Assembly (NCBI GenBank): GCA_950295325.1
Contig: OX485805.1
Coordinates: 57,622,758-57,686,757 of the forward strand
DNA: 64,000 nt
From: Polytrichum commune
Lineage: Eukaryota > Streptophyta > Polytrichopsida > Polytrichales > Polytrichaceae
Reading direction: 5' to 3'
The notes beneath the pieces were generated by a model. That model worked only from the letters and a program-made list of their open reading frames with translations. It had not been told where the DNA came from and made no database searches. Below, in pieces: positions 1 through 64,000 of this stretch (position 1 is its first letter; every line of letters starts with the position of its first letter). The translations under genes were made by a program, and so were the position numbers.

Positions 1-2212
1 TAGCATATAGTAGATGCCTCCATTATTGATACTCATACGAGGATTTTGGCACATCCACTTCCACTCAAAGAATCCTAAACTCCCTAGAGTTGATTGATTT
101 GATGTCAGTACAACACACTATAAAAAAAAACCAAGTGAACAATATACAGTTCGAGGTTGAGAGGAACAAACTAAATTGTAGAGGTGTGAGCTCCACCTTG
201 CTTCTAAACATGCTATGGATTGTACAATTTCTAAGATCCTTGTAACAAATCGGTGTCCTATCTTACACAATACGCAGAGCAGTGGATTCAAATACATTCA
301 ATCAAATCGGGTATACTGAACAACAGGCTCCATACTCCACGTGTCACTGACTGGCCATGGCCACAACTCAATCAAGAACACAATTAAGTTACAAGTACTA
401 GATGAAGTAACAAAATTAGGGAGACACAAAATTCACAAATGTCCATAAAACCACTCTCTTCTAGAGCCTGCAATCCGCTTTGAACTTCCTACATACACGC
501 TTGCAATCACTTGCAAACATAGCTTTAAAACATATAGGTATTGACTAGGCGTTGCTACGATGAATGGCCCCAGGGAACTGTCACGTAATTGTAAGCAAGA
601 ACAAAAAACAATTTGAAAGGTCTGCCTTTGGGCCAAGAAAATGGACTCAACGCATGATTCTAGCGAGTAGGCATTTAGAATGCAAATTTCTACCAACAAA
701 GCATACATCCTCTGTACAAATGTCTAAACAATTAACAAGAAACCAAGTAGATCCCAACTTTTTTAAGACACTGACAAAACATTTTTCTTGGCATTGACCA
801 AAACCCCCTTAGAGACGACCTTTCCTTCATTCATCCCTACAGAAGCTCCACCCCAACCCGACCACATAGCAAAACACACCAACCCCTTATTCATATTTGC
901 TTACTCCACAACCCTCACCAAGCTACACTAAATCCACACAAGAAAAAAACCCACCTGAGCCCACGAGTTGTAGCCCAAATTGCATTTCCAAGGCCTCCCG
1001 CACCGATGACAAACAAACTGCTCCGATAGTAGATTTCCGATTAAATATCGTACAAGAACAGACTTTTCTCTATATTTTCCCAAGTTGCCAAACCATCATC
1101 ATCAACCTGAGAGGCAATCCAAACTAGTCACTTGAACCCATGGTCATGACCAGCGTTGCTCGACGGAAAAGGCCTCACAAGTAGTCTCTTACGTAATCAA
1201 AAGAAGTCCCTTCTCACTAAACGCAAGAAAGTATCAAATTGCTTCAAACTTGGACCATTCCAATTCATGCTACTTCATTGTTGGGTTCCTCCACAACCAA
1301 TGATCTCAGCAATTGAAAGTACACGTCAACGATCACAAATTCAATAAACCTGAGAAGGATTTGTGAAACCCACATCGGGAAGACATTAAAAACAAATTCA
1401 CGTAACCTCAATCAATGCAATCGATCATTCTAGAAGAAAAGCAATACAATCTTCCCATCGACACGCTACTCTATCTATAGCCTCTTGAACCATGTCCTCA
1501 TCACTAGTAATTTTTAAAGTGACTGCAGTGCAATGATTTCGAGATATGACATTTTCTATAGGAACTGTCCTCTGGGCTTGAAGTCCTCGCTTAGGTGTGT
1601 GGAAGCAGACTTAAAGTATACAATTCGAGTGTTCAAATCATGGAATAATTTAAAATCATCTACACGTGAGAGTAAAAAATAAGGGAGCCCGTTTCCTTGC
1701 TCCCCGTACAACTTTGGGAAGACTAGGTCTTTGTTCTCACATGAAATGATCTTAACCCCCTCAGACACTTTTGTGCTGCCATAATAGGGAGAAAGAAGAG
1801 TATCACATATTCGAAGGCAAGAGTACCAACCGTTTTAAGAAATAGAGATGAAACCCCCCTAAGTCATGTCATACAAGGATTTTGGCACATCCACTTCCAC
1901 TCAAAGAACCCTAAAACTCCCTCATATTGGTTCATAAACCTTGACATGTCAACTCCATTAGAAATAGAAGCACATCATCAGCAAGCAACTTCTAAGGACC
2001 CCAACCCCCACCCGATGCTCGAAGAACTTCAGCGTTTGTAACAATACACGTAACCACAACCACTTGAGACATATATGTGCACGAGACCGTCAACTCGTGT
2101 AGAGCACAACAACCTACACATCCACCCCCGTTCTAGTCGAGAACACATTGGCACTCCTCTCCAACTTGGCCAACACAATGCGTTTTCCTTTCTACACTCA
2201 CCTCCACGTCCA
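1..2212. other. Gene-free AT-rich stretch
   Basis: I see no coding signal here; open frames are short and lack motifs or a splice pattern. A roughly 45-bp segment beginning GGATTTTGGCACATCC occurs near 40 and again near 1875 in the same orientation, so part of it is repetitive. Confidence 0.6.
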
Positions 2213-2824
2213 AGTCCAACTCAAAAGATTGATTACCGCACCGCACCACAACCAAATCAACCAAACCACGACAAACAATCTTCCACCTCACAAATAACTC
2301 AGATCTTAAAGATCACACCGCTCCCACTTGTTGACAAGTGCGACCCAGCAACAACACGGACCAAATTTTGATGCTCCAATTGGGGAGACGCTATTATACA
2401 AGTAGGGAGTTTGACTTGCTTGCCTCTTTGAAAAAATCTAACTAATTATTTAAAGGGAATAAAATTACGAACAACTTGCATTCCTCGTCATTTCCTCTAC
2501 TCCGTCATTGAAGAAATCTTGCACAAATTTCAAACAACACTTTCTGGCCAAATCAGTTTAATTCCACCGTTATTCGTATTTCTACCTTACACCTAGTAGA
2601 ACATTTTAAAACAACAACTGACCAAATTGTTTATTTTATTGCCATAAGATGGCCTTGATCTTGAATGGATACTATCATTGGGTTTCTTTATATCACCAAT
2701 TTGCTTATGTGTATGTTAATAACTAAATCTGGCCAAATTCAAACTAACAACCATGAGAGTTCGACTTGTTAATTTTGAAATCAAAGTGATTAATGTTTTA
2801 AAGTTTTGAAGTGTGTCATTCATA
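2213..2824. repeat. Dispersed repeat, copy 1
   Basis: This segment matches 10431-10803 in the same orientation at visibly diverged identity. Shared landmarks include CCAACTCAAAAGATTGA, CCTAGTAGAA, GCCATAAGATGG, ACTATCATTGGGTTTCTTT and AACCATGAGAGTTC. Several indels separate the copies, so the duplication is old. No coding content or termini were recognised. Confidence 0.7.
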
Positions 2825-3644
2825 GACCACCATTTTTTTGGGTTTTTATTATTCATCATGGGGCCCGTGACTTGGGTCGAGGGCCTCCTTGGTTGACAAT
2901 GTGGTTAGGTGGACCCACGTTTGCCACATATTTTAAGAACCCTTGACACCTTCTCCCACCGCAGGAAACAAGCTCACAAGGTACAGTCTAACCTTGATAA
3001 TGTCACCCTTGTTAATGGGACACCTTGATACTGTCACCTAAAAGTTTGAAACCGATTTTCTTAGTGTAAAACTCCCTCGTTATTATCCCTATCACCCTTG
3101 TTAATGTCACTATTTTTTTCCAAAATCCGTAGTGTAAATGTGATAATATCAAATATGGATGGATTGTATGTGATGGTTGGATGTATGGATTGTATGTGAT
3201 GGTTGGATGGACATATTGTAGTAGCCAAAAGGGTCATGAGCCACCCCTGTGATAAATGCAATGTTATTCAAAGGGTCATGAGCCGCCTCTGTGCACCAAC
3301 CCTGAACGGTGCTGTCTATACACGGCACTCAAAGGTGTTGTCTTTGACGGCGCTGCCAAGACTTCTTGGCCTCTATGCACCCCACCTTCCGTCACATGTG
3401 TTCACCTATGTGTCTTTGAGGGTTTCAGCTTGTGTGAAGTAATTTAGGATGTTAAGTTCTACGGTTTAGCTGAGCTGGTACAGAGTAGTGTCGACTTAAG
3501 CTAAATTAGTTCAATTGGTTTGCAATGTAGAAATCTCAAGATATGTGGCACGGTCTTCACTGTTTCTATAGTCAATAGTCGCATAGGAGAATCTAGTAAG
3601 ATCATAAGTGTTAGCCGCTCATCCTAAGTGGGCATTCAATTAGG

Positions 3645-3793
3645 AACAATCTTCTAGATTAGTTAGTCAAGCTCATAAGTAGAAACAATCTTCTAGGTAG
3701 GTTAGTCAAGCTCATAAGTAGAAACAGTCTTCTAGGTAGGTTAGTCAAGCTCATAAGTAGAAACAGTCTCCTAGGTAGGTTAGTCAAGCTCAT
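3645..3793. repeat. 39-bp tandem repeat, about 4 copies
   Basis: The unit contains TTAGTCAAGCTCATAAGTAG followed by AAACAGTCTTCTAGGTAGG. Copies differ by a few substitutions. The array lies inside the pogo-like element. Confidence 0.85.
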
Positions 3794-4028
3794 GGTCGAG
3801 CTCACTTGTATATAATGAACCATTGTTCATTTGGAATTTAAATGCACACTTTCTATCATAGGCTTGTGTTTCTTCATGCAGTGCAGGTGTTCTTCGTTGT
3901 GTTGTTGTTTTTGTTGTTGTTGCTACATTGGAAGCTAGTGATTGGCTGGTTTTTTGCTCTTGTAAGCCTTCGTTGGCATTGTTGCATAGCTTTGTGAATT
4001 CGGTAGCGTATGAATTATTAAGGACAAG

Positions 4029-4403
4029 GTGCGAGATGTATGTCAAGTGGAATATTCTATTGAGGTGGAATATTCTACTGAGGAGCTTGTGCAATTAGTG
4101 CAAGATGGCGAACATGTACTTGATTCCATGGAAGAAGACCCATTGATTGTTGATAGCAATGATGATGAGTCTAAAGTAGTGAAGCTAAGCGATGCACAAA
4201 AATATGCTAAAGATGTTTTGAATTTTATGGCTAGCCAAGGTTCTCAGATTTTCAACACTCATGAGTTGTTGGGAATGGAAAACATCCATGACAAACTCAT
4301 TAGAATTGGTGTTGGACATTTAACATCACTAAAACAATGTGACATTAGAAGCTTCTTTGTCTCTAGTGAGAGGTCTTTACCTGATCTCAATGACACATTG
4401 TGA
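4029..4403 (+). pseudogene. C-terminal remnant of a pogo/Tigger-like transposase
   Basis: This is an open frame of 124 codons near the 3' end of the TA-flanked element. It is acidic in the middle (EEDPLIVDSNDDES). It ends in a helix-rich stretch (LSDAQKYAKDVLNFMASQG) and a KQCDIRSFF tail. Tigger/jerky-type transposases commonly end with a KQ-x-x-I-x-x-FF-like segment after paired helices, so this resembles a transposase tail. No DDE core or CENP-B-type DNA-binding domain is visible upstream, so the copy could not supply transposase. The assignment is family resemblance by eye. Confidence 0.5.
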
Positions 4404-4636
4404 TGTGCTCATGTTGTTATTCACAATTTTGAATTATATTTTACATTCAAAAACATTGAAGTCTTGTGTTTTTTTTTACATTGTAATTTCATTTTGATTT
4501 TCTACCTTTTTTTTTTTTGATAATATCACATTATGCACAAATCTTCAAAATGTGACATTATCAAATATGTCACACCTTGTTTATATCACACTTTATGGTG
4601 AAACGGATGGTGTGATATTATCAAGGTTAGACTGTA

Positions 4637-7600
4637 GTACAATTGGTAGTGCAACACCGGGATAATACAAGAGTGGCTGGCCCCACTTGGGGTGCGTTGG
4701 AATTCGGTGCTTATATAATCTATAATCCCCCAATAGGGAAAATTTTGGGGACATGAGCACCGACAAAGCAGGGCCAAGCAAGTGCACCTGCTACCTTGGC
4801 CACTCAAACCCACCAAGCCAATGTGGAAGAAGATCACGTTCCTTAACTTATGCAAATGCAACAAACGCGGTTGCTTATCGGCGCCGCGTTGGAGTCCCTG
4901 CACCGTTAATGATTTCTTTAATGCCCCATACTATTCAGAGTCATGCAAGGCTATAAAAGGTTTACGATACAAATCCTTTCTTACCACACTGGTTATCTCA
5001 AGTAGTGTGTGTTACTATGCGGAGTTACCTAATGCTATAACTTTTTAATGTGATTGCAATACTCTACCAAGCAAAGTCATTTATGTTCTATAATGTTTGA
5101 ACAACCTATTGTATTGAACTTTCGTTAGTAAAATTTAAACTCCCGAGTAAGATGTAATTGCACTGCGTAGTTTCGAATAGTCACATGCATGGTTTGGGGA
5201 TAATCTATGTAGCAAAGCTCAAATAAGGTGTTTGGACAATGTAGAACATTAATGACTTTACTTGCGAAAATCTTCCACTCTTTGGAACAATTTAGAGCAT
5301 TGAGTAATTCTAAATAGCACATGACACTAGACTTCTTAATCGGTGTAGTGGTCCCAAGGAAAAGTGGCCGTAGGGTGGGCACTTTGCAATCCACATGCAA
5401 GTTTGACCGTTGGATCAAATAAGAATGGTCTCATCTAGTTAATAGTTGCGTTATTACAAAGATTACCATTTAAAGTTATAGGAGCAGAGTTGAGATGCGA
5501 AACTTATCAAAGATCAAAGTGAAATTTATTTTTCTTTTTTAGGGATCAAATAGGCCCTCTTAATTGTGTACATTACAAAGCATATAAAGATCTCCATATA
5601 CTACACACACATTCCAAATACAACAAGACACATGTCTTTGTGGTGTTCGTTAATAAGTACCAGCTAAGCTAGGTAACCTATCTTCTGAAAGTCCAATCTA
5701 AGGTTCACATGTAACCAAGTACCACTCAGATACAAATGTTTGGTTAAGATACTTAATTGAAGTAGGCCCACTTCCCTTAACCTATATATGTCTAAGAGGT
5801 CCATTTTGAGCCTCTCGATGTCATAAATAGGGTTTGAGAATTTTATGGTATTTTTAGCAAAAATAATTAAAGTTGGCTCTGTATGAAATTAAGCTCATTC
5901 ATCATATTATACATGCTTCCAATTGGAATAATTATGTACAACGAATTATAAGAAGTTCGAGTAAATGTCATACCTCCCATATGACCATTTAAAGAGCACA
6001 TGAATCTTCACTTTGGTAATGGATGAGATATTTATAAGAACTTCAAAATCTACAAGGAAAGTGATTGTGGCCTCCATTTGGATTTGCTAACCATTTTGTA
6101 TAAATTGTGTGTTGTTCATATCCTCATACACATGGCCTAGTTGGAAAAGTAACCATCAAGACCCATCAACCTAAGTTTGTATCATGGATTCTCAAAACAA
6201 AACACGAGTATCGCACAACATCAATATTTGGTCTAAATACTAAAAGCTTTCTCCCACAAATGATGCCATAGGACACCACCTTTAAATAGCTTACAACTTA
6301 TCCCATTTGTGTCAACAGACATTAAACCTTCCTCTACAAGCTTTTGATGGGAGAGAGGGGTCTTAGGCTAGGATAAGGTCTCGAGCAATCATGAACAAAA
6401 TTTCTAAATTTGACCGAAAAATAATGTATGCCTTGCCTGAATTCTCAAAAGCAATGTATGCCTTACCCTTGTATTCATGAAGGTTTCCTTGTCCACAAAA
6501 CCCATTTTGAGTGCATCTCAGCTTCAAGTTCAAAATCCAATATATATGGTCACTTTCATGTTAATGTTATTTTGAAAGTGTTAAACCCTAATTAGATCAA
6601 ATCAACTTATGTAATCCTAGTCAAGCATAACAAGGTGTAATTTAACACATTAGTTCTCGTTTGTGAACTGAAAAAAATATGAGCTTACTTTAATCAATTA
6701 TAATTTAGTTAATTAATGAGAAATGATGCACTTAAGTACACTTGTTTACACTTGATTAAGCTTAATTACACTCAGTTTACTTGCACTTAATTAGTTTGAA
6801 TGTGTATGAATACTTGTGGAAATCTACTTGTGAAAAGAGAAGGCATTCACTAAAATATTATTGAATGTATGTGCTACAATTAGTATGTTGTTTGCAATTT
6901 AACTGTCGGATGATAAAGACCCTTTCAAATGGCAAGTCACACAAATTATGATCCCATTGCTAATTAGGTTTTTTCATAACTTTTGCTTTCCAGTTGATTA
7001 GATGTCGTATTGGTGATTTCCCTTCTGGAATGAAATCCCAATAAAAAAAGGAATATGTATTGTACATGCCTTCATCCAAAACTCAATCACAACTTCAAAA
7101 TCATAAACTTCACTTTAACCCCCAAAGGCCCAAGCTTTTTCCACATGGTAACAAACACTGTTCATGTGTTATAAAACTAAGGTTGTAAGGCTACCAAGCA
7201 AAGACTTTGTGAAGCAAACTTATGGACATTGAGTCAAGTTCACATCAAGTTATGGTTGTTAAAATAAATATCTCCTCATTAAATATTACATGACTTTTCA
7301 TGTATAGCCTTTAGGTGTTATGACTGCATGCTAGTGAATGGTGTTTTGAAATATGAAAGTCAATAATGACTATTTATGGTTGAATTGGAAGAAACATGCC
7401 TATAAATGAAAATGATCTAATAAAAGAAAATTATGAGTGAATTTAGTTAATGATATATACTTGACAATGATCAATGTATTTGTGACAAGTGTGATTTAAT
7501 TGTAATTTGAAGTGCATTTCTTATTAATTATGGACATTTAGATTCGTTCAAATAAGTTTTGGGCATTGATGCCAATTCATGTGTAAATCGCATAACTTTC

Positions 7601-10430
7601 TTCTATAAATGTTTGTTATGACAAAAATCAAGAAGTGAAATTTGGACGCACAAACAAAAGTTGGCATCAAGAATTTGATGATTCCATATTTCTATTGCAT
7701 TTGACCAACAAAAACATTCATTGGTTTGCACACTAATGCTCAACACATTTGTAACAAAATAAAAGGATCGCTTTCTATAAAAATGAAAATGGAAAGCTTA
7801 AAACATAATACTCGTTCAAGGTTGATACACCATAGATACTATCATCAATAATCAACACAACATGTATACGTGGATCCATACACATTGCCACTACCAAAAG
7901 ACTCCTCGCCCTTAAATTTCCTTTTCAACACCTTTTAACATACCGAAATGAAGTTGTTCCTCAATGGAATGGTAAAAGAAATTATCATGACAAACTAGCT
8001 AGGAATGACACTTGAAGCTCACTTCTTTCAAGTTGGCCTATTAAAAACATTCCCGTGTGAAGCAACCCCACTATGACCTAGACGGTTTCCACCATTTGCC
8101 AATCTCGAGAGCCGGGGCGCAAATGAGGTATTAAAGCAAATATGTAACTTACACCGTGGAAGCCACGGAACTATAGACTAACCAGTGCCATACAAATGTG
8201 TTGCTTTCTCACCTCGTCGCGAACGCCTTAAAAAATTTAACTTGTGGTCGAGTGACTTAGAATTGCATGTTTTATGCTCAAGGAAGATAGCACCTCTAAA
8301 GCAAATCCTCATCTAGAAGATTTAGGTTGTGCAAGATCTTATCTCAAAGTGTTTGAACCCTCTCGAATGTTCTCCTTTGTGAATATAATTAACCTAGAAG
8401 TCACCGTAAACACTCTTCTCCATCTTAGACCCTTCCATATAGGATGTGAGAGAACTCTTTCACATTGGACCCACATAAAATGTAATTCAATTTTTGTCTA
8501 CTCTTTGGTTTGCCTTAATTTGCTTCAAAATGTAATTTCCACTTGAAATTGTGCATTTACATATCCATCAAAACTTGGTGAATATTCACAAGGCCTACCA
8601 AGGGGGAAGACGATTAAGGGGAGGGGAGGTTAAATATGTTGATTATTGGGTTTAACCTCGGTAATCATGTTTAAGTAACTATTATTTATGCTTAACCTAA
8701 CCCTAATTCGGTTTCAAAGGTCCCGAATAAGTCTAGTGAGTTAATTTGGGATGAATCAACAACTGACCTATAAGGGGTCTAATTTTTATTTATTTATAAG
8801 CCCCTTGGTAGATGTTAGGAAACCTATTCAACCAAAACATCATAAAAATCTTCCATATTTTCTAGAAACATGTTACGCCAAGCCAAGGATAAGGTACAAT
8901 TTACTAGATGTAATACTTCCTTGGGCCAAGGCCATATTGAAACCTTGACACACCATAACCATGTTGCTTTGGAGGCACTTTGCTTCATGATATCTTGGTC
9001 TTGAGATCCTAGCGTAATGATTGAGGGACCAATGCAATGGTCTTGAGTCTTGAGTAATGGGATCGCTCAATTTTATATTTTCCAAGTCGACCTTGTACTA
9101 CTCTTGTCCATTGTGCTATTATATGTCGCTTGACCAATTTGGGTGACCACCTCCTTTAGGAGTTGACCCTTTCTTATTAGAGTTGTAACTCATACACCTT
9201 TGTTTGACCTTATTTATTTCCCTAAGAACTTGGAAACCTTTTATATATTCGTGTTAGAATCGTTAATTAAGTGGTGCCTCATGGTTAAATTGATCACGCT
9301 ATCATATCTCTAACAACATGGCTTTAACCCCTAAAATCTTGAACCGAACATGTATTATGAAAGATGAAATAGAGGTCACATTTGGAATTGGCATACAAGG
9401 AAAGAACTTGAAGAGAAAATTTTAGACCACATCCACATGGTTGGAATAAAGATCATTATCCTTGATCTCCACCAAAGTAGTTAAAAAAGTTTCCCTCTAT
9501 AGCACAATTTTTTTTAAAGATTAATTAAAATCACTTCATCTTTTTGATGATTTGGCTAAAAGTGTGCATTTCATAATTTAGTGGAAAAAATAAAAATAAA
9601 ATCATGGCGTTGACCTTGTTTATTTTTTAACAAAGGACATTTTAGTTCCCATCATTTGAGAAGTCCATATCTTACAGTTATTTCTATCAATTTCCTTTAG
9701 ATGGTGCATAACGTGACTAGTTCAAAGTGGGAAAAAATAGGAAACAAAATGCAAATTTTCCTTGAGAAAATAATTGTTAAAAAACACTCCCAACCATTTT
9801 TGGCTTCATAGGAATTTAGGGGCTAAGGTATGTGTACCTACCAAAATCCAACGCTATAAACCAAATTAATATATTAAGAAAATTCAAATGTACAATTGTG
9901 GCAACTAGTGATCATTTTAGGTTCAATGTTGACTTTGGGTGTGTCTACTCTTAATGGCATTTGTAAGACTTTTTTATCATGTAAATGGTACCCAAATTAA
10001 TGCGTGGAGAGTTCAAAATATTATTTAGGATCAAATGATGGATTCATATGAAGTGTAATTGATTTTAAAGTCCAAGAAACTAAAAAGGCTAACGGGATTG
10101 GAAGTACATCATGATGGATTCAAAGGAATTAACTCCCTAGAGTGGCGGAGTGTGGTAGCCTCCGTAAGATAGAGGCTAATGTCACCTAGATGAAACCATG
10201 AAGTCGAGGTTGAGCCCTCAATATAGTTACCTTATTTGAGAACTTTGATTTGAGAACTTTCGTGGAGAGTGTCACAAGGAGGGGTGAAATTACTTTGAAA
10301 ATGAATGAGATCACCCTAGCAAAGCACTTCATGAATGCATTGGATTCTTGTAAACTCTGCTTCAAGTGGTGACGAATTTGGACAACTTGCATTGGATTGA
10401 TGTCCACCACAAACTTCACGTGTCAAATAG
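4637..10430. other. Gene-free AT-rich stretch
   Basis: About 5.8 kb without a credible gene. Reading frames are short, no domain motif appears and there are no clear element ends. It reads like old, degenerate intergenic DNA. Confidence 0.55.
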
Positions 10431-10803
10431 ACTCCAACTCAAAAGATTGAGCACCGCACCACAACCAAATCAAATCAAACAAATAACAAATGATCTTCCA
10501 CATGACAAATAACACAAAGCTCAAATCTGGCCGAATCAGTTTATTTTCATCATTTTCCATAATTCTACCTTATACCTAGTAGAATGCATCTATATAACAA
10601 CTAGCCAAATTGTTCAAATTTTGCCATAAGATGGACTTAGTCTTGAATGGACACTATCATTGGGTTTCTTTGTTTCACCCATCAACTTCTGTGTATGTTA
10701 ATATCTAGTTGTGGCCAAATTCAAATGACAACCATGAGAGTTCAACTTGTTAATTTTGGAGTCAAAGTGATTAATGTTTAAATTTTTTGGAGTGAGTCAT
10801 TCA
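10431..10803. repeat. Dispersed repeat, copy 2
   Basis: The partner is at 2213-2824, same orientation. It is shorter because of internal deletions, and the same landmark words occur in the same order. Confidence 0.7.
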
Positions 10804-12408
10804 TATTTTCCCTTTCTTTATTTCCAAGTATGTACAAATTTGCTAGAAACCATTTAAGGTTCATCCATGTAGAAAGGACCACCCACATTTATCTAAAATC
10901 ACTTGCGAAGCAACCTATCGTTCATTTTATGATTGTATCTACAAGGTCAATCCTCACATGGAGTCAATAATATGGCAAACAATTTTGTGGATAACAAGTA
11001 AGGAATATTAACTTTGAACTTCTTGAAGTTGTGATGATTTATATCTATGTGAAATAAGCTTAATTAAACATATGATTTTTTAATGTTTGATCTCAAGCAC
11101 ATCACATCTATTAAATATGAATCATGATGCTCCTATGTGCATTTTTTATCTGATTTGGGATTTGTTTTTTGTGCAGTGCAATGGCAAGGGGGTATGATTT
11201 TCAAAATAAACCAAACATGGCCCAAGGGTCCCCCTTCCAAAATCAAGTGCCCTTTAAACTAATGCCTCTCTATCATGCATGTACTTAATCCCTAAATGCC
11301 CAAAGGGGTTGTTTTCAACCATTTTTTTGAACTTTAAGGCCATGCATAGGGTTAGCTTGAGTGGATTATATTTGTATATTCCATAACTTTGTAGAAAGGA
11401 AAAATGTCTTCAGAGACCCAAAAGTCAAAGTTTCTAATCAATCTATAAAAGCATAAAAAATCGTTGGGCATTTAGGGGTTCAGTTAGTCTTTACATATCA
11501 TTTCTTTACTCAAAATTATCAAAGACAAATTAAATTGGATGAAATTTCTTGATTTCATGTGCTAAGCCTTTATGCTCCAAATATGAAGATGTTGTAGAGG
11601 CTTGTAACTATGGTGTGCTTGATTGTAATGAATGGTTTAAAAACATACTTGAAAGTGATTTATCCAATGTCGGCAACTCACGAATTATATTAGCTTTAGG
11701 ATAACTCGAAGATGAGGAAGCCTCACAAACAATACGGGGTACCTCAACCTCAACAAGGACCCCAAATGCATGCCACATTGCCCATGGTAAATAATTTGCA
11801 ATTTACCTTGACCATTTTATGATCGCAATTGTTCATCTTATAATTTGATGGATGAAAATAACAATTTCTACTCTTTTATTGCATAAATGAAACCATACCA
11901 TTATTCATATGATGATGCTTTTTCCCTTTCCAAATGAAGTCGCGTTCACATGTGGCTTGATGTTAGCATATGGCAATCATGATTCAAGCTATGTAGGAAT
12001 CCACCGGGATTTCTAGAAGTAGAATTTCTCCAATTTTTTGAGGCCTACATAATTAAGTGGATATACATGGGAATGTTCTAGGCACCAAAAACCCAAAAAA
12101 TGTAGGCAATAAAGAAGGAAGTGGGGGAATAACAATGCTTTTGGTCATTGGAGGGAAATCATACGCCAAGTGCGTCATTCCCAACACATCAAAACCATGC
12201 ATGCAACTTGAGGGCGCCAACACAAGAAGCATACAAAGACACGCAACTTAAGCAAAACCAAGGGAGCAATATAAATGTAAGAGTCAAAACAACAACAATT
12301 TCAAACTACAACTAAGACACTTTGTGGGTCTCGTGTAATTGATGATTGAAAAATAATTGGCACCAAAAATACTAAGAGAGCGCATGTATTTTGATTATGT
12401 TGCAAGGT
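10804..12408. other. Gene-free AT-rich stretch
   Basis: No gene, element end or array was recognised in this 1.6-kb stretch. Confidence 0.5.
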
Positions 12409-12416
12409 CATCAAGA

Positions 12417-12772
12417 CTCGGGGGGGGGGGGGGGGGGGGGGCAGTGTGTTAAAAAGTTAAGGATATAGGTGTGAACAACCACTATTTTATAGGGGGGTAT
12501 TACTTTCAAGTCTCTTCTTTTTTTCACATGCTATCATTATGTAAATTTCTACTTTGGGTTAATAGAAAAATGGCTTGCATTACTTATAATTCCAAATTAC
12601 CTATTATTCCATACCCTATAGTACTTTAAAGATGTCCAGTGCCATTTTTGATACCCTATATTACTCTTAAGTCCATTTATAATTTTTAGCCCCCATGTTT
12701 TTAAAATACCCTATCATTTGTTCGCACGTATATTGCTACTCCAACCAATGACTACCCCCCCCCCCCCCCGAG
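12417..12772. mobile_element. hAT-type MITE with poly-G termini
   Basis: A 356-bp insertion is flanked by the 8-bp direct repeat CATCAAGA (12409-12416 and 12773-12780). It starts CTCGGGGG and ends CCCCCGAG. Inverted similarity continues past the homopolymers: AGT and ATATAGGTGTGAACAA on the left match AGT and ATATACGTGCGAACAA when the right end is read inward. An 8-bp duplication is the hallmark of hAT elements. The long G and C runs are therefore the two ends of one element. It has no coding capacity. Confidence 0.75.
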
Positions 12773-12955
12773 CATCAAGATGGACCGTACAGGTTTTACA
12801 CGGGCAAACCACACATGCAAAATGGCTCCTATGACAATAATAATTTCAAGCAAGATGCAATGAAAATAAACAATGTAATATACCCTACAAGTATTGCACT
12901 TAAAGCCATTTTCTAAGACTATTGTTAAAAAAAAAACCAAAAAAAAAAAAAACTT

Positions 12956-13203
12956 GAGTTCAAGTCATATGCACTCACCAAGCTTTCAACTCTTTGAGTA
13001 GGTTTACATTGGGGTCCCGGTCCAAGAAACTTGGATCCAAAACACCCCCTTTAATGGAGCCACTTGGGGTCGAGGCCCCTCCGTTGGTGGGAGGAGGAGG
13101 CTCTCATAGGAGAGGCGGTTCATTTGAAACGCAACGAGGGCATGCGGGTGTGAAGTTAAGACCAAATTCAATCATGATCTGCTCAATAACGGGGGGAAAA
13201 AAT
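12956..13203. mobile_element. Short insertion between A-rich direct repeats, possibly SINE-like
   Basis: Both flanks carry AACC followed by 13-14 A and then CTT (12935-12955 and 13204-13223), as expected of a target-site duplication of about 20 bp from LINE-type integration. The segment contains GTTCAAGTC near its left end, which fits a pol III B box. No A box was seen. Slippage in A-runs could imitate part of this. Confidence 0.35.
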
Positions 13204-13480
13204 AACCAAAAAAAAAAAAACTTAGATTGATATCTTTGAGGTACAATTACATGTTGGCTTTGTGATCTTCACATTTCCTCATCCAAAAAATGCAACGTAG
13301 ATTGTTCACAACATGCTTCCATTTCGAGCTAACTTATGATTAGGTTAGTCTAACTCCTTTATGCTTCATGCTTGTCGCGCACAACATTGTATAGAGTTCG
13401 CATAGTGCATGGTGAGCACTTGTAAGGCTTGAACTCCATATGAACTGCTCTGATGTGTGTCCAAATTAGATTTCTGAAAA

Positions 13481-13669
13481 CTAGATCCTAGGAGATCCTC
13501 CAGTGTGCAGTAAAGTGTGCATCTGGAGTTGTCTATTCAACATGGATGAGCCGCATACATCACAGCTGATATGACAATGTGACAATTCGCGGTGTGCTTG
13601 TAGCCGATAAACATCAACAAATACCTCCCCACACCGCGGTTCCATGCACACTACATGGTCAACCACCAT
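13481..13669 (-). pseudogene. C2H2 zinc-finger exon fragment
   Basis: The minus-strand frame encodes one finger, C-x4-C followed by H-x4-H (CMEPRC...HRELSH), and a second, C-x2-C followed by H-x3-H (CDVC...HTLLH). This fits DNA- or RNA-binding C2H2 fingers. The frame is only 62 codons and I could not connect it to convincing neighbouring exons. It is either one exon of an unrecognised gene or a captured fragment. The 13949-14536 frame lies just upstream on the same strand and might belong to the same gene. Confidence 0.4.
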
Positions 13670-13948
13670 GGACTCTGCATACCCAAAGGAAAATACGTTC
13701 AGGAAATCAACATTTAAAGTTGCTCAAGCATCACTTGGATTTCGTGTGTGTGACCTTTCAGCCTTGTTAGCAACATAACTCCTAAATATACCTGATTTAG
13801 CACAAACATCAGAAAACAAGTCTCATCCATATTATGAAATACCACGTACGAAGCCACAACAACATAGCTACAAAGTTATACAGAGAGGAGTACTGGAAAA
13901 GTCCATTAGGGCTGCCACTCCCAGTTCTCTCCAACCGCTCAGTCGCAC

Positions 13949-14536
13949 TCATAGACAGAGTAGCAGAAGATATAGACCCCTTCCGTTCCAAAGAGGACAA
14001 TCCCCATTCCTTCGAAATGTAGTAGCCCTTCTCCACGGGCAATGGGGCCCTGTCAGAATGCAAACTGTTGTACAAGCTCTTTGCTCGAGTTGGCTGAACT
14101 CAAATTCTGCCATTACACTTGGCTTTGTCTCTAGGAGCATGTGAGGAGTAGAGGGAATTGTTTCATCATACGTATTCCTCTCCAGCTGACAGTAGGTGAA
14201 AGCTAACTTCTCTATGTTTGCTATCTCAACCTTCCCAAAGGGATCCCTATGTGTTGGCACCCAGTAGGACGGGTTCTTGTCCAGCATTCCGAGGCTCCCA
14301 TTTTCGTGCATGTTACTTGTGTTCTCCACATTATGATATAAGGAATTTGTTGATGCCCCATAAATGCGTGGCTTGTAAGACGTCTCTTTCTTCACCAAAG
14401 GAACTACATTTCCATAATGGCCATGTCCGCATTCATCACCGGCATTCTGCACTGTATATGTGGTAATTTTAGCAGACTGCTGAAGTGGGAGGTAATTATA
14501 TGTTGGAGTGGGCATATCCAGAATAGTTGTTGTCAC
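13949..14536 (-). CDS. Unrecognised 195-codon open frame
   Basis: This is the longest uninterrupted frame in the left 20 kb. The product is rich in Asn, Thr, Tyr and Pro and has no membrane segment or motif that I recognise. Local base composition is less AT-rich than the flanks, and C2H2 finger coding sequence lies downstream on the same strand. It may be an exon of a broken gene rather than a complete one, and no function can be given. Confidence 0.3.
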   Translation of the reverse strand: MTTTILDMPTPTYNYLPLQQSAKITTYTVQNAGDECGHGHYGNVVPLVKKETSYKPRIYGASTNSLYHNVENTSNMHENGSLGMLDKNPSYWVPTHRDPFGKVEIANIEKLAFTYCQLERNTYDETIPSTPHMLLETKPSVMAEFEFSQLEQRACTTVCILTGPHCPWRRATTFRRNGDCPLWNGRGLYLLLLCL

Positions 14537-14914
14537 CCAAACCTGGTATCAAAAGAGGACTTTTGCATTCTTGCAATCTGACCTAGTTCTTCTGGAACTG
14601 CAGAAGATTAAGAAAATTATGAGGGCTTGCAATATTTTTGCAATTCAGAGATGATGAAAAGGGCAGATGATTAAATTCTGAATATGAGAACACTGTCAAT
14701 TGTTTAAATTTTATCCATAACTCCAATCACATAATCCAAATGAGAGGCTTAAATACATTGAGAACTTCGAGCTCAACTTATTGACAAAATAAAGAATATT
14801 TTTCGCAAGAGGAAGAATAGGTATTGGATGTTGTGGAAACTCACCAATCCCTCTAGGAGAACAAAGAGTTATGACTGCATCCCAAAGGATTCCCAATTGC
14901 GACAATGTTTTCGA

Positions 14915-15334
14915 CTTGATTTGAGTGGTTCATAATGGTGAGGATCATGTTGTATCAAGAAGTGGACATGGAATGAAATCTGAAGGTAGCAGTTTTCTTA
15001 CGATCTTTAGGTTTTGTCTATTTGTTGTTCTAGAGAGCATGACATAAGTTAATCCGGGTGCGAATGCGTTCCGAATATAAACAATAACTTTGGTTGATAT
15101 TGTTGCACCTTGTGATTTATGGCTGGTCATTGCATATGCTAGAACAATTGGGAATGACGCTTTGTAATAATATTGTTCATATGTGTAATTGTGTTGGAAA
15201 TTATGTCGTTTTAAGGAGATTTTGTGGCAGCACTATTTGTTCAAACCGTGGTGGACTAGTCACCAAATCAGACCCTGCAATGTTGTTTAGTCGCAAAACT
15301 CGATACTTTCTTCAATTAGAAACATTAGGGACGA
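14915..15334 (-). mobile_element. Internally deleted Helitron derivative
   Basis: Read on the minus strand, the 5' end (15334) starts TCGTCCCTAATGTTTCTAAT and is preceded by A. The same terminal sequence marks the large Helitron at 54142. After a short unique stretch it resumes homology at about 15217 with the helicase 3' end and stops at 14915 (...CAAATCAAG). The same word ends homology at 17498 in the other copy. It is about 420 bp, so nearly all of the gene has been deleted. Confidence 0.6.
14945..15130 (-). pseudogene. Helitron helicase C-terminal remnant
   Basis: The frame encodes SHKSQGATIST and YVMLSRTTNR, matching the last PIF1-type helicase motifs (V and VI) of Helitron Rep/helicase proteins. 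It is nearly identical to the frame at 17528-17695, but here motif V is continuous and not interrupted by an LTR. No upstream helicase motifs are present. Confidence 0.7.
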
Positions 15335-15469
15335 TTCTTGGATTTCTGAACTTGGGTACGAATGGATGAGCAGGAGAAATCCGGAAATTATGCGACAAGA
15401 GAGGTTGTCGTTGCAGTCCACAAAATAGTACAGGAAGTGACATGTGCCCATTTCTTATCATGAAATTAA

Positions 15470-16085
15470 AAATGCAGAGGGGGAGCTTCATCCTCTTCAG
15501 ATTCTTCACCACAACCTTTAATCAAACAACACCAGGACAGAGTTCTGAAATCTCTTAATGTTCTCTGCAACGTCCACTCGTCATTTTCCAGAATGGGCAG
15601 CAACCTTCAAACTGTCATGTGGCTCCTTCCCTTCCGTCACTGCCCAGGAAGTTGAGGTCACCATTAGGTTGAACCAAACATCTCATACACCTCAATGACC
15701 GCGTGCACCAAAGATGCACTGCGCAGGACAGTTTTCGGGACCAAGTTCAGAATTTTGCAGAGGTTAAACTTTGGCATGGAATAAGCTGAAGATGATCAGC
15801 GGAGAGAGATAACTTGAGACATGTGGCCACTTCTTCTCACGAAATTTAAAATAATGCAGAGAGGAGAAGCTTCATCCTCTTCAAATTCTTCATCACAACC
15901 CCTAATCCAAACAGCACTAGGACATACATGGCTCTAAATTCTCTTAACATTTTCTACAACGTGCACTCCTCAACCTTCGGAATTACCTCTTGCTCCTTCC
16001 TTCCCTTCCCTCACTGCTAGGACACGAATAACAAATATTTTGCAACTCCAGGAAGTCGAGGTCACCGTTTAGGTTAACCCAAACC
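15470..16085. repeat. Diverged direct duplication, about 220 bp, 380 bp apart
   Basis: Segments near 15470-15685 and 15850-16085 share GAGCTTCATCCTCTTCA or GAAGCTTCATCCTCTTCA, then TTCTTCA-CACAACC, CAACGT-CACTC and AGGAAGT-GAGGTCACC in the same order. Copies differ by many substitutions and indels. No coding function was identified. Confidence 0.65.
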
Positions 16086-17204
16086 GAACAAGCTCCAACC
16101 AGCACACAAACACCAAACAAAAAACGAGAAGCTCGATGTTCCCTAACCTCGAATGCTCCCCCAACGATAGAAAGCCTCGATGAAGCACGTGGAGTTAGGG
16201 TTAACATCATCATCCCAGAGACCATAGTACACTACCATACCCTTCATCTACTGCGGTAAAAAGTCTGTTACCTCCCAGTCTCCATCACAACTCTTCACAA
16301 TCCACAGCCCCTCCGCACCTAGCGCTGTCCAAGCTTGATTACACTAAAACGACATTGGGTTGCAAAAACCTCTGTACTCTCTCTCTCTACAACCCCGATC
16401 GAAAGTGTGAGTGGTAGTAACGCAGGACGATGCCCTATTCCAAACACTTACTCCCACCCACAGGCTTAATTAACTAGTACACACGAAACTTATAGCTCGG
16501 CCACATGTGAAAATTGTTTAGAGCTCGATTCCAACATGATCCGAGATGCTCAACCTAAACCTTGAGCAAGGAAAGTGTGGAATGAATTTTCCTCTCCTAC
16601 AACCCCATCTGTAGTATCCCATAAACCATAAGTGCGAAAACACCGCCACTGTGACGACACTCTTTCCGAAGATTTTTGAGTCGCGAATGTGACGATGTGA
16701 GGATGCGAGGATAGGAGTGAGACAGTCGTGCCTGGTTTTGTTTGCTTCGTTTGTCGAATTGTTCGCAACAACTAACCCCACTTCGGTGCATTGTCTGCCG
16801 ACCTCGTATGGATGGCGGACGAAAACTTAAGAATCGTTTCATAGGTTAGGTTTCTTCGAGGATTACAGGTTGCAAAACCATAAGCACACCATCATCATCA
16901 CCACCACCACAACCTGTCGGTTCCTAAAATGCACCCAACCACCAAACCAAAAAAATCGTTGGGCAAAAACGCAGGAACAAACAAGGGCGACACCCGCCCT
17001 CTTCTTCCTCCTGCTCTCGGGGCACAAAACTCGCCGCTGGGGACCCACTCTCGTAACATCCACCAGGATCATGATAACAAGTCTGCAGGGTCGACACAAA
17101 CTACTCATTAGAAATATGGAATACTGTTACCACTATCAGAAACTGCTTCTTCCTGAGAAGAAGTTTTATTTACAAGCGTGAACTGTTCTAAAAGTTCCAC
17201 ATAC
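16086..17204. other. GC-richer unassigned DNA
   Basis: The stretch contains a CT run near 16379 and several short overlapping frames on both strands. None has a motif or splice context I can support. It may be the remains of a gene start. Confidence 0.35.
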
Positions 17205-17465
17205 CCAAGAGTTGAGAGCGACGTGTTAATATTGGCTGCCTCCTTCAATCGTTCACCTTCAGCACCCGAGTTCTTTTGTCTGCAAAGAACGTGTTGGTAG
17301 CCCATCATTGCTCGATTTAAAATTGTATTTATCAGAACAAATATTAAGGAAAACTGACCTCTGTTGAGTTTCAATGAAGATGTGTACAGGACAACCATGA
17401 ACGATAAGGATAATTACCAGTTGGAAGGGTTGATATTGGCAATCATGGTTGTCTTGGACCGTAAC
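17205..17465 (-). pseudogene. Kinesin motor exon fragments, order scrambled
   Basis: One minus-strand piece (17279 to 17205) encodes GAEGERLKEAANINTSLSTLG, the helix after switch II in kinesin motors. It has a good acceptor (TTTGCAG) before it and a donor (GTATGT) after it. A second piece (about 17465 to 17418) encodes SKTTMIANINPSN, which in kinesins lies downstream of the first. Here it lies upstream, so the exons are rearranged and cannot form a normal motor. They sit immediately beyond the Helitron 3' end at 17498. The family call is firm, but the subfamily is unknown. Confidence 0.7.
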
Positions 17466-17527
17466 CCTCTAAAAGAAGTTGAGGTGACGGGGCCGCCCTT
17501 GATTTGAATGGTTCGTAATGGTGAGAA

Positions 17528-17695
17528 TCATGTTGTGTGAAGAAGTGGGCATGGAATGAAATATGAAGGTAGCAGTTTTCTTACGATCTTTAGATTTTGC
17601 CTATTTGTTGTTCTAGAGAGCATGACATAAGTTAATCCAGGTGCGAATGCGTTCCGAATATCAACAATAACTTTGGTTGATATTGTTGCACCTTG
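17528..17695 (-). pseudogene. Helitron Rep/helicase, C-terminal segment
   Basis: The frame encodes GATISTKVIVDIRNAFAPG and then YVMLSRTTNR, helicase motif VI. It continues the YAMTGHKSQG end of the segment at 33244-34192. The two halves of motif V were separated by LTR A1, and the 5-bp duplication CCTTG appears at both junctions (17691-17695, 33244-33248). Confidence 0.85.
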
Positions 17696-18299
17696 TGTGA
17701 GGCCAAATCCACCACCCTTAAGCGTCCTAGTCCAGGTGATGACTTTGAGAATCACATTTATCTATTACAACATTGAACCATGTGCAAGGTAATTTTCATG
17801 TCCAAATGAACATGTATTGTCTCACTCATTGTACTTTATTAATGTTGGCCTCTTGGCTTGTGCTAGAGTTGGCTTTCTCAAGAGTCCAACCCGCGGCCGT
17901 GGCCACACATGCCTTTAAAGACATCCCCCTCGCAACCTTTGGCCTAACCTCCTTTGTCTCGTCATTGCGGGGGTCATCCACCTTCTCCATTAATAATGCA
18001 AGTGATTTATTTGCCCAATAAGATGCGAGTGTTCAAAAACACTCTTCTTACTAGTCCACCCCAATTACATTTACTAGCAAGCCACACCTCACACTACCTA
18101 GCCTAATAAGTCTAAAACTTACATATGCACTAGAATAATCTAAAATGCATAACTTGCCCTATGCTTAGTTTTAGTGATAATGTTCGATTTGAGCTAAGCT
18201 TTAGGCCCCTAAACCCATTCCTCGGTAACCCAGCTTAAACCAACCATCCAGGTTCCCTTAAAGTTGACCTTCGCTTTCACCACTTCAATGAGCTGGTCT

Positions 18300-19690
18300 C
18301 GGCCCTTTCGGCTACTGAGATAACGAGCCTTGGGAGGCCCCTGGACTAGCAGTCCCGGCAGCAGTTGAGCCTGGGGAGGCCCTGGACTAAGCAGTCCCAG
18401 TAGCAGTTGAGCCTTGGGAGGCCCCTGGACTAGCAGTCCCGGTGTCGCGACCCTTGCTAGTTTTTCTCCACTTAGCTCAATTGCTTTCCAACTCTAGCAA
18501 GTGTCCCGAGCGCTAACCTGCACATCCCACGCACATGCATGGTTAGCTCCCAAAACCGCGGACCTTCAATCCCATATTTGGTCACCAAACCCTCCTACAC
18601 ATGCATTCGGGACTCTTTCCCCTTAGTAGGTAACCCATCGCTAAGGTGGACTTCCATCCATGGAAGTCCACTCCCTACTTGGTCATAGTGTTGCTAGGAC
18701 AACACTACAACCACCCGGAGCACATTGCCAAGTATGCTCCGGGGGGGTCGGTCGGCAAAGCCGCCTCACCCATATAAGCCTCTAGGACTTTTGGCGGGGC
18801 CCCTCCCCCACCGTCAACATCCCTTTTGTCTCTCTACCAAGAGTTGGGGCCAAGTAGACATTTTCCCTTAGCCGCTGGGTCTAGAAGCCTCCCTGCAGCT
18901 TCAGACCTTCATAACTTCCACGTGCGGTCTCTGAATCTAACAACCAACCACTCTATCGTCATCTACATTTCACGTAGATCCCTATGGACACCTCACTTGC
19001 CCTATTCGGGCAAGTATTGAGGAAGTTATGCCTGTTTAAACCTTTGCAGTCCCGGGAGCCACTCCCAGGCCCCTGCTGTTCCAGGGCGCTGTCCCGGGAC
19101 AGCATCCCACTCAAAGTGCCATATCTCCTAGCTCACACCTCAGATTGAGGTGTTCTTTAGCATTCTAGAATCGGGACGCCATAAGCTACTCATAGCTTAT
19201 GGCTTTACCCTCATGACTCCTAGTCTATGTGGGTGGGAGGCGTTCTAAACGCCCGGGGCCCTCACCCACATTAGGATCACTTGGTCCCTCTCACCAATGG
19301 CGTCACAAGTCCCGGGTGTCACTCCGGGGTCCCCCTTGTGCCCATGGTGTTGCGGGCACTCCTCATGGAGAGGTGCGCGACACCCGGCAGCAGTTGAGCC
19401 TGGGGAGGCCCTGGACTAAGCAGTCCCGGCAGCAGTTGAGCCTTGGGAGGCCCCTGGACTAAGCAGTCCCGGCAGCAGTTGAGCCTTGGGAGGCCCCTGG
19501 ACTAGCAGTCCCGGCAGTAGTTGAGCCTGGGAGGCCCTGGACTAAGCAGTCCCGGCAACAGTTGAGCCTGGGAGGCCCTAGACTAAGCAGTCCCGGCAGC
19601 AGTTGAGCCTTGGGAGGCCCCTGGACTAGCAGTCCCGACAGCAGTTGAGCCTTGGGAGGCCCCTGGACCAGCAGTCCCGGCAGCAGTTGA
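18300..19690. repeat. 42-bp minisatellite in LTR A1
   Basis: The unit reads GAGCCTTGGGAGGCCCCTGG then ACTAGCAGTCCCGGCAGCAGTT, with a shorter variant (GAGCCTGGGGAGGCCCTGG). The array is split by LTR B1, with about three units left of it and eight right of it. Confidence 0.9.
18443..19382. mobile_element. Solo LTR B1
   Basis: A 940-bp segment starts TGTCGCGACCC and ends GTGCGCGACA. It is flanked by CCCGG (18438-18442, 19383-19387) and inserted in a minisatellite unit. It contains CCCATATAAGCC, a plausible TATA region. It is the same family as 35357-36334. No internal region is present. Confidence 0.85.
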
Positions 19691-20149
19691 TGAAATCAAC
19701 ACCAAACTAATTTCAACTCTAGTGCTTAATCAATTGCTCATCTAAGCCTCTTAACTAATGAATGCACACCTCCCACTAAATTAATCCAATCTAACCACTA
19801 CTCATGAGCTTAGTCCAATGACTCTAAGCTTCCCCTACTCATAAGAGGGATTAACTTCCTAACTTCACTATAACTAACTAATCCACACATAAGCCTCAAA
19901 CTCTAAGAGCTCGCTCCCCTTGAGAGGATTTGAGAGGGAGAGCTTAACTACTTAACTTCACTAAAACTAATGACCCACACACATGGCTCAAGCTCTTAAG
20001 AACTTGCTCCCTTGAAAGCGCTTGATGGAGAGAGTTGTAAATGAGAGAGAAAACACCTTAAGTAGCAAAGAGGGAGAGAGGGAGAGAGGGAGAGAGAGGT
20101 GAGGATAGGGTGAGAGGATTAGCACCTCCAATCACAATCCCTTAACCTT

Positions 20150-20215
20150 GGGCGTTGCTAGGGCATGAGCGTAGAGCGTAGAGCGTAGAGCGTAGATTTT
20201 CTGAGTTTCGAGCGG
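20150..20215. repeat. Left terminal inverted repeat of the MULE
   Basis: It starts GGGCGTTGCTAGGGCATGAG and continues as four tandem GAGCGTA heptads. The repeated heptads are candidate transposase-binding sites (inference). Confidence 0.8.
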
Positions 20216-20590
20216 AGAGATTTTATTTTTAGTAATAAAATTTCCAAAAATAAAATATTATTATTTTAAATGGTATATTCCTTAAAATATTCGAATTTTT
20301 TATCCTTATGGCCGTGGAATTTAGTACCCATAACCGTGCAAAATGGGTTTGACATATGGAAAAAATTTATATGTGACCGAGTTTTGGAGGAAATAGATGA
20401 CTTCATTGAAGAGAACTACAAGGACACATGTTCACGGAAGAGCACAAGTGAAGGACAAGTACAAGTTAATGATGAAAACATAAAATTTAAAAGCTAAAGA
20501 TTTGATATTGTTTAGATACTACATTAGACGCAGAGATAAGAGTGCAAACTTAAAGAATTAAAAAATTTGAATGAAAAAGTGCATACTTAC

Positions 20591-22702
20591 CAGTTCCATG
20601 AATCCACCCCACTGCCTATATCGGAAATGCCAAAACGCTAGCCAGTGGTTCAAATGGTGGAGGCCAGCGTCAGAGGTCGCACCCGAAGATGTCCACCAAG
20701 CTTTGATTGCCAAGTAACGTGTTTCAGCCTCTGCCACAGACCGTGCATCTTTGTATTGCATACATAATTTCTTGTGTTGATCTTGCAATTCGTGCACGAT
20801 GTATTGTTTGGTGTGTTTTTCTAGGGATTGCGCCCAATGGAAATAACACGTTCGCTCGCAGCCTTCCATGGGTATCTTTGGGTCTCCGGATCCGTAGATG
20901 ATGCGCACAGCGTTCCAATTGGCTTGCGCACTATCAGCCATGAAACCTTTGAACTGGGGCTTGTGTATTCCATGCCTACCCATGACATGGTTAAGGTTCT
21001 TCCAGAAAACGAGTTGAGCATCTTTGTCCTCAGACTGGAAATCACAGCAAGCAATGGTGAGTACACGTTGGTAAGAGGAGTCGTACACGTGGCAGGCCAT
21101 GGTGGTCCAGTTGGCAACTCGTTTGACGTGGTCAAACATCATCCAGGAGTGCTCTAAATCGCCACTAGGTTGCATTCGGCGGACAAGGTCAACACCGCTG
21201 CCAGGTCCCACCTCGGACATCTTGAATATGAAGACCTTGTCGGAGTCGTCACCTTGGCCTGGAAACATGTTTCGTTGCACGTAGGCCCAGTTGCTCAACC
21301 CTCTGAGCTTAGTGATGCCATCAAGAACGCCATATCTGCGCAAATACTTAAAACTGTAGACACGGTTTTTTAAGTTAGGGGAATTGAGCTCCTTGTAGCA
21401 TTGGAAGATAGGCTCTAGCTGTTCTAGAGAAAATAAGGTGGGAGGGTCGTCTTCTTCGCGGAGCAAGACGTTACCTAAAACATCCTTGCTAGTTTCCAAG
21501 ACTATTTTGGAAATGGTAGCCTGCGGGTTGCGCTCAACATGTTGTTCGATAAAATCGTCGATTATCTTCCGCGTGCCCCTATAGTCTCCTACCTTGACAG
21601 GATGCTTATGGTTGCCTACATGGACGCAAGCACGCTCTTGCGTATCATCTCCAAAAACGTAAAAGATTTTTGCATCACAAGAGGCTACACAAACAGGAGG
21701 TTCTTTACAGATCTTACAGACTAATGTTGAAGTTGGAGGTGGAGCGTCTGCAACAGGGAAGGCATCTTTGGAAGAACCTTCGAACTCGACCTCGTTCACT
21801 CCATATGCGCGTTCAGGCCGTTGCAGAAACCCACATTTGGGATTGTGGCATTGAAGATGACCTACACAGTTAGACGACCGGAATGACAACCCCAGCGTGT
21901 TACTGATGTTAGTAGTCATAGTCTTTGTCCATATATGGCCATCGTAACGTTTGTCCATACCTTCCATAGATTTAGCATTCTTATGGACTGCAGATGGAAG
22001 GGTGGGAGGAAGAATGAAGATTACATCCCCATTGAACGACGGTGGCAGGAAATCTACGTTCTCAGTATAGATGGAATCATAATTCATTTTCTTAAGAACT
22101 GACTTGCTTCCAGGCATACTACCTAGGGAACGAAGGGAGGGAAGAATGTTTATCAGTTTTGTAGTTTGCGAAGGTATAAGGAAAGGAGTAGTCCTACGTG
22201 AATCTTGAGAAGAGGAGGGAGATGGACGCTTAGCACTAGACCGGATTGATGGATGGGAAGGCCTCCCCTCATCATCAGAAGAATCAGACAAATCAATGCT
22301 AACGCGGAGACCTGGCTCGATCTTGACACGAGATAGTAAGGGGGCTTCAGTGCACAGTGTAGAGGAACTGCAAGGAGTGAGGAGGACTGTAGTAGCGTTC
22401 ATGGACTCTGACAAGCCAAAGACGCGATACTTTCCGGGCTTGAGTTTCCAAACGCGAGCATTATTGTCTAACGTTACGGCCTGGACGTATAAGGAATAAA
22501 TGACATTTTGAGTTTCCGGATTGACAACATCTGTTTCTAACCACAAGCTATCAGCATCGAAACCAAAACGAATGGATAGCCACTGGGGAGTGAGATCAGC
22601 GGTTCCATCAGGGCCAGGAGGTATGCATGTAGGGATAAGAGATCCAAGAGAAACAAGTTCGATGACATCGACGAGTGGAGGTTGGACAGCAGCGGAAGAC
22701 AT
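20591..22702 (-). CDS. MULE transposase (5' exon or exons)
   Basis: The frame opens at 22810, but a TATA box at 22771-22780 favours the second Met at 22702 (MSSAAVQP). Residue numbers count from 22810. A beta-rich N-terminal part is followed by an acidic patch, IDLSDSSDDE, that looks like a SUMO-interacting motif. A Cys/His region (about 315-400: QCHNPKC, CKIC, HVGNHKH) resembles WRKY-GCM1 fingers of MULE transposases. The DDE core shows candidate Asp560 (FDHVKR), Asp626 (MADSAQAN), a Cys-x2-His (CYFHW) and Glu694 or 696 (VAEAETRY). Coding ends at a strong donor, GAACTG/GTAAGT (20591). Further exons before the left terminus were not recognised, so the 3' end may be truncated. Confidence 0.75.
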
Positions 22703-22770
22703 TGAGAAACAATTTGACAATGCTATGTGAGAAGGAATTTGCAAAAGGGGGATCGAAAAGAAACAATGGG

Positions 22771-22780
22771 ATATATACAT
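22771..22780 (-). promoter_or_regulatory. TATA box of the transposase gene
   Basis: The minus strand reads ATGTATATATCCC about 70 bp upstream of the ATG at 22702 and downstream of the alternative ATG at 22810. This argues for the shorter protein. Confidence 0.5.
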
Positions 22781-22895
22781 GAGAGGTTGATGAAGACGTT
22801 GGACATCCAAGACATGTACAGAATGTAGTCAGAAAATGTTTGGTTAATCATGAGAAATATTAATAATCTGTATAAACAGTAGTGTGAACAATACA

Positions 22896-23333
22896 TCATG
22901 GAGTGGGAGACGAAAATGGGGCCTTTGCCATATGGGGCCCTTTGCCATATTTATCATTGTCATGTTTATGACAATGATCAATTCCTAAACTACGAACTGC
23001 AGTGCATCCTGCGCAATCGAGTTTCTGACCTTTGGCACTCCTCAATATGGATCTAGAGTAAGTGCCAGGTTTAATAACCCCTGCTCTAGAATAGGGATGA
23101 ATCTTGAAAGTAGACTTGTTCTGTATCAGTAATGCATCAACTGCCTGCAAAGATGGAGTCTGTGGTTGAGGAGTGGGAACCACGACCGCAGGAGTAACTG
23201 AGCAGTCAGGTGGGTTGGCATTCTTCATGTTCTTGACGTCTGCAGAACCATCGATGGACAACGTTGTGTGAATTTGAGATGAACTAGAAGCACCTAATGG
23301 AGCAAGGCTTGGGAGACGTGAGTTAGTACCCAT
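22896..23333 (-). CDS. Small MULE gene 2, Cys/His motif protein
   Basis: This 145-codon frame lies upstream of and parallel to the transposase gene, with its own TATA box (23387-23396). The N-terminal half is Ser/Pro/Thr-rich and probably disordered. The C-terminal half has LDCAGC followed by LGIDHCHKHD. That C-x2-C plus DHCH spacing recalls the zinc site of endonuclease VII/HNH proteins, but the second Cys pair of that fold is not visible. I therefore do not claim nuclease function. Its position beside the transposase recalls two-gene Mutator elements, as a structural parallel only. Confidence 0.5.
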   Translation of the reverse strand: MGTNSRLPSLAPLGASSSSQIHTTLSIDGSADVKNMKNANPPDCSVTPAVVVPTPQPQTPSLQAVDALLIQNKSTFKIHPYSRAGVIKPGTYSRSILRSAKGQKLDCAGCTAVRSLGIDHCHKHDNDKYGKGPHMAKAPFSSPTP

Positions 23334-23386
23334 TGGAGAAGATATTGATGAGATGACATGAAGGAAAAGGGTAGCAATAATCGGGT

Positions 23387-23396
23387 ATTATATACA
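23387..23396 (-). promoter_or_regulatory. TATA box of small MULE gene 2
   Basis: The minus strand reads TGTATATAATACCC about 55-60 bp before the ATG at 23333. This is a normal distance for a plant core promoter plus short leader. Confidence 0.5.
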
Positions 23397-23829
23397 ATTT
23401 GGGTTGACAACAATACCCGAATAATTGACAACTTATTAGATCAATTAATAGTCAATATTTATTCATGTAAATTCTGGACAACATGTTTCATGTAGGATTA
23501 GAATGTACTCCAGTAATAGTCATTACTTCCTGACCACCAAATATGATACATGTCAGTATAGACTAATTTTTATACGCACCCAAAAATAACCCAATATATG
23601 CTATGCCGAAATGCTGAAGTTAAACCCTAAAGGTGTCTGTACCTTAAATGGAAAAACATGACAATTCAAAAATTTCTGGAGGCCGACATTGTCAGGGGAG
23701 ATGCGTAAATATATAGACAAATTCGAAATAGATTAGTAATTGATGTCAGTGTTGTAAGATATCTAATCTCGGATTCCGCGTTTTTATTAAACGCGGGATT
23801 ATAACTCGATGACATAGCTTGCTAGAAAT

Positions 23830-23842
23830 TAAATATAAAGGA
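23830..23842 (+). promoter_or_regulatory. Candidate TATA box of the divergent cargo gene
   Basis: The plus strand reads AAATATAAAGG about 110 bp before the ATG at 23949. Together with the minus-strand TATA at 23387, it makes 23400-23830 a candidate divergent promoter. Confidence 0.35.
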
Positions 23843-23948
23843 AAGGGATTCGGAGGACTAGGTCATTCAAATACAAGTTGTGTTGTAGTTGGGTTAGGGT
23901 GTTATTGTTGTTTTACAAATTTGTGTTCATTGATCGAAGTATCCAACC

Positions 23949-24336
23949 ATGGAGGCTACGAGTAGTAAAACAAACAAAGTGAATGAGGTAGGGCGGGGGA
24001 GGAAGAAGAAGAGAGGTGGTATAAAATTTAGTGGGGCCAAGGCTTTGCGACGGAACGCGTTGCGGAAGAGGGATGCCCCGGGTTCTTGCGAAGACGATCG
24101 AATAGTAGATGAAGAAGATAAGAACGATGAGGACGAGCCAGGAATGTTCAGAAAGACTATCACGATGCAGCCGTTGAACTTGGATGCAGTTGTAGAAAAT
24201 GTTGATGGTGAAGAAGAAGACGATGGAGGGGAAAAGGACAATGCAATCGAAGAGCAAGAATGTAGAAGGCCCTCATCATCGAGGAGTGATTATGGGATTC
24301 GAAAACGACAGTGACGAAGAAGGGATCGATAAAGTT
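23949..24336 (+). CDS. Basic/acidic N-terminal exon, possibly of the ParB/methyltransferase-like gene
   Basis: The product begins MEATSSKTNK and has a nuclear-localisation-like GRGRKKKRGG stretch near residues 15-25, followed by a long acidic part. In its own frame it stops at 24314. A frame one base off continues as MGFENDSDEEGIDKV to a donor, GTAAGT, at 24337. That end is phase-compatible with a 78-nt exon at 24931-25008 (CTAG acceptor, GTAAGT donor), which is in turn phase-compatible with 26152. It could be the true 5' part of the downstream gene with one frameshift, or a separate small gene. Confidence 0.4.
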
Positions 24337-24930
24337 GTAAGTTCCAAGACCCTAAAACCTTGAAAATGAGTAGTAAACTTCAGTCATAGTCTTACTTGCT
24401 TATCGTGCGATCCCGTGGGGTGAACCTAACAGAGGCAAAGGGTAGATGTTACAAAGATAAATTATGGCTTATGATGCCTATAATATCATACAAACTTATG
24501 TCATAGACGTTTGTTCTAGGAATTTGTTCTAGGAACTTAATATCTAGGAATTAGTTTCTAAAGTTTGTTTGTCACATGATTGTTGCCTGTTGTATGTACG
24601 TGTTGATAACGTCTTAGTATAAGTAAGTGGCACTTGACGATGAAACGACACATTAATAAAAAAATCAATCTACATGACCCTCAATATTGGCAGTCAGATA
24701 TTCAATTATAAGCGAAAAAATTAATGAACGTGGGAGTCAAAGTGGCTGGATAACTGGGAACACTCGGCAGTTCGGGCAGACACCTCCAACCCACCTGGTA
24801 GACTGATCCGACAGAGCGGGACCCTCCGAGCAGGTCGGGTAGCGATGGATTGTTTGGGAAGGTCTCCATAACAGATCTTATTGCAAATGACCGCCTTTGA
24901 TTGAATCGAATTTGCAATATATGTTACTAG

Positions 24931-25008
24931 GAAATGGCAGCTGAAGGAGGATGTGCAGTTACAAGGTTGGAGGGCACCCCCGAAAACGTCGACGAAGATT
25001 TGGAGAAC
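24931..25008 (+). CDS. Possible 78-nt exon linking to the cargo gene
   Basis: Preceded by TTACTAG and followed by GTAAGT. It encodes EMAAEGGCAVTRL and then an acidic tail, is exactly 26 codons and joins in frame to the exon starting at 26152. The intron between would be 1143 nt and contains the 127-bp array. Support is splice signals and phase only. Confidence 0.4.
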
Positions 25009-25270
25009 GTAAGTCCTTCATCTTCATCGAGTTATTTCAATGGGTCCATTGTGAAGGGAGCATTGTGAGGTAAGTGTGATTTTAAAACCCTAAAATATTA
25101 TCTGTTGATAGTTGCAATGAGATGGCGGATTGTCACGATGCTTCTGAACGAAGTTGTGATTGAATTTGTGAGACCCATCTGCCTGGTGGTTGTCAAGTGC
25201 CGATGAAGACCATTCGCGGCTCAAAGGCTAGTAGGGTTTGTTTTTGCGGTACATTTTTCTGCTATACCCT

Positions 25271-25885
25271 CTGCCTTGATGAATTTGTGCGCCGATGATG
25301 AGCTTCTGGCTCTGAGGCAGGATAGGGTATATAGTTTGATTTTTGGCAGTTTGCTTTAGGAAAATGGGTGACCCCTGCGTTGGCGCAGGGGTCCTTTCTG
25401 CCTTGATGAATTTGTGCGCCGATAATGAGCTTCTGAATCAGAGGCAGGTTAGGGTATATAGTTTGATTTTTGCAGTTTGCTTTAGGAAATTGGGTGACCC
25501 AAGGGGTCCTTTCTGCCTTGATGAATTTGTGCGCCGATGATGAGCTTCGGGCTCTGAGGCAGGATAGGGTATATAGTTTGATTTCCTGCAGTTTGCTTTA
25601 GGAAATTGGGTGACCCCTGCGTTGGCGCAGGGGTTCTTTCTGCCTTGATGAATTTGTGCGCCGATGATGAGCTTCTGGCTCTGAGGCAGGATAGGGTATA
25701 TAGTTTGATTTTCGGCAGCTTGCTTTAGGAAAATGGGTGACCCCTGCGTTGGCGCAGGGGTCCTTTCTGCCTTGATGAATTTGTGCGCCGATGATAAGCT
25801 TGTGGTTCAAAGGCAGGTTAGGGTATATAGTTTGATTTTTTGCAGTTTGCTTTAGGAAATTGGGTGACCCCAGGGGTCCTTTCTG
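25271..25885 (+). repeat. 127-bp tandem repeat with an internal hairpin
   Basis: Five units start CTGCCTTGATGAATTTG at 25271, 25398, 25513, 25640 and 25768. Units 1, 3 and 4 contain the hairpin CCCCTGCG-TTGG-CGCAGGGG (25372-25391, 25614-25633, 25741-25760). Units 2 and 5 have lost it, leaving CCCAAGGGG or CCCCAGGGG. Probably intronic in the cargo gene. Confidence 0.9.
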
Positions 25886-27566
25886 CTATAGGTTATATGA
25901 GTATTTTTTTGTCATGTGATAATGGCCTATTTATTCTAATCCATATTCTTTTTTTTTTGTAGGTTTCTTCACAGAGAGTACATGGAGCCGAGTACAACAG
26001 TTACTTGTCCGAGATGCTTAGTGGTTTCAACATTGTCTTAGCTAGTCGTCATTTAGTCATAGGTTTACTTGCTATAACTTAGCTAGTCATCGTTTATAGT
26101 ACTTCATATTTTTTTCCTAAGTGTATTGTGTTTCATTTACCTACCTTCCAGATGACATTATCCGATGTTCCCGTACCCGAGCAAGTCCCACCTCCCTCGA
26201 TAGATTCCTTGGAGGAGGATTGTGGCATTCCCCCTCAACATTCTTCAATCCTAAATGTTGCCGACTTGGAGGAGGATGTCCCATCCTCCGATCAACATGC
26301 TGCTGATACCACTCAAGAGGCCACCCAAGAAGCCGATACCATACAAGAGGCCACCCAAGAAGCGCCCGATTCAAGCGACAAACGCTCGTCAAATCCCTTA
26401 CGTCCTCCTGGTGGTGTTGAACTTGGCATTGTTCACATGCCTCCTCATTTGCAGGACAAGGACCCCATGTGGAGCGCAAATGAGATGAGATTGCTGCAGA
26501 AGAGTGACTACAATACTGTCATCTCCAATCTTCGCACCAAACCCATTAAGAAGTCTCGATTCCTTATTCCTCTTTGCCGTCTCAAGACCTACCCGAAGGT
26601 GCGTCCAATTGTCGATTCCTACGTCGAGATGTTGGCGAACGAGTTCGTCAAAGGGTATCGAGAAGGAGATCGAGTTTTGTATGTGTTTCCTTTCGACATC
26701 ACGGACAAGGATCTAACGGTTCGAGAGGATGACGCCATCTGGTCTAACCCACTATGGAAATCTATTAATAATGAGTTCGAAGAGTACTTGTCGTCTGATC
26801 CTGATCTCCATCAGTTTCGGAACAAATACTTTTATGTCTACGAAGGTAATCACCGCGTGACGGCTTGGATGGGTTACATCCACAAGTACCATTCCAATAA
26901 TCCTGACTGGTACATTTCGGTTGACTGTATTGTTCTCGACGCACGTGGGCAATGCTCAATGTTTCTCAACGCCATGAACGACATAAACTGGTAAGTATAC
27001 TTGCAAATCCATTTCCATTAATTTCATATTCCATTTACCCATGGAAGCCTTGTTTTAATACTCATATCTTCATTCACAGGTCGACGGAACATGATCATGT
27101 TCAAGACAGTACTATTGCCAAGTTGCAAAGAATTCGAACCTTCAGCTCCTTCAAACTTTCTGATTTCAAAGGTCTTATTAGCAAAGAGGACATGGCTATT
27201 TGCGAGGCTTATAAACCCCGTCTACCGTCATGGTATTTATTCACAATGGACATTTTTGTTAAATTCCTCCACGCGGTAAGTTTTCTAAAGTTATGTGCTT
27301 ATTGTTTTCATATTATGAAGTGCATCATGCGTTTCTTGCATCTTAATTATTGTCATACAGAGACAATGCGCTGCTGTATCCGACGTTGCTTGCTCGAACT
27401 ATTACGAGACTGTGCCCGAGAATGAGAGGATTGGGCCTGGAGTCTGGAGTGCGATGGACAAGGCCATCACGAAATGTATCAAGCACTGGCGCAGCCAAAG
27501 GTTTGACAAGATGGTTGCAATCGCCAACCAGCCAATGGAGAGTTATTTGAACAAGAGGTATTCTCA

Positions 27567-27835
27567 ACTCAACTCTCAACTCTCAATTCAACTGTCAACT
27601 CTCAATTCAACTCTCACCTCTCAACTCTCAACTCAATTCTCAGTTCTCAACTCTCAATTCTGAACTCTGAACTCTGAACTCTCAATTCTCAACTCTGAAC
27701 TGTGAATTGTGAACTGTGAACTCTCAATTCAATTCTCAATTCTCAACTCTCAACTCTCAACTCTCAATTCAATTCTCAATTCTCAATTCTCAACTCAACT
27801 CTCAACTCAACTCTCAACCCTCAACTCTCCATTTT
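27567..27835. repeat. CTCAACT/CTCAATT minisatellite in intron 3
   Basis: Irregular tandem CTCAACT and CTCAATT words fill most of a 306-nt intron. Array-free introns of this gene are only 78-93 nt. Confidence 0.9.
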
Positions 27836-29157
27836 CCACGCAGCTCAATAAACATTATACTAGCGGGAAATCATTGGACTTGACCGTTGAGCGACTTCAT
27901 AAAATTGCAACCACCAAGGTCCATCCTGACTTCAAAGGGAAATGGTTGCAATTGTGGAACGGAACGGACGAGGAACGGGCAGCCTACCGATTTCCACTAG
28001 ATCGTCCAATGAAGGACAAATTCCTCGACGTCTGGTTGCCAAGGGCTTCTCTCTGGGCTCAGGTATGACGATACTTACTTCCTCTAGGCTCTTCATTTTT
28101 AATCCGTTGAAATTGTCGTTACTTCTAACACCCATCGTTTCATAATGTATGTCAGTTGTCTACTTTCCTTAAAGACCACATGGACAACTATGTCGCTAAA
28201 CTTAAGATCAACATTGAGTGGAGCTCCGTTGTTCTCAAGCCGGCGGAATACGTGGAGAAATGGAGATCGCTATTGTGGAAGAAGGCTTTCCCCTTCTACC
28301 TCTCGGAAAATGCAAGCCCAAGGTTTCTCAAAGGTTCAGGGCTCCTTAAGATTGAAGGTGGAATTTTGGCGGGCCGCTTGTTTTACAGGTTTGTATGATT
28401 TGGCTTCTTGTTTGATTCAGTGTTCTCTTTGTCTCTATCACCCTTCCTAAATGTAACGCATATATGCAGGTACATGAAGCAAGAGCTCATCGCCAAACGT
28501 GCTCTTGCGGCTTGGGAAGTTCCGGCTCATGTTGAGCTCAAACCGTCTACCCAAACGCCTATTGATGGACTTTGGACCGAAGACCAACGCAATCGATTTC
28601 CCTATGAGGTATTGCTCACAGGTGGTTGGTTCCTCGAGTGCCCACAGAACTTCGTTCCTGAGGAGGAGAAACATCTCGTCCCTGTCCCGGAACCATCTAC
28701 AGGAGGAGCGGCTCCTATGGTCACTGACTTGAACGACGACGACGAGGAGGCAACTCAGCCTGAACCTGCTCCGAAGCCAAAAGTTCAACGTCGAGGGAAG
28801 GTTCGTTCTCACGACGGTTCCGTTGTGGCAGCCTCACCTGCATGTGTTCAAATTCCTGCAGGAGCTCCTTTGGCTTCGACTCAGACTTCGCAACGCACGG
28901 TTTCTAATCCGCCATCACCCCCACGTTCCAACTTGGATGTTCAATCTAGCCAAAATCTTCGTGTCACACTCTTTTGCCGTGGTGTACCACCCCCGAAAGG
29001 TGTAGGTGTCATTTCGTCTTCGCCGTTTAAGACGACCCTGCCGATGTTTCTTGAGCATGGAAACTTCTGTGCCTTGCTTAACCAGTCTGAACACCAAAAA
29101 TTCATGGATCGGCAACTTGTCCGTATCGTAGACCACATTATCAAGGTCACACAATCC

Positions 29158-29325
29158 CAACTCAACTCTCAACTCTCACCTCTCAACTCTCAATTCAACT
29201 CTCAACTCTCAACTCTCACCTCTCAACTTTCAACTCAACTCTCAACTCTCAACTCTCAATTCAACGCTCAACTCTCAACTCTCAACTCTCAATTCAACTC
29301 TCAATTCTCAACTCTCACCTCTCAA

Positions 29326-29361
<36 letters not shown>

Positions 29362-29377
29362 AACTCTCAACTCTCAA

Positions 29378-29427
<50 letters not shown>

Positions 29428-29464
29428 AATTCTCAACTCTAAACTCTAAACTCTCAACTCTCAA

Positions 29465-29510
<46 letters not shown>

Positions 29511-29515
29511 CTAAC
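29158..29515. repeat. CTCAACT minisatellite in intron 6
   Basis: The same word family as intron 3 expands intron 6 to 454 nt. The reading frame running through it is an artefact; the upstream exon has a donor at 29146. Confidence 0.9.
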
Positions 29516-30883
29516 TCTATCAATTTCAAAATTGTCTTGGACTAGTGAGGTTTTTTTTTATCGGTAACTCATGCTTTCCATTTTTTCTTATTCATACAGA
29601 TCGGGGTCGGCCGTACTTATCCTTGTGAATCGATGCAAATGCGGCCTAGGCATCCTGGAATTGATCTCGTGATTGTTGACGCTCCAGAATACTTGGTCGT
29701 GCCTGTCATCTCTCCCATGTCCGTACCGTCGTGGAACAAGCGAGAGACAGACTACTTTGACCAACTCTTCGCCTTTGCAGATTGTCACTTGACCGATGAC
29801 GGAGTTGTTCTCCTCTTCCATCCCAAGGACCGTTGAATCGAGAAGAAGTTAGATAGTAAAATCAAAATGTATGATTTTACGATTGTCCGGGATTGGTGGG
29901 GCTATAATCCCATTCCCATGGCCTCCTCCCTTCCACACCAGAAAGAGGTATTATCTTTTATGTTCATAATTTGAATTTCTCAATCCGACAATCAGTTTCA
30001 ATATATTCTAATCCTTGAGGTTTTCTTACAGACCCATAACTTCAACATTAAGGTCTTTGCACGCCTTAGTTCCAAGTTCCGTACTCGCCGATTGCGACCG
30101 TAGTTCGTACAAATGGAGATCCTTCCCGAAGAGCGCGACGACTTGACGAACTTCACGACAACCGAGTCCCAGCTTCTACGCCCTACTGGACTTCCTTGGC
30201 GTGGCTCGCGTGAGAAGGACCCATCATTTGTTCAGTGCTTCATCGAGTGTCTTACAGACGAGCATGATATCGTCTGCGATTGGAGCCCTAGTACAGGTTT
30301 TCAATATCTCCCTTCATTGTTTACAACAACTGAAACTGAATTCCACTTTCTAAATTCCGTTTTCCAAACTGCAGGTGCTTCTGTCATTGCTTGCCAACGT
30401 TCGAACCGACACCTCATCGCATTGGAGCCGGATTCAGAAATCTTTGAGGCGCTTCTCAAGCCTTACGTGGATGCGATCCCGCAACCAGAAGAGCGCGCGG
30501 ATTCAACCACAGACTCTGATTCCGACGAAGACTTTGCTCCAAAGAAGAAGAAGGGTCGCAAATATTGCGGTGCGTCTTAACTGCATGTCTTAAGTCTCTC
30601 AAATATTTAATGTATTCATATAATTTGTCATGTTGACTTTGTTTTATTATTTAGTGACGCAGGTCTCGCAAGACGTTTGATCCGCCACGGTGATGTCTAC
30701 ATGAGTCCTCCTACTTCGTTCGCCTTACCTTCATATGCCGAACGTATAGCACAAGAATTCATACGCGCCCCATCTCCAATCCTTTCAGATTTTCCACGTC
30801 AACTTTTCAACCCTATAGTGCTTAGATTCATGGATGTCGAGGCTGATCAATGTGACGAGAGTTTCGATGTTGGTTCACCTTGA

Positions 30884-32854
30884 TCAAGACTATCCATATG
30901 TTTGTTTCTGGTTTGTTACGTGCATAATGTAGCCATTTCAAATGGCCATTTCTTTTTAAAATAAAACATCTACAAGTTTCTTTGTGTCATAGCTATTGTA
31001 GACTTGTCAAAGAAGTTCAAAGAAGTTGAAGTTTGAAAGTTTGAGTTATGCCATTTGCACTGAAATGCATGTGCACGCTTCTAACTTGAACACTGAATTG
31101 ACTCTATCTAACAAAACTTTGTCATATCTAGTGACATTTGGGAGATGTCACTAGATGGAACTCCCAATTTTTAATACATACATGAATTTTTCTCGCCATC
31201 ATATTTGTTGCTTCACAATTGCTCCTTTGTTTGTTTTGAATAAGTCTATGGCTTAGAATAGGTGTCTACAACACCCTTGCTTCAAATATTTATGTTAAAT
31301 TGCTCAAGCCTCCAATAATTTATATTCCAACGCCCAATCCTTCCTTTCGGATTTGCTAACACATTGATATTTTCACTCCATGCTCTTTGCACTCCTAGGT
31401 TACCAATTCCCTTGAATTGTCATGAATAGGTGTCTCTACCTTAGAGGGTGTATAAACCAACACTCGAGAGGGCTTAGCCGATTTAGATCAACGGTATAAA
31501 TGATTGGCTTAGCAAATTGACCTAGATTTATGGGTTGCTCGACCCAACTCTCGACGCAACCTCCAAACCTAACCTCCAATAACATGTAGTGATGTAAGCA
31601 TCCACATCAAAGTTGGGACATAGGACTTAGGACCCCACGTGAAGTAATAAGTCCCAATTTTTATCCTTTCAACAACTAAGTTTGCACATATTGACCTTAA
31701 GTGAACTAAGACTTGGGACCCCTTTTGAACCAACCCTTAGTGAACCGCCCTCGTTCACATCGACTTAAAGTGCCGAATTTATTTTTCTTTTCTTTCTTTA
31801 TTCCCCGGCCCAAGGAAGATGGTGGTCCACCAAATTGTCCTATTAGTGTGGGTTACCATTTGGGGTTACGTATTGCTAGAACTTTTTACCGACATTATTA
31901 TATTTTAACTAACTAGATTACATCATATTCTTCAATGTGCGTACTAAATACTTGTGTCATTTGGGTAAAAAATTATACTCTCTGTAAAATATCATAGCAA
32001 TGCGTAACTGCAAACAATAACCCCCACTAATTAGGCAAAATAGCGTAGTAAATACCATAAGCCTTGTAGTTGAATTTTAACATTGGCTAGGCATTTTTAA
32101 AATTTAAGATCATGACTGGTCATCTCTAGATTCCACCTATAAGAAGATAGAGCAATATTACTTTATAAGTTATCCATAAATCAGAATAAGGAAAACTTAT
32201 TTGGAAATCAACGTCTAGAATTTGACAATGACTTAGTTGAAGAATGAGGTAAGTAAACCTAATTTGGTTACTTATCTTGATTGAAAATAATTATGTTTAA
32301 ATGGTCTTTGGTTAAGTGTGTATCCAAGAATGGACACCAAGAAGACACGTGTTTGATAGATTTGGAAGAAAGGCATAATGTTCCTCAATAAACCACACAA
32401 TGTTTAATACTCTCAAACAATATTCTTTACTAAAATTGTCGGCACTACCCTCTCCACTGAGATTCTAGATTGAGGGGACCTACCTACATGACCGATTAAC
32501 AAGCACAAGAATATTCACTTGTTGGATTGTATAAACTTTGCCATTTAAATTATTGTTTCGAGGATGCCAGCCCTAATTACGCCCTTAGCCTTAAACACTG
32601 AAATAAATTTGTTAATTAATTAAAACACAATTTCATTTCAACCTTGAACGGTCCTCATTTAAATCACCCTTTCATATAAATGATGACGTCAGCCCTAATT
32701 TCAGTATATATATAATAACAAAAATTTGCAGTAGGACCCCCTTCCACGGATTTGGGGTACTCTTTTCCCTAAAAATATACATTTATAGTTTTCTCTAGAC
32801 CAAATTCAGTGGTAATAGGATCCTTATGTTTCAATAAAATTTTGAAAAGCGAGC
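30884..32854. other. Non-coding right arm of the MULE
   Basis: About 2 kb between the end of the cargo gene and the right terminus. It is AT-rich and no gene was recognised. It may hold the 3' UTR and subterminal sequence. Confidence 0.5.
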
Positions 32855-32920
32855 GGAGAAATTCACGAAAACATGACGCTCACCGCTCTACGCTCTACGC
32901 TCATGCTGTAACTTTCCCCC
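32855..32920. repeat. Right terminal inverted repeat of the MULE
   Basis: Read inward from 32920 it starts GGGGGAAAGTTACAGCATGA and shares the 23-bp GAGCGTA block with the left end. It is followed directly by the TSD copy CTTAACCTT. Confidence 0.8.
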
Positions 32921-33243
32921 CTTAACCTTCACCTTCAAAGTAGGGACTAATCCCCTTCCACCAAGCTTCCTTCTTCCTAAACTACCAAGGTGGATCCAAA
33001 AGTGGGCATTTAACCCGCGGAGCTCACCTTGCCTCACCTTACCCCCTACTCACATAATCAAGGCATCCTCTTATTGAAATCAAACCTTGAAATAACTACA
33101 CCACACATTTTAATGCCTAAACTTAAATCCACACCACACTTCACTCTTTTTATGTTTTGTGAATAATCATAACACCTCAAAGTCAAACTAAAATTGGGTT
33201 CGAAGACTTAATCACCACATGTGGGCACCATTTTGGGCTCACA

Positions 33244-34192
33244 CCTTGTGATTTATGGCCGGTCATTGCGTATGCTAGAACAATTGAGAATGATGCTTTG
33301 TAATAATATTGTTCATATGTGTACTTGTGTTGGAAATTATGTCGTTTTAAGGAGATTTGCGTCAAGGTCCCGATGATTTGAACACCAATGGTTGTGACCA
33401 CACCTTGGTTGTCTGTATGGATTGATGTTACCGTTGTGGGTGCACCATTGACAGCTCCTTTTGCAATATTGACATTCGATGTGAACATAACGAGCGCACC
33501 TCCAGCCACATGATGAAGTTGGTCAAATTTGGTGTCATTCAACCATGTCGATACGTTGTGAGCTTCGGTTGCATTTGTATCAAGTGTCACAGGAATTCTA
33601 TATGCCGGGGCAAAAATGGCTTTGAATATGATGTCGTTGTACGTGGTAACATCTTCGCGGTGTGAACACAAGATCGTCGTAGTTGCATCTAGATAGTGTG
33701 ATAGCATGTCGTTGTCAATGAAGCACGCACTGAGTGTGTCTTCGATCTCTGCTTATGTAGGTGGCCGATGTCGTATTATATTTAGGAAATTGAGATACGA
33801 TGGATCGGATGAATGTCTAACAGATGTGTGAAGAGTGTGTTGTTTTGCAGCTGCCCAACATGGAGCGGAGGTAATATGACATGCTCTACAAATGAGGTCT
33901 GGTGGTTTGGGTTTGTGTATACATATCGCAGGCAGTTGAGCAAGGTCTCCAACTAATATCAAAAGTTTATTTTGGAATGAAAATGTGTCCGTGATAAGGG
34001 TGCTTTGTTTATGCGTTGTTCTACTACACACAACATATTGCTAGTCATCATCGACATTTCGTCAATGATTATGACGTCTGCGTTGTTTAATTTGGTCAAA
34101 ACGGGGCTTGATTCAGGTAACACAGATAAATAGCTATGTGTAGGTATACGAAATACATTATGGACTGTAGATGCGAATTTGGAAAGCCTAAG
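33244..34192 (-). pseudogene. Helitron Rep/helicase, central segment
   Basis: Read on the minus strand it begins LRLSKFASTVHNVFRIPT. It carries Walker B VIIIDEMSM, motif III LVGDLAQLP and the start of motif V, YAMTGHKSQG. There is a frameshift around 33960-34030 and an in-frame TAA at 33753. It joins 50835 upstream across LTR A2 (TSD CTAAG) and 17695 downstream across LTR A1. Confidence 0.85.
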
Positions 34193-34829
34193 TATGAGCC
34201 CAAAATGAGTGCTCATATTTGTTTTATGTTTAGAATTTAATTAGAATTGCAATTGGAGTGTTATTGAAACAATCAAAAGTATAAAAAGAGTGCGGCTTGG
34301 TGTGAAGTTATGTTTAGGCCTTAGGCTTATGTGGTGTAATTGATTAGAAGCTTAGCGGCACGAAGGAAGTGCTTAGGTTAGGTGAGTGTAGTGTGTGGTG
34401 AACCAAGGGGAGCTCCTTGAGTTAAATATTTGAATTGGAATTTATATTGTTGGTTTAGGAGTTGAAGGTTTAGAGGATATGATGAGAGCCTACGAATTAG
34501 GAGAGGATCAAAAGGCTTATCTTGAGCTTGGAGGGGTACTCACCTCTCCCTTCCCCTATACAATCCTAAATCTCTCACCTTCTTCATTCACTTGTTTTCC
34601 TATTCACTTTCTCTCTCTCATTCTCTCTTCCCCTCTTGGAGGTGTGTGTGTGAGAATGTATGTGGGAGTGTGCGTGTGGTGTAGTGTGTTAGAAAATAAA
34701 TTTGATTAGGGAATAGATTTGAGTAGGGAAACTTAGAAGATAGATTGAATTAAAGGTAGTTTAAAAGATAGATTTGATTAGGAGGAGCCAGGAAATTAGA
34801 TTATTAAGGTTGCAAGGCTATTAGGCAAC

Positions 34830-36726
34830 TGCCGGTGGAGCTGATGGTTACTACTGTTGGGCTACGGGTTACTACTGGGGGCTCCTGGTTGCTACTGTTG
34901 GGCTGCTGGTTAATATTGTTGGACTACGGGTTACTACTGGGGGTTGTTGGTTGCTACTGTGGAGCTGTTGGTTACTACTGTGGAGCTGCTGGTTACTATT
35001 GTTGGGCTACGGGTTACTACTGGGGGCTGCTGGTTGCTACTGTTGGGCTGCTGGTTGCTACTGTTGGGCTGCTGGTTGCTACTGTGGAGCTGCTGGTTAT
35101 TACTGTTGGGCTACTGGTTACTACTGTGGGCTGCTGGTTGCTACTGTTTGGCTGTTGGTTGCTACTGTGGAGCTGCTGGTTACTACTGTGGGTTGTTGGT
35201 TGCTACTGTGGGCTGCTGGTTGCTACTGTGGAGCTGCTGGTTAATTCTGTGGGCTCCTGGTTGCTACTGTGGAGCTGCTGGTTGCTACTGTGGAGCTGCT
35301 GGTTACTACTGTGGGCTGCTGGTTGCTATTGTGGAGCTGTTGGTTACTACTGTTGGTGTCGCAACCCTTGCTAGTCCCCTTAAAAATCTTGCCAATTTTG
35401 AATTCTAGCAAAGGTTACGAGCGCTAACCATTCGCATTCCGCCATGCTAATGGTTAGCCTTCCTACCCCAGACCTTATAGTTCATAGGAGGGAACCAACC
35501 CTCCTACTTTGCTTTCGGGACTCACCCCTTAATCCGTAACCCATTTTAACATTTGGACTTCCATCCATGGAAGTCCAATCCTATGTTGATCATCGCATTG
35601 CCGGAGCAACACTACAACAACCCGAACCATACTAGGCAACTATGGCCTTACAATGGGACAAAGCCCATGGAGGCCGTGCCGTTCGGCCTCGGATGGGTGA
35701 GGCCACACCACCTCACCCATATAAGCCTCTAGGACTTTACGCGGGGCCCCTACCCCACCGTCAACCAACCTCTTGTCTCTCTACCAAGAGTTGGGGCCAA
35801 GTGGACATTTTCCTTTAGCTGCTGGGCCTAGAACCCCCCCCCCCCCAGCAGCTTCAGACCATCATAAATTCCTTGTATGATGTCAGATCATACCAACCAA
35901 CCACTCCATCTTCATCTACGCTTCACGTAGATGCCGATGGACTCCTCACTTGCCCCATTCGGGCAAGTATTGACGAAGTTATGCCTGTTTGAACCTTGGC
36001 AGTCCCGGGAATCACTCCCAGGCACTGCTGTACCAGGGCGCTGTCCCGGGACAGCGCCCCACTCAAATGGCCATAACCCCTAGCTCACACCTCCGCTTGA
36101 GGTGATCTTTAGCATTCTAGAATCACCACGTCATGAGCTACGCATAGCTCATGGCCTTACCCTTGTGCCTCCTAGTCTCCGTGGGTGGGAGGCGTTCCCA
36201 ACGCCCGGGGCCCTCACCCACACTAGGATCACTTGGGCCCTCTCACCAACGGCGCCACAAGTCCCGGGTGTCACTCCGGGGTCCCCCTTGTGCCCATGGT
36301 GTTTCGGGCATTCCTCATGGAAAGGTGCGCGACAGTTGGGCTACTGGTTACTACTGTGGGGTTGCTGGTTGCTACTGTGGGTTGCTTGTTGCTACTGTGG
36401 AGCTACTGGTTACTATTGTGGGCTATTGGTTGCTACTGTGGAGCTGTTGGTTACTACTGTTGGGCTACTGGTTACTACTGTGGGCTGTTGGTTGCTACTG
36501 TTGGGCTGCTGGTTGCTACCGTGGAGCTGCTGGTTACTACTGTGGGCTGCTGGTTGCTACTATTGGGCTACTGGTTACTACTGTGGGCTGCTGGTTGCTA
36601 TTGTTGGGCTGCTGGTTGCTACCGTGGAGTTGCTGGTTACTACTGTGGGCTGCTGGTTGCTACTGTTGGGCTGCTGGTTGCTACTGTGGAGTTGTTGGTT
36701 ACTACTGTGGGGCTGCTGGTTAATAA
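34830..36726. repeat. About 21-bp minisatellite in LTR A2
   Basis: Units alternate GGGCTGCTGGTTGCTACTGT and GGAGCTGCTGGTTACTACTG. LTR B2 splits the array. All three plus frames stay open, giving Leu/Val/Cys/Tyr-rich pseudo-proteins of 150-214 codons that are not genes. Confidence 0.9.
35357..36334. mobile_element. Solo LTR B2
   Basis: A 978-bp segment runs from TGTCGCAACCC to GTGCGCGACA and is flanked by GTTGG (35352-35356, 36335-36339). It is clearly homologous to 18443-19382 throughout, with a CCCATATAAGCC TATA-like region and the same CCATGGAAGTCCA stretch. Confidence 0.85.
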
Positions 36727-38598
36727 GTTTAGTCGGCCGACACTAGTAAGGGGACTTAGTGAGGCAGATTCAAGGCTTAATGCTAGGCCTTTAGTGACTT
36801 GGGTAGATAATTAAGGGGGGAAGCCGTAGTGCTATATCGGACTAAATGATAGTTAGTTGATTGGGTTGTTACTTAATGTTACTTTAGATAATTTGTCATT
36901 AGCAAGATAATATAACACGAAGTGAGGATTGTGAAAATAGAGAATAGCGTTTTTTTAACGCTTGTACCCACACTAGGAAATAAACTGAGTGCACGAGTTG
37001 ATGGAAAGTGTGAAGGATTCCCGCAATGTTGAGACAAGGAAAATCACAACTAAAAGGCCAAGGGGAATGTCCTTAAGGGCATGTGTAGCTATGGCCGCGG
37101 GTTGGACTCTTGAGAAGACCCGCGCTACATCTATTCACGAGGCTAGCATTAACAAAGCATCATGACTTTAAACAATGTGGGTATCCCCGGATACGGAAGT
37201 TACATTTCATGCTACTACTGTGGGAGTCCAAATTCGACGGAAATACGGAAATACTGATCCATTTTCCGTATTTTATCCTTCTTGTATGAGGATAATGGGG
37301 TCTCTTAGGATAAATTAATTGTACTAGGAAATAGGGCATTCTAAATCCGCCTCGCGCGATAAAAAAGATAAAAAAGAATATTATTACCGGTCCGGCAAAT
37401 TGGATTAGGGGGACCGTTTGATCATGGTCCGAACCACTGGTCCGGACCAAGTAACGGTTGCGCCAAGATTAACCAACGGTCCGGAAGTGGCGGTTACAAC
37501 GGATTTATGACGGTTGGGGGAAAACCGTCGGAAAACGGTTGGCAACCGTTTTTCGTTAAACCCTAACGGTAACAGGGGAAGGAAGAGGGGGGAAGGATAT
37601 TTAAAGGTCCCTTCCTTCTCCTCCCCACTTTTTGCAAGGAGAAAAATTATTGAGGGAACGAGTGGTGAGGCTGTGTTTTTTTTTTCGAGCCTCCAGCAGT
37701 TGGATTGCTGGGACTCCGTAATTTCCAGTCACCGGCAGTTGGCTTGCGGGACTCCGTAGCAGTTGAACGGAAGAGAGGGTACCCGGAGGGGAGAAAGTTT
37801 CCGTAATTGAGACGGAAGTTGAGAGAAGAGAGGAAGATGTTGGAAGCACAGGAAGAGGATCAGAGGGAACCCATCCCGGTTCCACTCAAAGCCCTCATCC
37901 CTGCAATTCCGAGGGAGGACAGGGAGTTGCAGGAGCTAGCGGAGGATCTCCGGGTTATGGGCTGCGCAGGGTTGCTCGCCAAACCCTGGAACCTCCGAGC
38001 AGAAGATACCCTCCGAGAGTTCAAGTTCGAGAGAGGGAACAGTGGCTAGGAACAAAGAGGAGGGATCCGGATAATTGGACTCCGGATATTTGGAATAGGG
38101 TCTACGGGTTTCCGAGGGGGATTGCAGAGGGATGGGCCGGCCGCCGCGATGGCCTGTTCGCCGGAAAATTTACAGGGGACGCGGATCCGAAGGACGGCTT
38201 CCACCCCGGGAACTGCCGGAACCTTAGAGAGCGGAGGGTGTTAGAGTTCCTCCTGCCCATCCTTAACCCGGACAAGCCGAAGCGGATTAGCCTTACCATG
38301 GCTAACACCCTGTTCGGTGCTATGTCCGGAGTCCGGCCCGTGAATTGGGGGCTGATCATTCAAGAAATAGTAGGGCGAGCCCTCCCCCATATAGGCCGGA
38401 AACCCTCCTTCCTCTCCCCCTTCATTCTGCACCTCTATCAGCACTTCGATTGCACCACGGCCGAGGAGGAGGACCTGCTGACGATAGCGGCGGACGAGGT
38501 CACCTACAAGCTCCATTCGGAAGCCGGAGACCTGGAGACAGAGACTTCCAGCGACCCCATCATTCCGGAAGCACCTCCCTCTTCACCCGGAAGCCCGC

Positions 38599-40574
38599 TG
38601 TGAGCCCAAAAGGGTGCCCACATTTAGTCTTAGACCCTTGAAACGTTAGTTGATGCACTTTGAAGTAGCATGTTACTTCACAAAAATATAAAAAGAGTGA
38701 AATGTTAGTCTTAGAAGTACCATGTTGTAAGAGGCTAGGATGTGAGTTGTTATTGTGTTTTTACCTTCGGAAGGATTTAAGTGAATGAGGATAGGTAAGG
38801 AGAACTTGGATTGAGTAGTTAGTGAGTAGGCTAGTACAAATGGATGGAGACAACCAAAGTGACTCAAGAGGCAAGTGCATTCGAATTGGGATGAATGGAG
38901 GATCACATGGAGCGCACAAGTGGACCACCTCATCATGGCCACTTAATGGGAAAGGCCCAAGGAAGAATGCAAGGTGGAGGATAAGCAAATTCTCAAAGCA
39001 CCAATCAAATCACGAGTTAAGCATCGTGGTTTGAATTAAGTGGTGAGCGACGATTTGGAAAAGTAAGGGGAGAAAGTTATGGCGGCGGAAAGCGAAGGAG
39101 GCTAAGTTTGGGTTGAAGCATCCCAAGTTTGGTAAAGTGTGGTAAGTAGAAAGCCAAGGCTAGTTAAATGTTCGAATTAGGATCCTTGTTGATCATTTGA
39201 GGGAGGAAGGCTTAGAAGATAGGATTGGCACCTACTAAGTAGGAGGAAATCTCAAGGGCTTATCGTGAGTTAGAAGGAGAACTTGGATTGAGTAGTTAGT
39301 GAGTAGGCTAGTACAAATGGATGGAGACAACCAAAGTGACTCAAGAGGCAAGTGCATTCGAATTGGGATGAATGGAGGATCACATGGAGCGCACAAGTGG
39401 ACCACCTCATCATGGCCACTTAATGGGGAAGGCCCAAGGAAGAATGCAAGGTGGAGGATAAGCAAATTCTCAAAGCACCAATCAAATCACGAGTTAAGCA
39501 TCGTGGTTTGAATTAAGTGGTGAGCGACGATTTGGAAAAGTAAGGGGAGAAAGTTATGGCGGCGGAAAGCGAAGGAGGCTAAGTTTGGGTTGAAGCATCC
39601 CAAGTTTGGTAAAGTGTGGTAAGTAGAAAGCCAAGGCTAGTTAAATGTTCGAATTAGGATCCTTGTTGATCATTTGAGGGAGGAAGGCTTAGAAGATAGG
39701 ATTGGCGCCTACTAAGTAGGAGGAAATCTCAAGGGCTTATCGTGAGCCTTGAGGGTGCTCACCCCCTCAAGCTTACTATATAATCCCTCATTCTTCCCTC
39801 ACTCATCCTCTCTTTCCTTTGTGCTCCAAGGCACCCCACGAGTTATAAGTGTGGGTGTAGGAAGCCATATTGGAGCACATGTGTGTGCTTAGTTTTTAGT
39901 TTGAGAGCCAAGGCTTGTTAGCCTTGAAGAGGGCTTGACCTCTTGGTAGAATTAGTGTTGACGTGAAGGATTTTAAAGTTAATTCATGATTCCAATTTGT
40001 GGTACTTTAAGTTCATGTTTTGAATACACGTGGTTGCAAGTTCCATGTTTAAGAGTTGAGCACTTGATGTTGTGATGAGTGCAAAAATATACTTGTGTGG
40101 ATTAGTTAGTCTTAGTGAAGTTAGGAAATTCTCTCTCCCCCTCTCCTCTCTAGGATTTTAGGATTTTAGGATTAGAGAAGAATTGTGTGATTAGAAAGGA
40201 ATTGTTAGTAGAATTAGGGAAATTAGGTAGGAAGATTAGTTAAGGGCTTGAATAATTAGTGAGGTAGTTGGGAATTACAACTACAAAGTTGTGGGTTCAT
40301 GAAGGAGCTGGGTTTATGAAGGAACTGGGTTTGTTTAGTTAGAAAGTAAAGAGCTGGGTTTATGAAGGAGCTGGGTTTATGAAGGAGCTGGGTTTGTTTA
40401 GTTAGAAGCTAAGAAGCTGGGTTTATGAAGGAGCTAGTTAAATCCAAGACCACTTGAAGGGTGAACCTTGCACTATGGACTCATCCAAGTCCAAATCCAA
40501 TACCGCGGAGGAATGTGAGCCCAAACCCACTACTCGGACTACGGACGCTTAAGGGTGGGGGGTTTGGCCTCACA
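38599..40574 (+). repeat. 5' LTR with a 477-bp tandem duplication
   Basis: 1976 bp against 1499 bp for the 3' LTR. The difference is exactly one extra 477-bp copy (segments around 38797-39273 and 39274-39750), which begins AGAACTTGGATTGAGTAG. Outside this the two LTRs differ at very few positions. A TATATAATCC promoter element lies near 39778. Confidence 0.95.
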
Positions 40575-41483
40575 TAATTGGTGCGTCCGCCGGGAGCGAA
40601 GCGGAAGGTAGTTACAAGACTTGGAGGCGACTAGGAGACTTGGAGGCAACTAGGAAAAATTGGAGACACAAACTTGAGAGAAGGGAAGGAGCACCCGAAA
40701 TTCGGTAAGTATTCTCTCTTTGGGTTACATTTGAATTCATTGTATTTCAACTATTCCTTGGAATGAATTGCATTGTCAATTACGCAAATTCATTTTTGAG
40801 GAAGGAGCGCGGCGAAGGTACGTCCTCAACCTTTTTGGGGATTTGCTAAGAACTTAAAAGGAACCTATAACCGAGTAGCTCATTAAAACATTAGAGGGTA
40901 AATTCACCTTAGGACATTGAACTTTGACAGTCACCTCGGGGTGAGTCTCAAAGTTTTGGGAGTTGTCATTTCATGCTCTAGATTAAATTAATATTTCACA
41001 AAGTTTATGGTGTTGTTACATTGAGTCACGATTGAGGGGAGTGCTAACTCACAGGGGGATGCGATTGCTCAAGGTATGTTTATTTCTTCAAAGTGAACTC
41101 ATTAACTAATTAAGGAATGCCTTTTGTACTCGTGATTGTTGTTATCCGTTGTAGAGGGTAATTCCCGAATTGTGGATGGTGTGAGAAGTTGAAGGGTGAA
41201 GCCTCGACTTTTAACATAATCTACTCGGAAGGTCACCCCCTCACAATCGGTATTGTGGTGAGTGTTAATTTGCGGGAAGGTGCGGAGGTGATGCTCCGAC
41301 TTAACCAAAAAATTAACATGAACATGCCTATCCCCTATTGGGATTCTTTCACCTAAGTGGGCTTGCAGGTTCTTTTCCTCACCTCCTAAAAAAATTATAA
41401 CCACACCAAGACAAGTGAAAATATTAAGAGGGGAATTGCTAGGATTATGTGTGGTCAAGTGAGGGTCGATCGATTCTTATGGA
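40575..41483 (+). other. gypsy leader with candidate primer-binding site
   Basis: Directly after the LTR comes TAATTGGTGCGTCCGCCGGG, at the position of the primer-binding site. The matching tRNA was not determined. The rest of the 0.9-kb leader has no supported gene. Confidence 0.55.
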
Positions 41484-44400
41484 ATGCAAGGTAGGACTCG
41501 CTCACAAAAACCAAGTTTGATAGTAGGACTAGAGAAATCTACTCGAAAGAGGCGGTCCTCTAAAATCAGTGATAGATTAGAACAAGATAATGTTAGAATA
41601 GAGAGTTGTTTGAACGTCGAACCTAGGACTAGGTCAATTCTAGACACCTTAGAACTTGGAGCTCAACTTGAAGAGGAGATCACTCCCTCCAAATTGAGTG
41701 GTGAAACTTCTTCGGAAAATTACACACTTAGAGAAGAATTCCCGGTAGAAGTTGATAGGGGATTGTTGAATAGTTCACCGGTCACCATGGCCGAGGAACG
41801 GGGGATGGATCCACCACCCATACCCCCAATTCCGCCCATACCTCCTATACCTCCAATAGACCCATTGGTTAGGCCAAGAGGCCTACCAATTGTGGTTCCA
41901 CAAAATTTAGCGGCGATGGATATGCCATCTCATCTCCCTAAATTTTATGGGACCAAGGATGAGGACCCCTCTCGGCACATGGAACGGTATATCGAACGGT
42001 TGGCTAGCTTCCTCATAACCGACCCGGGTTATTGGTTAGTGTGGTTTCCTACCACTCTAGAGGGGGAAGCCTATGAATGGTATCGGGATCATGCCGAGGG
42101 ACATTTTAGGGGATGGGAACAATTACAAAGGGAGTTTCTTAACGAATTTAGGCCGGAAGTGGGTCAAAGTACCGCATTAAGGGCATTGTCGTCATTGAAG
42201 CAAGGAAGGGAGGAAGAAATTTCGGCTTACATTAGGAGGTTTGATTTAGTGTGCACTAGATTTGTGGGTACCATGCTCAACGACGACACGCTAAAGCAAT
42301 TTTTCATTCAAGGGTTTTTTAAGTCCGGAACTATTAGGGGTGTTCTAGAAAGGAATCCCTTGACCTTGGCGGATGCCAAGCGTGCGGCTAGAGATATTGA
42401 AAACTTGGATAAAGATCACGAAAGGCTATGGAGAAGGGAGGATGAATTGATCCCACAATTCATCCCCATACGCCCTAGGGTGGTAGCGGTAGAACCCGCT
42501 AAGTATGAGAACCAAATTCCATATGCCATTGTGGACACCGGTCCCCGACCTTTAGCGGTTAGGGAACCGGCACCTCTTTTGGCACTACCGGCCCCTAGAA
42601 CGGATCCACACTTGGAGGAGGTTGAGAGAAGACTAGGTGCTAGCCAACTAGGATTCCAAGAGGCTATGATAAAACAAATGCAAAGCCTCACGGATCAAAT
42701 GTCATTAATGATCCGGAGTCAACAACCGGGGCCTCCACCCCCGGTTGAGTCGGGTAGGCATTCTTCCGGATTATGGTGTGTCCAATGTGGCCAACCGGGC
42801 CACACGCGTCAATTTTGTAGAAGTGGACAAAACCGTGACCAAAGAGGAAACGGTAACCCACCTCAACAAAATCAACGAGGTCAAGCGCCACCTCACTATG
42901 GAAATGGAAGCAATAGAGGACCACAACCTAGAGGGCAAGGTGGCCAAAATTTAGAGAAGAAGGAATTTCATCCCTTTTGTGGAAGGTGGCACGCTCAAGG
43001 ACAATGTTGGTCCGAAGGTCAAGAGTTTAATTGTAGCAATTGTGGAGGAAGTCATCCCTCGGATACGTGTCGCCAACCGGACAAAATAATTAATGTCCCT
43101 TACCCGGTGGCTAATCCACAACAACAAGCAAGGGATAATATGCGAGGTGCTAGGCCACAAGGAGTACCGGCCAATGAACTTAGGCCACCTAACTTATACT
43201 ATGACCATAGTAATGCTAGGCAAACTTTTCATCCACCGGCGGGCTTGCAAACTACAACCGGTTACATTCCAATACAAAATAGACAAGGAGTTCCACCTAA
43301 TGGTAGTAACGGGAGACAAGCGCCTCCAACGGATCCGGGACCATCTAACTCCCAAGATGTTAGGTTCATGGATGGAGTGTTGGAGGCCACATGTGATGAC
43401 ATGCTTCCTCTCCCAACGAGAATTGGAGAGGAGCAAAGTCAATGGCCTCCTCACACCAATGCTATTACATATGAGTTAGTGAAGGGTAAGGGTGTGGTTG
43501 AAGAAGCACCCGCACTAGCGGTAACTACTAGGGCTAGGAGAGGGGATGCCCCGTTGGAGGTAGGAATAGGAGAGCAAGGAAATTACTCTTCGGATGAAGA
43601 GATTAATCTCTCCGAGTTGGATAGGGTAGCTAGAAGAGCTACTAAGGATGTGGAGAGGGAAAATATAATTTTACAAGATAGGGAGAGGACTAATGCGGTA
43701 CATGACTTGGATAATAGCGATGTGGGTGAATGGGAAGGACCGGGGGTTCCCGTAGACGAATTCGACGTAGTGGGTAATTCTAAGGTGGAAAGATCTACCG
43801 GGTACGACTTGTGGGCGGACCTTAGTACACTCAAGGCGGATATTACTTTCGGCCAACTATTGGAAATTTCACCCACGGCAAGGAAAACATTAAAGGAGGG
43901 AATGCCGGTACACAAGAGGATGAGGAAGGTGAAAGCTAAAATAGCCGCTAGGATCCAATCACAAGGTGGAAGAGACGTGAAAGCTATAGAAATAGAAGTT
44001 GTTATAGTAGATAAGGTGGTTCCTAATGTGCTAGTCGACGGAGGGAGTAGTCTAAATATACTACCGGAGGATACTATGAAAAAATTGGGACTTGGACTCA
44101 CGGGGCCTTCACCTTTGGTCATAAATATGGCAAATCAAAGTTCGACTACGCCTTTGGGGATGATCAAGGATTGTAGAATGACTACGGGAGGTGAGGAGTA
44201 CTTGGTCACCTTCCATGTCATTAAAATGCACTCCAACAAGGACACCTTCCCCATTTTGCTAGGTAGGCCTTGGTTGCGGATGGCGAATGCTATGGTCAAT
44301 TGGGGTGGACCTAAACCATCCATCACTTATGGTCCGGAGGGTAATAGGGTCATAGTGTCCATTGGTTCATTAGAAGGATGGATGAAGAAGGAGATGTATT

Positions 44401-46526
44401 TGCCATTGGAGAAGGAAATTGATGACTTAAACGAGAATGAGATTGGCAAGGCATTGGTGGGAGTCGTCCATCCCGAAGGTCAAAGGGTTGTTATAGATTC
44501 GGGCTCGGGAAGTCTAGGTCCTAATTTTTACAATTATGGGGATAATGGGGATTATGCCCAATGGCTAAGGGAGTACCCCGAGTCCGAGGTTGATGTAATG
44601 GTTACATTTCACCAAGTAGGCTTAGGGAGTGAATTTCCTAGTGTTAGTTTAGGAGAGGGCTCATTGTTGGAGCCATGTGAGGTGCTCACCGAGGAAGAGT
44701 GGGTTAGCGGTGGGTTAACACCTTGGGTAGATGACGTGGAAGAGGGTGAGGTTAGTTTAATTCATGTAGATGGGACTCAAGAGGAGGATGTGATTATTGA
44801 GTCATCGAAATTGGAGGAGCCTTTACATTTCAAGACCACGTCTACGGGGATAGTTGTAGGTCAAGATGTGAAAGATTACCCCAATGTGCCTTCCGATTGG
44901 TATCGGAACAAAGAGGAACAAGCACATGTGTCGGAAGCGGATTGGCGGTACGTGGATGTGAAATTAAAGAATGGAAAAACCCGACAAATGAAGATGGGCT
45001 CCAAATTGGGGGAGAAAGAGGTTAGGGAGTATAGCAATTTGGTGGATGAGTTTAGTGATACTTTTGCATGGTCCTACGATGAGCTTAAGGGAATTCCTAG
45101 GGAAATGGTAGAGCACCGGATTCCTTTAATTCCGGGGGCGAGGCCAATTAGACAAAAGGAGAGGAGGATGCATTTACAAGCGGACCACTTGTCTAGGTTG
45201 TCGGAGGAGATAGGAAAAAATCCGGTAAATGATATGTTAGTAGATGATAGCCTCTTTGTGGTCACTTCTACACCGGAGTGGTATGCGGGCATAGTGGAAT
45301 TTCTAACAACCCACAAGTTGCCCAAAGAGTGGACAAAAGAAGAGAGAAGGAAGGTGAGGGTAAATAGTAGGCAATTTGTTGTAGTGGGCCATAGGTTGTT
45401 TAGAAGGGGGTCCGATGGTATTTTACGACGATGCGTGTCAAAAACGGAGGTTGAAGCGATTTTAATCGCTTGCCACGATAGCGCTTGCGGCGGTCACTTC
45501 TCGGGTCAACTCTCCGGGCAAAAAATACTTAGAGCGGGCTACTTTTGGCCTACACTATTTAAGGACGCCCATGACTATGTAAGGAAATGCGACGCTTGCC
45601 AACGGTATGCCCGAAACGACCTTAGAATGGAGATGCCTTTACATGTATCATTACCCTTAATTCCTTTCGAAAAATGGGGCATCGACTATGTGGGTGAGGT
45701 CCATCCCCAATCTTCAAAAGGAATGAAATATATTGTGGTGGCAACCGAGTACCTCACCAAGTGGGCGGAAGCCAAAGCGGTGAAGACCGACACGGCGGAA
45801 CACGCGGCAACATTTATGTACGAAAACATAATTTCGCGGTTCGGGGTGCCGAAGATCCTAGTAAGCGATAGGGGTACTCACTTTTTGAATGACTTGATTC
45901 GAGAGATGACAGAGAAATTTAAAATTGATCACCGGAAGACTACTCCCTACCACCCACAAACCAATGGACAAACGGAAAGGGTTAACGGAATTTTGGTGAG
46001 TATACTACGCAAAACGGTTATAGACTCGAAGCGGGATTGGGATACGAAACTAACGGCGGCACTTTGGGCATACCGTACAACCTATAAGGTAACTACGCGT
46101 GCTACACCATTTTCCTTAGTCTATGGTCTTGAAGCGACACTACCAATCGAATATGAAGTCGAGTCACTTAGGGTGGCCGTGAGTACGAGACTTACCGAAA
46201 GTCAATCCTTACGAAATCGACTAACCGATTTGGAAGCACTTGACGAAGGGAGGAGCATGGCGGCTCAACATATTGAGGCAATCCAAAGAAGGAGAAAAAT
46301 TACTTTCGACAAACGACATAAGAGAAGGGCCCTAACACCGGGAATGATGGTCATGATTCAAGACGCACGAAAGCTTGAATTTCCGGCGAAATTCAATGCG
46401 GTATGGTTAGGACCTTACCTTGTCTATGAGGTCTTTCCTAATAATTCAATTCAATTGGAAACGTTGAATGGTGAGCTCTTTCCTACCCGTACATCGGGAA
46501 GTAGATGTAAGGAGTACCGAGCTTGA
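41484..46526 (+). CDS. gag-protease-integrase polyprotein, RT/RNase H deleted
   Basis: 1680 codons, uninterrupted. Retrotransposon gag domain at about 130-310 (HLPKFYGT, WFPTTLEGEA). Zinc knuckle C-x2-C-x4-H-x4-C (CVQCGQPGHTRQFC, about 431) and a second C-x2-C-x3-H-x4-C near 515. Aspartic protease VLVDGGSS near 850 and LLGRPWL near 925. The RT domain starts (HRIPLIPGARPIRQKERRM, about 1211) but jumps at once to ADHLSRL, the end of RNase H. The frame is kept and about all of RT/RH is lost (junction near 45171). The integrase HHCC finger and Asp1401, Asp1462, Glu1498 (DD35E) follow, then a GPY/F-like WLGPYLVY. Mobilisation would need RT from another element. Confidence 0.95.
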   Translation: MQGRTRSQKPSLIVGLEKSTRKRRSSKISDRLEQDNVRIESCLNVEPRTRSILDTLELGAQLEEEITPSKLSGETSSENYTLREEFPVEVDRGLLNSSPVTMAEERGMDPPPIPPIPPIPPIPPIDPLVRPRGLPIVVPQNLAAMDMPSHLPKFYGTKDEDPSRHMERYIERLASFLITDPGYWLVWFPTTLEGEAYEWYRDHAEGHFRGWEQLQREFLNEFRPEVGQSTALRALSSLKQGREEEISAYIRRFDLVCTRFVGTMLNDDTLKQFFIQGFFKSGTIRGVLERNPLTLADAKRAARDIENLDKDHERLWRREDELIPQFIPIRPRVVAVEPAKYENQIPYAIVDTGPRPLAVREPAPLLALPAPRTDPHLEEVERRLGASQLGFQEAMIKQMQSLTDQMSLMIRSQQPGPPPPVESGRHSSGLWCVQCGQPGHTRQFCRSGQNRDQRGNGNPPQQNQRGQAPPHYGNGSNRGPQPRGQGGQNLEKKEFHPFCGRWHAQGQCWSEGQEFNCSNCGGSHPSDTCRQPDKIINVPYPVANPQQQARDNMRGARPQGVPANELRPPNLYYDHSNARQTFHPPAGLQTTTGYIPIQNRQGVPPNGSNGRQAPPTDPGPSNSQDVRFMDGVLEATCDDMLPLPTRIGEEQSQWPPHTNAITYELVKGKGVVEEAPALAVTTRARRGDAPLEVGIGEQGNYSSDEEINLSELDRVARRATKDVERENIILQDRERTNAVHDLDNSDVGEWEGPGVPVDEFDVVGNSKVERSTGYDLWADLSTLKADITFGQLLEISPTARKTLKEGMPVHKRMRKVKAKIAARIQSQGGRDVKAIEIEVVIVDKVVPNVLVDGGSSLNILPEDTMKKLGLGLTGPSPLVINMANQSSTTPLGMIKDCRMTTGGEEYLVTFHVIKMHSNKDTFPILLGRPWLRMANAMVNWGGPKPSITYGPEGNRVIVSIGSLEGWMKKEMYLPLEKEIDDLNENEIGKALVGVVHPEGQRVVIDSGSGSLGPNFYNYGDNGDYAQWLREYPESEVDVMVTFHQVGLGSEFPSVSLGEGSLLEPCEVLTEEEWVSGGLTPWVDDVEEGEVSLIHVDGTQEEDVIIESSKLEEPLHFKTTSTGIVVGQDVKDYPNVPSDWYRNKEEQAHVSEADWRYVDVKLKNGKTRQMKMGSKLGEKEVREYSNLVDEFSDTFAWSYDELKGIPREMVEHRIPLIPGARPIRQKERRMHLQADHLSRLSEEIGKNPVNDMLVDDSLFVVTSTPEWYAGIVEFLTTHKLPKEWTKEERRKVRVNSRQFVVVGHRLFRRGSDGILRRCVSKTEVEAILIACHDSACGGHFSGQLSGQKILRAGYFWPTLFKDAHDYVRKCDACQRYARNDLRMEMPLHVSLPLIPFEKWGIDYVGEVHPQSSKGMKYIVVATEYLTKWAEAKAVKTDTAEHAATFMYENIISRFGVPKILVSDRGTHFLNDLIREMTEKFKIDHRKTTPYHPQTNGQTERVNGILVSILRKTVIDSKRDWDTKLTAALWAYRTTYKVTTRATPFSLVYGLEATLPIEYEVESLRVAVSTRLTESQSLRNRLTDLEALDEGRSMAAQHIEAIQRRRKITFDKRHKRRALTPGMMVMIQDARKLEFPAKFNAVWLGPYLVYEVFPNNSIQLETLNGELFPTRTSGSRCKEYRA

Positions 46527-46587
46527 CTAGGCAACTTACCCTTGGAGCAAGAGATGTTTGGATTCATCCCCCGATGGTCGCCAATTA

Positions 46588-48086
46588 TGTGAGCCCAAAA
46601 GGGTGCCCACATTTAGTCTTAGACCCTTGAAACGTTAGTTGATGCACTTTGAAGTAGCATGTTACTTCACAAAAATATAAAAAGAGTGAAATGTTAGTCT
46701 TAGAAGTACCATGTTGTAAGAGGCTAGGATGTGAGTTGTTATTGTGTTTTTACCTTCGGAAGGATTTGAGTGAATGAGGATAGGTAAGGAGAACTTGGAT
46801 TGAGTAGTTAGTGAGTAGGCTAGTACAAATGGATGGAGACAACCAAAGTGACTCAAGAGGCAAGTGCATTCGAATTGGGATGAATGGAGGATCACATGGA
46901 GCGCACAAGTGGACCACCTCATCATGGCCACTTAATGGGGAAGGCCCAAGGAAGAATGCAAGGTGGAGGATAAGCAAATTCTCAAAGCACCAATCAAATC
47001 ACGAGTTAAGCATCGTGGTTTGAATTAAGTGGTGAGCGACGATTTGGAAAAGTAAGGGGAGAAAGTTATGGCGGCGGAAAGCGAAGGAGGCTAAGTTTGG
47101 GTTGAAGCATCCCAAGTTTGGTAAAGTGTGGTAAGTAGAAAGCCAAGGCTAGTTAAATGTTCGAATTAGGATCCTTGTTGATCATTTGAGGGAGGAAGGC
47201 TTAGAAGATAGGATTGGCGCCTACTAAGTAGGAGGAAATCTCAAGGGCTTATCGTGAGCCTTGAGGGTGCTCACCCCCTCAAGCTTACTATATAATCCCT
47301 CATTCTTCCCTCACTCATCCTCTCTTTCCTTTGTGCTCCAAGGCACCCCACGAGTTATAAGTGTGGGTGTAGGAAGCCATATTGGAGCACATGTGTGTGC
47401 TTAGTTTTTAGTTTGAGAGCCAAGGCTTGTTAGCCTTGAAGAGGGCTTGACCTCTTGGTAGAATTAGTGTTGACGTGAAGGATTTTAAAGTTAATTCATG
47501 ATTCCAATTTGTGGTACTTTAAGTTCATGTTTTGAATACACGTGGTTGCAAGTTCCATGTTTAAGAGTTGAGCACTTGATGTTGTGATGAGTGCAAAAAT
47601 ATACTTGTGTGGATTAGTTAGTCTTAGTGAAGTTAGGAAATTCTCTCTCCCCCTCTCCTCTCTAGGATTTTAGGATTTTAGGATTAGAGAAGAATTGTGT
47701 GATTAGAAAGGAATTGTTAGTAGAATTAGGGAAATTAGGTAGGAAGATTAGTTAAGGGCTTGAATAATTAGTGAGGTAGTTGGGAATTACAACTACAAAG
47801 TTGTGGGTTCATGAAGGAGCTGGGTTTATGAAGGAACTGGGTTTGTTTAGTTAGAAAGTAAAGAGCTGGGTTTATGAAGGAGCTGGGTTTATGAAGGAGC
47901 TGGGTTTGTTTAGTTAGAAGCTAAGAAGCTGGGTTTATGAAGGAGCTAGTTAAATCCAAGACCACTTGAAGGGTGAACCTTGCACTATGGACTCATCCAA
48001 GTCCAAATCCAATACCGCGGAGGAATGTGAGCCCAAACCCACTACTCGGACTACGGACGCTTAAGGGTGGGGGGTTTGGCCTCACA
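46588..48086 (+). repeat. 3' LTR of the gypsy element
   Basis: 1499 bp, from TGTGAGCCCAAAAGG to GGTTTGGCCTCACA. Near-identity with the 5' LTR apart from its duplication indicates recent insertion. No obvious polypurine tract precedes it. Confidence 0.95.
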
Positions 48087-49834
48087 CCCGCCGCCGACCC
48101 TCCAGAGGCCAATCTCTCCTCCCCCTCATCATCATCCGGAACCCGGACCCAGCCGGGACACCACTTGGCGGAATGTGGATCTCTCCGCTTGGGACTTTCC
48201 GGAAAATCCCTTCAAGCGGGTCCAGGAGGGGTTGGAGGATCTGCAGAACCAGTACTACCGGCTGGAACACATCGTCCGAGGAGCGAACCAGGCCCTGGAC
48301 GACTACGGACCCAGAAATATTCTCCGGGAGTTGGCAAAGAGGGCAGACAGGAAGGAGCTCGAGCATGCCAAGACGGAGAATGCTCACCTCACCGCGCAGG
48401 TAGCGGCCATGACTCAGGAGTTGAGTCAGAAGAGCAAGGAGATCCGGAAGTACCGCGCGGAGCAGGCAATGGTCTTCAGTCGGATCCGGGAGCTGGTGGG
48501 GCATCCGGCAGAGATCGTCAACAATGCGCATCTCTACGACCGGATGATGGAGTCCGGAGAACCCGCTTCCACTAGGCAGACCCTCCCCATCCTCGTGAAA
48601 TACTCACGGACGATGAAGGATCTCCTGGTAGAAATCCAGAAGGTGGTTCCGCCAAGCGGAACACCCCGGCGGGTACTCTATCCGGGTCCGCCTGGGTCAC
48701 CACCGGAACCCTCTACGAGGTGGTTGGTGAAGTCACCCTGGTCTAGAATCCGCCAACGTCTGCAGGACCCAGCCAGCAGGGAGGCGGCTCTCGGCCTGCT
48801 AGTTCCGGAAGAGCTCCGGAAAGGATCCGCTCTCCCCAGGTGAGGAGGAAGAGCACCGGGTCTGTTAGATCCACCACGAGGCCAGTCCCCTGTTCCGCGG
48901 ATCTCGGATCGATCCCGGACTCCGGACAGGGCTAGGACGTCGATAAGGCACCAAACTTCGGATCGAGAGGCAACTCCGAGTAGGGGTAAGGCCCCTATGA
49001 CCCAAGCCTGACCGTCGTCTCCTCCGGACTGCCAAATGGTTAGCCCATTCCCTCCGCCACCCTCAAGGGCGGCCTCCAATAGGGATCCGCGGACTGCCTC
49101 GATCTCGGGCAGGCAGAATCCAGAACAACGCACCGGAAGCGATCCTTCCCCAATCCGGAGCGTCCGGAAGGGGAGTACAGTTTCCAGAACACCAGGGTCC
49201 GGAACACCGCGGACTGAAGGAGCAGCGGACTCGGAGGATGAGATTGCCCCTTCTCCGAACATGAGGAGGATGCTCACGCAGCTACAGAAGGCATCGCCGG
49301 GAGGGGGCTCATCCACCGTCAGTGGACTTGGCAGCCATTCGAAGGAGGGAGCAGCTCAGAGGAAGCACCGCTCTTCTTAGCTTAGGATGGTAGTTAGATT
49401 AGTTAGGCAGAATAGAGGTAGGAAGATAGGACTTAGGAGTTTTTGAAGATGAGGAATAAAACTCTCCCTTGGGTTTTGTCAGCGGAAAATCCGGATCTTG
49501 ATCCGGGAAATCCGGGAGAACGGATGCAGTTAGGGTTTTCCTTAGGGGCGGCCGCCTGAGCCGCCGCCCTCAGGTTAGGGATTTTGGGCCTCTACTTAAG
49601 GCTGAATAAGGAGTTGGGGAAGGGTTCCTTCTCCATTGTTTTACTTTGATTGCTCCTACTCTAATAAACTATTTTTTATCTCTCACCCCTTGATTGTCCT
49701 TGTTTGATTTTGCGTACGAATGATTCTGAGATTGTTAGCGGAGGAGGGAGAGCATGAGGGGATAGGAATTCCGGATAGAGCATAGGAGAAGAAACCCGGA
49801 TCAGAACTAGTTATTGCCTTGCGGATCCTCTCTG

Positions 49835-50325
49835 TGTGTAGTGGGAGGAAAACCTCACTATTCCGGATGGTTGAGTAACGTCTAGGTGGGATAGCCGCTG
49901 GGAGGATTGGGCGAGATCCGGAAGGGATCCGGACTTGCGCCATCCGAGCTTCTGAAGAGGTCCCACCACCCTTAGACGGACCAATCCGGAAAGTGGTACG
50001 GATCGCCCAGTTAGCTCAGATTGAGTAGAGTCCCAGGAAGTGGTAGCTGGATCGATCCGTCGGAAGGAGGAGGAAAGGACCGGAACAGTTAGGATTCCAG
50101 GTTGGAGGCCATCTCCGGAGTGTAGTGGGAAGGGAACCTCATTGTTCCGGATGTCTGGGTAACGTCTAGGTGAGATAGCCGTGGGGAGGGCTGGGCAAAG
50201 ATCCGGAAGGGATCCGGACTTGCGCCAATCTGAGTTTCTGAAGAGGTCTCACCGCTCGTGGACGGGACAATCCGGAAAGTGGCACGGATCACCCACTTAT
50301 CCCGTCGAGTCAGATCTCTGGTTGG
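49835..50325. repeat. Two diverged tandem copies, about 283-bp period
   Basis: Both copies share TGTAGTGGGA, GTAACGTCTAGGTG, GATCCGGAAGGGATCCGGAC, TTCTGAAGAGGTC and CAATCCGGAAAGTGG. They lie in the 3' non-coding part of element X. Confidence 0.85.
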
Positions 50326-50834
50326 AATCTGGAATACTCGGGTTGTTGTGGTCCTAAGATATAATCCGGATCTCCCTGTGTGACATGCCAAGACGGATTG
50401 GTTGTGAGGGAATATCCGGATCCCAATCTTATAAGGAACGTCTTCACCGGAAGAAACCACCTATTCTAGAGGATAGAACGTAGAGGGGTACATCTGAATC
50501 AGAGGGATGAGTAAGTGTTATAATTAGGACCTAAAGGTACAATCCAGAAATGCAAACTCCGGAAGAAGAAGAATGTCCAAAAGACCGGAAATTCGGCTAA
50601 GGAGTAGAAGATAAGCGGGTACGGAAAGTTCTAAACCTCCTATACTTCACAGAATCCTTGGACGATACTAGGGTCATCCGGACAAAACCGGATTAGGCAC
50701 TTAAAAACGCCAATCCGGATATTTTGGTGTTCGCGTGTTCTCACACCTACCAGTTTTAGTAGAATGCATGTGATTCTCAAAACCATAACCCGGACTAGGA
50801 CGCTTAAGGGTGGTGGGTTTGGCCTCACACTAAG

Positions 50835-53795
50835 CGCAGCTGCTTCTGTGGTTGCGGAGAGAATGATTTTTTTATTGTGCTTTTAAAAGTATTGGGCGAT
50901 ATATTTCACAAAGAATGTTTTGCCACTTCCTGGAGTACTTGTGAGGATATGTAGTCCATGTGGATTTTGTAAAATGTTGCCCATAATGTGTTGTTGGTCC
51001 TCAGTGAGTTCCATATTCGCAATATCTATATCAAATACGTGGTCAATATGTTTAGGTGGTCGTTTTGTATTCACTCTCTCGCGATTTGATAACGGAATTG
51101 AGACATGAATATCTTGTGATATGTGTTTAGGGTTTAAGAATGGATAGTCTTCCAAAAGTTGCTCGAGTAGTTGAGATCGTTTTTCTGTGTCTATGAGGTT
51201 GCGGTGTGTGTATTGTAATAAGTATTCTTGAATGGCGTCCAAGTTTGAGATGATTCCACGATCGTAACATTCACGGATATAACTTTTTTCGTTGTTTGTA
51301 GAAGAGAAAAGATCATTTTTGTTTCTAAAGAGAATGGTGCGAATGAGAACGTTAAAGAAAAATGCATCTGAATTGTGTGTCGGGTGGAAGTCTGTGAACC
51401 TCGTGATTTTATGATTCTCGTCTATGTAGAATTCGAGTTTGTCTTTTCCAAAAGAAGGCATATTTTTTCCATGTCGAACCTCTTGAAATAATCGGTGAAT
51501 GTCATGTCCTTGTATTCATGGGGTCTGTTGCAGTAAATGTCAATGGGATGGAAGCCTAATAATCTCGATTTAGTGACCATTCTTGTTCGTAGTGCACGTG
51601 GTTTGGAGTCGATGTATTTAACAGCAATGTTTTTTTGAACAATCGGTATTTGCAAGTAAGCAAGCGCTGCTTCTGAAGGTGAGACCGGTCTAGCGATGAT
51701 AAGCGATGATAAGCGATGATATGAGTTTAAGTTGTGCGTCAGAAGTTCCATGGAATTCCAATCGTTCGGCATTTTTTTTGTTTAAGTTTATGGGGTTCAT
51801 GAGGCTCACATTTCATTACGTATCTCAAGAGATAATACGACTAATACGTTGTATTTATTCGTTGTAAACTCAAGTGTGCACCCCACAACAATAACAAGGA
51901 CGCATAATAAGGGACAACGTTACGGTCTTCATGTCTTGGTCTATAGTATTCCCACCTTTTTGTTTCGGAGTTGTATGTTGTTTTCTCTTCAATGTGTGGT
52001 TTGAAAGGAAATCCATATTTGCAGTTGTTTCCATTGGTTTGTTGTTGACATCGAGAGTTGCACGTATGCAACTGTTTTCTCATAACAATCTCAAACAAAT
52101 TATTTTGATGTGAGTCTAGAGGTTCCAAGAATTCTTCAATGGTTGTATCAAAAATTGTCGGCGTTGGTCCTGTTATTTCATTAGTTACTCGTTCTATGTC
52201 AACTTGGTTCATCCACAAAATGATATGGGCATGCACAGAGCCTCGCGACTGTAATTCGTATCGTATGACGTATTGATCAATCATACCCAAGATTTTGGGC
52301 CCACTTAATAAGATGTCATGCATGAATTTTTGAATACGTGCATGAAACAAAGTGGCGCATTCAATAGGGCAATCTTTCCATGACATCAATGGGTCTATTG
52401 TTTTTGCTATGTCTTCTATATGTGTTACTTCTTCCCAACGAAGTGAACTTATTTCGTCTACAGTTAAGGTGAGAAAAAAATGCGGCATTCCAAATTTTTC
52501 GACCATAGCCAATAAGTTTTGCAAATGTGATTTATGCCAACGAGGGGTCCCTTGAATGGATGATGGAAGATTGTATTTTGTGATATGTTGCAGCACATCA
52601 TGTTCTGTCATGTGTGGATGTTGTTGTTGAATTTGTTTGATCTCTTCATCTAAGCATGTTTTAGAAGTTTCTTTAATTAATTGCAGAGATTGGCGCACGT
52701 CGTACATACATAATAAATACGGCTTGTATAAGGTGAAAGGAGAGAACATTGTTTCCATGCGATATTTTAAGTATTCAAAAAATGTTACTCTTCCATCATA
52801 TCCACCGTGCCCGTGTGCAAATAAGAATGGAAATAATGCGTTTTCAAGTGTTAGTCCTTTTTTTTTTATATTCATCGTGTCAAATCGAAAAGCGATTGGT
52901 TCACTTGGGATATCAATTTCCGATGCGCCGCGTCGATGAACATCACCAATTACATAGAAATCGTTGTGCTTAATATGAGGTGCAGTGTCACGCATGTCAA
53001 ATAAGATGGTTAAATCGTAGACGGTTGAAGGAACAGACATCGCAAGAAAGAATTATGTGTGCGTATCGCTTGATTGTATGATATTAGATATAATCTCAGG
53101 TGTTAAGATGCACATGCTTGTGTTTTTTTGTGGTTGTTCGAACACTGTTAAATATTTATTGAACAGAGGGTTGCTATGCATATTCTCCGCGAAGATGGGA
53201 CCAACGGTTGAAGACAATTCTTCAATTGTTGCAATTTTGTCTGTGGTGTCATCCCAGTTTAATAATGGACTGTTCAATAAGCTTACTCAAGTATTTGGCC
53301 ACTCGAGAAGCCCCAATTTCTTGATTGAATGTGTATACCAATGTCTAGAAACGATAAAAGTTGAACATGTAAAGGATTTGTCGATTTAATTGATTTTGTG
53401 TATGATGGTGAATGGAATACAACATATGGGGTGTTTGTGGGTTTAGTTTGGTTCATGTAGCATTTCATGTACAAATGCATTACGTTTCCTTTTGTGTTCG
53501 TCATGTATTCTGATAAATATACGTTGGCAAGTCCATATGGAGTGCATCCTGATCAAATGGGACTACCAGAATCATTTATGTTTGGATTTGGTATGGATCG
53601 TTATTTCTTATTCCTATGTAATAACTTTGTAACGCCACATATAGCACAACATTGGAAATCCTTGAAGAATGTCAACGTCGCCTTGGTCCATTTGTCGACG
53701 ACTTCGTTCCTAGAACTCCAAGCCCAATCGTAAGGTTGGAATCTTTGACACCGTCTTTTTCGCACTTGTTCATAAACGTCTTTGATGTACCTCAT
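50835..53795 (-). pseudogene. Helitron Rep/helicase, N-terminal segment
   Basis: The frame starts near 53795 (MRYIKDVYEQ) with a Cys pair, CAICG. It then passes through a Helitron-like N domain (FAHGHGGYDG, about 52800), Rep motif 1 FFLTLTVDE, and the HUH pair in VHAHIILW near 52230. The Rep tyrosine region YYLLRYVMK lies just after an in-frame TAG (51841). A homopolymer frameshift near 51460 follows, then Walker A PGSGKT (about 50920), an in-frame TAA, and ILSATTEAAAL up to the LTR A2 junction. This is a replicative endonuclease/helicase for rolling-circle transposition, now dead. Confidence 0.85.
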
Positions 53796-54108
53796 TGTTT
53801 TGTGTTTTGAATAGCGTTTAACGATAATGGTACATAAAAATTCAAATAGATGTTTTCGTAGATTATAATATTATTGTAGGTTATGTGAATCAATCAACGA
53901 ATGAAGCGCTCAAGAACGAAAAATCAATCTTGCGTCTTACAAATTAACGGCTGCAATATAGGTTATTTTGAAGCAATTCTATTCATATATGTATTTGAGT
54001 CTTAAGTTATATATTTTACATTTTAAAATCAAATGTTTTCGTATTTTTATTGAGTTATTTATAATTTCATACTTGGAGTTTTATATTATCTTTTTTTTAA
54101 AAAAATTA

Positions 54109-54142
54109 CGATACTTTCTTCAATTAGAAACGTTAGGGACGA
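54109..54142 (-). repeat. Helitron 5' terminus
   Basis: The minus strand begins TCGTCCCTAACGTTTCTAAT and is preceded by A. The same 34-bp end with one change occurs at 15301-15334. TC at the 5' end after A fits Helitron insertion between A and T. Confidence 0.65.
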
Positions 54143-54759
54143 TTATTAGGTTTCACCCGTTCATTTTTGGCATCTGTTTACCCATTCTGACAAAGCCGTG
54201 CTTGCTTCTCCCCCTTTCTCTTTTTCTTCTCTCCTGTTTGCTTGATGCCTCGGACGCTTCACTTAACTTAAACATTCTCTTCTTTGCATCGCAATTTATC
54301 ACGCGACTTCGATATATCTGTTGATATCGCATCCTTAGGCGCCTTGTGTTGTCGTAAATTTGAATTCGAGTTGAACATCTCAAGTTTTGGTGGTTACTAT
54401 ACTACAGGTTGCACAGGTATGTTGGCGGACCAGTGCGCGATGTAGCTCCTGCATTTGAAACCCTAATCATTTAACAGGCGAAAAAATGGATTATGCGCTT
54501 GTATGCTAGAACATCGATGAATTTTAAGGTCTAAGATTGTGTAGATTAATTTCTTTTTGATTTTTGTTTTCTAAATTGTTTTCACTCTGTCTCTGTTTGC
54601 GCTCTGTTTTTTTTTTTCTTCGCTTCTTCCTTCTTCTCTCCCCCTTGTAAGTGCGATATCCGAGCTGAAATACTTAGAGGTTTTCACCTGAAGCTAAAAT
54701 TCGGTGCTGGAGCAATTTGTAAGAAGGTTTTGGGCTGTGTCGCTCTCTATCAGAGCCCA

Positions 54760-55110
54760 ACATTGGGCGCCCATGCCCATGCCCATGGGTTTTGGGTGGG
54801 CATGGGTGCAATATTATTGTTCATGGGCGGGTATGGGTGGGCATGGCTGAGCTATTATTGTTCATGGATGGGCATGGGTGGGCATGGCTGTGATATTATT
54901 GTTCATGGGTGGGTATGGGTGGGGCACAATTGCACAATTACACAATTACACAATACACATTACATAATTTTTGAATACATGGGCGCAATTTGAATAGCAT
55001 GGGTGGGCATGGGTGGGCACATGTCATGCTATGTGTGGGCATGGGTGCGCACATGTCATGCTATGGGTGGGCATGGGTGGGCATAGGTCGCTGCTGATGG
55101 GCATGGTCTA
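54760..55110. repeat. GGGCATGGGT minisatellite
   Basis: Irregular tandem GGGTGGGCATGGGT words, interspersed with ATTATTGTTCATG and CACAATTACA spacers. Short frames across it are repeat artefacts. Confidence 0.9.
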
Positions 55111-56384
55111 GGTATGGGTGCAATTAGAAAGGAAAATGTTGGGCTCTGCTCTCTATCGACAAGGCTTTAGGGTTTAAGAGGGTAGGGATTGGTTAGTGCG
55201 AGCTGGAAAAATATGTGTTCAGGTAGCTTCTGCACTTCGGACTGCATAGGTTGGTTTGTTGACGGAGATGTGAGTTCACGGTTGAAGTCATAGGAGTGGT
55301 TTGTAAGTTTGAACGTTGCGTGGAAAGTTATATCCCAAGAAACTAACAAGTTTCACAAGGAAGATAGATTGATCCTAAGGAATAAGATAGGATTTCAGCG
55401 CAATCTTCCTGCAACGAACCTTCCCCGTCACAAATTAGCTACTGAAATTCATTTCCAAATACTTTATCAAGGACTTTAACCATTGCCCATTGACCTATTG
55501 TGTACCCAAATATACTCTTCTGAACTCCATGTCGTGGCATTGTCACACGAACGAGTCAAAATCCCCAACCCCTAGAATTCGTTATTAAGGTGGTTTCCTA
55601 AATCCTTAATGCTGCCTGAATAATTTCTAAATTTGCAATGTTGCGGATGTGTTGCCTCAGTAAATTATAAGATGTTTACATCACAAGTCAGGCAATGTAG
55701 GTAAGTTCTTGTTGGTCCTCATTGGCGAACACATCCAATATGTTCGGTTAGCTTAAACTCAAATCTGTTTAACATAAGCTTCACAACGTAGATATAGTCT
55801 ACGTTGATTATACCAAATGATGTGCATTATTTTATTATTATCGAACTGACCATTAGTCCGTTCAAATACAATTACGCGGGTGCAGACAGTTTGGATGAGC
55901 CGTGCATTGCAGGTGATATTAGGAGATCTTACCGCCAAAACATGGACGACATTAAAACGCCCATTCATAGCTCATTTGAACTATGCAATACATCACTCGC
56001 ATGCTGCAAACAATAAGGCCTCAGCTCGTCCTAGTCTAATGAATGTCCTCATGTCATTCGGATATATGCTTGTCATTTTTTATCATCACTGGCCTTGCAC
56101 ATATTTTCCACTCTTCCTTCCAAACAATATTAAAAAGTCCATTATACACAATCTTCACAACGCACGGGAACTACAAACCCAAATCAATTAGCACTGCTCA
56201 GCTTAAGTTGTGTTGGAACGGATGTTTCTCTTCAACGCCTTCCAAAGAAGACTAAAAGCGAGCTGGGATTATCCAGTCATCATTGCAGCCCACCAATTGC
56301 TTCCATCCTCATCTAAACAAATTATGCATTGCTCAGCTAACCGCAACAGGAATATTGGTCTCAGGGGCTTATCCCGTGGGAATA
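55111..56384. other. Unassigned DNA with one copy of the right-arm repeat
   Basis: 55955-56095 carries the CTCGTCCTAGTCTAATGAAT then CATTCGGATATATGCTTGTC words found again near 57510 and 63240. No gene was recognised. Confidence 0.5.
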
Positions 56385-58215
56385 GCCTACACCTTCCTTT
56401 TATCATCATAGCAAAGCAACACTCACATATCATTACTACCAACCAAACAGATCACTCAGCACTTCTTAGAGATTGAAGCCCACACTTGACCAAAGCCTTT
56501 CGGAGGATTGACAGATATGTTATTCATCCTCGTCATCTGTTTGTTACTAGAATACAACTGCAAAGCGAACACATTAACAAAATGAGAGTGGAAGCTTCTT
56601 CCTGCCCAGGTAGATTCGTCAGGGCCAGGTTGAACAGCTACCCACCCACTTCGCTCTTGGCAACTTTCAGCGCTCATATGTGCTACCAGGTCCAAGCACA
56701 CGAGTGACTCTAGTCAGATTGCCTTACTCAATACAACCGCTCAGACCCTTAGATGTTCTGTATGTTTTGAGATAGTTTCAATTAGCCAACTGATTATCCA
56801 ATCTCATCATCACGGTTTAGACAAATAACATGACCCAACGAAAAAAAGCCAGAGGCGTCAAACCTAACACAATTCATTGTAAACACGCAGACGATAGGAG
56901 ACATCTTGTAATACGAAAAAGAGTTCCGTCGTCCGTCATAAAACGGGGATATACTGCAGATGGAGGACAGGAGTTAGGGTTAACTTTAAGGCTACAGTTT
57001 CAACGAAAACAAAATGCATACAATAATGTGCATGGTACACCGTTTACGGTATTTAGTGTTACTAACCATTTTGAGTTCTGATGTGCCATACCTTCTTAAT
57101 ATAGATCTCAAATTTTACTAACAGAAATCGAATTGTTTTCGTCGTCACGGATTCGATAACAAATTTGATGAGGGATTGGATTCACTACCGCAAGGGTTGG
57201 ACCACTTAGAATCAAATTCAAATCTATTTATTCCTAATGGCTAGATAATCTTCCGCATCACAGTATACATATAGACGATGACATTAGCTCATCACAAATC
57301 TTCATAAAATCCTTTATATCCATGTGTCGAGACAAGCCATTGGCAAGCATAACATTCAGACATGTGAAGCAAGCGTCAGATAGGAGCGAAAGACTAATTT
57401 CTTCAATTATTCATAGCCCATTAGGCTCATTTGAACTATGCAAAGCATCACCCGCTTGCTTCACAAAATAGTCCCACAACCCCAGCTCTAAAGGATGCAA
57501 GGCCTCAGCTCGTCCTAGTCTAATGAATGTCCTCATGTCATTCGGATATATGCTTGTCATTATCTCGTCATCACAGGCCTTGCATTCTTTATACATTCCA
57601 ATCAACCAAGAAGTCACGACTCAGAAGGAGGTAATTCGGTCGTAAATAAATCAACAAACATGTCAATGAACATGTCATAACAGGAAGTACAGTTACACAT
57701 ACAGACACAAACGTAACGGAAGTCACTCAATCGTATAGAGCCACCTACAGACTTGGGACGAATACTGGACAGACTTCCATCGGTTGACGTAGAAGGTGGA
57801 ATATTGGGGAATTTGTCGACGACTGTAGAGTTTCAATTCGACCATCAGAAAAGAATCACCCTCCTAATCCACAACGCAGCCAACCCTAAAACTAGGACTG
57901 CAAGATCCCAGTCTAACGAATGTCCTCATATTCATCGGATATATGATTGTCATTATCTAGACATCAGCGATCTTGCAACACCCACTCACCATCCACACAG
58001 AGCTGCTACATAAAATCTCAGAACGAAGCAATTCAATTTAACAATCACAGTGAAACTCAATGCAATCTTCTTGAAAGCAACCTTTCTCATCATAGATTGG
58101 ATTCCGACAGACTCAATAGCCTCGACCAACACATAACCCTAAATAGCTCTTGGAATAGAACAAAACCCTTCCTTGGTTGAAGAAAAAACTCGTCATGCAA
58201 GAAGAACTACGGACA
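56385..58215. repeat. Duplicated block, left copy
   Basis: 56385-56810 matches 62490-62915, and 57340-58215 matches 63040-63985, in order and orientation. Near 58190 a minus-strand ATG is followed by TTTTTCTTCAACCAAGG; the partner near 63955 is similar. The block could therefore include a duplicated gene 5' end, but no protein domain is visible. Confidence 0.7.
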
Positions 58216-58351
58216 TCCAACGGAAACAATAGTCGTACACTGCAGGGTGACTCTATGTCACATTACTCTTTGAGCCCTCATAGCAGAAAAGACTCATAGA
58301 GAAACGCGGAAGACTCGAGAGAAGATGGTTTTCAAAACTGGCGCGAGCGTT

Positions 58352-58362
58352 TTACTATATAC
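58352..58362 (-). promoter_or_regulatory. Candidate core promoter
   Basis: The minus strand reads GCGTATATAGTAAAACGC, a good TATA box, upstream of the minus-strand ATG near 58190. No full downstream gene was recognised. Confidence 0.3.
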
Positions 58363-58910
58363 GCCACAGCTAAGAGGACTTGCCTTGAGCTCCAAACCCT
58401 AATGAAACCCTGATTCTCTGGCTCCTTCTGGCCGTCGATGGTTGATGGAACTGTCCATCTGAGCCGTCGATATAAGCTTTTGCCAATTAATTGATGAAGA
58501 GAGTCTTGGTATAAATTAGAACTTTGTGATAAGAATAGAGTTTATCCATAGATATTGAACTCCCAGTTAGTTGGCTAAAAACTGAGTGTGAAAGATTACT
58601 CGTGAAGCCACAAATGTTTTCGTCGGGATTAAATTAGCATGCTAAAAGTGTGCGGTTGGGCTATGAAAAAATCAATTTTTTAGCTTCTCATATCAGGATT
58701 ATTAGTGTTCCAAGCTAGTCTTGTATAACTTGATCCAAAATTTAGGAGGGAGGTCCCATGAGTTTCACCCAAGTTCTAGCACAAGACAAGTTGTGAGAGT
58801 TATCCATAAAGTCTCTCATAGAGGGACAAAATCATGGGTTTGATCCTTCTTGAGAAAAAAAATCCATTGAAACTTTTGGGACCTTCTCCTTCCACCATAA
58901 CATCATAGAT

Positions 58911-58994
58911 ATCCATAACAATGTTATGTGGGACTAAGAACATTCCACATAATATTCCCCACATTCAGACTGAACACATAACATTGTTATGGAT
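58911..58994. repeat. Perfect 20-bp inverted repeat
   Basis: Arms ATCCATAACAATGTTATGTG (58911-58930) and its complement (58975-58994) are separated by 44 bp. Each arm is itself nearly palindromic (AACAATGTT). It could be a small MITE remnant or a transcribed hairpin. Confidence 0.75.
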
Positions 58995-61900
58995 TTGAAT
59001 AATGTTATGACCTATCAAACTTTGATAAATTTTTAATATGAAAAAATAGAGTATGTGCATGGGATCCGCTATCCTAAATCAAGGGTCGACCCATGCAAGG
59101 CTAACTTGGATTAGTTCCAAGGTAGGCCGTTCGCCCCACCAGATTCAAGCAGAAGTGTAGATTTTACTAAGTGGAGTCTTTACTTCCAATAGAAGTTGGT
59201 GCGCCCGATTGACCTTCATGAAAACTAGCCCTTGGTCCACCCATCCTAATAAGACAAGCTAGAAAACCGGTATTTAATAGCCGACATCATTCTTTACATA
59301 TGGTAATTTAAGCATTAAGTAAACTTCAGTGACTTTCTATTGATTCTATAAACTCATAGTTCAGGACTAAACCCATGGTTCTATTTGCTTTACTTTACGA
59401 ATAGCACTACTAAGCTCTCAATAAAAAAATCCTTACAAAGGGGGACAAAATTTGAAGTACTTTGCAAATACATTTATTAGATTTTTCCATAATTCCACAG
59501 TGTGTTCTTATACCGTGTGGGAAGATATGTTTATATTGAATATGCAAGCATACATCTTCACAAATGTACCCATTGATGTGTGACATGGGCTTTCTAACTG
59601 GGGGCCTTTTAGGAAAATTCACCAAAAAAATCCAAGACTTCCCAAATATCTTTTGAATTCTTAGTTCATTTAACAATGTAAACCACCAATAGGAAACCAC
59701 CATCTTTTCAAGGTGATCTTGAATTGATATGTGGATAAGTGCCCTTGGCAAGTAGAACAAATGACTTCCAAGTTGGTTAGTCATCAAAACATTGGGTAGA
59801 TGTTTTGAGATTGAAAAATGCCATCAAATAAGTTTCTCATCACATCACTAAAGTCAAATGCTTGAGATTGGAAGGCGGTTGCAAAGTGTGTGAGTAGATG
59901 TGTTGTACTAATGCAATCACAAGTTTGCACTCAAGCCATGTGACCATGAAATTTTCTTGTTTTTAGCCATTTCCTAAAAACATTAGCATCGGAAGTTCAT
60001 TGCTAGATTATAATAACTATAGTCATTTTAATCAAATATTGATTTGTCATTGAAACATCAAAATGTTCTCACTTGATATACTTGACTGATCTGAAGCCAA
60101 AATTATGAGAGGAAAGAGGAGAAATACCCATTCACAAAGACCAAACAAGATGGATATATTGACAAATTCCTAAAACCCAACATCAAAGTAACCATCAACC
60201 AAAGGCAATCTCCTTAGTGGTAGAGTGCAACAGATCTATTCCAACAAGATTGCAAGGAACAAAATGAGTATAGCCGTATTGCCTTTGGAAAATCATCCTA
60301 GCCCTCAACTATTTATGCCTTCATTGACCAAGGGTTGCGGTGCCCACATGACCTTATCACCATGCCATTTGTAAACTTTCCACGTGCAATCCATTGTTAA
60401 TCAAATTGTTCAAGAAACCATTTAGCCTCAACTAGGAGAGTCTTGCGGTTATTGCATTCAACTTCCGTGCACTGCGGTTGGTTTCAATGAGGCAATCCCA
60501 CATATATATATATTTCATGTTGACAAATGCCATTATTCAACAACCAACTACATCAAAACTTTGATAAGGGGGAACAAACAATATGTACACACAATGTCAT
60601 GGATGGATTCCATCAACATTTGATATTCAAAGGATTGGATTGATTGCAAATACATATGGGTCTTAAAGCCCTTGGGAGGTAATTCCCACCCAAATATTCA
60701 ACAACTTGCGACTATCCCCCCATTAACAACTAATATTCCTCAACCCACAAATGTCCTCAAATATTACACCATCAAAGAACCCTTCTCCTTGCCATCCTTT
60801 GTATTGACAATGTACAACTCCTTTCCCAACACACACATATCTCTCAATACTCCCACATTCACTACGATCAATATGCCACAGAAACCCTATCCAACCTAAC
60901 ACCTCACATTTATCCAAATCCACCACTCCTTCAAGCACAAACGTATGGTTTAGGATACCCTCACCACTATCTCTACAATTCAAGAATGCCCACCCCTCCT
61001 CCACTCCGTAATTAGCCTCCATTCCATTAACCATCAATTGCACTATCTATTACACAACATCATTGAATGTGGTGGTGGTATTGGTTGTTTCCAAACCTTT
61101 CTTTCATTATTGTCCATCATTCTTCACCATTTACCAATGAACGATGACCACATGTGCAATGGGTCCGGATGACACATGTCAAACTAGTCCACACTACAAA
61201 GATGGATGCTTCATCCCACTTACGATGATGGAATTGGAGGCAATAACGAGTATGGTGTATACAACGGTCCCTTGGACATGCATAATGATACGTTCATACC
61301 CTCCCCACAATACTAATTGTACACCCTACATCCATACAATTTTGAATTAATTTATGTATGTATTTATGATACTATACACTCAAAACTCATATGTCCACCA
61401 TAGGTTCTCCCATGCTCATGCTACCTACCCATATGTAAATGTTTGGCATGATTAAAACCATACATTTTGCGCGTTACAAGGAAAACACCTATGAATAACC
61501 CTCTTTTCACCCTTCTCCACACCTCGCGGTCCAAGTTACCAAATTTGTTGAAGGTAGAGCATTAGGTTGCTTGTAGTTATAGGATATTGATTGTTAGAGG
61601 AATAAGAATGTATAAGGTTTGAGGGAATTGGGAATTGAAATATCTCATATCTATTATACGAACCAATGAGGAAAAAAGAAGTCAAGGGATGGAGGTGACT
61701 CTATCACTCCAAACATTGTTTATATGCTTTTTTGCATGTGTAGTTGCTTGTGTAATCTGATCTCTAATTTTATTATGTTTTAATAGATTATGTGCCCACT
61801 CACACAAGTTTTAAAGTTAGGGATTTGATCGTTTATCATTTTATAGATCTTGAGTGTTTTTAGTGTTTGGAGAAGTCTTCTAGGTGCTTCATATTAAAAG

Positions 61901-62489
61901 TACATTGTGCATGTTTGCATGCTAGGAGTTTGGAGAATATAGCATTGGAGGTTTACAAGTGCATATGTGGAGGTTGTAAGTGTTGATTTGAAAGTTAGTA
62001 GTGATTGAATGAATATTTCATGTAACTAAGTGGTGATTTGAGTTGGTTGAGTGCATTTGTAAATATTTGAATGTATTGAAGGTCATTTGAATTGATAATG
62101 ACTTGATTAGAGGTTTTGTAGTTCAATTGTGCTTAATTGAGGGTACCAAAGTCATACTATTTTAAGAAAAATTGATTTAAGGTTAATAAGTACAATATAT
62201 TGTGCACAATATATTGAATCAGGATCATTTCAATTGGAGATGATTTGATGTTGTGCACATTCCAGTGTATAAAAGTCATTTAAGTTAAAGAGGTCTTCAT
62301 TTGTGTGATGTAAGTGTTTAGGGTACAGAGTCGTAGATGTAAAACATAATTTAGCTTATTTGAGGCTGAACAAGCACATTTGCATTGAAAAAGGCTTAAT
62401 TGGAGTAGTTCGAGGGTGTAAAGACATTAGGTTTGAAGAGGATTTGATTCAAGTGGCTTCAGGGTTCATGGGCACATTTGATTTGAAAA

Positions 62490-63985
62490 TGACCTACACC
62501 TTCCTTCTGTCATCACAGAAACATAACACTCACATATCATTACTACCAACCAAACAAATCACTCAGCACTTCTTAGAGATTGAAGTCCACACTTGGCCAA
62601 AGCCTTTACAGAAGATGGACAAATATATTCTTCGTCCTCGTGATCTGTCTGCTCCTATGCTACGATGCGATGCAAATACATTGAGAAAGTGAAACTGGAA
62701 GCTTCTTCCTTCCCAGGTAGATTCGTCAGGGCCAGGTTGAACAACTGCCCACCCACTTCGCTCTTGGCAACTTTCAGCGCTCATATGTGCTACCAGGGCC
62801 CAAGCACACGAGTGACTCTAGTCAGATTGCCTCACTCAATACAACTCAGACTCTTAGATGTTCTGTATATTCTCAGATAGTTTCAGTTAGCCAAATGATT
62901 ATCCAATCTCATACATGGGTTTAACCGCCGTAAGGAATTCGACCATATATTGGACCTAACACCATTGTGTTTTCTGAACCGGGCGATGATCTAACACAAA
63001 TTTCGGAGTTCTTAACAGATATGATGATATCCTTCACGCTCAAGAACCAATGAATTTGTGATCAAACAGCAGGAAGGACTCGCTGACATAATGAAACACG
63101 CGTCAGATAGGAGCGAAAGACTAATTTCTGCAATTATTCATAGCCCATTCGGCTCATTTGAACTATGCAATACATCAATCGCATGCTTCACAATAAAACA
63201 CTACCGCAACTCCATCTCAAAAGGGTGCAAAGCCTTAGCTCGTCCTAGTCTAATGAATGTCCTCATGTCATTCGGATATATGCTTGTCATTAGTTCGTCA
63301 TCAACGGCCTTGCACCCTTCATCCCTTTCGAATCAACCAACAAGTCTCAGAAGGAAGCCAGTTTTTAAGTCCTAGAGAAATCGTAGAGAATCTCAAGGTA
63401 ACCTTTCTTGCAAGGAACCTTCTTCATCACAAAACACACACTCGCACATTCACACACATGCGTAAAGGAAGACACTGAAATCATATAAAGCCACCTGTAC
63501 ACACATTAGACGAATGTTGCACAGAACGCGGCGCTCCACGCAGCAGGAGGAGGATTGCAGAGGAGCGTGTGGACTGCAATTTAGGGCTTCTATTCGCTCA
63601 TCAGCAAAGCGTCATTCCCCTGCTACACAACGGCACCAAACCTAAAACTAGGGCTGCAACACCTCAGTTCTAATGAACGTCCTCATACGTATCGGTTATA
63701 TGCTTGTTACTATTTCGTCCTCAGCGACATTGCAACACCCACTCATAACCTACGCAACCCTGTCACATGAAACCTCAGAAGGAAGGCAGTTCGGTCCTAA
63801 ACAATCACAGTGGAACTCAATGCAATCTTATTGCAAGGAACCTTCTTCATCACAGATTGGCATCCTAATCACTCAATAGCCTCGACAAATACAAAACCGT
63901 CAGAACCTCTTGGACGACATCTGAACCCTAGCTTGGTTGAGGAAGAAAGACCCCATGCAACACCAACTACAGAAATCCTCGGAAG
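62490..63985. repeat. Duplicated block, right copy
   Basis: Partner of 56385-58215, with the intervening segment shorter by about 0.4 kb. A roughly 60-codon minus-strand stretch (HMSAESCQERSGW, QPGPDESTW) is conserved in both copies (56456-56701, 62563-62784). It matches nothing I recognise. Confidence 0.7.
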
Positions 63986-64000
63986 GAAGAGAAAGTGAGT

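Follow-up and report, generated by a model that had tools for sequence, protein, structure and literature searches.

A broken 12.8-kb Mutator-like element with a divergent ParB-methyltransferase gene, a probable accessory gene of its family

The segment at positions 20150-32920 of the window (the whole 64-kb stretch of DNA analysed here) is a 12.8-kb transposon of the Mutator kind (MULE), which contains a transposase gene and, divergent from it, a gene for a two-domain protein that joins a ParB-like domain to a methyltransferase-like half. The ends of the element are sharply defined, and both genes are broken in this copy. The interpretation that we favour, with modest confidence, is that of a dead copy of a large DNA transposon of the MULE superfamily, whose family normally encodes a transposase together with a divergent ParB-methyltransferase accessory protein. 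The presence of introns, a Helitron, an LTR element and C/D snoRNAs in the window marks the window as eukaryotic.

Boundaries, transposase and surroundings of the element

The 9-mer CTTAACCTT lies directly outside the left end (20141-20149) and directly outside the right end (32921-32929), as expected of the 9-bp target-site duplication proposed in the first-pass annotation. Its weight derives from its position at both ends and not from rarity, since this 9-mer alone is expected in 0.83 copies per 64-kb window by chance, while the chance of identical 9-mers abutting both fixed ends is about 5e-6. Both ends start with GGG, and the terminal inverted repeats (GCATGAGCGTAGAGCGTAGAGCG-type) occupy 20150-20196 on the plus strand and 32875-32920 on the minus strand, with arms that reach 31 bp at 94% complementarity. 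The perfect 23-bp block noted earlier is found at 20163-20185 and, inverted, at 32884-32906; these are its only two sites in the window at up to 3 mismatches, with none expected. Most of the block is a GAGCGTA heptamer repeat, present as 4.3 tandem units at 20167-20196 on the left (four exact copies) and as two exact copies on the right, and no exact GAGCGTA occurs outside the two terminal repeats within the 64-kb window. MULEs produce target-site duplications of 8-11 bp, usually 9 bp, and the present element combines a 9-bp duplication with terminal inverted repeats.

The transposase is encoded on the minus strand, where exon 1 (20591-22702) comprises 704 codons without a stop, residue 705 of the model being translated from the first bases of the intron. 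From its N-terminus, this exon encodes a ubiquitin-like fold, a zinc DNA-binding domain of the WRKY-GCM1 type and the first part of an RNase H-type catalytic domain of the IS256/Mutator kind, with conserved D524, D541 and D590 (protein numbering). Among the families listed by VIA-align, the best structural match of the catalytic part is ISCth4 (6xgx), in agreement with the earlier assignment to a MULE-type transposase. ISCth4 is a bacterial transposase of the IS256 family and is not known to have ubiquitin-like or GCM-type domains. Judging from the model, the fold is likely of the MULE/IS256 RNase H kind; when the whole 705-residue protein was searched with Foldseek alone, the rows below the first were mixed and mostly unrelated, some being RNase H-like at low probability. 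The window transposase matched no Pfam family at all, curated MULE/Mutator profiles included. A Transposase_mut match was seen in one row out of 61 (E 0.034) and in contig CADCWO010000080.1 (L001; E 0.043), in both cases below cut-off and no stronger than unrelated weak matches in those same sequences, and the 60 relatives scanned, from a family of 151, gave scattered weak Pfam matches only.

The exon end RYRQWGG, or a variant of it, was found by pattern in 58 among 120 listed of the 151 relatives. Past this point the relatives' frames continue into varied, intron-like tails, and 2 of the 58 read on across the intron to MPSCNLAETVH. Both transposase exons (695 + 455 residues) are preserved in the 4101-bp contig L001, the second of them with the NLAE glutamate (CNLAETVH) and with a CxC..CxH pattern resembling a SWIM zinc finger, which gave no Pfam match. 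The first exon of L001 matches the window copy at E 1.4e-172, its second exon has no counterpart in the whole 64 kb (best E 5.7), and 441 bp are left between the end of the transposase exon and the end of the element; the transposase of the window copy is therefore incomplete, consisting of exon 1 only, and its DDE triad is incomplete, the exon that in L001 carries CNLAETVH and the SWIM-like pattern being absent. Contig L001 is filed under a Synechococcales cyanobacterium MAG and is probably eukaryotic contamination, since its transposase gene has an intron. No transposase relatives were found in IMG/VR, which holds few eukaryotes and says little about other genomes.

Two further features lie within the element. 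A small open frame on the minus strand (22896-23387) contains a weak Endonuclease VII-like stretch (E 0.064, below cut-off) and is possibly a third element gene, and tandem repeats of about 127 bp occupy 25270-25886, between the divergent genes.

Other mobile DNA surrounds the element. A Ty3/gypsy-type LTR element at 38599-48086 is flanked by the 5-bp duplication CCCGC (38594-38598 and 48087-48091); its LTRs agree at 100% over 1301 bp and at 99.6% over 671 bp, and a 477-bp tandem duplication (99%) lies inside the 5' LTR at 38797-39746. Its 1687-codon frame encodes gag, protease and integrase, and a search of this frame for reverse transcriptase/RNase H gave no match at E up to 0.01; the element is a recent insertion, seemingly without a reverse transcriptase of its own. 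Helitron pieces occur on the minus strand at 50883-53052 (Helitron_like_N, E 1.3e-25, with a weak AAA helicase part) and at 33183-33752, adjoining the right flank of the MULE (very weak Pif1-like match, E 0.1). The MULE and the LTR element may lie in or beside a split Helitron.

The ParB-methyltransferase gene

The second gene, a ten-exon model predicted from sequence alone, runs on the plus strand from 26152 to 30883, inside the element ends and divergent from the minus-strand transposase. Exon 1 (26152-26990) encodes an acidic leader and a ParB/sulfiredoxin-fold domain with a GNHRxxAW motif, and is followed in the model by exons 2 to 6 (27080-27275, 27361-27557, 27864-28062, 28156-28388 and 28470-29145). 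Exon 7 (29600-29947) encodes the N-terminal part of the methyltransferase, with the place of motif IV (DAPEYL), exon 8 (30032-30296) the C-terminal part up to motif I and exon 9 (30375-30569) the end of the domain; exon 10 (30663-30883) carries the terminal stop at 30881-30883. All nine introns are of the GT...AG type and seven measure 78-93 bp, the other two being intron 3 (27558-27863, 306 bp) and intron 6 (29146-29599, 454 bp), which contain 15 and 38 exact copies of CTCAACT, respectively, within arrays of this type of heptamer. These copies make up 53 of the 57 exact plus-strand occurrences in the window; outside the two introns there are 4 on the plus strand and 20 on the opposite strand, one of them, at 21012, inside the element. 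In the methyltransferase alignment there is no gap at the exon 8/9 join and a difference of a single residue from L002 at the 7/8 join, which supports both joins. Read through, the frame is 1122 codons long and is interrupted twice, by a TGA at 29834 in exon 7 and a TAG at 30101 in exon 8 (codons 859 and 920), compared with 24 and 66 stops in the remaining two frames. The divergent ten-exon gene described in the first-pass annotation thus stands, as a gene whose methyltransferase frame is interrupted. A search with the whole spliced product returned no matches, a probable consequence of the database proteins each covering a single exon, and relatives were obtained by searching exon by exon.

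For the ParB exon, 70 relatives were recovered from 295 candidates, the best at 87%. GNHR is kept in 63 of these 70 and GNHRxxAW in 61; the last motif of the exon is likewise present in 63, and in 55 it lies no more than three residues from the end. The AlphaFold model of this exon, built from 69 aligned sequences, has a mean pLDDT of 76.4, rising above 90 over much of residues 120-270. Sulfiredoxin, ParB, Noc, KorB, PadC, SbnI and serine kinase account for 41 of the best 50 rows among 65 Foldseek matches, with a best E of 8.5e-3 and none at or below 0.001 among those 50. Sequence searches of the ParB half against solved structures and against NCBIfam gave no match, and the comparison with PHROG returned one unnamed family (E 0.32). 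DUF6551 was matched in 4 of 69 members and by the cut-out ParB domain at E 0.0014, below cut-off. No relatives of the exon appeared in IMG/VR, GTDB genomes, phages or plasmids, collections with few eukaryotes that say little about other genomes. When contig sizes were compared between 68 of the 70 ParB rows and 120 transposase rows (those listed, out of 151), none was shared, a weak comparison with one size per cluster. A 2025 survey describes ParB-fold proteins that are fused to DUF6551 and others, chiefly from phages, that are fused to N6_N4 methyltransferase domains (PMC12704722).

The C-terminal stretch of the gene product matches two methyltransferase families in PHROG (E 4.9e-4 and 5.0e-4) as well as adenine methyltransferases of phages (E 4e-4), with weaker matches to Pfam N6_N4_Mtase and DpnA (both E 0.2); NCBIfam gave a single unrelated match to the methyltransferase half (E 0.17). 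End-to-end alignment with two phage enzymes, one of which matches DpnA at 1.8e-24, yielded 23% and 21% identity, and among the residues common to all three proteins are D and P in motif IV, a W followed by a T, D....LF and TxN. Beta-class methyltransferases carry motif IV as (D/N/S)PP(Y/F/W) and motif I as FxGxG. In the aligned places, the window copy has DAPE against DPPY and DLPY in its two phage relatives, and DWSPSTG against their D(F/N)TMGSG, and the H(P/S)TQKP stretch of these relatives is without a counterpart in the alignment. Because motifs IV and I are altered and two stops interrupt the frame, the methyltransferase of the window copy, as read from its sequence, should not methylate DNA. 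The joining of a ParB-like domain to a beta-class methyltransferase-like half, as first proposed, is upheld by several weak-to-moderate matches on each side.

Accessory gene, chance capture or nested element

For other transposons, the proposal that such genes are accessory cargo has already been published. Sola1-1_Ec32 of Ectocarpus, a 21.5-kb element, carries a protein of 1104 aa with ParB-like and N4C/N6A-type DNA methyltransferase domains, encoded on the strand opposite the transposase and predicted to make 4mC or 6mA (PMC12477816, Genome Biol 2025). As far as its description allows the two to be likened, the gene model presented here has the same arrangement, both domains being predicted in one gene inside the element ends and opposite the transposase, with a similar length (1122 codons read through); the carriers differ, a Sola-1 superfamily element there and a 12.8-kb MULE here. 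Proteins of this type, again likened by description, have been reported for transposons of green and red algae (Iyer 2011; Petroll 2025 on Bostrychia, cited in PMC12477816), and the same source cites giant EnSpm elements with accessory genes in red algae. Within the open-access literature, judged by title and abstract, no MULE with ParB-methyltransferase cargo was recognised.

Epigenetic cargo of other kinds is described for MULEs and further transposons. The MULE-type VANDAL elements of Arabidopsis encode VANC, which causes loss of methylation (PMC5735166, PMC10398659) and acts sequence-specifically on short motifs of its own element, often tandem repeats and also located in introns (PMC5735166). 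The present element resembles VANDAL in being of MULE type, its cargo being a putative methyltransferase where VANC acts against methylation. Oomycete MuDR elements carry SET histone methyltransferases, and fungal TET/JBP genes represent a DNA-modification enzyme that numerous lineages of transposons carry and have handed on to one another, the carriers named in the abstract including no MuDR/MULE (PMC12730594). The latter are comparable as DNA-modification cargo, although they encode dioxygenases and belong to fungi.

Against this background, a single Pack-MULE-like capture, in which the ParB-methyltransferase was picked up once from another mobile element or from the host and has no role, appears rather unlikely, and random capture is less likely than an accessory gene. 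Capture would agree with the broken state of the gene and with the presence of ParB-methyltransferases on other superfamilies, from which it follows that transfer between elements happens (PMC12477816), but it fits poorly with the retention of ten exons with usable splice sites, the orientation divergent from the transposase and the origin of the ParB exon in a broad, conserved family. The earlier claim of an accessory rather than randomly captured gene receives only indirect support, through the 70 relatives among 295 candidates, the conservation of GNHR and of the exon's last motif near its end, and the Ectocarpus parallel (PMC12477816). Still less probable is a composite of two unrelated elements, with the ParB-methyltransferase part a separate transposon nested in the MULE: nested elements abound in the window, the Helitron pieces and the LTR element among them, yet the inverted pairs other than the terminal repeats that bracket the gene (I2, I3, I6 and I10, among the 25 of 42 pairs listed) reach no more than 70-73% complementarity over 25-37 nt, a chance-like level, and divergence from the transposase again speaks against it.

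A different question is whether the methyltransferase half is catalytic anywhere in the family. That it is non-catalytic throughout, serving as a DNA/SAM-binding specificity domain or as a silencing antagonist that does not methylate, is a serious possibility, although we consider it less probable than its opposite. The altered motifs IV and I and the missing H(P/S)TQKP stretch point this way, and with several residues different at each site the changes look older than the two stops; conversely, they could be private decay, as a single sequence of the methyltransferase half was compared, and the Ectocarpus relative is predicted to produce 4mC or 6mA (PMC12477816).

Possible role and wider meaning

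Under the favoured interpretation of a family accessory protein, the ParB half of intact relatives, perhaps a nucleotide-switched DNA clamp, would load onto the DNA of the element itself, with the heptamer arrays as possible loading sites, and N4C/N6A-type sites would be written, or now only read, by the methyltransferase half. The outcome might be an element that is marked or protected from host silencing, or one in which access of the transposase is tuned. For the window copy itself, the earlier suggestion of a cargo active in marking its own DNA or tuning silencing is not borne out, given the truncated transposase, the two stops and the altered catalytic motifs; probably, it was either mobilised by transposase acting in trans or damaged once it had inserted.

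It is tempting to speculate, although we regard it as unlikely, that a MULE lineage independently evolved VANC-like self-recognition from bacterial parts, in which a ParB-fold clamp and a methyltransferase domain, possibly a non-catalytic reader, load onto the GAGCGTA arrays of the terminal repeats and the CTCAACT arrays of two introns and thereby shield or mark their own element against host silencing. The parallel between the intron repeats and VANC targets is suggestive only, and the heptamer arrays may be ordinary minisatellites.

If ParB-methyltransferase cargo is indeed carried by a MULE, in addition to the Sola1 and algal cases, this protein would seem to move between unrelated transposon superfamilies in the manner of the fungal TET/JBP genes. 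It would then be likelier, and open to testing, that the protein acts directly in the survival or movement of transposons, and a MULE could have, alongside VANC, another possible way of recognising its own DNA.
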